Part shown: piece after piece, positions 1 to 38,943 of the stretch
How the letters are laid out: each line of letters begins with the position of its first letter
Position numbering within the stretch: position 1 is the stretch's first letter
Assembly: GCA_937128505.1 (NCBI GenBank)
Contig: CAKZMM010000146.1
Location: 1-38,943, forward strand
Reading direction: 5' to 3'
DNA from: an uncultured Thermogutta sp.
Lineage (GTDB): Bacteria; Planctomycetota; Planctomycetia; Pirellulales; Thermoguttaceae
Length of the DNA: 38,943 nt
Notes under the pieces: model-generated
The model's input: only the letters and a program-made list of their open reading frames with translations
Database searches by the model: none
Told to the model about the DNA's origin: nothing
Program-made: the position numbers and the translations under genes

Positions 1-2
1 AG

Positions 3-884
3 CCGTTCCCGATACTCGTGACGATCCACGGCGGCCGAGGCGACCGGGACTTCGGCTACTTGCGCACGATGGCCGCCCCGAACACTCTCTCGCAGACAGT
101 GGCGGCTTTCAACGAGCAACCATGGGCCATCCTGGCCATCAGCTACCGTGCGGGCGCATTGTTCGGCATGGAGCAGGAGGACGTCATCGCTGGTATCCGC
201 TTCGCCAAGACGCTGCCGAAGGTCGACCCGGCGCGCGTCGGCGTGATCGGCGGCAGTCACGGCGGGCATCTTGCACTCGCCGCGGCGGAGAAGATGGGGA
301 AGGAGTTCCTCTGCGTTGCTGCTTGCGCACCGTGGATGACTGATCCCGTGGTCTACATGACCGGCCATCCAAGCCAGCCACCGCTCTCACTCGTGCCGGC
401 CACGGCACGCGATAAGATTGTGAAGAACGGCCAGCGGCTGTTCAAGGGCCTCACCCTTGCACGCGGCATGTCGGAGCAGCAGGCAAAAGAGTTCATCGCG
501 CAGAACTCCATCGAGGCCAACGCGGAGAAGATCGCAATTCCCACGCTGTTCATCACCAGCCGCGGAGACGACCAAGTCCCGCACGAGCTGGTGCAGCCGA
601 TGATCACACGCATGAGAGCGGCAGGCCAGGATGTGACGGTGTACACTGCCGAAAAGAGTCCGCACGGTTTCTACTGGGGCCGCACCGTCAGCGCCGCGCG
701 CGCCTTGCGTGGAGACAAGTCGCCGGAGGAACTGGCGGAGGAGACTGCCGCGCGCCAGCAGATCATCAGCTTCTTCAAGAAGCAATTTGCCCGGACCGAT
801 GTGCAGTCCATCGCTTCGCCGAAGCCGAACGTGACGGCGACCGCACCACAACCGACTCATCCAGCATCAGCACCGTCTCCGTAG
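3..884 (+). CDS. Alpha/beta hydrolase, prolyl-oligopeptidase/acylaminoacyl-peptidase-like (C-terminal part, cut by left edge)
   Basis: The frame is already open at the left edge, so the N-terminus lies outside the window. The GTG at 18 is an internal valine codon. Visible parts of a serine hydrolase fold, numbered from that GTG: the oxyanion-hole motif IHGG at residues 3-6, the nucleophile elbow GGSHGG with Ser80, an acid at Asp184 or Asp185 in SRGDDQVP, and His216 in SPHGFYW. The order Ser-Asp-His and the spacing fit the catalytic domain of S9-family peptidases or related esterases. The C-terminus ends in a Pro/Ala/Ser-rich tail. The substrate cannot be told from the sequence. An N-terminal beta-propeller, as in S9 peptidases, may lie upstream. 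The gene is followed by esterase fragments on the same strand. Confidence 0.85.
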   Translation, partial: PFPILVTIHGGRGDRDFGYLRTMAAPNTLSQTVAAFNEQPWAILAISYRAGALFGMEQEDVIAGIRFAKTLPKVDPARVGVIGGSHGGHLALAAAEKMGKEFLCVAACAPWMTDPVVYMTGHPSQPPLSLVPATARDKIVKNGQRLFKGLTLARGMSEQQAKEFIAQNSIEANAEKIAIPTLFITSRGDDQVPHELVQPMITRMRAAGQDVTVYTAEKSPHGFYWGRTVSAARALRGDKSPEELAEETAARQQIISFFKKQFARTDVQSIASPKPNVTATAPQPTHPASAPSP

Positions 885-962
885 TCAAGGCCGGCAACGA
901 ATGACGACCCGCCGAAAAAGAGCGGCCAACCGACAACTGCCACGCGTCTGTCAACTGGTGCT

Positions 963-1181
963 GTGATCAGAACTCCGACTGTGCGTATCGACAGCGGGTT
1001 GCTTGCGGGCGAAGCGACGGGAGAAGTACATGTTTTCCGCGGGATACCGTATGCCGCGCCGCCGGTGGGCGAGTGTCGTTGGAAGCCGCCAGAGCCACCG
1101 CAGCCGTGGAACGGGGTGAGCGAGGCCATTGAGTTTGGCGCGTCCGCGTTGCAGGATCGTTCCCGCCACACCCGCCGCTGA
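963..1181 (+). pseudogene. Carboxylesterase type B, N-terminal fragment
   Basis: The 72-residue frame starts at a GTG and carries the N-terminal signature of the carboxylesterase type B family: VFRGIPYAAPPVGECRWKPP followed by WNGV and a short FGAS stretch. In intact enzymes this leads to a protein of about 500 residues with a GESAGG nucleophile motif. Here the frame runs into a stop at 1179-1181, and no esterase core follows in any frame. There is no signal peptide either. I read it as the broken 5' end of a lost esterase gene. The family match is seen directly; the decay is inferred from the missing remainder. Confidence 0.75.
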
Positions 1182-1471
1182 CGCCGCCAATCCGGCTCGG
1201 CGGCGATTGGCAGGAGGTCGCGCAGCTCATCGTCGGGCGAGACTGTGTGGCCGACTTCGGCGCGGCGCCCGAGGGCACCGCCTGGCTTGCGGCCCACCCG
1301 ACCGCTGCGACCATCCAGCTCGCAGACGGTGAGTGGCACAAACTGCTGGCCTATCGCGTCATGGCCTTCAGCACTGCCGGCGCCGGAGGCGAGACTGTAA
1401 CGCCGCACACCCGCTGCTATATCGTCGAGGTCCATTCCGCAGGCCCGGCGCGGCCCGCGTGGGCCTTTTGA
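1133..1471 (+). pseudogene. Unrecognised open frame, probably the 3' fragment of another gene
   Basis: This frame opens just after a stop at 1130-1132 and runs for 112 codons to a TGA at 1469-1471, partly overlapping the carboxylesterase fragment in another frame. It reads like real protein from about 1170 on (LGGDWQEVAQLIVGRDC, then LADGEWHKLLAYRVMAF). There is no convincing start codon; an internal ATG lies at 1247. I do not recognise the family. The position directly after the broken esterase suggests that two truncated genes were joined here by deletion. A real short secreted-domain gene cannot be excluded. Confidence 0.35.
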
Positions 1472-1533
1472 CCGGCACACACCCAATCAGGGGACACACG
1501 AGCAGGGACATGCCATCCATCTTCGGCATGGGT

Positions 1534-1830
1534 CTAAGCAGCACTGCTCTCGGACGCGGAGACGCGTTCCATCTCCGCGGATAACCCGGAGGGGGCCAAG
1601 GGGGCAAAGCGGAAGCCATTCCCGACGCCGCTGCCGGCGCGGACGATGAGCGGCAGGCCGGCGAAAGCCACCGGCCTTTCCAAGAACTCGCGGCGGTTAA
1701 TCTTTTCGTGCCGGGTCTCCATGGTTTCACCTGTGTTGTTCGTGTCGTTTTTAGGTTAAGATCGAGGTATTGGTCGGCCTTCGCCCCCGCGAACGACACG
1801 CTTTTCCCATTGGGCAGGGTGATTTTCAGA
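1534..1830 (-). pseudogene. Truncated second copy of the ASPIC/UnbV tail and Tat beta-propeller N-terminus
   Basis: On the minus strand this stretch repeats, at near identity, the last codons of the ASPIC/UnbV gene and the first codons of the Tat beta-propeller gene at 4101-5099. The ATG at 1722 begins METRHEKINRREFLERPVAF, a twin-arginine signal like that of the intact copy. After about 30 residues the similarity stops and the frame ends at 1534 with unrelated sequence. Upstream of 1830 the ASPIC similarity also stops. No propeller follows, so this is a dead partial duplication. Confidence 0.7.
1634..1830. repeat. 197-bp direct repeat, copy 1
   Basis: This segment aligns without gaps to 5011-5207; by eye I count 7 mismatches in 197 bases. 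It spans the junction between the ASPIC/UnbV tail and the Tat beta-propeller start. The two copies are in the same orientation, 3,377 bp apart, with the propeller, aldo/keto reductase and esterase genes between them. Confidence 0.95.
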
Positions 1831-1942
1831 GTGGTTCTATCCGGTTCTGCTGGAGGTATAAATCACCGCGGGCTGGTTATCCATTGAAAGCGGGTAGCTG
1901 CGTTATGATAGGAATTCGCCCGGTGCAACGCGCTTGGACAAA

Positions 1943-3094
1943 TCACTCATTCTGATGAAGTAGCGCCTTCCTGGGCTGGCAGGATTTGAAGAAGTTCCAG
2001 ATTATTTCCAGGGCGTCGAAGTCGCGGCAGGTCTTGCCGACGAATAGCTCGCCGATAGCAGTCCGGGCCCGGCGGGTGCCGGGCATGGTGTGGCCGCCAC
2101 CCTGGATAAGCCAGTATTCAACCTTCACGCCTTCCTTGCCGGTTGGGTAGCGGCGGATAAGGGCTCGGCAGCCGTCGTCTGGGTCGGTGTCGGGCAGAAG
2201 TTCCTCGGTGGGCTCGCCATTGATGCCGTTATGCCTCAGGTAGAGTTTCAGCATATCCTCGGTATGGATGATGCGGCCGCGGCGCTCGCTCCGCGCGATG
2301 ACACCGCCGTCGATCGGCACGAGCGGATCAGCGTCGCCCTGGATGACCAGCAGGGAGATCGGATGGCTGGGTCGGAACGTCGCAGCCACGGGTTCGGCCA
2401 AACCACCGATCACAGGCACGATGGCGGCGAATAGATCGGCAGCCTGCGCGGCAAGGTAATGACAGAAAATCCCCCCGTTGGACACACCGGTGGCGAAGAT
2501 GCGGCTGCGGTCGATCTGACATCGGGTAGCGAGCTCATCCACGATCACGCGGACGAATTTCACGTCGTCCACGCCCTCCTGCTGTGCTGCGATGCGGGCA
2601 GCGCTGCGCCCGTCGTTCCAGTTATTCTTCCAGCCGGTGGGATAGACCGCAAGAAAGTTCTCGCGGGCCACCATCTCCCGGAACCCGATGGCTGCCATGT
2701 TCTCCCCGCGTCCGCCACCGCCGTGAAACAAAAAGACCACAGGCAGTGGACTGCGGGGATCCTTCGGGGATTGCACAACGAAAATGCGTTCGCGTCCGTC
2801 CACATTCACAGTGTACTTCGTCTCGATGAATGGAGCGTCAGCGGGAGCGGATCGCCCGGCAGGCAGATCCTGACGATTCCGGTGGGGGCCTTCGAATTCA
2901 TCAAGGCTAATGAATTCGCCAATGTCGCTATCGGTGGCATGGAAGATCTGCGGCGCGCCCAGCTCCACCAGGCTGATCTTCCCGTCGTCGGCGCGGTCGA
3001 GTTGTTCGAACCTCTCGCCGAGATCACCCTCTTGTTGTGCGAAGATCGTCAGGCTAGATAGCAAGACCGACCAGAGGATGATTGTGGGTTTCAT
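1943..3094 (-). CDS. Secreted PHB-depolymerase/LpqC-like esterase with N-terminal EF-hand pair
   Basis: The 383-residue protein starts with a signal peptide (residues 1-20, hydrophobic core IILWSVLLSSLTIF). Two EF-hand-like loops follow: DRADDGKISLVEL at about 33-45 and DSDIGEFISLDEF at about 55-67. The rest is an alpha/beta hydrolase of the polyhydroxybutyrate-depolymerase/feruloyl-esterase (CE1-like) type: oxyanion loop HGGGG at 124-128, nucleophile GVSNGG with Ser205, acid in GDADPLVP (Asp256), and His335 in GGGHTMPG. It probably cleaves an ester in an extracellular polymer or a feruloyl/acetyl side chain; the substrate is unknown. An AAGGGA-like ribosome binding site precedes the ATG. The gene lies 14 bp after the aldo/keto reductase and is last in that operon. 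Confidence 0.9.
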   Translation of the reverse strand: MKPTIILWSVLLSSLTIFAQQEGDLGERFEQLDRADDGKISLVELGAPQIFHATDSDIGEFISLDEFEGPHRNRQDLPAGRSAPADAPFIETKYTVNVDGRERIFVVQSPKDPRSPLPVVFLFHGGGGRGENMAAIGFREMVARENFLAVYPTGWKNNWNDGRSAARIAAQQEGVDDVKFVRVIVDELATRCQIDRSRIFATGVSNGGIFCHYLAAQAADLFAAIVPVIGGLAEPVAATFRPSHPISLLVIQGDADPLVPIDGGVIARSERRGRIIHTEDMLKLYLRHNGINGEPTEELLPDTDPDDGCRALIRRYPTGKEGVKVEYWLIQGGGHTMPGTRRARTAIGELFVGKTCRDFDALEIIWNFFKSCQPRKALLHQNE

Positions 3095-3108
3095 GGTTTC
3101 CCTTTAAT

Positions 3109-4107
3109 CTACTCAACTCGCATTTTCTTGATGGTGTCGGCTTCATAAAGCTTGGCGGAGAACTCCGACAGTAGGGCACGATCAGCCGGGGTGCAGTCGC
3201 CACCGCTTGAGATAATCTTGATGTTGGCGTCAATCTCCTCCTTCACTTTCATGCCGACGGCAAGAAGATGAACACGCTCGTCTTGCAGCACGTAGCGAAT
3301 GGCAGCGCCGGGTAGTTGCGCGAGGCGCTCCCTGTCGAATCCCGGCACGAGATAGCCCGACCACCGGCCCAGCCAGCCGCCGCCGAGGACTTTCATCGCC
3401 ACGATGCCCATGCCTAGTTCGTGTGCCTTGGCCAAACAGGCATCGCGCAGGGTGATCATCCGGGGGCTCCAGATTGAACTGCTGCCTCGCGGCATGTAGC
3501 CGTAAGACAACATGCACATGTCGAATCCGCCGGAGTTGATGAGAGCCAGCGCCTTGTCGAAATAACCGTGCGCGGAGAACCCGATGAATCGCGTAATCTT
3601 TTCATCGCGCAGCTTGACCAACTCAGCGTGAATTTTCATCGCTTGGCCAACGCTCATCTGTTCCAATCCCGGCGTGCCGTGAATCAGGAGGATGTCCAAG
3701 TAATCCGTCTGGAGTTCCTTCAGCGATTTCTCCGCTGCTTTGCGCACTTCTTCAGCCTTGGTGGTCTCGACCTTGGTCACGAGGCACACCTCGTGACGCC
3801 GGTCTTTGAGCGCCTCGCCTAGAATGCTCTGGCTCTCCATGTAATTGCCCGCCGTGTCGAAGTAAAGGATGCCCCGGTCGAAGGCGTGGCGAACCAATTT
3901 CACGCGCTCTTCATATGACAACGGACTGCGCCAAGCCTTCGGCAGTGCCGCGCCCCCGTAGCCGAGGATCGGTAGCTTCAGGCCAGTCTTGCCAAGAGTG
4001 CGAACGGGAATTGCCACGGAAGCTTCCGCCGGCGTCACGCGCTCGCAGACGCTCAACACACTGAAGACTTGCGCCGTCTTCTTCAGAAACTCGCGTCGTT
4101 TCAGCAT
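3109..4107 (-). CDS. Tat-exported aldo/keto reductase
   Basis: This 332-residue protein starts with a twin-arginine motif, KRREFLKKTAQVF, so it is likely exported folded with its cofactor. The aldo/keto reductase TIM barrel follows (VRTLGKTGLKLPILGYGG). The expected catalytic tetrad is present: Asp84 and Tyr89 in FDTAGNY, Lys112 in VTKVE, His143 in IHGTPG. No C-terminal cysteine cluster is seen, so it is not the ferredoxin-linked type. Its start overlaps the stop of the preceding propeller gene in ATGCTGA (4101-4107), which implies translational coupling. Genes of this kind in Planctomycetota often sit in sugar or polyol catabolic clusters; the substrate cannot be deduced. Confidence 0.92.
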   Translation of the reverse strand: MLKRREFLKKTAQVFSVLSVCERVTPAEASVAIPVRTLGKTGLKLPILGYGGAALPKAWRSPLSYEERVKLVRHAFDRGILYFDTAGNYMESQSILGEALKDRRHEVCLVTKVETTKAEEVRKAAEKSLKELQTDYLDILLIHGTPGLEQMSVGQAMKIHAELVKLRDEKITRFIGFSAHGYFDKALALINSGGFDMCMLSYGYMPRGSSSIWSPRMITLRDACLAKAHELGMGIVAMKVLGGGWLGRWSGYLVPGFDRERLAQLPGAAIRYVLQDERVHLLAVGMKVKEEIDANIKIISSGGDCTPADRALLSEFSAKLYEADTIKKMRVE

Positions 4108-5099
4108 GGCGCGGCTTCTCCGTGCGGGTAGCGGTAATCGGCTTTGAGGTTTGTGGAGACGCGCTGGGTTGAGCCGTCGCTCAATTGATACAAGTAAAGC
4201 TGCCCCTTTCCGGTTTGCGTGGAGTGAAAGATTACCGCCGAGTCGCCATCAATCCAGCGCGGATAGTCAAACCAGAATGGTTGACCGTCCTCGTTGGCGA
4301 ACGGCTTCGGGTTCGTGATCACCCGCTTCTGCGCGTCAAACTCGGCAATGTATAGCGTGCGTCCCACCATCGAGCGGCCTTTCGACCACGGCTGAAAAGT
4401 GAAACAGATCAATTTCTCGCTCGGCGAGACGCTCATCCGATCCAACGATCCCTTCTTCGCAAGCTCGCATTGAATCGGCTCATACGCGGGTTTCGCTCCT
4501 TCCTTGCGAACCAGCAGAAAATAACCCCGCCCCAGCGTGGGATGAGCAGCTGCGACCAAAAGCCGGCCATCGGTCAGCGCCGAGTGCACCCAAGTGGAGA
4601 AGCTCTCATCGGTGACAGCGGTCTCTTGTCCGGGCTGGTTGCCGATTTGGCTTTGCACCACGTAGTAACCGCCAGTCTTGTCGTTTTTCCGGTTCCACAC
4701 CGGCGTGTTGGTGCCGTCCCGCGTCCATGAAGGATTGAAGTCGGTGTGCGTGCCATCGCTCAAGAACTGAAGCCCGGTACCATCCACGTTGATGATGAAA
4801 ATCGCGGTCTTCCAGTTGGCCGTGACCCGGTTATCCTTGAGCCGGCGGAAACAGACGAGCATGTTGCCGGTCTTGGACCACGAGGGCTTGAAGTCCCAGT
4901 AGGGCTGACCCGGTGTCAGCGGTTTGCCTTCCGGTTTGCCGATTTCGTTCACGTGAATCTGGCCGTTGCAGAAATACGAAATCCGCGACTGAAACGAAGC
5001 CGCCGGCTCGCCGGCGCGGACGATGAGCGGCAGGCCAGCGAAAGCCACCGTCCTTTTCAAGAACTCGCGGCGGTTAATCTTTTCGTGCCGGGTGTGCAT
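4101..5099 (-). CDS. Tat-exported TolB/PD40-like beta-propeller protein
   Basis: The 332-residue protein starts with a twin-arginine signal (NRREFLKRTVAFAGLPLIV, residues 9-27). The mature part shows repeated blades of the TolB/WD40-like (PD40) kind: FKPSWSKTGNMLVCF, FNPSWTRDGTNTPVW, MSVSPSEKLICFTF, FDYPRWIDGDSAVIFHS and a final QLYLYQLSDG. It resembles the propeller of secreted oligosaccharide lyases, but I see no catalytic signature, so the function stays open. Its first 43 bases overlap the end of the ASPIC/UnbV frame, and its end overlaps the aldo/keto reductase start. The last residues (GEAAPC) look like an altered terminus. The first 30 codons are duplicated at 1634-1722. Confidence 0.85.
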   Translation of the reverse strand: MHTRHEKINRREFLKRTVAFAGLPLIVRAGEPAASFQSRISYFCNGQIHVNEIGKPEGKPLTPGQPYWDFKPSWSKTGNMLVCFRRLKDNRVTANWKTAIFIINVDGTGLQFLSDGTHTDFNPSWTRDGTNTPVWNRKNDKTGGYYVVQSQIGNQPGQETAVTDESFSTWVHSALTDGRLLVAAAHPTLGRGYFLLVRKEGAKPAYEPIQCELAKKGSLDRMSVSPSEKLICFTFQPWSKGRSMVGRTLYIAEFDAQKRVITNPKPFANEDGQPFWFDYPRWIDGDSAVIFHSTQTGKGQLYLYQLSDGSTQRVSTNLKADYRYPHGEAAPC

Positions 5100-5207
5100 G
5101 GTTTCACCTGTGTTGTTCGTGTCGTTTTTAGGTTAAGATCAAGGTATTGGTCGGCCTTCGCCCCCGCGAACGACACGCTTTTCCCATTGGGCAGGGTAAT
5201 TTTCAGA
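5011..5207. repeat. 197-bp direct repeat, copy 2
   Basis: This is the intact-context partner of 1634-1830. It covers the ASPIC/UnbV C-terminus and the start and Tat signal of the beta-propeller gene. Here the reading frames continue on both sides, so this is probably the source copy. Confidence 0.95.
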
Positions 5208-5656
5208 TCGGCAATCGTGGCCCCACCGAGGCCAAAATGGGCTTCAAGTGCCCCGCCGCTCTTGTAGCTGTGGTCAGGATGGATCCAGCGATATTGTTTT
5301 TTGCCGCCGGTATCAAGTTCCACACGCGCACCGATCAACTCGGCGTGTGTCGCACCGCTGAAACGCAAGCAAAGCCAATGATTTTCCTTCGCACCATGCT
5401 CGCCAGTGTTCCAATAGACTTTATTTTCGTACCGCCCCATGCTGAGCACAAGCCCGGAGTTGTCCGGGTCGGCGGCGAAGACCAGATCGAGCAGGCCGTC
5501 ATTATTCAGGTCGGCCGCCTCACCACAGATATCGGTGCCGTCCAAACCGCTGAACGTCGGTCGTGTCCATGGCCACGGTCCTTCGGAAAGCGCCCACAAC
5601 CACTTCCGCTGTGCGGCCGGCGCGTTGTCCGGCTGGTTCCTCTCTACTGGATACAT
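5057..5656 (-). CDS. ASPIC/UnbV-domain protein, C-terminal remnant
   Basis: About 200 residues are readable. One FG-GAP/VCBS-like calcium loop comes first (AADLNNDGLLDLVFAADPDN), then a full ASPIC/UnbV domain: NHWLCLRFSG, IGARVELDTGGKKQYRWI, LEAHFGLGGATIADLKI and LPNGKSV. Family members are usually secreted proteins of 500 residues or more with several FG-GAP repeats and a signal peptide. Here the frame is open only back to a stop at 5747-5749 and has neither, so the 5' part is missing. The ATG at 5656 is only the first one available. The frame ends at 5057, 43 bp inside the next gene. Probably a decayed gene whose 3' end was kept; a short functional product cannot be excluded. Confidence 0.6.
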   Translation of the reverse strand: MYPVERNQPDNAPAAQRKWLWALSEGPWPWTRPTFSGLDGTDICGEAADLNNDGLLDLVFAADPDNSGLVLSMGRYENKVYWNTGEHGAKENHWLCLRFSGATHAELIGARVELDTGGKKQYRWIHPDHSYKSGGALEAHFGLGGATIADLKITLPNGKSVSFAGAKADQYLDLNLKTTRTTQVKPCTPGTKRLTAASS

Positions 5657-5707
5657 GCCCGGCGGAAGTTCGAGATGACGGATCGGGGCTGAGTTTCGAA
5701 CGAGGTC

Positions 5708-5746
5708 GTTAACCCAGAGAGGGCTGTGAACTAGAGAATACGAGAC
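5708..5746. repeat. 39-nt imperfect direct repeat, left of the zinc-ribbon gene
   Basis: It begins GTTAACCC and matches 6327-6365 at 30 of 39 positions without gaps. The two copies bracket the zinc-ribbon membrane protein gene. Confidence 0.6.
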
Positions 5747-5841
5747 TCATGGGGGTACCGCTTCGCCAAAAGCGAGTACTCCAGGTGAAGGTTGAGGTGG
5801 GAACGGGAGTCAGCAGTGACAGACCGCTCGAACTAGCTTCG

Positions 5842-6255
5842 TCAATTGCGCGCCTGGGACTCTTTGACCATGTGATATGCGTGCCATGCTAAGGCGATGC
5901 TGAGGGCCAGTGAGACGAGCAGTGAGCCGAAAATCATCCCCACGAGCATAAGTGGGAACCCAAGGAGTATGTAGGGGATTAGAATCGCCCAACCCCACGC
6001 TCTACCAGCATAGATGTAACCCGCGCCCCAGAAGAGAAAGTTCAGGACTGCGGCCGTCGCTGGGGATTTGTTGGCGGCGGAACCCGGGGCGCTTCGCACG
6101 GTTCGGGCTGTTGGGGCACCAAAGAGTTGCCCTGGCACGGTCACCATTGCCCTGCAATGAGGACATTCGACATCACCACCCACCTGCGTCCGCAAAACTA
6201 ACATCCTCTTGCCGCACTGCCAGCACGAAAGAATACCTTGCTCTGACTGGCTCAT
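5842..6255 (-). CDS. Zinc-ribbon and two-to-three-TM membrane protein (TM2-like)
   Basis: This 137-residue protein begins with a zinc ribbon: Cys11-x-x-Cys14 in CWQCGKRM and Cys31-x-x-Cys34 in ECPHCRAM. A short linker is followed by hydrophobic segments from about residue 66: VLNFLFWGAGYIYAGR with WGWAILIPYILLG, then MLVGMIFGSLLVSLALSIALAW. The first pair, with its turn containing Gly-Tyr-x-Tyr-x-Gly-Arg, resembles TM2-domain proteins. An AAGGGGG stretch upstream of the ATG is a good ribosome binding site. The function is unknown; such proteins are common and uncharacterised in Planctomycetota. It stands alone, bracketed by the 39-nt repeats. Confidence 0.8.
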   Translation of the reverse strand: MSQSEQGILSCWQCGKRMLVLRTQVGGDVECPHCRAMVTVPGQLFGAPTARTVRSAPGSAANKSPATAAVLNFLFWGAGYIYAGRAWGWAILIPYILLGFPLMLVGMIFGSLLVSLALSIALAWHAYHMVKESQARN

Positions 6256-6575
6256 GGCTTTCCCCCTTGGGGCTTGGTGCTCCCAGTTCGAGAATCCGTC
6301 GTTGGCGGCGCGAGGGGTACGCGGTTGTTAACCCCTAGGGGCCCGTGAACCAAAGAATCCGAGAGTTTTGGCGCGGGTTTTTGGGTTCCGAAAGCAACCA
6401 TGATGGTTGGCTTCGCGACCCAGAATCTCGGACTCGAACCGGAGAATTTCACGCGCCCGATCTGCTTGCCCCTACCCCTTTTTTTGACGAACGTTACGAA
6501 GAAGTTCCGGTCGCTCTCGCTTCCGGGGCTTTCCGTTAACCCAAGGGTCACGGAAATGCCGCGTTGTTGTTATAG
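6256..6575. other. Spacer with imperfect hairpin
   Basis: No gene is seen. It holds the palindrome CCCCTAGGGG at 6332-6341, the second 39-nt repeat, and an imperfect inverted repeat at 6383-6421 (left arm GGGT...GCAACC, right arm GGTTGGC...ACCC). Outer arms TCCGAGA and TCTCGGA flank that hairpin. It could be a processing or termination structure near the tRNA, but no T-run follows. Confidence 0.5.
6327..6365. repeat. 39-nt imperfect direct repeat, right of the zinc-ribbon gene
   Basis: Partner of 5708-5746, sharing GTTAACCC, GTGAAC, AGAAT and CGAGA blocks in the same order and spacing. Confidence 0.6.
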
Positions 6576-6648
6576 CTCCCCGGCCAGGGATCGAACCTGG
6601 GACCTAGCGGTTAACAGCCGCTCGCTCTACCTGCTGAGCTACCGGGGA
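6576..6648 (-). tRNA. tRNA-Asn (GTT)
   Basis: A complete 73-nt cloverleaf reads on the minus strand. The acceptor stem is TCCCCGG/CCGGGGA with discriminator G73, the D arm GCTC...GAGC, the anticodon stem AGCGG/CCGCT around the loop CTGTTAA (anticodon GTT), the variable loop AGGTC and the T arm CCAGG-TTCGATC-CCTGG. CCA is not encoded: the genomic 3' continuation is CTATA. It decodes AAC/AAU. Confidence 0.97.
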
Positions 6649-8317
6649 ATGGAACCTGAACAAGACCTCGCAGGCTTAAAACGTCCGATTGCCGATTGTA
6701 AGTTTTGGTCTACCGAACTCCTCTTGTTGAAATCACGGTGGCTCGCGGGCTTCCAACGTGAAATTACTTATTGGGAAATCGCAACCCGCCAAGATTTGCC
6801 CCAACCCATCTTAATTACTTCGGAGGCATTCAAATCAAGCCATCAATGCCGAATTTTCGCTTAGTTTGAACGCAACTTTACGCGCGGTATCAACGGCCAC
6901 CTATCTATCAATTATCTATGGCTAACGAGAACTTTATAGCTTTTCCCAAGCTTCCGGACAAGTAGCCCTCATCGCAACGTGTCCAAGGCCTTCGGGGCCG
7001 GGCTCGCTGGCCAAATCGGTCCCGACTGACGACGCAAAATTATAAGTTTCATGACCACATCGATCATAACGAAATTCATTACCATTCAATCATAAATAAA
7101 AAAATAAAAGCCGTCTCCAAAAATCACCAAACCATTTGATCGAGGGTTTTACGACCTAAAAAGGTTTCGTAACCATGGGCCAAGGAAAATCATTTTCGTC
7201 CCCCCGAAATGGCTGTATTCACGCAGAATACGCATAAAAAAGCCGGGATACTTAGGGAAATTCGCGCTTGCCAGTGTGATTCTACGCTTTCTGACTCAAT
7301 TGCACAAAAAGGGTCGGGACGAAGGGAGAAAGGGACGCAGGTTCGATCTTCAAAAGATGCTGGCACTTGAAAAGATGCTCGCAAATGCCGATCAAAAAAA
7401 TAACCTCGAATCAAATTTAAAGGTTCTAAAGCTTGAGGGATGAACTAGGCCATCATATTCCTCTTCCTTTATTCATTCACAGATATCGGAGAAGTATAAG
7501 TACTCGTCTATCGACATCCTGAACATCTGCTAATGGGCAAATTCTTTGATTTAGAGACACTAGCATTACGAAATTAGTGATTTATTTCTAAATTTGCTGT
7601 TTTTTAATTGATATAGCAACCTTTTCAGTTCGGCTTCGACGCCGCCGCTCGCTGACGCTCTTGCCGCCCGCAACTAAAAGCCTATATGGTAAACCTTCGA
7701 TGATCGAGGCTATAAACTTTTAGTTACATTGAAATTCATAATTCCTAATCTTACTGATTGTCTCGCTGATTTTTCTGAAGCGATCTGCAATTTTAGCTGA
7801 TACCCCGCGCTATGGACTATCGCTTGGATGCTCTTCACCCTTTTCGCCTCAACCCGTGTTTGTGACGGCGTGCAAAAGCAAGCCCGTCATCGTCCAGTAA
7901 GTTGCGATCCCTCCCAATTGCGGACTTTCCGAAAACAAACTTCCATCGGTAAATAATCTCGTTCGTTACGCAAGGCAATCCGGTAGTGACTTGCGGATGC
8001 GCCTCACCCCATCCTTCCTCTGCCACCAAAAGCTCCAGCCCACCCCGGCCCAAACGATCACAGGTAGCTCTCTTCCATAGTCGCCTTCATTCGACCCTTT
8101 TCGGGGGGCCACTCAGCGAGAATGCGCATCCCGCATCGCCACGCCTGTGCGCCAACCAGCTTAAAATTTTTTCTAATCCTTGTAATTCTTGTCCCTTATA
8201 AACGCGGAACAAAGCTCAAGATTCGCACGACCGCTACCGATAAAAGACCTGCCCTCGTCAGGTGGTTTCTTGTCCCGGGGGCTATTTCGAAAGCGAAGTC
8301 CGCGAGGGTGCAAGGAG
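6649..8317. other. Long AT-rich spacer without a supported gene
   Basis: About 1.7 kb separate the tRNA from the membrane protein gene. Short frames here lack family features and I do not call them. It holds an inverted repeat at 7672-7725, an 18-nt imperfect tandem pair at 7351-7386 (14 of 18 matching), and a GC-rich island at about 7628-7670 within AT-rich surroundings. The promoter of the 8.3-12.4 kb cluster must lie here or inside the alternative 5' extension of its first gene, but I cannot place it. Confidence 0.6.
7672..7725. repeat. Inverted repeat (9-bp perfect arms plus TATA pair)
   Basis: AACTAAAAG at 7672-7680 pairs perfectly with CTTTTAGTT at 7717-7725. After a 2-nt mismatch on each side, TATA pairs with TATA. 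The loop is about 24 nt. It could be a hairpin or an operator; no gene lies close by. Confidence 0.5.
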
Positions 8318-10132
8318 ATGGATACTCCCAGTCGTTCCGGTCGAGAACTTGCGGAAAAAGTCTGGTATGACATCACGGGGCACGCGCCACGGTCAACCGA
8401 GGGGGCCTCAAGCTCGGCTGGTCAAGATCGGCCATTGGAGCCGGCACAAGGGCAATCAAGGATTGGCCTTGAGACCCGGGTTGTCGCCCGGTTTCCCAAT
8501 CTAGATGAGACTTCGGACGTAACTCCTACGGATAAAGGGGATATCATCGCGCAGCCTTTCCCGCGATTTTCTCTTACTTTCACCGCTTTCGTATTTGCTG
8601 GAGGGTGTGCCCTGGCCCTATTGATCTGGGTGGGGCTTTTCTCCCGATCCGGCCCAATGCGATCGGAGCAAAGCTCCGCAGCAATATCCGGCCGGGCACC
8701 GGCGTCTTCCGGTACCTCGGTCGCGGATCAGCGTTCCGCCGTGCCGGACTGGGCCGAGCAAGCATGGTCCTCCCAAGGCCCGGAAAGAGATGATTTCGCG
8801 CCGGCTGACACCGGCAGTGCGTCCGTTGCAGCCGGCGGAGCTCAAGCCCAACAAATCGACTCCGCGGCCGACCAAACCCGGCTAGTCGGTTGGGATATGG
8901 GATCGCCGGCCTCAGGCGATGTGGAGGGGAAGGCGAGGGACGTGAAAACCCCGTCTCCACAGGGTCTTTTCGAGCCACCACCCAAGCAGGGAGGGTTTTC
9001 GGCGCATGGACCCAATGAATTTGCAAGGGTACCGGGGATTAACTCGTCGGTAAGCGATGCACAGAAAACCGGGGATTCGCCCGGTGATCACAACCTCCCC
9101 GTTGCAAACGCTTCCCAAACCACGATTGGGGCTTATCTCCCGCCATCCGCCGTAGGAGCTATCCATGGACCATTGCCAGAGATGGCGAATTTACCCTACC
9201 CCATAGCCGGGCGGGGTTATTTCGCTCCGCGAGGTGGACTCATGCCCGGGCAGGGCGTAACCTTTTCGCCGGAGGTTCCGGCGGCACCTTTCGCGGTAGC
9301 TACTCGGGCTACGGTTACCGGCGGGAGCGGCGCGCCGGCGGATTCAGGAATTCCCGGATTAGGCGCGCGTAATGCGCCGGCTCCGATGGGGAGTCTCCCG
9401 CTTCCCGCAGGGCCGGGATCCACCGCACTTTCGCCTCAACCAACTCCGGGGAATGCAACCGTTTGGCCCGGCACCGCGAATTCTTATCCCAGGGGCACCT
9501 CGTCTGAAACATCGGCCGGACTCCAGGTCGGGCCGCGATTCGCGGGCCAAATGCAGGGGTCTGTGCCGCAGACGAATGCAGATCTTTCGCCGAGTCAATC
9601 GGCCGGAACCGCCGCCGTATTGAACCCGTGGATGGTCGGGGTTTCAGGACGCGTATTCTCGCCGGCAAACGTAACCCCGGAGCAGGAATCTGCAACGCGA
9701 GCGACCCTGGGGCTTCCGACTAGCTTCTCGGCGGAGACGGCAGCGGCCGGGCAGCCGTTCGGTGCTCCGGGGGGAAGTGCTCGTTCTGAGCCTTTGGCAA
9801 GACAATCGCGGCCGACGGCAGGTGGGTATGGGAACGCTCCGCCCATTTCATCATCCCCTAATCTCCCCAGCCCGGGGAGCCTTTCGCCGCCAATTGCTGG
9901 TCTTTCCAGCGGCATGGTGGGAATCGGTACTTCGCAAGGATCCGTTGACCCAATTGCCGGCGGCTATCCAGCAGCTAGCACAGGTGGGGTTAATATTTAT
10001 CCGGTTGCGGGGCAGGGTGCCCTCCAAATGCCACCGCTCAATATGTCGCCGGGCTATCCCGGCTCCGCGGCAGGGACAATCAGCCCATCGCCGAGCGTTT
10101 GGCAAAACCCTGCACCGGTCTATCCCCGGTAG
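8318..10132 (+). CDS. Single-pass membrane protein with long Pro/Gly/Ala/Ser-rich extracytoplasmic domain
   Basis: From the ATG at 8318 the protein has 604 residues. The frame is open further up, to a TTG at 8189, so the start is uncertain; AAGGAG lies directly against this ATG. Residues 1-84 are soluble and charged, about 85-108 form one transmembrane helix (SLTFTAFVFAGGCALALLIW), and the remaining nearly 500 residues are low-complexity Pro, Gly, Ala and Ser with loose repeats such as PIAGRGY, PIAGGYP and PVAGQG. No catalytic domain is seen. The topology suggests an N-in anchor with an extended C-terminal region outside the membrane. It heads a plus-strand cluster, 132 bp before the CpsD-like gene, and may be a scaffold or wall-spanning part of that machine. 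Family not recognised. Confidence 0.75.
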   Translation: MDTPSRSGRELAEKVWYDITGHAPRSTEGASSSAGQDRPLEPAQGQSRIGLETRVVARFPNLDETSDVTPTDKGDIIAQPFPRFSLTFTAFVFAGGCALALLIWVGLFSRSGPMRSEQSSAAISGRAPASSGTSVADQRSAVPDWAEQAWSSQGPERDDFAPADTGSASVAAGGAQAQQIDSAADQTRLVGWDMGSPASGDVEGKARDVKTPSPQGLFEPPPKQGGFSAHGPNEFARVPGINSSVSDAQKTGDSPGDHNLPVANASQTTIGAYLPPSAVGAIHGPLPEMANLPYPIAGRGYFAPRGGLMPGQGVTFSPEVPAAPFAVATRATVTGGSGAPADSGIPGLGARNAPAPMGSLPLPAGPGSTALSPQPTPGNATVWPGTANSYPRGTSSETSAGLQVGPRFAGQMQGSVPQTNADLSPSQSAGTAAVLNPWMVGVSGRVFSPANVTPEQESATRATLGLPTSFSAETAAAGQPFGAPGGSARSEPLARQSRPTAGGYGNAPPISSSPNLPSPGSLSPPIAGLSSGMVGIGTSQGSVDPIAGGYPAASTGGVNIYPVAGQGALQMPPLNMSPGYPGSAAGTISPSPSVWQNPAPVYPR

Positions 10133-10264
10133 TTTTGCAACTCATCGGGCCTGAAAGTCTATGTCGCTTAGGTTGCTGCCTATTCCGAGGTAATTCGAAG
10201 GAATCAAATTCATGTCTTCGTAGGCGGTCGAAAACCACGCCTATCGCTTGGGAACGAATCGGCC

Positions 10265-11545
10265 ATGACATCTCTGGACCAAGCGTTTCTGAAAGCATAC
10301 TTGCGACGTCATGCCGCCGCTGCGCATAGCCCCGCCATCGTGGGCAAGGCCGTGCTGAGCTTGGGGGACGTGCAAATCGAAACGATCCAGCAAAATTCGG
10401 GGACGGGATGCTCGGACGCACGCGATTCAACAGAAGATGATCCCACTGGTCAATGCGGCGGTAGCTACAGGAAACACACACCGCCCACAAGCACCTTACC
10501 CGGCGGGCAAAAGATGCCGAATCACTTATTTGACGGCGCAAATAAGGAGTGCGAATCCGCAGACACCAAGGAGCCAAAGGGAGGTAGCCTGCCGGTTCTC
10601 TCAGTCAATCACGCGGAGCGAGCCTTCGTAGCGTCAACGTCCGTTACCGATGTGGGTGCGCAGGCAAGACCGCTTGCTGCACAGAATTCCGTAGTCGGTT
10701 CAGACCAGCCGAATCCGCCGGATATTTCTCGCGTTCAGAAGCTCGATAAAACCGAATCTGCCAAAACCGCCAAGAGTATCCCCGCCTGCCTTGCGAAACC
10801 GACGGCTGAATGCGAGTCGACGGCTGCCGATGCCAGCCGCGCGCTTGCCGAGTCGTGCACCGGGAGCTTTTTCAGTCCACAGTATATGGTGGATCGAGTG
10901 CACTGGCCCAGCGCAAGCATTCGATTGGCTTTGGCGGCCGGAACCGCAATCGACGGGATTGTGGACCCGCTTCTGGCCAAGTACCCAGGGCGTGGGATCG
11001 CTTTGGGTCTGAGCTCGCCCCATCCCCAGCGGGGATGCACGACGGTGGTTTTGAGCGTGGCCCGACGGCTCTTGCAACGTGGGCTGGAAGTGGCTGTGGT
11101 GGATGCCGATTTTGCGCACCCCATGCTGGCCCAACGATTGGGGCTTTTGCCCGAATTGGGTTGGGAGTCTGTCGTCGATCCCCCGAAACCGGTGGCAGAG
11201 GTAGCCATTCGGGTCAAAGATGAACCACTCACCGTCATTCCGTGGCTGGCTCATTCTGCCAAAAATCAGCCAGCATCTCCCCCACCTTTGCAGGTAGTCC
11301 TGAGCACGCTGGAGAAAAATCATGATTTTGTGCTAGTGGACCTCGGGATGCTCCTGCTAGAGCACATCGCTGAGTGGGCCGCTTTAGAAGTATTCCTCAA
11401 AGGTTTGAAAGGCATGCTGCTTGTCGTAAGCACGCGCGACTTATCGGATCCACGAATACAGGAATTGGCAGAGAAATTGAGCCGCTCCGGAATGGAGCCT
11501 ACGGGAATCATCGAGAACTTCGCACCCTTGAGGATGGCTGCCTAA
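10265..11545 (+). CDS. CpsD/BY-kinase-like (ParA/MinD-fold) ATPase with degenerate P-loop
   Basis: The 426-residue protein has a short N-terminal motif (MTSLDQAFLKAYLRR), then about 190 low-complexity residues, then a ParA/CpsD-type domain from about residue 215. The P-loop region reads LSSPHPQRGCTTVVLSVA (249-266). Bacterial tyrosine kinases have PGEGKST there, so the conserved Gly and the essential Lys are replaced by Gln and Cys. The Walker A' motif VVDADFAHPML (278-288) and a Walker B-like FVLVDLG (355-361) are kept. No C-terminal tyrosine cluster is present. In exopolysaccharide loci such proteins control chain length and export; here catalysis may be lost, leaving a regulatory or adaptor role. 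The ExeA-like gene begins 27 bp after its stop, so the two are likely cotranscribed. Confidence 0.85.
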   Translation: MTSLDQAFLKAYLRRHAAAAHSPAIVGKAVLSLGDVQIETIQQNSGTGCSDARDSTEDDPTGQCGGSYRKHTPPTSTLPGGQKMPNHLFDGANKECESADTKEPKGGSLPVLSVNHAERAFVASTSVTDVGAQARPLAAQNSVVGSDQPNPPDISRVQKLDKTESAKTAKSIPACLAKPTAECESTAADASRALAESCTGSFFSPQYMVDRVHWPSASIRLALAAGTAIDGIVDPLLAKYPGRGIALGLSSPHPQRGCTTVVLSVARRLLQRGLEVAVVDADFAHPMLAQRLGLLPELGWESVVDPPKPVAEVAIRVKDEPLTVIPWLAHSAKNQPASPPPLQVVLSTLEKNHDFVLVDLGMLLLEHIAEWAALEVFLKGLKGMLLVVSTRDLSDPRIQELAEKLSRSGMEPTGIIENFAPLRMAA

Positions 11546-11571
11546 AGGGCCTTGCCCGACGGAACGCGACC

Positions 11572-12411
11572 ATGTACGAACACCATTGGCGACTGAATCG
11601 AAAACCATTCGCAACCGGGGTTGATCCCGAGTTTTATTTTCCGGCACCCGAACATCAATCGGCTTTACTGAAGCTGCGTTACCTGGCGGAGCACCACCGG
11701 GGATTGGCCCTGGTGGCTGGACCCGGCGGATGCGGAAAGACGCTTGTGGTGGAAGTACTGGCTCGTTCCCTCGGGGAAAAGCTCAAGGTGCTGCACCTCG
11801 TTTTTCCCCCTACCACGGTCGAAGACCTGTTAGGCTATGTTGCCTTGCGGCTGGAACAAAGTCCTTCGGGGCAGGAGCCTCAAAGCCTTGCCGGGCTATT
11901 ACATCAGGTTGAGACCGCCCTCCACCGGGTCCATTCGGCCGGTCAACACGTTTTGATCGTGGCCGACGAGGCCCATCTGCTCGACGACCCGCGGATGCTC
12001 GAGGCCTTGCGGTTGCTAACGAACTACCAGGCCGGCGGTGAGCCCCAGGTCAGTGTGATCCTCGTGGGTCGCGAACCCCTTCTCAACCACATTCGCGAAA
12101 TGCCCAGTCTGGAAGAACGCCTTGCTGTTCGGTGCTTTCTGAATCCGCTAGACCGCACACAAAGCCAACAATATGTGCTATCGCGACTTAAGGCGGCAGG
12201 AGCGAGCGAGGAGATCTTTACGCCGGAAGCCCTTAGCAGGCTCTACGAATTATCGGGAGGGGTGCCCCGGCAGATCAATCAACTATGCGATTTAGCGATG
12301 TTGGTGGCTTTCGCGGACGATCAGAAAGTAATTCTCCCCGAACATGTAGAGTCAGTTTACGGCGAATTCGTGCCCCCGCGGATCTCGGCACCCGTGGGGT
12401 CAGCAGCTTAA
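11572..12411 (+). CDS. ExeA/GspA-like AAA ATPase (secretion-ATPase family)
   Basis: I place the start at the ATG at 11572, because MYEHHWRLNRKPFATGVDPEF matches the usual N-terminus of ExeA-like ATPases (a MYxxxF...KPF...DP pattern). The product is 279 residues, about the length of the AAA part of the family. Walker A is GPGGCGKT (50-57), Walker B VLIVADEAH (127-135), an arginine-finger region EERLAVR lies at 181-187, and the sensor-2-like GVPRQINQLCD at 230-240. ExeA has a C-terminal peptidoglycan-binding domain; it is absent here, as in the PEP-CTERM/exosortase-associated ATPases. It probably drives assembly or transport of an envelope component together with the two genes upstream. An in-frame upstream extension inside the previous gene is unlikely to be used. 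Confidence 0.93.
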   Translation: MYEHHWRLNRKPFATGVDPEFYFPAPEHQSALLKLRYLAEHHRGLALVAGPGGCGKTLVVEVLARSLGEKLKVLHLVFPPTTVEDLLGYVALRLEQSPSGQEPQSLAGLLHQVETALHRVHSAGQHVLIVADEAHLLDDPRMLEALRLLTNYQAGGEPQVSVILVGREPLLNHIREMPSLEERLAVRCFLNPLDRTQSQQYVLSRLKAAGASEEIFTPEALSRLYELSGGVPRQINQLCDLAMLVAFADDQKVILPEHVESVYGEFVPPRISAPVGSAA

Positions 12412-12787
12412 CCGCCCACAAATTTCCCTTTCTCCACCGCCGCCGGCCATCGTTCAGTTCCGGCTCGTTCCTTCGCGGCACTAAATCTGCCAAGTGTCTT
12501 GGGGGCATCTCATCACAGGCGGTTCCATCATAAACCGCGAGTATCGCTCTGCGGCCGCGGAAAGGAGCCAAGCTTACGCTTAGCTCGTTTATACCAATCG
12601 AGGAGCGCCTTGCGGCTGCCGGAGGAAGGGGAATTGGCGATGGGCGAAGACGCGATCTTCGCATCGGCACAAACCGGGGAGTATATGGAAAAAAAACGAA
12701 TTTCTATGTTGACAGAAAGCCGCTTGCAGGTTGCACAGCCCCGCTAGTCGGTTGGCAGAAAAACCGAGTTGCGAATTAAAAAACACG

Positions 12788-12807
12788 ACTTAAATAAACT
12801 TAAATAA
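12788..12807. repeat. 10-bp tandem duplication
   Basis: ACTTAAATAA occurs twice, directly adjacent. Confidence 0.8.
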
Positions 12808-13131
12808 AGACGACTCAAGTATTACGAAAAAGTCGACTCCGAATCGAAAAAAACAAATCACCGAAGTCAACACCCCAAAAAGTCCGATTATCCGCCTGGG
12901 TTGCCGCGCGGATTGCTCCCGGTAACCGTTTTCGAGAAGTTCCTGCGGCAATTCCCCTCGCCGAAAATCTCTTAATGACCACACCGCAGCCCCCCGGATC
13001 GGGCGAAATCTTCCCCGCCGGTTTTTTCTCCCATTGCCCTAAATGTTTCTCGGGTATCATGCGCGACCTGTATGTACCTCACCCCTTAGCCGAAAACCGA
13101 TTGAACCGAATCCTGGTGCGGTCCCCCCACC

Positions 13132-13137
13132 AGGAGG
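13132..13137 (+). promoter_or_regulatory. Strong Shine-Dalgarno AGGAGG displaced by a duplication
   Basis: AGGAGG lies 14 nt before an ATG at 13152 that is followed by a stop after five codons (MIGLR). It lies 28 nt before the in-frame ATG at 13166. A 14-bp tandem duplication separates the two ATGs, so the good binding site now serves the decoy start best. Confidence 0.55.
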
Positions 13138-13150
13138 TAAACTTACTGGA

Positions 13151-13178
13151 GATGATAGGTTTAAGATGATAGGTTTAC
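13151..13178. repeat. 14-bp tandem duplication over the glycosyltransferase start
   Basis: GATGATAGGTTTAA at 13151-13164 is followed by GATGATAGGTTTAC at 13165-13178. Each copy contains an ATG; only the second is in frame with the gene. Confidence 0.85.
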
Positions 13179-15046
13179 ATAAGGTCGGAGGTACGAAGAA
13201 AGCCATTTCCCCCGTGATACCTCGGATTTCGTTGAAATGCAGCTCGATCGTCGCTCAAGTGCTCACTTCATCCTTCGTGGGGGGCATGGTTGCCCTCATC
13301 CTTTGGCAAACGTCCGCTGATTTACCCATGGTATGGGATGAAGGCAATGCAATCTGGCGGGCAGAGGGAATCGAAGCGTGGTGGTCGCGGCTTTGGGCGG
13401 CTTCTTCAAACGAAAGAGCCCAACTATTTGATCCTGCAATTATCGCACATTACTGGCGGTATACCACCCAATTGGAAGGACATCCTGCCTTCTACGGAAT
13501 GGTGATTGCCTTTGGCCGCCGATTGGCCCCGGATGATGTACCCCCTTGGCAGCAGGCTCGTTTGGGTCCCATTGTGCTTTTTGCCCTGGCCGCGGCCACC
13601 GTCCACTACCGATTGAGAAGGCTTTATAGCAGTCTAACCGCATGGGCGGCTATTGGGTGTGTGCTCTTGGTTCCCCGGCTTTTTGCTCATGTGCATTTTG
13701 CCTCGATCGACGGTCCTCTGGTCAGTTGCTGGCTTTTGACTTGGGCCACATTCCCTTATCACGCCCTGGAGCTTTCGGAAAGAAGCCACCCTGGTTCCAT
13801 CAGTGGGCAGGGCAAGGGATGGTTCCTACAGCTTCGGAGACGCAACTTAAACGCATTACGGCTATCCGCTTCAAAAGCCGCAGAAGTAGCCGTGGATCCT
13901 GAGAATGCGGATGCTCCCAGCCTTGGCACGACGCGAATCACCTCTTTCTTTAACTTTTTGGTTTTTGCATGCTGCCTCGGGCTTGCCCTCAGTTGCAAAT
14001 TCACTGGGTGGGTCTGTTTAGGAGTGTTCGGCTTATGGATGCTGTGGAGGAGGGGCTATCGGGGCCTTGTATGGTTTGGATTTTGCTGTGTTGTGTCTGT
14101 AGTGATATTCGTGCTACTTAACCCCCCGCTATGGCATGAGCCTTGGGCCGGCCTTGCGGAGTTTTGGCGGCGGAATCTCGACCGGCGTGATTACAACGTA
14201 AGCGTGCAATTCCTCGGCAAGCTTTATGATTTGTATCATCCTCTGCCGTGGTACAACACGCTAGTGTGGGTTCTAGCGGCCGTGCCTTTACCTATTGTAA
14301 CAATGGCCGGATTAGGGGCGTGGGATCTCTGGCGGAATCGCCGCATTCAACCGGCCAATGGGCTGTTGCTCTTGTGCGCAGTCTCGCTACTAGTTGTCCG
14401 GGCTACGCCTTGGGCACCACCGCACGATGGATTGCGGCTTTTCTTGCCGAGTATCGCCTTTGTAGGTTTATTGGCCGGCTGCGGAGTAAGCTGGGCTCTC
14501 AGGAAGATCCGACAATCGTACCAAAACGGATCACGCATAAAGGCCGCCACAATTGCAGGCGCGCTAGGCTTGGGGGCTTTGGGCTGTGTGCTTAATCTGT
14601 ATTGCTATGCACCTCATTGGCTTTCTTTTTACAGCGTACTCATCGGCGGACCCCGGGGCGCACGCACGCTGGGAATGGAGTCGACCTACTACTGGGATGG
14701 TCTCACTTCGCCGGTGCTCAACTGGCTTGAGGAGCACACGGCAGCAGACGAAAAGGTCGCCTTTTCCGGGCCGCCTGCAGAAAACCTCCATCTCATGAAA
14801 CGTTGGGGCCGTCTGGGATTTGAATTCCGACAAAACGCTCCGGGCGAAGTGCGGTGGTATGTGCTCCAGCATCGGCCTGGGGCGTGGCAGCCCGAGGATT
14901 GGTGGTTGGTCAACAACGCGCGGCCGGTTTTTGAGTCCCGTCTCGGCTCGCGGTGCCCTTGTTTGTCGTGGCTTCTCGATGTACCGCTAGTAAGTATCTA
15001 CGATAGCCGCGATTACCGCCGGGCATTGGAAGCAACTCGCCGCTGA
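13166..15046 (+). CDS. PMT/ArnT-like (GT39/GT83-type) integral membrane glycosyltransferase
   Basis: From the ATG at 13166 the protein has 626 residues; the frame is open upstream to 13043. A first membrane helix (about 25-45) is followed by DLPMVWDEGNAIWRAEG, whose Asp-Glu pair in the first outside loop matches the catalytic acidic motif of PMT/ArnT-type C-fold glycosyltransferases. HPAFYG then matches the EHPP-like motif. Many hydrophobic segments follow (ALAAATVHYRL, AAIGCVLLVPRLF, FLVFACCLGLALSC, CCVVSVVIFVLL, LCAVSLLVV, AGALGLGALGCVLNL), and the C-terminal part is extracytoplasmic. Such enzymes move a sugar from a polyprenyl phosphate onto a protein, lipid or glycan; donor and acceptor are unknown. 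A 14-bp duplication sits on the start. It may be functionally linked to the ATPase cluster upstream. Confidence 0.88.
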   Translation: MIGLHKVGGTKKAISPVIPRISLKCSSIVAQVLTSSFVGGMVALILWQTSADLPMVWDEGNAIWRAEGIEAWWSRLWAASSNERAQLFDPAIIAHYWRYTTQLEGHPAFYGMVIAFGRRLAPDDVPPWQQARLGPIVLFALAAATVHYRLRRLYSSLTAWAAIGCVLLVPRLFAHVHFASIDGPLVSCWLLTWATFPYHALELSERSHPGSISGQGKGWFLQLRRRNLNALRLSASKAAEVAVDPENADAPSLGTTRITSFFNFLVFACCLGLALSCKFTGWVCLGVFGLWMLWRRGYRGLVWFGFCCVVSVVIFVLLNPPLWHEPWAGLAEFWRRNLDRRDYNVSVQFLGKLYDLYHPLPWYNTLVWVLAAVPLPIVTMAGLGAWDLWRNRRIQPANGLLLLCAVSLLVVRATPWAPPHDGLRLFLPSIAFVGLLAGCGVSWALRKIRQSYQNGSRIKAATIAGALGLGALGCVLNLYCYAPHWLSFYSVLIGGPRGARTLGMESTYYWDGLTSPVLNWLEEHTAADEKVAFSGPPAENLHLMKRWGRLGFEFRQNAPGEVRWYVLQHRPGAWQPEDWWLVNNARPVFESRLGSRCPCLSWLLDVPLVSIYDSRDYRRALEATRR

Positions 15047-16029
15047 GCGACGCTGCCCATTCCGCCTGTGCGCCCGTATGGATCGTCGCAATAAGGCGCG
15101 AATCGTACCACACTGCAAATTCTCGTATTGGGGTTTAAGGTTACGATTCATCTTTCCTGTGCTCTGCCGAAGCTTTTTCCGGCTGCGGATTTCTTCGTTT
15201 TTCCGAGATCCTCATTTTGTTTTTGATGTGCTTTGGCGCCTTCTCTATTTTTGTGCTTTGGCGCCTTCTCTATTTTCTTTTCTTCTCATGGAGCTTGCCC
15301 AGCCCAGCTTCTTTTCCCCTACTTGTTCGGTTCTTTCGCGCCCGTACAGGATTGTCATGCAGGTCGCTGTGTCCCCTCACACTCCACGCGCCTGGTTGTT
15401 TTCTCCTTGCCTGCTTCGTCTTTATGCCTTCTTTTGCCGCCCCCTATTTCCCACACACCTATTTTCCCGCACTCCTGAGTTATTGTCCCGAGTTTTTCCG
15501 TCTCGGGCTTGGTCCACACCATAGGGTTGAACTGTCTTAGGGTACAGGGTTTTACTTGCTCGGCATTTCCTTTTTTTATGCAGATTTTTCGATCGGCATG
15601 AGCGGAATACTCGGAAGATTTGGTTTGAGTGGTTTAATCGAGTTTCTTAACTCTGAGGTGACGCACAGGACCGCTGCCGGCAGGGCCCCCCGGTTTATCA
15701 GAGCAAGCTAGTTTATTCCAGCAGTAGGTGTCGAAACCCCGACGACATCGGGTCGCGTATCGGCTTCGACTGAACGGCACCCAAGCGCCGCGTTCCTCGG
15801 TGCGATCGTCCGTAGCAATATGCCGCTTGACCCCGGATTTGCCGCAACCTCGGCGGCTAACGGCCGAGATACTGCCGGCAGGTCGGGCAATCACCTTGCA
15901 ACCCAGCGGTACACGGTCAGCCCGGCGCGATTCGCAAGTTCGGTCGTACAAATCGCTTCCGGATCGGAAAAAAGGCCCAGGTCCAGCAACTGAAATTTGC
16001 AACCCAAAGCATGAAAGGGCGCTTAACCG
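15047..16029. other. Spacer with pyrimidine-rich plus strand
   Basis: Nearly 1 kb without a supported gene. From about 15130 to 15540 the plus strand is strongly C/T-rich, so translated frames there are Phe/Leu/Ser/Pro/Cys-rich and not convincing as proteins. It contains the perfect 25-bp tandem pair at 15227-15276. The last 400 bp before cheB are of normal composition and should hold the cheB promoter, which I cannot locate. Confidence 0.6.
15227..15276. repeat. 25-bp perfect tandem duplication
   Basis: The unit starts TGTGCTTTGGCGCC and ends CTATTTT. Copies at 15227-15251 and 15252-15276 are identical. Confidence 0.95.
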
Positions 16030-17136
16030 ATGAACGAAATTCGGGTACTGGTGGTCGACGACTCGGCGGTGCTTCGCCAAATCATTAGCGACTTCATCAA
16101 TCAAGAGCCGGGAATGAAGGTCGTGGGAAAGGCTCCCGACGGGCGGCGCGCCCTGGAGCTCGCCGCGGAGCTTCAGCCCGATGTGATAAGCCTGGATATT
16201 CAAATGCCGGTCATGGACGGGCTGAGCACCCTCGATGCTTTGTTGGAAAGACGCCCGGTGCCGGTGATCATGGTAAGCACGCTAACCCAGCGTGGAGCCG
16301 CCATATCTTTTGATGCCCTGGACCGCGGCGCGATCGATTACGTGGCCAAGCCCGAGCATGGCGTTCAGCAAGCCACGGAATTCCGCAGCGAGCTTATTCG
16401 CAAAATCCGGATGGCTGCGGGGATGAATGTACAGCGGATTATTGAAATTCGGCGTCGGCGGAAAACGCCGACGCCGGTCCCGCCGGTGGTGCAAAAGCCC
16501 CCCGAGAAACCGCCGCTCTCAGCACCTTCCAAACTCGGTAATGCCGTCCTCGCATTGGGGATTTCCACCGGAGGTCCCCCTGCTTTGGCCCGGCTCTTCG
16601 CCGACTTGCAGCCCCCCATGCCGCCGATCCTCGTTGTGCAGCACATGCCGCCGAATTTTACCCGGGCCCTGGGATGGCGGTTGAATTCGCTTTCTAAGCT
16701 GACGATCAAGGAGGCCGAAGCCGGAGATCCGCTCCGGCCCAATGAGGTCCTGATTGCTCCCGGTGGCTTACACATGCGCGTCGTACGCCGCGCCGGTATG
16801 GCGCAAGTTCTGCTTGAGGATAGCCCGCCGGTAAGCGGTCATAAGCCATCGGTTGATGTGATGATGATGAGTGCGGCGAAATGCTTCGGGGCCAATACGC
16901 TCGGGATCATTATGACGGGAATGGGCCGGGACGGAGCTGAAGGGTGCCGGGCCATCCGAGCAGCCGGGGGTTATGTCCTCGGGCAAGACGAGGCCAGTTC
17001 CGACGTCTACGGCATGAATAAAGTGGCCTTTGTCGAGGGAAATGTCGATCGCCAATTCCACCTAGACGAAGCAGCCACCCTCATCACCAATTATGTACAG
17101 GAGAAATGGCTCGCACCAACCTTAGCGCGGGTTTAG
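16030..17136 (+). CDS. cheB: CheB: chemotaxis response regulator, protein-glutamate methylesterase/glutamine deamidase
   Basis: The 368-residue protein has the standard CheB layout. The receiver domain (about 1-125) has the acidic pair Asp10-Asp11, phosphoacceptor Asp56 in SLDIQMP, Thr84 and Lys107. A Pro-rich linker (about 146-167) leads to the methylesterase domain with the triad Ser179 in LGISTGGPP, His205 in QHMPPNF and Asp301 in GMGRDGAEG. Phosphorylation should release the esterase, which demethylates or deamidates chemoreceptor glutamates. No cheR, cheA, cheW or receptor gene is nearby, so it is an orphan here. It may serve a chemosensory system encoded elsewhere, or one controlling something other than motility. 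Length is normal. Confidence 0.97.
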   Translation: MNEIRVLVVDDSAVLRQIISDFINQEPGMKVVGKAPDGRRALELAAELQPDVISLDIQMPVMDGLSTLDALLERRPVPVIMVSTLTQRGAAISFDALDRGAIDYVAKPEHGVQQATEFRSELIRKIRMAAGMNVQRIIEIRRRRKTPTPVPPVVQKPPEKPPLSAPSKLGNAVLALGISTGGPPALARLFADLQPPMPPILVVQHMPPNFTRALGWRLNSLSKLTIKEAEAGDPLRPNEVLIAPGGLHMRVVRRAGMAQVLLEDSPPVSGHKPSVDVMMMSAAKCFGANTLGIIMTGMGRDGAEGCRAIRAAGGYVLGQDEASSDVYGMNKVAFVEGNVDRQFHLDEAATLITNYVQEKWLAPTLARV

Positions 17137-17607
17137 GTTAGCCCCGCACCGAGACCTGGCGAGACCGAAACCTAGCGAGAAAGTTTGCGTCAGCTCACGG
17201 CGCGCTACAAAGCCACAAATATACGATTACAACTGGTGTAAGGTATTTAAGACCGTTGTAGGCAAATCGCAGCCTGAAATCTTTGCACCCAGATAAATTT
17301 GAAAGGAAGTGAGATACCCTCGGTTCCGTGGCTCTTTCCCCACCGACATGACCATCGGAAAGTAACCGCTTTGGCCCGCGGAAATTGAGTCGCGTTCCCG
17401 CACTTGGCGAAAAAACCCCCGGGGGAAGCTGCAAACTCCGGCCCCAATACGAGGCCTCAGACTCCTAAATCAATCGATCAAGACAAACTCTGAAATCACC
17501 TAATCAAGATGTGAGAAGCTTTGAAGGTCGCAATTTCGGCAGGTCAACTTCGACGAGTGCCGGCAGCAACCTTCGCGATCAGAGGTCTCATCCGCTGAGC
17601 CGATGCC
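17137..17607. other. Convergent spacer between cheB and the yebC-type gene
   Basis: No gene is seen. Just after the cheB stop lies a diverged 16-nt tandem pair (17151-17166 and 17167-17182, 12 of 16 matching, built around ACCT.GCGAGA). I found no intrinsic terminator with a T-run for either gene, although two genes converge here. Confidence 0.5.
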
Positions 17608-18360
17608 TTAACTTTTCTCAAGTTCTGCCATTACCTCTTCTGGGATATTGAAGTTCGCCGAAACACTTTGCACATCATCGTGGTCATCCAGACGCTCCAT
17701 TAGCTTGAGGACCTTTCGCGCGGCCTGGGCATCCAGCTCAATGGTGTCTTTGGGAATCCGGCTCAGCTCGGCCAACTCTGGGTGCATACCGGCCCGATGA
17801 AAAGCTTCTTTGACTTTCTCGAAATCCTCTACCGCGGAAATGACCTCGAACTTGTTGCCGGAACGCCGAACGTCTTCAGCCCCGGATTCAATGGCGACTT
17901 CGGTGAGAAGGTCTTCGTTGACTTTGTCGGCCGGGAAGAGGAAAAGCCCTTTTCGTTCGAACATCCATGCCACACAATTTGCCCCGCCCAACTTGCCTTC
18001 CGACATCTCGAAACATTTGCGGATCTCGGAGGTGGTTCGATTGCGGTTGTCCGTGAGGGCCTCGCATAGGATGGCCACCCCGCCCGGACCGTAGCCCTCG
18101 TAAATGACCTCTTCAAAACTTGTCCCTTCCAGTTCGCCGGTACCCCGCTTAATAGCTCGGTCGATATTCTCTTTGGGCATACTTGCTGATTTTGCAGCTT
18201 CGATAGCCACCCGCAAACGCGGGTTAAAGGTGGGATCCCCACCGCCTGAGCGGGCCGCCACGATGATAGCCCGGGAAAGCTTACTCCAAAGCTTCCCTTT
18301 TTTAGCATCGATAAGTGCTTTTTTGTGCTTGATTCCGGCCCAATGGGAATGTCCGGCCAT
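17608..18360 (-). CDS. YebC/PmpR (TACO1) family protein
   Basis: The 250-residue protein begins MAGHSHWAGIKHKKALIDAK, the hallmark N-terminus of the family, and continues with the other conserved blocks: NPRLRVAIEAAKSASMPKEN, IDRAIKRGTGE and YEGYGPGGVAI. The length is normal. Members were first described as transcriptional regulators; more recent work links YebC/TACO1 proteins to translation of proline-rich stretches by the ribosome. That would suit a genome encoding Pro-rich proteins such as the one at 8318-10132, but this link is inference. A GGAGG ribosome binding site sits 6 nt before the ATG and confirms the start. The gene appears monocistronic and ends the minus-strand block. Confidence 0.96.
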   Translation of the reverse strand: MAGHSHWAGIKHKKALIDAKKGKLWSKLSRAIIVAARSGGGDPTFNPRLRVAIEAAKSASMPKENIDRAIKRGTGELEGTSFEEVIYEGYGPGGVAILCEALTDNRNRTTSEIRKCFEMSEGKLGGANCVAWMFERKGLFLFPADKVNEDLLTEVAIESGAEDVRRSGNKFEVISAVEDFEKVKEAFHRAGMHPELAELSRIPKDTIELDAQAARKVLKLMERLDDHDDVQSVSANFNIPEEVMAELEKS

Positions 18361-19523
18361 ACTGAGCCTCCGTCAATTGGCACATCATCCGCCCCGTAAC
18401 GAAGAACTCAAAGCTGCGACAATTCAAGCCAACTCTCAATCACTCAAATCCCCAGACGAAGAAACCGCAGCGGTCATCAGTGCGCGTCCGATATTTTTGC
18501 CCGCATCTTTCTGAATCATTCAGATCATACACTCTAATCATAGGTTTGCACAGCATACCGAGCAAAGCGGATGCCACGTCGGTAATCTTGGCAACCGGTT
18601 TCAGATTATAAGGAATTCTGGCGTAAGGATTTATGTACCACGACACGTTGGGAGGAAGAAGCTGGCGGCGGAAGAAAAACGAATACTAGGAATAGTCAGC
18701 AGACGCCATCGAAGGGAAGTATCGAGCTTTTCTATAAGCCGGTGTAATGCGTAGCGCGGAATTAAGTGAAAACCGATTCATTTTGTGCCGATGATACCTG
18801 CCCCCCAAGGGATGTTTTTTCAGACAATTCGTCCGTGTTCGCGTTTTAATAGCATGCTTTCTTCGAGTGGCTTCACGCGTCTTTGCGCAACAGAGATCAA
18901 CACACAGAATACATCATTGACTCAATAATCTTTACCGTCGATATATCTCGGTAAAATACACTTAAAAGCAGACGTTAGTAGATAAAAATTCCGCTCCCGC
19001 ACGTGAGCGAGTTGCGAAACGCCGGCAACAACCAAGGCACGATCTGCGAAAAAAACGTGAGCGTCTAATTCTGGTTGCCCTAAGTTGATTGCGAGGTCCG
19101 CCTTGCCGAAGAGGCATAAACACGACTATTTCGATCTGAAAATACGAGATTATTTCAATAAAAAAACAAGAATAAGAAATAGAAATTTTTGGCCAAAAGT
19201 TCCTGGCAAACTCTATTTTTAAAGAATAGTTTTTCGGACGAATAACCTTGCAGAGTGATACAGCAGAGTAAAGAGTAGATCGAAAGCGCGATGCCGTGCG
19301 GAATTGACGCTCAATAAATCCCTTTTTATGCCGAGGCAACCGCCGCTGCCACTTGCACCAAAAGTTCGGCAACTTTGTGTGGAATGGTTACAAAATAAAA
19401 ATCCCCGGGGCTACGCCAGATGTTTCATCCTTCGAAACGCGGGGGCACTCAAGCTGCGCTTGACGTACAACTTTGCTTGAGGAGTAAATCCCGAGGAGAT
19501 GAATCCGCGGTAACAAAACGCCG
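18361..19523. other. AT-rich spacer without a supported gene
   Basis: About 1.16 kb between the TPR gene and yebC. Short frames (for example 18962-19372 minus) are biased in composition and show no family motif. No tRNA, hairpin terminator or clear tandem pair was found. It should contain the yebC promoter near 18361-18500. Confidence 0.55.
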
Positions 19524-21809
19524 TCACGGAGCGAGCTTTCGAAGTTTTTCCGCCACCTTCTCCGCCTGAGAATCATCTTTCTCATTTCGAAATCCTTCGA
19601 GGGCCCGACGCCATGCCTCGACGGCCTCCGCCGTCCGACCCACGGCGTGATACGCATCTCCCAGATGGTCAAGGATAACCGGGTCGGGTTCCTGCTCGGC
19701 AGCTTTTTCTAACTCTTTAACGGCCTCCTGATATCGGCCCAACCGATAAAGTACCCAACCAAGACTATCCCGGTACGCCGCGTTATCCGGCGCTGCGGTC
19801 ACCGCCTGTTGTATCATCCGATATGCCCGCTGGAGACGCATGTTCTTGTCGGCCCAAAGGTAACCCAAATCATTCAGCGCACCGGGATCCTCCGGGAACT
19901 CATCAAGCACTTGCTCAAGCCATTCGACGGCCTCATCGTCGTTTCCGGCAAGAGTCGCCAAATGCGACAAGGCTAAACGTGCTTCAAGAAGTACTTGCCG
20001 TATCTCCGCGGAGGAGAACTCAGAATCCCAGCGATCGATGATTTCCCGATAAATTCGATCCGCTTCCTCTCGCCGATCCGCTTTTACGAGAATAGCTGCC
20101 AAACGGCTTTTCATGCGGGGGTTTTCCGGGGCGATTTGTGCAGCTTGGCTGGCCGCAGCCACCGCTTCGTCAAGCCGGTCGCTTACCGCCAAAACGCCGG
20201 CCAAGTAATAATGCAAACCGGGATTGTCCGGCGGTTGAATCTGCTTGTTAATGCCAAGCTCCAGGACCTCAATAGCCTCCGCAAATCGCTCCTTTTCAAT
20301 CAGGGCAAAAGTCAGATCCAACAACACCTCCAAGGCATAACGAGATTTGCGATCAATCAAAAGTTCGAGGAACTTTCGGGCCTCGGCGAATCGCTCCGCC
20401 TCGATACACAACGACGCCAGTGCCGTATGTTGAGTCAAGAATTTCGCGTCGCTTTCGCTTGATTGAGCCGCGGCCGACACCAGCCGGTCACACCACTCGT
20501 CTCCGGCAAGTTGTTGGCGAAGATCATCACCCAGCGCCTCCCAAGGTAATCCCGCAGCCACCATCTGAGCGAGAGCATCCAGGACTGGCACCGGCTCACC
20601 TTTGGCCACAAGCACGCGTACCAAAAGACGCCAGAACTCTACCGAGGGCTTCCGCCCCAGCCATTCACGCAACAACTCTTCCGCAGCCTGTCGGTTGTCC
20701 TGAGCAAGATATTCCTCCGCCAGGATAAACGCCAAAGCCGGATCCTCAGCATTTTCCCCTTGCAGGGTTTTCAGCTTCGGAAGCAATTCATCTTGCCGAC
20801 CCAGAGTCGTTAAGATTTCCTTCAAGAGCTGATACGGGCCCAAACCCTCGCTGGTGAGCCGGGCTTTAAAGTAATCCTCCAAGTACTGGGCGGCTTGCTC
20901 TAAATTGCCCCGGACGAGGTAAACGCGGGCCAGATCGTAACCGAGAATCCCTGCATTTGGCTCCCGAGCGTTAGCTTGACGAAAACACTCCTCGGCTGCA
21001 TCCAGACGGTTGCTCCGCAGGAACGCGTGACCAAAGAGCCGCCAGCTTTGCGCCGGATTCCGGAGAAGCAGCTTCTCAGCACCCTCCTCCAAACCAAAAC
21101 GCTTGGGATTCTTGAGACCCTCCAGGGCGCGTTCGAATTGCCCGGCAGCTTTTTCGAATTCCTCCATGAGCAAATACAGTCGTCCCAGCTCCACCCGCAG
21201 GGCCAGATCGCCCAGTCCAACGGCCGACTCGCCTCGTTGTTTCAAAACAAGTTCCAGCAGCTCGGCTGCCTCCTTGGGCTGATTTTGCCGGACCAAATGC
21301 AGGGCAATTTGCATGAGTTGCAAGGGGTCCAACGCCTCCGGCGAAGAGACCACCTTCACCAACCGAGCCGCCTCATCCATTCGACGCAGCTTGATCGCCA
21401 AATTCATGGCGGCACGAGCGGCTTCAGCGGATTCCGGGTCGTAGCGGACTCCCCGTTGGTAGCGTCGAAGGGCTGCGTTGAGTTGCCCACGGTTTTCCAG
21501 CAGACGCGCAGCCGAAAAGTGCGCTAAAGCCTCCAAGCGGTCCCAATCTTCTTCTCTGCGTGATTGGTCCGCGGGCAAATTCTCCGGGGGGTCCTCGTCG
21601 ATTTGTCGCAAAAGTGTGCTTACGAGCCGAATGCCGGTTTTCCAGACTGGTTCTCCGTGCTGAAGCTGCCTGAATCCATAAGGCGATTGATGAGCCCACT
21701 CTGCCCTAAAAAGCACATCTTCTCTCGCCCCGGCGGATTCGGGAGTAAAGAGTTTCTGCGGCACCCTCGATGATTCCCGAGCAAAAGATGCCGAGGTTTT
21801 CGCCATCAT
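19524..21809 (-). CDS. Large tetratricopeptide-repeat (TPR) protein
   Basis: From the Met at 21809 the product has 761 residues and is almost all helical repeat. Clear TPR units include LNAALRRYQRGVRYDPESAE near the start, AECFRQANAREPNAG in the middle, and at the C-terminus YRDSLGWVLYRLGRYQEA and HLGDAYHAVGRTAEAVEAW. About 15 or more units are likely; it is a protein-interaction scaffold, and no catalytic domain is seen. The start is uncertain. The frame stays open 261 codons further, to a GTG at 22592 that lies 15 bp after the stop of the upstream gene. That extension contains two possible signal-peptide starts (Met at 22373 with FILCLLIHLLIPLG, and Met at 22190), but its composition is less protein-like. 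If one is used, the protein is exported. Confidence 0.85.
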   Translation of the reverse strand: MMAKTSASFARESSRVPQKLFTPESAGAREDVLFRAEWAHQSPYGFRQLQHGEPVWKTGIRLVSTLLRQIDEDPPENLPADQSRREEDWDRLEALAHFSAARLLENRGQLNAALRRYQRGVRYDPESAEAARAAMNLAIKLRRMDEAARLVKVVSSPEALDPLQLMQIALHLVRQNQPKEAAELLELVLKQRGESAVGLGDLALRVELGRLYLLMEEFEKAAGQFERALEGLKNPKRFGLEEGAEKLLLRNPAQSWRLFGHAFLRSNRLDAAEECFRQANAREPNAGILGYDLARVYLVRGNLEQAAQYLEDYFKARLTSEGLGPYQLLKEILTTLGRQDELLPKLKTLQGENAEDPALAFILAEEYLAQDNRQAAEELLREWLGRKPSVEFWRLLVRVLVAKGEPVPVLDALAQMVAAGLPWEALGDDLRQQLAGDEWCDRLVSAAAQSSESDAKFLTQHTALASLCIEAERFAEARKFLELLIDRKSRYALEVLLDLTFALIEKERFAEAIEVLELGINKQIQPPDNPGLHYYLAGVLAVSDRLDEAVAAASQAAQIAPENPRMKSRLAAILVKADRREEADRIYREIIDRWDSEFSSAEIRQVLLEARLALSHLATLAGNDDEAVEWLEQVLDEFPEDPGALNDLGYLWADKNMRLQRAYRMIQQAVTAAPDNAAYRDSLGWVLYRLGRYQEAVKELEKAAEQEPDPVILDHLGDAYHAVGRTAEAVEAWRRALEGFRNEKDDSQAEKVAEKLRKLAP

Positions 21810-22607
21810 TGAAAACGATTGCCGGCAGCTTTGCCGTGGTGAACAAATATTCAGATTAGTAATTTTACAAAAGCGCTGCTTTTCCGCGGGAATGGCCGAT
21901 CGGAAATCAAGTCCTTCTGCTGACGCGAAAGCAGATCTATAAACCATCGAAAAGCCGAATTTGTTGGCCAAAGAACTCGCAAATCTGTTTAACGATGTGG
22001 GAATCGTTTTACCTACGGATGGTGCATCCAAGTGCTCCGGTAGACAAAAACCGAAAATGGCTTCTGATAAAGAGGCGGAGCCAACGGGCGACAAAACGGC
22101 AAATGTAGCGGTTAATGAAAAACCCCATCCTCTGAGCGAGGAAAAACCGGAGTCCAAAGAACACAGTGGCCAGACGCGGAGTACGTTCATGCAGCATGGA
22201 TCTAATAGCCTTTGAATCGGCAAGCTATCGGCTCGTTCGAATCGACACAAGCTATCAGCTCGTTCGAATCGACAATAGTCGCCGTTAAAACTCGGATTCG
22301 AATAGGGAGGAATTGAGCCTGTGCTGCCAAGCGGTATCAATAAATGTATCAACAAACAAAGAATAAATCTCATCGTTATTGGCCCCGTGTTTAGCTCTTC
22401 CAGGAAACTGAATAACGATTCTCCACGCCCACGAAGTCCGCTTAAGAGTTCAGACCATCGCCTGGAAAATATCAACCCAGTCACGGCCCCAGCGGAATAC
22501 GAAGGGAACTCCCCATCAATTCTTGACACGAGGGTGCACTTAAGGAAGTCGCGGTGTACTCCAGCATCGAGAAAGAACGGGGCATAGAACACGCATTTGC
22601 TGCGGAT
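21810..22607 (-). other. Spacer or 5' extension of the TPR gene
   Basis: The minus-strand frame of the TPR protein remains open through this 0.8 kb, which is unlikely by chance, yet the sequence looks spacer-like. It contains a 27-bp in-frame tandem duplication (22221-22274) that would encode CRFERADSL twice, and a diverged 12-bp pair at 22334-22357. A plus-strand frame at 21961-22215 is hydrophilic but has no family match. I cannot decide between coding and non-coding. Confidence 0.4.
22221..22274. repeat. 27-bp tandem duplication
   Basis: Copies at 22221-22247 and 22248-22274 match at 26 of 27 positions; the unit begins CAAGCTATC and ends CGAATCGACA. The length is a multiple of three and keeps the minus-strand TPR frame open. 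Confidence 0.92.
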
Positions 22608-24101
22608 TTAACGCGGCTTGCGAATACGCAGCTTCCGCGATCGAGTGGACCGGTCAGAAGAAGCCGCCTCTGAACCAAGATTTCGGCTGCCATGCGAGCT
22701 GGGGTGGCCATCGGTAAGGCGGCTCGATGATGAGCGACCGGCGGCAGTTCCCTCTGCCGGCTTCTGCTGCTCGCTGGATTTGCTTGCCGAGGGTTTCCGG
22801 CCGCGTTTGCGGGGCTGAACCACTTCCCCCGTTGCGCCCTCAGGGGGCGCGGTCTTGCTGTGCTTGCCGGATGTCCCTCGGGCAGAAGAAGTGTCGGTGG
22901 AACCAGCGGTGGAGCCTCCCCCCGCCGCCCGATCGGCCGCCGACGGCAAACCAGGCGAATCCCCCTCTTTACCTGTGCTACCCGACGGGTCGGTCTCCCC
23001 ACTTGGTGCCATGGGAAGCGGATGTTTGCGGGGACGGCCGCGGCGTTTTTTAACGGGTTCCGCTCCAGTCGCGGGTGTTGCGGCCGCCTGTTCTCCCTTG
23101 ACGAGGGCTTGACCGGTCGAGGCTTGCTTCGCCGGTCCTTTTGCAGTGGCGGGAGGCGAAAGTTGCGCATCGACTGCCTTTTGGCGGCCCGGCTTTCTTC
23201 CCCGTTTACGTGGGCCAGGTGGGGCCACCAAAGAATCGCTTTGGTCGGTGGCAGCGCCGGCCGGGGCTCCGCCTGCGGCAGGCATGCCGGTAGCAGCGAC
23301 CTCCGCAGGGGTCTTTCCCGGTTGCTGATTGTCAGAGGGAGCAGGCTCGGCTTGTTGTTCCGCGGATGCTATCTCCGCGGCAGCAGCCAGCGCCGCCGCT
23401 TCGGCCTTGGCGCGCTGATCCAACCGATGGGGCAATCGCTCCGCACAGTCTGGGTTAATTTCCAACAAGATATCCCGAACAGCCGGCGAATAGGGATTTA
23501 CTTTAAAAGCTGCCCCTAATTCGTGAAGTAATGACGCGAATTCTGACCCTTGGCTTTTCGAGACCGAGCGCTCCAGACCGCTCACGGAGGCTTCTGCGAT
23601 CTCCTCGTCGGTAGCCAACCCGAGGATCCGAAGCACCTCCAAAGTCGAGGAATCCAGCGGAATTACATGTCCCCCCAAGCCCGCCTGAACCACATAGGCG
23701 ACGGTAAATGGCGAAGTACCGTCAATTTTTTTCAAATGATCTGTGGCCTGCCCCAAACTCAGCTTTCGGAGATGTTCCAGGTCAAACGTGTAGGTAGTTT
23801 CAAAAATACTTTGTAGAACCCGTTTTAGGCGATTTGCCGCAGCGTTGGGCTCCGGCAATTCCGAAAAAACCTCCGCCAATTCACGGACGGTGCTAACGCG
23901 AACTTCGTTCCAGTCGAAGAAATCCTGTTGCAACCGCGCGAAACTGTCCTCTGCACGATCGTGGGGTGCATCCTCCAGACAACATCCGAATAGCAGTAGC
24001 TCGAAAAGCGAACGTTGGGGGTCAGGCAAAATCGGCTGAAAATGCTTCTGAAGTATCTGAAAAAGTTCCGCAAACCGAGCAGTGCGACCGGTGGATGTCA
24101 T
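22608..24101 (-). CDS. HhH-GPD (endonuclease III-like) protein with AT-hook tail
   Basis: 497 residues. Residues 1-225 resemble the endonuclease III/HhH-GPD fold. A hairpin-like IDGTSPFTVAYVVQAGLGG (126-144) corresponds to LPGVGRKTAN..., and IPLDSSTLEVLRILGL (147-162) corresponds to the VDTHVxRVxxRLGL stretch. The catalytic Asp (Asp150) is kept, but the lyase Lys position is Phe132 and the Cys4 iron-sulfur loop is absent, so it is not a standard Nth glycosylase/lyase. Residues 225-497 are a low-complexity Ala/Pro/Ser/Gly tail with three AT-hook-like motifs: RKRGRKPGR (298-306), KKRRGRPRKH (351-360) and RKRGRKP (431-437), plus a basic end. It probably binds AT-rich DNA; repair activity is uncertain. 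It lies between rbfA and the TPR gene on the same strand. Confidence 0.8.
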   Translation of the reverse strand: MTSTGRTARFAELFQILQKHFQPILPDPQRSLFELLLFGCCLEDAPHDRAEDSFARLQQDFFDWNEVRVSTVRELAEVFSELPEPNAAANRLKRVLQSIFETTYTFDLEHLRKLSLGQATDHLKKIDGTSPFTVAYVVQAGLGGHVIPLDSSTLEVLRILGLATDEEIAEASVSGLERSVSKSQGSEFASLLHELGAAFKVNPYSPAVRDILLEINPDCAERLPHRLDQRAKAEAAALAAAAEIASAEQQAEPAPSDNQQPGKTPAEVAATGMPAAGGAPAGAATDQSDSLVAPPGPRKRGRKPGRQKAVDAQLSPPATAKGPAKQASTGQALVKGEQAAATPATGAEPVKKRRGRPRKHPLPMAPSGETDPSGSTGKEGDSPGLPSAADRAAGGGSTAGSTDTSSARGTSGKHSKTAPPEGATGEVVQPRKRGRKPSASKSSEQQKPAEGTAAGRSSSSRLTDGHPSSHGSRNLGSEAASSDRSTRSRKLRIRKPR

Positions 24102-24443
24102 AAGCCACCCTTAACACGAATCCTGAATTCGACGAAAATCCGTTGTGTGATTTGCCCGCGAACCTCCCCCTCTGCCGGGCACCCCCGCCCCCCTAATTCC
24201 CTGATTCCCTGATAAAGAAGCCCCCACTTTTGAGTTGGTGACGGACAATATCGGCTCTCGCGGCCTAGGGATCCATCCACATCATTTTTAACGCCAGGTT
24301 CAACTTGCCGAGTCACCCGGCGGAACTCGCTTCGACTCCTAACCTACATTTTTTGGAGAAATATCTCTTTTGATTTCGGATTTTGAATGCGGAACACCGA
24401 TTGGGGCGAAAGCCTACTGACTTCACCTCCCGCCGGCTGAAAG
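24102..24443. other. Spacer between rbfA and the HhH-GPD/AT-hook gene
   Basis: About 340 bp with no gene. It includes a small 8-bp tandem pair ATTCCCTG at 24196-24211. No terminator was recognised. Confidence 0.5.
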
Positions 24444-24917
24444 CTAAGAGGAATTCTCGCAACGATTCTCGGAAGTTGGCTCCGTACCCTCTTCCAAGTT
24501 TTCCGCCTCAGCCAGTTCTTCTCCCTGATCGACCTCTTCCCCTTCTGTTTCCTCTTCTGCTGCCGACTGATCGGGGGGTAAAACTTCGCGGAGAATGCGG
24601 CTAATCTCGATCGATTTCTTGACGCCTTGGTCCAAAACGAATTCCAACCGAGGAGTAAACCGTGTATCGATCTGTTCGGCACACTTAGCCTGGAGATATC
24701 CTCTCGCGTTGCGCAGTCCTCGAAGACTGAGCTTTTGCTTCGTCTCATTTCCCATGACCGACACGTAAACCTTGGCATAGCGCAGATCGGGAGATACTTC
24801 GACGTGAGTCACCGTAACATCCTGGATTCGCGGATCTTTCAGCTCCGCGAGAATTGCCATGCCGACGACTTCGCGAATGGCTTCCGCCGCTCGGAGCGCT
24901 CGACGGTTTTGTTGCAT
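24444..24917 (-). CDS. rbfA: RbfA: 30S ribosome-binding factor
   Basis: The 157-residue protein matches RbfA, a KH-fold factor for late 30S maturation and processing of the 16S 5' end. It shows the N-terminal AEAIREVVGMAIL helix, the conserved DPRIQDVTVTHVEVSPDLRY segment, AKVYVSVMG and the C-terminal RFTPRLEFVLDQGVKKSIEI. From about residue 118 it adds a 40-residue acidic tail (EEETEGEEVDQGEELAEAEN) not found in short RbfA proteins. The ATG at 24917 is preceded by a GGAAG. It follows infB in the conserved nusA-infB-rbfA order but after a 675-bp gap. No truB follows. Confidence 0.95.
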   Translation of the reverse strand: MQQNRRALRAAEAIREVVGMAILAELKDPRIQDVTVTHVEVSPDLRYAKVYVSVMGNETKQKLSLRGLRNARGYLQAKCAEQIDTRFTPRLEFVLDQGVKKSIEISRILREVLPPDQSAAEEETEGEEVDQGEELAEAENLEEGTEPTSENRCENSS

Positions 24918-25592
24918 CTTCCGACCCTAAAATCCGCAAGCAGGAACTAGGCTTTTTTCCGCGCTTTCAAGGGGATGACCCTTCTTATCTGCCCACTTAT
25001 TTGCCCAATTGCGCCACTGGCTGCGTCGTTTTTCCGCCCAAACCTCCTCAAGATCCACCGATTAGCGGTGGAGCGCCTCCCATCGCTTCCCAGGCTCGAG
25101 ATCGCTGCTTCGGCGGTGGGGATGAGTGCTACGTCCCCTTGATTTCAAAAACTCCTCCAGAATCAAAGGGGTTTCTACCGTACCCGAGGATCGCACATGC
25201 CGAATATCAAGGCTTTTTTGGCTAGCGAGTGTCTACTTCGGATTTGCTTACCGATTCGTTTCGCTCCGCTGTAGCCTCTCTTGTTTTCCGGCATCATGTC
25301 GGAGCTTCGTTTGTTTTCCGGCATTATGCCGGCAAAACCACGGCTTGGAATGAACCGACGCCCATACAGGGCTAATCCTTATGTTAAACGACGGCGGGCC
25401 GGCCCCATGCCGGTCCTCCTCACCTAATGAATCCACCCCTTAAAACCGAGGACCCCTCGAATTCAAAATTCAGATCAGCCGACGGCCCCGTGACCCAAAG
25501 ACCTTAATACCTCAATGACGTCGGTAACCGGCTACCAACTACCGATGATTGCATCCCGATCACTGGATCCAATCCGAACCGCATTCACTCCT
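24918..25592. other. Long spacer inside the infB-rbfA gene pair
   Basis: No gene is seen in either strand. It contains a diverged tandem pair with a 30-bp period at 25281-25332, where TTGTTTTCCGGCAT-ATG-CGG blocks match at 20 of 22 positions. In most bacteria these genes are nearly adjacent. Confidence 0.6.
25281..25332. repeat. 30-bp-period tandem pair (22 bp conserved)
   Basis: TTGTTTTCCGGCATCATGTC at 25281 recurs at 25311 with two substitutions, followed by GG in both. Confidence 0.75.
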
Positions 25593-28500
25593 CTACAGAC
25601 GCCGCTCCACTTCTTCGATTCGATACGCTTCGAGGATATCGCCCTCTTTGACGTCATCAAAACCGGCGAGCTTAATACCGCATTCGAATCCCTCGCGAAC
25701 TTCGCGGACGTCATCCTTCTCGCGGCGCAGGGACTGGATGGCATAATCGCCGATGACTCGGCCGTCCCGCACCACACGCATCCGGGCATCCCGCGCCACA
25801 ATTCCATGGAGCACGCGGCAGCCGGCCACCGTGCCCACCCTGCTAATCACAAAGGTCTTGAGGACCAAAACCCGGCCGAGATCAACCTGCCGTTTTTCAG
25901 GTTTCAATAGCCCTTCTAAGGCGGCTTTCAGATCATCAGTAACCTGATAAATGATGTCGTATCGTCGAATTTCCACACCGTATCGTTCGGCCAAAATCCG
26001 AGCACCCTCCGAGGGCGCTACGTTAAATCCGATGATGATTGCATCGGAGGCGTTGGCCAATTCCACGTCGGCTTCCGTGATCGCTCCCACCGCAGCTTGA
26101 AGGAGCTCGATCTGCACCTCGGGGTGCTGCAATTTGGCCAATTCTTTTTGAATGGCTTCCAGCGAACCTCGGACATCGGCCCGGAGGATGATATGCAGCG
26201 TCTCCACAGTGTCCTTGCGAGCCAACCGAGCGGAAAGTTCCTCGAGCGTTAAATGCGGTTTCTCCGTCCCCAATCCCCGAGTTCGCTGCTGTTTGGACCG
26301 GCGTTCGGCGATTTCCCGGGCCTTCGCAATATCCTCCAGCACGTAGAATTTTTCCCCGGCCTCAGGCGGAACGTCCAAACCCGTCACATCCACGGGGGTC
26401 GAGGGCCCAGCTTCTTCATGTTGTCGGTGCGGATCCAGCGTATCGTACATGGCCTTCACGCGGCCATGAGCCGACCCGCAAAGCAAAATATCGCCGACCC
26501 TCAGGGTGCCGCGTTGCACCAATAGCTTCGCAACAACACCCCGACCCGGCTGAACTGATGCCTCCAAACACACCCCGGTTGCCGGCCGATGGGGATTCGC
26601 CCGAAGTTCGTGCAACTCGGCTACTGTAAGGAGGGTGTCCAGAAGTTCATCGATTCCTTGACCGGTCAACGCACTGGTTTGCACCACCTCGACGTCGCCA
26701 CCCCATTGACTGGGCAGCACCCCGTGAGCGGCCAACTGCTGGAGGACACGATCCGGATTGATGCCGGGCAAATCGATTTTATTGAGTGCTACAACCATGG
26801 GCACCCCAGCGGCCCGAATATGAGCAATGGCTTCCTCAGTTTGTGGCATCACCCCATCATCGGCCGCCACCACAAGCACGGCGATATCCGTGCAATTCGC
26901 CCCGCGTGCGCGCATCGCCGTAAAGGCCTCGTGGCCAGGCGTATCGACGAAGGCGATCTGCCTCCCATCCTTCAGAATCCGGTAAGCCCGAATGTGCTGC
27001 GTGATTCCGCCGCGCTCCCTCGCCGCTACATCGGTACCAAGGATCCGGTCCAAAAGTGACGTTTTGCCGTGGTCTACGTGTCCGAGGAAGGTGACCACCG
27101 GGGCCCGCGGCAACAACTCCGCAGGATCATCCGGTGCCTCAAAACGAGCCCGAAGTTCCTGATCCGGGTCCTGCGGCCCTCGGATCTTGAGGTCCACTTC
27201 CAGAGCCATCGCCAGCAGTTGCGCAGTCTCCGAGTCTAAAGTCGAGTTAATCGTTGCCATCACCCCGAGGTTAAGAAGCTTTCCGAGCACCTGGTAAACA
27301 GGGATCCCGACTGCCTCGGAGAACGACCGCACCGTGCACGGCAATTCGAGCACCACCGAGCTTTTACGCGGTGCCGCAGTGGAAACCGAACGACTTCGAC
27401 GCATGCGACGAAGCGTCAGCTCAACGGCGGGCTCTTCGGCCTCTTCCACCTCTTCGCGCTGGCGGGCAGGCTTTCGCCGAGTGGGCCGAGGCTCTTTTTC
27501 TAACAAATCGATCCCGACATCATCTTCGCTGACTGGGCCGCGGCGCCCCCGACCTGATTCTTTCACCGCTCGAGGCGCAGCTTTATCGCGATCTCGATCC
27601 TTCGATTTTTCTTTTTCCTTTTCCAGCGGGCGTTCCCGCACCCGTTCTTTCGGTTTAGGCCGAGCTTCCGGGGGGGTGGGTTTTATAGTGGGAGAAGCCA
27701 GTTCCTTCGCATCGCGCTCCAGCGCTGCCAGACTCTGTGGTGACTGAATCCGACGCAAATATTCCGACAAAGGCCGACTGCCGATTTTGCTAGCGCGAAT
27801 GGCCTCAATCGGGAGCTTCACGTCGGGCTTTACAGGCGGGGGTTCGGGGGGAGAGGGCGGAGCGATGCTTTGCGCAGCTTGGGGAATCGGTGCTAATTTG
27901 ATCGATGGAACGAAACGCTCATGCTTTTCCGGCCGTTTAGGTTCCTCTGGTCGCTCGCGTTTGTCGGGTTTCTCCTTTATATGAGTTTCCTTTTCTAATA
28001 TATGAGTTTCCTTTTCTAATTCCCTTGCACCACCTTTTTCCGCCTCCTTTTCCTGATCGACCACCTGATCGCGATCGGCCTCTTTCCCGGCTGTAATTAC
28101 CAAACTTGGAGGTTGCTCGACGGGTTTTACGACCGATACTTCCGCAGGCTCGGCCGTTACAGTAGGCGGGCAAACCGACGATATCGCGGATTCTATCTCC
28201 CCGACAGGGGCTTCAACTTCTCGAGAAGCAGAGGGGATTACAACGGCAGGCTGTTCAATGGGCGGGGCAGATTTGGGAGGGACTGCGGCCGGCTTCTCCG
28301 GTGCACGTACTTTGCGATCCAGCACCGGCACCTTCTTGATCATAGCGCCCGAGGGCGGTATATAATCCTCGCGCCGAAGGGCGGTCGGGGGCTGCGGGCC
28401 AGAAACCTCGCTCGTTCGAGTCGCGGCTGTCGACACCGCGCTCAAAGACAGCCCAGAGCGAGAAGAAAACCGCGCCTTGACCTTCGCGACCTCTTCGTCG

Positions 28501-28616
28501 GTCAAGCTCGCCAGCGCGCCCTGCTTCCCTTCCAATCCTAATTCGGCGCAAATACTGAGGACGACTTTGCTGTCGACATTCAGCTCTTTGGCCAGGGCGT
28601 AAATTCGCGTACCCAA
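25593..28616 (-). CDS. infB: InfB: translation initiation factor IF-2
   Basis: The 1,007-residue IF-2 delivers fMet-tRNA to the 30S subunit. It has an IF2_N module at the start ([20 protein letters not shown]), a long Pro/Lys/Glu/Arg-rich linker, a second IF2_N at about 405-460, then the G domain with GHVDHGKTS (about 509-517), DTPGHEAF and NKIDLPG, followed by the beta-barrel and C-terminal tRNA-binding domains. The length suits the long IF-2 forms. The start is a TTG at 28616: an in-frame stop lies three codons upstream, so no ATG is available, and GGGAG precedes it by about 10 nt. A 21-bp tandem duplication in the linker repeats LEKETHI. It is second in nusA-infB-rbfA, separated by large gaps. 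Confidence 0.97.
27980..28021. repeat. 21-bp in-frame tandem duplication inside infB
   Basis: Copies at 27980-28000 and 28001-28021 (plus-strand unit TATGAGTTTCC...TAAT) match at 20 of 21 positions. They encode LEKETHI twice in the charged IF-2 linker. Confidence 0.92.
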
Positions 28617-29310
28617 CGCAGCCTACTCTCCCGGGAGGGCCTGCGATTGAACCGCCGACCCGATCCCACCTTCGCTCAAAAACCCTACGAACCATTACAT
28701 CGCACCGCCTCCTTTTGCCAGCGCAAGAAGGCCCTGCCTTGCCGGCTACTCCAGTTGCCCGGGATAGCCCATTCCGGCTTTTCCGCCCGTCTTCAATTAG
28801 CTGGCCAATTGCGAGCAACATTCCCTGATGCTCCCAGTTTTAAGACGGGCGAACACCTTTTCAATGGCCGGCCGGAATTTGTTCAAAAATATACCTAAAG
28901 CTCGGCAGCCATCGAATGACCGCGTGAACTCGTTTTGATCCCGGCTTCAAATCTTCGAAGAGATCCGTTCAATCCATCCTTTTAATATGACATTTTTTAC
29001 TATGACATCCTTTTACTATGTTTTTCTGGACACTCTTCGACTTTTTTCCATTCATCCAAACGGTTTCAAAGCCGTCCCGCAATGACGGGAGCCTTTTCCT
29101 CGGCGGCCATCCTCAGCCAAACCGATGGGCAATTTCATTCATACCAAACCGAGCACGCAACTTCCGGCACCAACTCCCACACAAATCAAAGACCTTTTTC
29201 TTTGTCTCTTACCTTTCAGGACTTATCTTATCTCCTTTCTCCTATTCCCGGCACTCCGCGCCGTTTATCCAGCGGCTCTAACCGTCTTCAGAAACTGAAT
29301 CATTTGAGCG
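28617..29310. other. Long spacer inside the nusA-infB gene pair
   Basis: Nearly 700 bp with no supported gene. The ylxR-type and L7Ae-like genes that often sit here are absent. It holds a diverged tandem pair at 28986-29016 (TATGACATTTTTTAC, then TATGACATCCTTTTAC). The plus strand around 29185-29260 is pyrimidine-rich. Confidence 0.6.
28986..29016. repeat. 15/16-bp tandem pair
   Basis: TATGACATTTTTTAC is followed directly by TATGACATCCTTTTAC; they differ by one inserted base and about one substitution. Confidence 0.7.
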
Positions 29311-30582
29311 CTATTGATCGGACTTATCACCCCGAAATTCTAACCCCGAAGCTCCCATCGACATTTCTTGCCAGTTGCTTCCCGGCGAACTGGCCGATGA
29401 GCCTGAATCATCGGAGGCCAATGCTCCGACTTTACCCTCCTCTTCGGCTCGGCGCTCTGCTTCGGCCACAATCTTTTCCACCTCTTCCTCGCTCAACCTC
29501 CCCAGCGCCGCCAGTTCCTCCGGCTCAATTACCGAAAGATCATCGTACGTCAAAAATCCCCTTCCTACCAGCTCATCGGCAATCTCAGGGGTGATTCCCG
29601 GGATAGAAACAAAATCGGACATCGCCGCTTCGATCTTTTGATCCAGTTCTTCCCGGGTCATAATGTCGATATCCCAACCGCACAATTTGCTGGCTAATCG
29701 GACGTTATGGCCCCCTCGTCCGATCGCCAGTGAGCGCTGCTCTTCCTTGACCAAAGCAATCGCCCTCCCCAAGTGAGGACAAAGGATTACCTCTTCCACC
29801 TCGGCCGGCTGAAGGGCATTGGCTATGAATTCTTGAACATCGTCGCTCCAACGGACGATTTCAATCCTTTCCCCCCCTAGTTCGTCGGTAATATTCTTAA
29901 TTCGCGTGCCCCGAACACCGACACAAGCCCCCACGGAATCCACCCGCGGATCGGTGCTGAAAACCGCCACTTTCGTCCGGAAGCCTGCCTCCCTTTCTAC
30001 TCGGCGGATTTCGATGATTCCGTCGGCAACTTCCGGAATTTCCTGTTCAAATAACCGTTCAACCAATTGCGGCCTAACGCGGCTGAGGATCACCCGCACC
30101 CGTGTCCCTTCCTTCCGAACGTCACAAACGATGGCCCGAATCCGCTCGTTCGGGTGATATGTCTCCCCCGGAATCTGCTCTACGCGGGGGAGAATGGCTT
30201 CCGTGTTCCCTAAGGAGACCACAGCGGTGGTTTTTTCCATCCGCTGCACAACACCGGTAACCAACTGGTTTTTCTGCTGAAGGTACTCCTCGTAAAGAAC
30301 GTCGCGCTCCTCCTCGCGAATCTTCTGCATGATCACTTGTTTGGCGGCCTGCGCCCCAATCCGAAGACAGAATTCCTCCGGATCGAATGGTTGCCCGCCG
30401 TGGGTGCCGGTGATTTGTCCGGTCTGTCGATCCACGGACACCACAATGTCTTGATCCTCACCAAAACTTTTCTTGGCCGCTAAAACCAGGGCTGCCTCGA
30501 TCGCGGTAAAGAGTTTCTCCTTAGGGATGTTCTTATCCCGGTGAATCGCATCCACCATTCTTGTCAATTCGTGAGGATCCAT
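29311..30582 (-). CDS. nusA: NusA: transcription elongation/termination factor
   Basis: The 423-residue protein binds RNA polymerase and nascent RNA. The order is as expected: an N-terminal polymerase-binding domain (1-125, with FTAIEAALVLAAKK), an S1 domain (about 130-200, VTGVVQRMEKTTAVVSLG), then KH1 and KH2 with VGVRGTRIKNITDELGGERI and AIGRGGHNVRLASKL. A C-terminal helical segment follows (IPGITPEIADELVGRGF) that resembles one acidic-repeat/HhH unit, and a Ser/Gly-rich acidic tail ends the protein. The ATG at 30582 matches the usual N-terminus. It is first of nusA-infB-rbfA. No rimP gene lies upstream; instead there are 1.65 kb of non-coding DNA that should hold the promoter. Confidence 0.97.
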   Translation of the reverse strand: MDPHELTRMVDAIHRDKNIPKEKLFTAIEAALVLAAKKSFGEDQDIVVSVDRQTGQITGTHGGQPFDPEEFCLRIGAQAAKQVIMQKIREEERDVLYEEYLQQKNQLVTGVVQRMEKTTAVVSLGNTEAILPRVEQIPGETYHPNERIRAIVCDVRKEGTRVRVILSRVRPQLVERLFEQEIPEVADGIIEIRRVEREAGFRTKVAVFSTDPRVDSVGACVGVRGTRIKNITDELGGERIEIVRWSDDVQEFIANALQPAEVEEVILCPHLGRAIALVKEEQRSLAIGRGGHNVRLASKLCGWDIDIMTREELDQKIEAAMSDFVSIPGITPEIADELVGRGFLTYDDLSVIEPEELAALGRLSEEEVEKIVAEAERRAEEEGKVGALASDDSGSSASSPGSNWQEMSMGASGLEFRGDKSDQ

Positions 30583-30774
30583 CGGCCTACCGCTTGACCC
30601 GGCAATTCGGGTTTAATATCGGGAATTTACGATCGCAAGTTGTTATTTCCGTGTTCAGCTTAATCGAGGCCCCTACCTTCATCGGGCCATCCACTTACCA
30701 TTGTGCTTCGAACTGGGTAAAGGCAATTCTCGCGAAAGCCAAAAACCAAAGAACCGTCGAGTTTTTTACCAGCG

Positions 30775-30812
30775 CAGTCTCCGAATTAACTCACAGTCTC
30801 CGAATTAACTCA
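30775..30812. repeat. 19-bp perfect tandem duplication
   Basis: CAGTCTCCGAATTAACTCA occurs twice without a gap. Confidence 0.95.
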
Positions 30813-30946
30813 TCTAAGTATAAATACCCATGAGGGATAACATTCCGATCAATGAAATTCCCAATCCCACAAATCTGCAATGAACTTCTTACAAAGGAGT
30901 TTTTACAGTTCTAGGGTTCTACAGAACCTTTACCTAGCTTCCTGTT

Positions 30947-30986
30947 GTCTATGCCGACCAAATAAGGTCTATGCCAACCAAATAAG
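30947..30986. repeat. 20-bp tandem duplication
   Basis: GTCTATGCCGACCAAATAAG is followed by a copy with one change (G to A at position 10). Confidence 0.93.
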
Positions 30987-31340
30987 TTGGTTAAACTGTG
31001 CCAAAAAGCTGTTTGAATCCTAACTCTATTGTACAGGAAGGCCTAAGGCATTCGTGATCTGAAAAACCGCTTTTAACCAATTTAGGCTAAAATTAAGCTT
31101 ATTGCGGCGAATCCAAAGGCGTCACTTATATTGCGCCTAATATCCTGCAAAATGACAAATCCCCTGCAAAAAGTAATCTTTATAAAGCTTTCACGTCACA
31201 CTAGGGGTTAACCGCTCGCTTTTTCAAATCTCCGTCGTTTCCTTTGCACTCACCCACCTCTAACGAAATGGTGTTTTCAAACGAAATCTTTTTTTGAATT
31301 CCGGACCGATTGCCGCTCAATTCCGCACCCATCAGGGAGC

Positions 31341-31378
31341 GATTAGCTCACAAAAAAATGATTAGCTCACAAAAAAAT
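31341..31378. repeat. 19-bp perfect tandem duplication
   Basis: GATTAGCTCACAAAAAAAT occurs twice without a gap. Confidence 0.95.
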
Positions 31379-31792
31379 ACTTTCCTTACTGCCAACCGCT
31401 CACGATCTTCAACAACCCGAGCTGTAACCCGAGGTTTACAGGTATAAGAAACATTTATTGCCACCATTAACCAAAATAGACCCGAATCGCGACACACCGG
31501 GCCGCGGGGTCTACCGAGCAAATCAAGAAACCTTTTCGTCAAAAACGATAACGGCTTACTGAGGGGTTGTCAAGTGCGACCCCTCGGTCCAAGAGCTCCC
31601 AAGCTCCCCAAGTCCCCACTTCCGTCTAACTCTTCCCTCACCAACTTGAAACTGCATCATGCTTTTGCGCTCCGGGCTATTGACATTTGTAACCAGCTCT
31701 CAACTCACCAAAGGTTCCGGCCATGTCTAGCCCTTAAAAACAAGAGCATGTGGACGAAGTTAGTCATTATTGTTCGACGCGTAAATTCCTAG

Positions 31793-31838
31793 AACCTCGT
31801 AGGAAAGTGTTATAAAACCTCGTAGGAAAGTGTTATTT
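31793..31838. repeat. 23-bp tandem duplication
   Basis: AACCTCGTAGGAAAGTGTTA plus three bases at 31793-31815 is followed by a second copy at 31816-31838; the first 21 bases are identical. Confidence 0.93.
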
Positions 31839-32237
31839 TAATCACCTGCGGTAGCGGAAATTCCCGCTTGCCCTCCACCACCCGGACTCCTGACACCTCA
31901 AACACATTTTTTCGGGGCGAAATGCTCTGGGGAAAATCTTTCCTCACTTTTCGGAGCACAACGAGTTGGTTCTGCGTTGCCGCAGCAGGCCCGTGCCGCA
32001 AACTCCCGCGTTCCCTTACGTTGGTTCGATTCTGAATCCAAGCATTTCGCCGCAGGTTGCCCCTACCGAAAACCCCTCTCTTCCCGGCGGAGGTGTTCTC
32101 ATTCGGCACGGCGGTCTTTTGCAAGCCAGGGACAGCGACACCACGAGGCACCGTGATATCGCGCGGCTTAAGCCTTGCAAAAAGGGGCCCTAAAAACCGC
32201 GGGGAAGGCTGAAGACCACCACCGTGAATTGTACGGC

Positions 32238-33119
32238 TTAAGTTCTGCATTGGAGGAGTTCGAGAACCGCCTCCCCCATTTTCGCCGGGCTTTGAGCGAT
32301 CTTTACGCCGGCATCCGTGAGGGCCGCAATCTTGGCAGCAGCCGTTCCTTTACCCCCGGCAATGATTGCCCCGGCATGACCCATCCGCTTCCCCGGCGGC
32401 GCCGTCCGGCCAGCAATGAAGGCAACCGCCGGTTTGCGGAAACCCCCCTGGGCAATAAACGCCGCGGCCTCCTCCTCTGCTGTGCCGCCGATTTCGCCGA
32501 TCAATAGCACGGCATCCGTCTCCGGGTCCTCTTGAAACATTTTCAGCACGTCGACAAACGAAGTCCCCACGATCGGATCCCCCCCAAGACCCACGCAGGT
32601 GGATTGCCCCAGCCCCAATTGTGTTAGCTGCCAAACGGCCTCATAAGTCAAGGTACCGGAGCGACTGATCACTCCCACACGGCCGCGGCGGTGGATATAG
32701 CCCGGCATGATCCCGATCTTGCACTCGCCCGGCGTGATCACCCCCGGCCCATTCGGCCCAATTAGGCGGCAGGGTCGCCCCAACAAGTGCTTACGCACCC
32801 TGAGCATATCGAGCACCGGGATCCCTTCCGTGATGGTCACGATTAGCTCGATACCTGCATCCGCCGCTTCCAAGATAGCATCCGCGGCAAATGGGGGTGG
32901 CACGAAGATCATCGTTGCATTCGCGCCGGTCTTTTCCCGCGCCTCCACCACCGTGTTGAACACCGGTACGCCTTCGACCACCTGCCCCCCTTTGCCCGGG
33001 GTTACTCCACCAACGATCTTCGTCCCATAAGCCAGACATTGCTGGGTATGAAACCGGCCGGCTTTCCCCGTGATTCCTTGACAAATGACCCGAGTTTCAC
33101 TGTGAACCAAGATGCTCAT
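32238..33119 (-). CDS. sucD: SucD: succinyl-CoA ligase, alpha subunit
   Basis: I start at the ATG at 33119, giving 293 residues that match family length ([20 protein letters not shown]); a 26-codon upstream extension is open but not conserved in character. The CoA-binding motif [10 protein letters not shown] lies at 15-24, IGPNGPG at 120-126, and the phosphohistidine His248 is in [15 protein letters not shown]. With SucC it converts succinyl-CoA, ADP (or GDP) and phosphate to succinate, CoA and ATP/GTP in the TCA cycle. It follows sucC on the same strand, but after 423 bp rather than the usual few bases. Confidence 0.97.
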
Positions 33120-33542
33120 TCCCGTCGCTTTCCGAATTCTTAACCACGCTTGCGCGATGATTCCACCGGCAGAATACCTCTGCCGAGATTTCCACACCGA
33201 TTTCCCGCTGATTTCCTTTTTTGATTTTTTGATTGCAACTCACGCTTTAATTGCCCGAGGAATTATCCCCCCTCCAACCGCTTTGGGCACGTTAAAGGCT
33301 CGAGCCATACAAGAACACGTCGCCCTCGCTCCCCAAGGTGAAATTCGCCAGCTTAAAATCGGCATCCACGCCTGTCTGAACGATCTGCCCATCGTTTTCC
33401 GGCGGTCCTTTCGTAATCGATCAACCTTCCGCCGGGTTTCCCCCATCTCAAGATGGGCCTCTGCGATTTAAGATTCGTGCTCCAATAGACGGCAATGGGT
33501 AGCTGCGTGAAAGCGGGCGATAACTCCTCCATGTCGGCTACC
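33120..33542. other. Spacer between sucC and sucD
   Basis: 423 bp with no gene I can support; the open frames show no family motif. A small 8-bp TTTTTTGA tandem pair lies near 33217. A spacer of this size inside sucCD is unusual. Confidence 0.55.
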
Positions 33543-34739
33543 CTAACCGCCCGATTGCCGGGCCGCAGCAACCGCCTTTTCCGCGGCGTCCGAAAGATCG
33601 GTGGCCGCGATGATATTCAGCCCGCTTTGCGCCAAGATTGCACGGCCTTCTTCCACTTCCGTTCCTTCCAGCCGAACGACTAGGGGGACTTTCAGCTCCA
33701 AAGTGCGGCACGCCTCCACCAAAGCTTGGGCAATAATCGTGCAGCGCATGATGCCGCCGAAGATATTCACTAGAACCGCTTGCACCTGGGGATCCCCCAT
33801 TAAAATGCGAAACGCCTCGGTGACTTGATGAACGTTGGCACCACCGCCGACGTCCAAAAAATTCGCCGGTTGCCCCCCATGCAGTTGGATCAAGTCCATC
33901 GTGCTCATGGCCAGGCCTGCGCCATTGACAAGGCAGCCAATATTCCCATCAAGCCGAACGTAACTTAGCCCCTCTTGCGCGGCCCGCACTTCCCGCGGAT
34001 CTTCCTCGCCAATATCCCGCAGATTCACCAGCTCCAGATGGCGATACAAGGCATTGTCGTCGAAGTTGACCTTCGCATCCAGCGCGCAAAGATGCCCCTC
34101 TTGTGTGACCACAAGCGGATTGATCTCCGCCAAGCTGCAATCCCAGTGCAAAAAGAACTTGCAGAGATTTTGGAACAAGGATTCGGCCTCGCGGGCCGCT
34201 AGGTCGCTCAAGCCCAAGCGCGCGGCAAGCTTCCGGGCCTGATAGGGCCATAGGCCACCCTCCGCATCGAACGCCTCGCAAAGGATTGCCTCGGGCTTTT
34301 CCGCGGCAAGTTTTTCGATATCCATCCCCCCTTCCGCCGAGGCGATAAGGACCGGCACTGCCCCCTTACGATCCACCAAAGCCGCCACATAAATCTCGCG
34401 GGCAACCTCGAAGACCTCCTCGACCAAAACCTGCCGCACAATTCGGCCTTCAGGACCCGTTTGCGCCGTCACCAGTACGTGGCCCAGGAGATGATGAGCC
34501 ACCTCGGCGGCTTCCTCGGCACTTTGCACCAAACACACGCCCCGCTGGTGCGGACTGCCGCGAACAGTGCCCTGACCACGCCCCCCGGCATGAATCTGCG
34601 CTTTAATCACCGCCCGTTGCCCCCCTAATTGCTCAAAAGCGGCCGCCGCACCATCCGGCGTATCGACCGCCATTCCCCGGGGTACCGGGATGCCTGCTTC
34701 TCGGAAAAGTTGTTTCGCTTGATACTCGTGAATCCGCAT
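33543..34739 (-). CDS. sucC: SucC: succinyl-CoA ligase [ADP-forming], beta subunit
   Basis: 398 residues, normal length. It begins [20 protein letters not shown], the family N-terminus. The ATP-grasp domain shows [14 protein letters not shown] and [10 protein letters not shown] with [11 protein letters not shown]. The C-terminal ligase/CoA domain has [19 protein letters not shown] and [11 protein letters not shown]. It supplies the nucleotide-binding half of succinyl-CoA synthetase; residues that would decide ATP or GTP use were not examined. The start ATG at 34739 is clear. Transcription probably runs into sucD despite the gap. The gene lies downstream of the PolX gene with 472 bp between. 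Confidence 0.97.
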
Positions 34740-35211
34740 CGTCGCAACCTTAGAGGCTACTCAAAGTTCCGTCGTTTTCCCTGCAACCACGGAGCACGAA
34801 GAGCTACGACTCCGTGAAGGTGGTCGATGATAATCTTCGTGCCGCGGTCCTTTCAACCACCACCGGGTTTTATTCTCCCCCACAGAGCCTTTGATTGGGA
34901 AAGCCGCAGCAAGGTTTCCCCCTGGTTCGCCACGCCTTAACTCGTGCACCTTAAAAAGCGTAGAGGCTATATTGGGAAGCCTTTTGAAAAGTGCCGATCA
35001 ATCTAAAAAAGCGCGTCTACCGCACAAGAGAGGCGGCTCATGCGCAAGACGAGCACTCCTTTTCCCCAACAAGTCTTCAGCTTGCAAGCCGCCGAAAAAA
35101 CCGGAAAAAATGCTCGAAATTCCGGCGTTTGTGGCCCATATTGCGGTGCCCGAGATCTTTTGGCGGTGCCTTGCAAGGGGAAAGCGGCAGCCTTCGTGTG
35201 CGATTTACTTC
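34740..35211. other. Spacer between polX-type gene and sucC
   Basis: 472 bp; nothing beyond short unconvincing frames. It should contain the sucC promoter. No terminator hairpin with a T-run was seen after the PolX gene. Confidence 0.5.
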
Positions 35212-36939
35212 TTACTTCCGCTTCAACAGTTTTTTGATCTGGGCCCAGCTTCGCGTGTTGAGCACATCGGCCGCCGTCAAGCCGCCGCGTCGGGCCTGAA
35301 GAACGCCGTATCGCATCGCCTCTAACCCATCCGTGCTGTGAGCATCGGTACCAATCGCCACCAAAACCCCCAACCGGCGTGCAGCAGCACAGGCTACATC
35401 GTCCAAATCCAGCCGCATTGGATGGGCATTCAGTTCCAGCACCTTCCGCTCCGCCGCCGCAACCTTCATCACCGCTTCCAGATCGATTTCGTACGGTTTT
35501 CGCCGGCCGATCAAACGCCCGGTCGGATGCGAAAAGCAGTGGACATAAGGGTTTTGCAAGGCCTCGACAACCCGACGCGTGATCCGCTCCCGGGATTGAT
35601 TCTGACCATAGTGCACGCTGGCCACTACCCAATCAGCCTCGGCCAGTACCTCGTCGGACAAATCGAGCCCGCCTCCTTCGAGGATATCGACCTCCACCCC
35701 CTTCAGTAGGCGGATACCCTTCAAGCGTTGATTGACCCGGTCGATCTCCTGCCACTGTGCCCGTAGCCGTTCTGCGGTCAGCCCGTTGGCCATGGTTACG
35801 CGCTTCGAGTGATCAGTGATCGCCAAATAGCTCCAACCAAGCTTCTTGGCGGCCAAAGCCATTTCTTCAATCGTGGCAGTCCCGTCGGTCCAGTCCGTGT
35901 GGGCATGAAGATCGCCGCAGATGTCCGTCAAGCTCACCAATTCGGGCAAGCAGCCGCGGTCGGCCCAGTCGAATTCCTCCCGGGCTTCGCGCAACTCGGG
36001 AGCAATCCACGGCAAACCGAGGGCTTCATAGACCTCCTGCTCGGTGCGGCCACCTACGCGCTCATCGCCCCGGAAAACACCGTATTCGTTGACCTTCAGA
36101 CCGAGGGTCTTCGCGCGGCCCCGCAGCACAATATTGTGGGCCTTTGAGCCCGTGAAATACTGTAAGGCTGCCCCCAAAGACTCCTCCGGCACTACCCGGA
36201 GATCCACTTGCAAACCGCTCCGCAAGCGGATCGACATCTTTGTATCGCCCCTGGCTACAACCTTATCCAGCCCCGGCGCTTGAGCAAAATGATCCATGAC
36301 CTGCTGACCGTCCCCCGCCACGGCCAGCAAATCCAAATCCCCCACGGTTTCCTTTCCCCGTCGATAGCTGCCGGCAAACTCCAGCTTTTCGATCCCCGGC
36401 ATCTGCCGCATATGCTCGAGGAGACTCTGCGCGATTTGGTCTGCATATGCCCAGCACATCCGCTCGCCGGCCTGGGCCGCCAAATCAATTCCCTCTAAGA
36501 TAGCCGCTTCGATCTTCTCCCCAAACCCCTTGAGCTGCCGAACCCGGTGGCTTTCGCACGCCTCCCGGAGCTCATCGAGCGTTTTGACCCCTAATTGGTG
36601 ATGGAGCGTGGCGGCACGCTTCGGGCCTAGCCCCGGGACGCGCAGCATCGCCAGCACACTCTCTGGGACCTGGGACCGCAACTCCTCTAACAGCGGTACC
36701 GTACCCGTATGAGCCAGCACTAAAATTTTTTGCGCTAAATCCTCCCCAATTCCCGGCAATTGGGTCAGCGTCTCGCTATCCTTCGGCCGAAGATCGGATA
36801 CCACCTGGGTCCACTCGACAATGGCCCGGGCCGCATTCCGATACGCACGCACCCGAAAAGGATTCGCCCCCTGAAATTCCAGAAGATCTGCAATTTCCTC
36901 TAGGGCAGCGGCCACTTCGGCGTTGGTCAATTCCGGCAT
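35212..36939 (-). CDS. Family X DNA polymerase with C-terminal PHP domain (bacterial PolX)
   Basis: The 575-residue protein has the full bacterial PolX layout. An N-terminal 8-kDa-like domain (about 1-75) carries NPFRVRAYRNAAR and a helix-hairpin-helix LPGIGEDLAQK; a second HhH follows (VPGLGPKRAATL, 101-112). The polymerase palm has GSYRRGKETVGDLDLL (190-205), whose Asp201 and Asp203, with Asp246 in LQVDLRVV, are the three metal-binding acids. The PHP phosphoesterase domain starts at about 342 with DLHAHTDWTDG and continues with AITDHS, GVEVDIL and a GTDAHS near the end. It fills short gaps in base excision or end-joining repair and can trim 3' ends. All catalytic residues checked are present. 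Confidence 0.95.
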   Translation of the reverse strand: MPELTNAEVAAALEEIADLLEFQGANPFRVRAYRNAARAIVEWTQVVSDLRPKDSETLTQLPGIGEDLAQKILVLAHTGTVPLLEELRSQVPESVLAMLRVPGLGPKRAATLHHQLGVKTLDELREACESHRVRQLKGFGEKIEAAILEGIDLAAQAGERMCWAYADQIAQSLLEHMRQMPGIEKLEFAGSYRRGKETVGDLDLLAVAGDGQQVMDHFAQAPGLDKVVARGDTKMSIRLRSGLQVDLRVVPEESLGAALQYFTGSKAHNIVLRGRAKTLGLKVNEYGVFRGDERVGGRTEQEVYEALGLPWIAPELREAREEFDWADRGCLPELVSLTDICGDLHAHTDWTDGTATIEEMALAAKKLGWSYLAITDHSKRVTMANGLTAERLRAQWQEIDRVNQRLKGIRLLKGVEVDILEGGGLDLSDEVLAEADWVVASVHYGQNQSRERITRRVVEALQNPYVHCFSHPTGRLIGRRKPYEIDLEAVMKVAAAERKVLELNAHPMRLDLDDVACAAARRLGVLVAIGTDAHSTDGLEAMRYGVLQARRGGLTAADVLNTRSWAQIKKLLKRK

Positions 36940-37431
36940 ACTCGGTGACTCTAAACGGCACTTGGGCTCCCCTGAAACGCCGGTAGCCCGTTAGACCTCA
37001 AATCTTTCAGCGTTTCTGCTGATTGAGGAGTTCCGGTTCTTCACACCGTCAATTCTGACAATTCTGATCGTTCGCACCACTCTCCTGATTGTTCGCAAGA
37101 TTGCCGCTTCCAATGCGCATCGAAGATGCACACCCGGTCCGGGACCGTTCGAAACACAAAATCGCTTCCAGAAATCGACGACAGCACAGCAATCCTCGAA
37201 TCAAACGAGGGTTCAGAGTCGATCGGCAAAAAACATGAACGGTAAAAAGCAGAAGGTCCAGAACCCCGTGAACGGTCTCAAAGCAGGAGCTAAGGAGCAA
37301 AACTCCCTCACGAACAAAACACCAAAAGTAAGGACGAAAAATGGGAAGTACCTTTCTCCCGTTACATGCCAGACTACTTCGGCGGTGCTTCCCCCGCGTT
37401 TCCCCACAAAAAAGAAGCCATTCGCCACCAA
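36940..37431. other. Spacer between the DRG-type GTPase and PolX genes
   Basis: About 490 bp. Frames of 72-79 codons exist on both strands but lack family features. A perfect 9-bp tandem pair CAATTCTGA lies at 37050-37067. Confidence 0.5.
37050..37067. repeat. 9-bp perfect tandem duplication
   Basis: CAATTCTGA occurs twice without a gap. Confidence 0.75.
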
Positions 37432-38424
37432 TCAGATGTGCAATTCCACAATGTCCTTATCCTGGAGGACGTAATCTCCTTTGACGGCCGTGCCCGGGTG
37501 GACCGCCGATCCCCAAACTCGCCCGAATTTCAGCTTCTGGACGTAGTCATTATGGATCAGCTCGGCAAGATCCAAAAGCGTGCTACCGCGCCGAAGCGTG
37601 AACGGCCGGTCCATATCCGGGTGCTTCGCCGAAGGCAACTTGGTGTAAACCCGAACGACATCTAGGGCCCGAAAGATCGCCGTGGCCAACTCATCCAAAC
37701 CTTGCCGCGTTAAGGCCGAGACTACATATTCCGGAAAATCCAGCGGCAGAAGTTCGTGGAGCAACTCCAGTCGGTCGCGAGCCTCAGGTAAATCGATCTT
37801 ATTGGGAACCAAAAATGTTTGCGTATAAGAGAGGCCGACATCCTCCTCACTCAAGGAAGAACTTCTAGATAGCCGTGTCTTGCTCTGATGCAGCCGCTCG
37901 AGTACGGCCTGACACTGCTCGATGCCGTCATCGTCACCAAGGTTGACCATGAGCAAGGCGAGGTCCGCCCCCCGAATCAAACCGTACATATACGGGTCGA
38001 TAAAATCGCTGGTAATTGGAGGGGTATCAATCAATTGAATCATCACATCCTCGTACGGCATCATCCCCGGCATTGGAACCTTGGTCGTAAACGGATAATC
38101 GGCAATTTCCGGGGTAGCTCGGGTCATCGTGGCCAAAAGCTGACTTTTGCCGGCATTTGGCCCGCCGAGAATCACTACCGTCCCGGCCCCCTGACGAGGA
38201 ATCCGAATAGCGTGACTTTTTTTGCCCGAGCGCTTTTCCGCCTCCAGCGCCCGTTTTGTCTTGGCAATCTTCGCCTTAATCTGGGCCTGGAGATGATCCG
38301 TACCCTTGTGCTTCGGGATTTCTTGAAGCATCCACTGGAGGCAGCGCAGCTCTTCCTCCAAAGTGGTTGCACGTCGATAGGCCTCTTCCGCCTTGAGATA
38401 TTGGGGAGTGAGATTTGCCGGCAT
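37432..38424 (-). CDS. DRG/Obg-like GTPase with C-terminal TGS domain
   Basis: 330 residues. A helical N-terminus (1-65) precedes the G domain: G1 ILGGPNAGKSQLL (Lys93), G2 YPFTT, G3 LIDTPP (the usual DxPG Gly is Pro), G4 NKID (208-211) and G5 SAL (236-238). A TGS domain closes the protein from about 258, with the typical HPGTAVKGDYVLQDKDIVELHI end. The layout is closest to developmentally regulated GTP-binding (DRG) proteins of archaea and eukaryotes, which act on translating ribosomes, rather than to ObgE or YchF. A Ser-rich insert (RLSRSSSLSEEDVG, 185-198) lies before G4. It is probably a ribosome-associated GTPase; this is a family inference. Confidence 0.88.
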   Translation of the reverse strand: MPANLTPQYLKAEEAYRRATTLEEELRCLQWMLQEIPKHKGTDHLQAQIKAKIAKTKRALEAEKRSGKKSHAIRIPRQGAGTVVILGGPNAGKSQLLATMTRATPEIADYPFTTKVPMPGMMPYEDVMIQLIDTPPITSDFIDPYMYGLIRGADLALLMVNLGDDDGIEQCQAVLERLHQSKTRLSRSSSLSEEDVGLSYTQTFLVPNKIDLPEARDRLELLHELLPLDFPEYVVSALTRQGLDELATAIFRALDVVRVYTKLPSAKHPDMDRPFTLRRGSTLLDLAELIHNDYVQKLKFGRVWGSAVHPGTAVKGDYVLQDKDIVELHI

Positions 38425-38637
38425 CGCACCCTACACTCCGCTGTGCTGATGTCGCTTTCAGAAATGGGCCCGGCTCCTTCAACCAAATCAACTTCTGATT
38501 GAATGCCCCGCCAAACCCGCGGACCGGTACCTCACCCGTAGCAAGAATCTTTCTGTTAACATCATGACAAATAGAAGCCAGACAACGGTACCTCTAGTAG
38601 TAGCAAGGATGTTTCGTTCCAAAAAGTTCCCTGATGC

Positions 38638-38661
38638 CGGGAAAAATACCGGGAAAAATAT
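38638..38661. repeat. 12-bp perfect tandem duplication
   Basis: CCGGGAAAAATA occurs twice without a gap. Confidence 0.9.
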
Positions 38662-38895
38662 TTTCCTCCGAAAACTGCATGAAGACGCTGGGCTGCGGAA
38701 ACTTGACGGACAAGCTAAGGCATATCCCGTGCGAAAGTAGGTATTTATCCCGATCACTAACGAGTTCCTACGCTTTCTACATTGTTTTTACCGTTTGCCA
38801 AGCCACCAATCTCCCCAGGTTAATCCATTTTCGGCTATAAAACCCCCCTTGAGGAGCCCAGTGCAAATAAGCCGATCTCCTCATCTTTCTTCCCG

Positions 38896-38943
38896 TTACC
38901 CACTCCTTCTCTACCAAGCTTACCCACTCCTTCTCTACCAAGC
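38896..38943. repeat. 24-bp perfect tandem duplication at the window end
   Basis: The unit starts TTACCCACTCC and ends TCTACCAAGC; copies at 38896-38919 and 38920-38943 are identical. Further copies may lie beyond the edge. Confidence 0.93.

Follow-up and report, generated by a model that had tools for sequence, protein, structure and literature searches.

A conserved gene module of Planctomycetia encoding a predicted single-pass membrane protein, a tyrosine-kinase-fold pseudokinase and an ExeA-like ATPase

Whether three neighbouring genes of a planctomycete form one unit of the cell envelope, and how such a unit might work, was the question raised by the locus described here. The window (i.e., the whole stretch of 38,943 nucleotides that was analysed) derives from an uncultured Thermogutta sp. 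and carries three consecutive ORFs on the forward strand. MEM (positions 8318–10132, +; 604 aa) was characterized from its ORF, hydropathy and composition as a Pro/Gly/Ala/Ser-rich, single-pass membrane protein with a predicted cytoplasmic N-terminus. PAR (10265–11545, +; 426 aa) was assigned by profile, AlphaFold model and tree as a stand-alone pseudokinase with the CpsD/BY-kinase fold, and EXE (11572–12411, +; 279 aa) by Pfam and NCBIfam as an ExeA-like AAA+ ATPase without a peptidoglycan-binding match. A sequence-only reading had placed the cluster on one strand with gaps of 132 and 27 bp; the strand and the first gap were correct, whereas the second gap was 26 bp in the ORF list. It had also reported that Wzz, Wza, exosortase and polymerase were absent locally, and indeed none of these, nor a secretin, was recognised when 21 ORFs of the window were compared with Pfam, NCBIfam or both, a set beside which other, mostly overlapping ORFs exist. 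Promoter and terminator signals in the window did not exceed the level of shuffled sequence.

The neighbourhood was conserved in relatives, for which the same reading had proposed a search. EXE came after PAR in 40 of 40 PAR-selected loci, so the adjacency was more than chance. PAR was present in 117 of 121 loci (40 PAR-selected, 80 EXE-selected with many genomes in common, and the window), being adjacent to EXE by rule in 114 and overlapping it through over-long ORF starts in 3, and a MEM candidate lay upstream of PAR in 91 of these 117. In family f21, which lies outside the order, PAR adjoined EXE in 13 of 13 PAR-selected loci. Two states of gene loss were also observed: EXE occurred without PAR in 14 of 14 loci of lineage f22, 13 of them with a MEM candidate, and MEM–PAR was present without EXE alongside at three loci. 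Judged by gene order, MEM/PAR/EXE is a real, conserved module in much of Planctomycetia. PAR had no match in plasmid records (E ≤ 1e-3) and none in 181 genomes of other classes at E ≤ 1e-34, a cut-off too strict to catch divergent PAR like the one in G091. The three genes might instead be syntenic leftovers with separate roles, their order being held by vertical descent. Other neighbours recurred too (e.g., methionine synthase at 16 and a protein kinase at 13 of 52 loci), neither of these two being informative on polysaccharide; however, the PAR–EXE adjacency was kept outside the order, gene loss left MEM with either partner, and an N-terminal motif of MEM described below tracked PAR, making this explanation very unlikely.

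The second gene had been read as CpsD-like. As a single sequence, PAR was only weakly so (20.9 bits against TIGR01007; cut-off 108), and a profile of 41 PAR sequences gave VpsO, CapB and BceF as its best matches. The BY-kinase-like domain (10871–11530, +) was modelled by AlphaFold with a pLDDT of 90.3, and the top 19 structure matches of the model were all BY-kinases (Wzc/Etk/CapB/VpsO/BceF; Z 19.5–22.1, with Wzc, Etk and CapB at Z 21–22). According to this model, the fold of PAR is that of a bacterial tyrosine kinase. The first ~200 residues were not conserved among relatives. In a tree with 65 PAR domains, out of 115 distinct ones, a single branch separated PAR from the kinases; its SH-aLRT value was 99 according to the group table and 90 on the re-rooted print.

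The Walker A motif of PAR was degenerate (QRGCTT; 11027–11044, +), and profile alignment placed a Cys codon (11036–11038) at the position of the BY-kinase lysine. This lysine was found in none of the 115 distinct PAR domains, a count that left out proteins of at least 700 aa and loci with a best PAR match of 60 bits or less, and in all 32 kinase control rows, which had the best TIGR01007 scores, were thus biased to canonical kinases and included one gene twice. Of 30 sequences, an earlier regular expression for kinase P-loops had found the lysine in 25 and no match in the other 5; with the profile alignment the count became 32 of 32. The position was occupied by R, C, A, T, V, S, G or I, with Arg in 46 of the 115 domains. 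Moreover, the last 25 residues of PAR contained no Tyr in 100 of 115 proteins, one in 14 and two in 1; the controls had 0 to 12 Tyr in the 60 residues after the domain, and two or fewer in 12 of 32 rows. The Gly and Ser/Thr of the P-loop were retained, as were Walker A' (VDAD; 11099–11110, +; Asp in 108 of 118 rows, Glu in 9) and Walker B (VLVDL; 11333–11347, +; Asp in 117 of 118 rows with one gap, and invariant in alignment A1). Because the Walker A lysine and, for the most part, the Tyr tail are missing, PAR is, by its residues, a BY pseudokinase; the CpsD-like assignment itself holds. The acidic residues of Walker A' and B, the loop Gly and Ser/Thr, and the frequent Arg would also suit an active MinD/ParA-type nucleotide switch that positions the complex, with another residue doing the lysine's job. 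This is improbable, since the substitutes fit no single chemistry and MinD matched the model with Z 16.4, below the 22.1 of the BY-kinases.

The ExeA-like assignment of EXE was confirmed by matches to AAA_22 (62 bits, Pfam) and to TIGR03015 pepcterm_ATPase (NCBIfam), the latter being the XrtA/PEP-CTERM ATPase model and the best curated one, though below its cut-off (158.2 vs. 324.5 bits). The ATPase motifs were intact: EXE retained a GKT Walker A, of which Lys56 (11737–11739, +) was invariant in 41 of 41 sequences, and a Walker B DEAH (11965–11976, +), of which D132 was kept in at least 90% of the 41. No peptidoglycan-binding part was matched in Pfam, and the protein ends at 279 aa. A transposition AAA identity (TniB/TnsC) was considered and rejected, as the TniB score of 17.2 bits lay below the cut-off of 22.4 and no transposase was recognised nearby. 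In structure comparison, TnsC was among the best folds alongside ORC/Cdc6 and RuvBL, and midasin was the sole match of the EXE sequence among solved structures at E ≤ 1e-8.

The longest MEM ORF opens at TTG 8189 (647 aa; P 12, A 13, G 13 and S 12%), and an ATG start lies at 8318. The composition and a single Kyte–Doolittle peak, predicting one transmembrane segment (8567–8632, +) by hydropathy only, agreed with the earlier description of a low-complexity, single-pass protein. The window MEM matched no family in Pfam or NCBIfam, and ten MEM sequences gave no Pfam match at E ≤ 1, including Wzz and HR/T2SSB, a level at which a distant HR could escape. Its first 110–122 residues aligned with the genes at the same position in two genomes of the same genus (E 3.5e-9 and 6.5e-9). 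In 66 of 95 PAR-linked MEM the N-side of the predicted segment carried more positive charge than the other side (20 reversed), as it did in 16 of 17 PAR-less MEM; candidates had been excluded if Arg made up at least 15%, if they had no more than 90 aa or if no hydropathy peak was present, and copies sharing their last 60 residues were counted once. The predicted periplasmic part varied from 65 to 522 aa. By comparison of these sequences, the low-complexity length is not conserved, yet two short motifs recur.

The first motif is predicted to be cytoplasmic (VVARFPNL in the window; 8480–8503, +) and is a candidate docking peptide for PAR, its class having been compared with shuffles. The class was present in 70 of 95 distinct PAR-linked MEM and missing from 25 (shuffled mean 13.2, max 24, 400 rounds), the pattern having been widened post hoc and hence fitted to the data, with some chance-like matches (e.g., at locus L033). 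A strict pattern within 75 aa was found in 38 of 95 (expected 3.0). None of the 17 PAR-less MEM contained the class (expected 0.5), and the Fisher value of 4.7e-9 given beside this association ignores kinship; the motif and PAR may have gone together in one loss, the PAR-less MEM being mainly one lineage. The second motif, [LFIW]xGx[ILV] at the C-terminus, occurred in 17 of 17 MEM of MEM–EXE loci (shuffled mean 1.7) and in 45 of 92 MEM of MEM–PAR–EXE loci (shuffled mean 5.7), being missing in the window MEM and in 47 of the 92 others of its class. A first pattern had given 17/95 and 2/17 and missed the WLTGTI form, and the wider one was also post hoc. MEM looks like the hub of the module because MEM–EXE occurs without PAR in one lineage, MEM–PAR without adjoining EXE at three loci, and the N-terminal motif tracks PAR.

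The neighbourhoods were then the source of information on a possible glycan link. A GT87/PMT_2-like membrane glycosyltransferase (13043–15046, +) is a possible fourth gene, with sub-cut-off Pfam scores (GT87 23.4 and PMT_2 22.4 bits). Of 52 loci of the order, 7 (the window among them) had a member of its cluster downstream of EXE in the same orientation, and 5 more had a member of a second PMT_2-like cluster there (total 12 of 52); the distance from EXE was at most 300 bp in 10 of the 12 and 631 bp in the window. No polymerase, flippase, Wza or exosortase was recognised among the recurring Planctomycetia neighbours, for which ORFs of 161 loci were clustered, counts were made on 81 and Pfam was searched with eight cluster members; many clusters were antisense ORFs, so EPS genes may have escaped recognition. 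At 1 of 18 loci from other classes, the genes after EXE encoded an HD-GYP-like regulator, a Poly_export/SLBB protein and a Wzc-like protein. EPS-type genes, which the sequence-only reading had suggested seeking elsewhere in the genome, were located: contig C52 carries genes for an exosortase and for a Wzc-type kinase, and C18 one for a further such kinase.

That reading had further stated that CpsD-like and ExeA-like proteins pair in exopolysaccharide and exosortase loci, and two alphaproteobacterial (Rhodobacterales) plasmids bore this out with an operon of an ExeA-like ATPase, a Wzz-like protein and CpsD, with an exosortase gene nearby. Among the ten matches listed of 83 plasmid records, the four inspected (H1, H2, H8 and H10) had a Wzz-type or LPS-biosynthesis gene near the ATPase in 4 of 4 and an exosortase gene in 3 of 4. 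This operon order puts MEM in Wzz's position; the proposal that MEM replaces Wzz was therefore upheld as to position, but not as to a long low-complexity stretch as conserved feature. The grouping of ExeA-like ATPase, CpsD-type and membrane protein, and TIGR03015 as best NCBIfam model, resemble the XrtA/XrtD exosortase-linked EPS loci of Alphaproteobacteria. However, in the planctomycete module MEM stands in place of Wzz and the exosortase is on another contig, two of the CpsD proteins of those loci have GKS and a Tyr-rich end, and the planctomycete proteins score below the TIGR03015 and TIGR03018 cut-offs.

PAR shares its fold, Walker A' and Walker B with the Wzc/CapAB tyrosine kinases and differs by loss of the Walker A lysine and most of the Tyr tail. 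The closer likeness is to EcpK/EpsV (Myxococcus) and HfsB/HfsA (Caulobacter), described in PMC12004946 as BY pseudokinase–PCP-2 pairs; EcpK and HfsB are likewise stand-alone BY-kinase folds without catalytic residues and Tyr tail, and are proposed there to act by binding a membrane partner via a cytoplasmic extension. Their partner is a PCP-2 of the Wzx/Wzy pathway (for EpsV, two TM helices and a helix-rich periplasmic domain, according to the same paper), whereas the neighbour of PAR is low-complexity, single-pass by hydropathy and without Pfam match, although a partner encoded elsewhere is possible. The planctomycete module also adds the ExeA-like ATPase as third member and has no EPS cluster around it.

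A doubtful alternative is that the module is a GspA–GspB-like assembly factor for an outer-membrane pore serving protein secretion or pili, with EXE as a GspA without periplasmic part, MEM as GspB and PAR as accessory. GspA–GspB (ExeA–ExeB, type II secretion; PMC9239104 and PMC4098917) likewise combines an AAA+ ATPase with a periplasmic protein that has one TM segment and varies in length, a likeness limited by MEM being single-TM by hydropathy and by PAR sitting between MEM and EXE. PMC9239104 reports GspA without periplasmic region (hence also without the peptidoglycan-binding part that EXE lacks) in combination with a long GspB, and in E. coli a small GspB that has no HR domain; MEM–EXE persists alone in f22, where the strand-like C-terminal motif would be periplasmic. 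However, no HR was matched in ten MEM searched in Pfam (E ≤ 1), the window ORFs that were searched included no secretin, the best curated EXE model is the XrtA/PEP-CTERM ATPase, the extra pseudokinase has a polysaccharide-type fold, PMT-like glycosyltransferases lie downstream of EXE, and a second, longer ExeA-like protein is encoded in the genome (contig C26).

The reading that we prefer, tentatively and at somewhat under an even chance, is a three-part inner-membrane module that assembles or exports a polysaccharide of the envelope independently of tyrosine phosphorylation, with MEM in Wzz's place. MEM would span the inner membrane once, starting on the cytoplasmic side, with a flexible stretch rich in Pro, Gly, Ser and Ala extending into the periplasm. 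PAR may dock on the short cytoplasmic motif (approximately V-L-A-R-x-P-D-L elsewhere) and serve as a scaffold in the manner of EcpK/HfsB. As the member whose ATPase motifs are intact, EXE would power building or resetting of the assembly, as is supposed for GspA with GspB, and the cargo would presumably be polysaccharide. A bolder, rather unlikely extension is a class-wide planctomycete envelope machine of new architecture, in which a single-pass hub offers an inner docking peptide to a non-catalytic kinase-fold scaffold and an outer strand motif to a periplasmic or outer-membrane partner, with a separate AAA+ motor. Such a machine would merge Wzz–BY-kinase and GspA–GspB logic and build a surface polymer, or another surface structure, specific to Planctomycetia.

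No description of a MEM/PAR/EXE module was found in titles and abstract openings of the open-access papers searched, and the three genes together appear to encode a so far undescribed apparatus by which something is built or exported through the cell envelope. From few cases, BY pseudokinases were suggested to be phosphorylation-free scaffolds of polysaccharide co-polymerases (PMC12004946). PAR makes this scaffold idea testable, being a large family that forms a single group on the tree, with the lysine missing in all distinct domains read and gene-loss states that separate the partners. To our knowledge, holdfast and envelope biogenesis in planctomycetes are poorly known, and MEM/PAR/EXE gives these bacteria a concrete candidate envelope machine.

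The three genes of the module were confirmed on the plus strand of the window, namely those of the single-pass membrane protein (MEM, 8318–10132), the CpsD/BY-kinase-fold protein (PAR, 10265–11545) and the ExeA-like AAA+ ATPase (EXE, 11572–12411). The three consecutive genes on one strand and the 132 bp gap between MEM and PAR proposed in the sequence-only reading were borne out, whereas the gap between PAR and EXE was 26 bp, not 27 bp. The genome that holds this contig (C146) is 5.58 Mb in size. About 1.8 kb of the window (6400–8189) contained no convincing gene apart from tRNA-Asn (6575–6648, minus strand). The long ORFs at 22608–24101 and 4101–5099 (minus) had no Pfam family above cut-off, and the former weakly matched the NCBIfam model of a monofunctional DNA glycosylase (23.7 bits against a cut-off of 400). 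A TPR protein of 1022 aa (19524–22592, minus) had PrsT of the XrtA/PEP-CTERM system as its top NCBIfam match (125 bits against a cut-off of 312).

The fold of PAR was evaluated with the profile of 41 PAR sequences (A1) and an AlphaFold model. The PDB search with A1 returned VpsO, CapB and BceF first, followed by MinD, CapB and Wzc/Etk entries. The model (pLDDT 90.3, pTM 0.89) matched Wzc K540M with a Z value of 22.1 and an rmsd of 2.7 over 202 residues, and the further matches were Wzc (Z 22.0), Etk (22.0), CapAB (21.4) and VpsO (21.3), then MinD (16.4). The Walker A motif of the window's PAR was QRGCTT, whereas that of the kinases is G-x-G-K-[ST]-[ST]. Lysine occupied this position in none of the 115 distinct PAR domains from 140 loci, the residues being R (46), C (31), A (18), T (8), V (7), S (3), G (1) and I (1). 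In the same profile alignment, lysine was present in 32/32 kinase control rows (31 distinct genes, one row being a repeat), which lean to canonical kinases because they are the best TIGR01007 matches of 30 related genomes, together with two loci of the window's genome. The Walker B Asp was invariant in A1, and Walker A′ had Asp in 108 of 118 rows and Glu in 9. The last 25 residues of PAR held no Tyr in 100 of the 115 domains, one in 14 and two in 1; the control tails held up to 12, with two or fewer in 12/32. According to the missing Walker A lysine, the BY-kinase fold of the model and the mostly Tyr-less tail, PAR is a predicted pseudokinase. In a quickly built tree of 65 PAR and 32 kinase rows (97 in all), a single branch split PAR from the kinases with an SH-aLRT value of 99. 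One origin of the PAR family is likely but not proved, because the tree is unrooted.

EXE is an AAA+ ATPase, and its motifs are intact. The Walker A Lys56 was invariant in 41/41 sequences, and the structure model (pLDDT 91.8) was closest to ORC/Cdc6, RuvBL and TnsC. The top curated model was TIGR03015 (XrtA/PEP-CTERM systems), whose cut-off was reached neither by the window's EXE nor by any of the five scanned homologues. A second ExeA-like protein of 767 aa is encoded on contig C26 of the window's genome, G000 (L279 8171–10474, minus strand), and its sole NCBIfam match spans residues 24–292.

Searched with PAR, 87 of 99 relatives had a match at E ≤ 1e-3, in some cases only to tyrosine kinases of ~790 aa. 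Forty loci were chosen among those relatives as PAR matches, and 8.6–20 kb was fetched for each. An EXE homologue was located downstream of PAR on the same strand in 40/40, and PAR was adjacent to EXE in 13/13 PAR-selected loci of f21, which, like f22 and f24, is a family of the same class outside the order Pirellulales; the neighbourhood was hence found to be conserved in relatives, as the sequence-only reading had suggested checking. The gene 5′ of PAR often encoded a P/A/S/G-rich protein with a single hydrophobic segment. A set of 121 loci comprised these 40, the window and 80 found through EXE, the latter titled as planctomycetes (one just as "bacterium") and many from the same genomes as the 40. 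PAR was present in 117 of the 121, adjacent to EXE by rule in 114 and overlapping it via over-long ORF starts in 3; 91 of these 117 loci yielded a MEM candidate. Among 148 genomes sampled from the class, PAR was detected at E ≤ 1e-34 in 24/37 genomes of the order, 29/32 of f21, 2/2 of the family f24 and 0/77 of the remainder (best match 1e-32, a kinase-sized protein), a threshold that misses diverged PAR in several members of the order (E 1e-24 to 1e-27; L196, L197, L220–L225).

A MEM candidate was found in 12 of the 13 f21 loci, 11 of them being 155–215 aa and the twelfth (L192) doubtful. One protein cluster was represented upstream of the module, in the same orientation, in 12/13 f21 loci (e.g., L187 4536–6131), with no Pfam match in the one member searched. 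In the family f22, EXE occurred without PAR in 14/14 fetched loci, and a MEM candidate was upstream of EXE in 13. No EXE match was found beside PAR in f24 (L193, L194) or in L198, L280 and L282 of the order; L193, L194 and L198 each had a MEM candidate, and both f24 genomes had an ExeA-like gene elsewhere. MEM, where recognisable, is the constant partner of the module, because PAR or EXE can be absent beside it (f22; L193, L194, L198).

Two MEM patterns, both tuned after the sequences had been inspected, were counted: the N-motif [VILTAP][VILMA]xx[VILMFA]Px[VILMFC] ahead of the membrane segment occurred in 70/95 distinct MEM with PAR (shuffled mean 13.2, max 24 in 400 rounds), some matches looking like chance (L033), and the C-motif [LFIW]xGx[ILV] at the C-terminus occurred in 17/17 MEM–EXE, 45/92 MEM–PAR–EXE and 0/3 MEM–PAR proteins (shuffled means 1.7, 5.7 and 0.3, respectively). 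The N-motif was found in 0/17 MEM without PAR, where just 0.5 matches were expected because the pre-membrane segment is short. The C-motif was absent from the window's own MEM. PAR is predicted to dock on the cytoplasmic N-motif of MEM, and the C-terminal motif, predicted to be periplasmic, would face a different partner. The association of the N-motif with PAR may reflect one evolutionary event, because the PAR-less MEM rows were mostly of one lineage.

Downstream of EXE on the same strand, 12/52 loci of the order (7 + 5, window included) encoded a PMT_2/GT87-like membrane glycosyltransferase belonging to one of two clusters, and in 10 of the 12 it lay ≤300 bp from EXE. The one member of each cluster that was scored (the window's and L197's) fell just below Pfam cut-offs. 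The second, PMT_2-like cluster (L050, L196, L197, L199, L225) occupied the post-EXE slot of the window's family. Other common neighbours were methionine synthase (16/52) and protein kinase (13/52). CheB/response regulators occurred anywhere in the stretch in 14/52 loci, the window encoding a CheB-type response regulator-methylesterase at 16030–17136. Members of this cluster, some of which are response regulators only, lay ≤5 kb downstream of EXE in 10/52 loci, the window's among them; in one locus the orientation was opposite.

EXE-like ATPases outside the class can adjoin polysaccharide genes. Four plasmid loci, 4 of the best ten of 83 plasmid records, were inspected. Those of Rhodobacter and Thioclava had the order ATPase, Wzz-like protein (annotated as Wzz-like and as LPS biosynthesis protein, respectively) and CpsD, with xrtD nearby. 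In the Sphingomonas plasmid, the ATPase was within an XrtA locus and came after the genes of a chain-length determinant and of an AAA protein taken for the CpsD type. In the Tateyamaria plasmid, it was upstream of Wzz and a flippase, with no CpsD annotated. The two plasmid CpsD proteins with a readable loop had GKS and a Tyr-rich end. Eighteen loci of the phylum's other classes were retrieved, most of their other ORFs being outside the domain search. One of the 18 (L270) had EXE (one internal stop in the match), an HD-GYP-like response regulator, a Poly_export/SLBB protein and a Wzc-like protein, in that order. EXE was flanked by Glycos_transf_4 and an HD-GYP-like protein in L257, and some of the 18 had, by eye, ribosomal-protein-like neighbours. 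A protein of ~425–475 aa followed the EXE relative in L257, L258, L259, L262 and L270, and the HD-GYP-like domain (HD_5) in all three searched (L257, L258, L270) hints at c-di-GMP control.

EPS-type genes elsewhere in the window's genome, also to be looked for according to the sequence-only reading, were present. Contig C52 carries an exosortase and a Wzc-type kinase, and C18 carries a further kinase; each of the two kinases has the lysine. The MEM–PAR–EXE module thus comes on top of a canonical-looking system in the same genome. The pseudokinases EcpK and HfsB are proposed to be scaffolds of a polysaccharide co-polymerase (PMC12004946); PAR resembles them as a putative pseudokinase, but its predicted partner here is the single-pass hub MEM in place of Wzz. 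EXE and MEM resemble GspA–GspB, in which an AAA+ ATPase is paired with a periplasmic protein that crosses the membrane once (PMC9239104, PMC4098917). The titles and abstract openings of the open-access literature searched held no description of the MEM–PAR–EXE combination. The cargo of the module and the step driven by EXE are what we infer, and the new element seems to be the combination of known parts, with a single-pass hub replacing Wzz.
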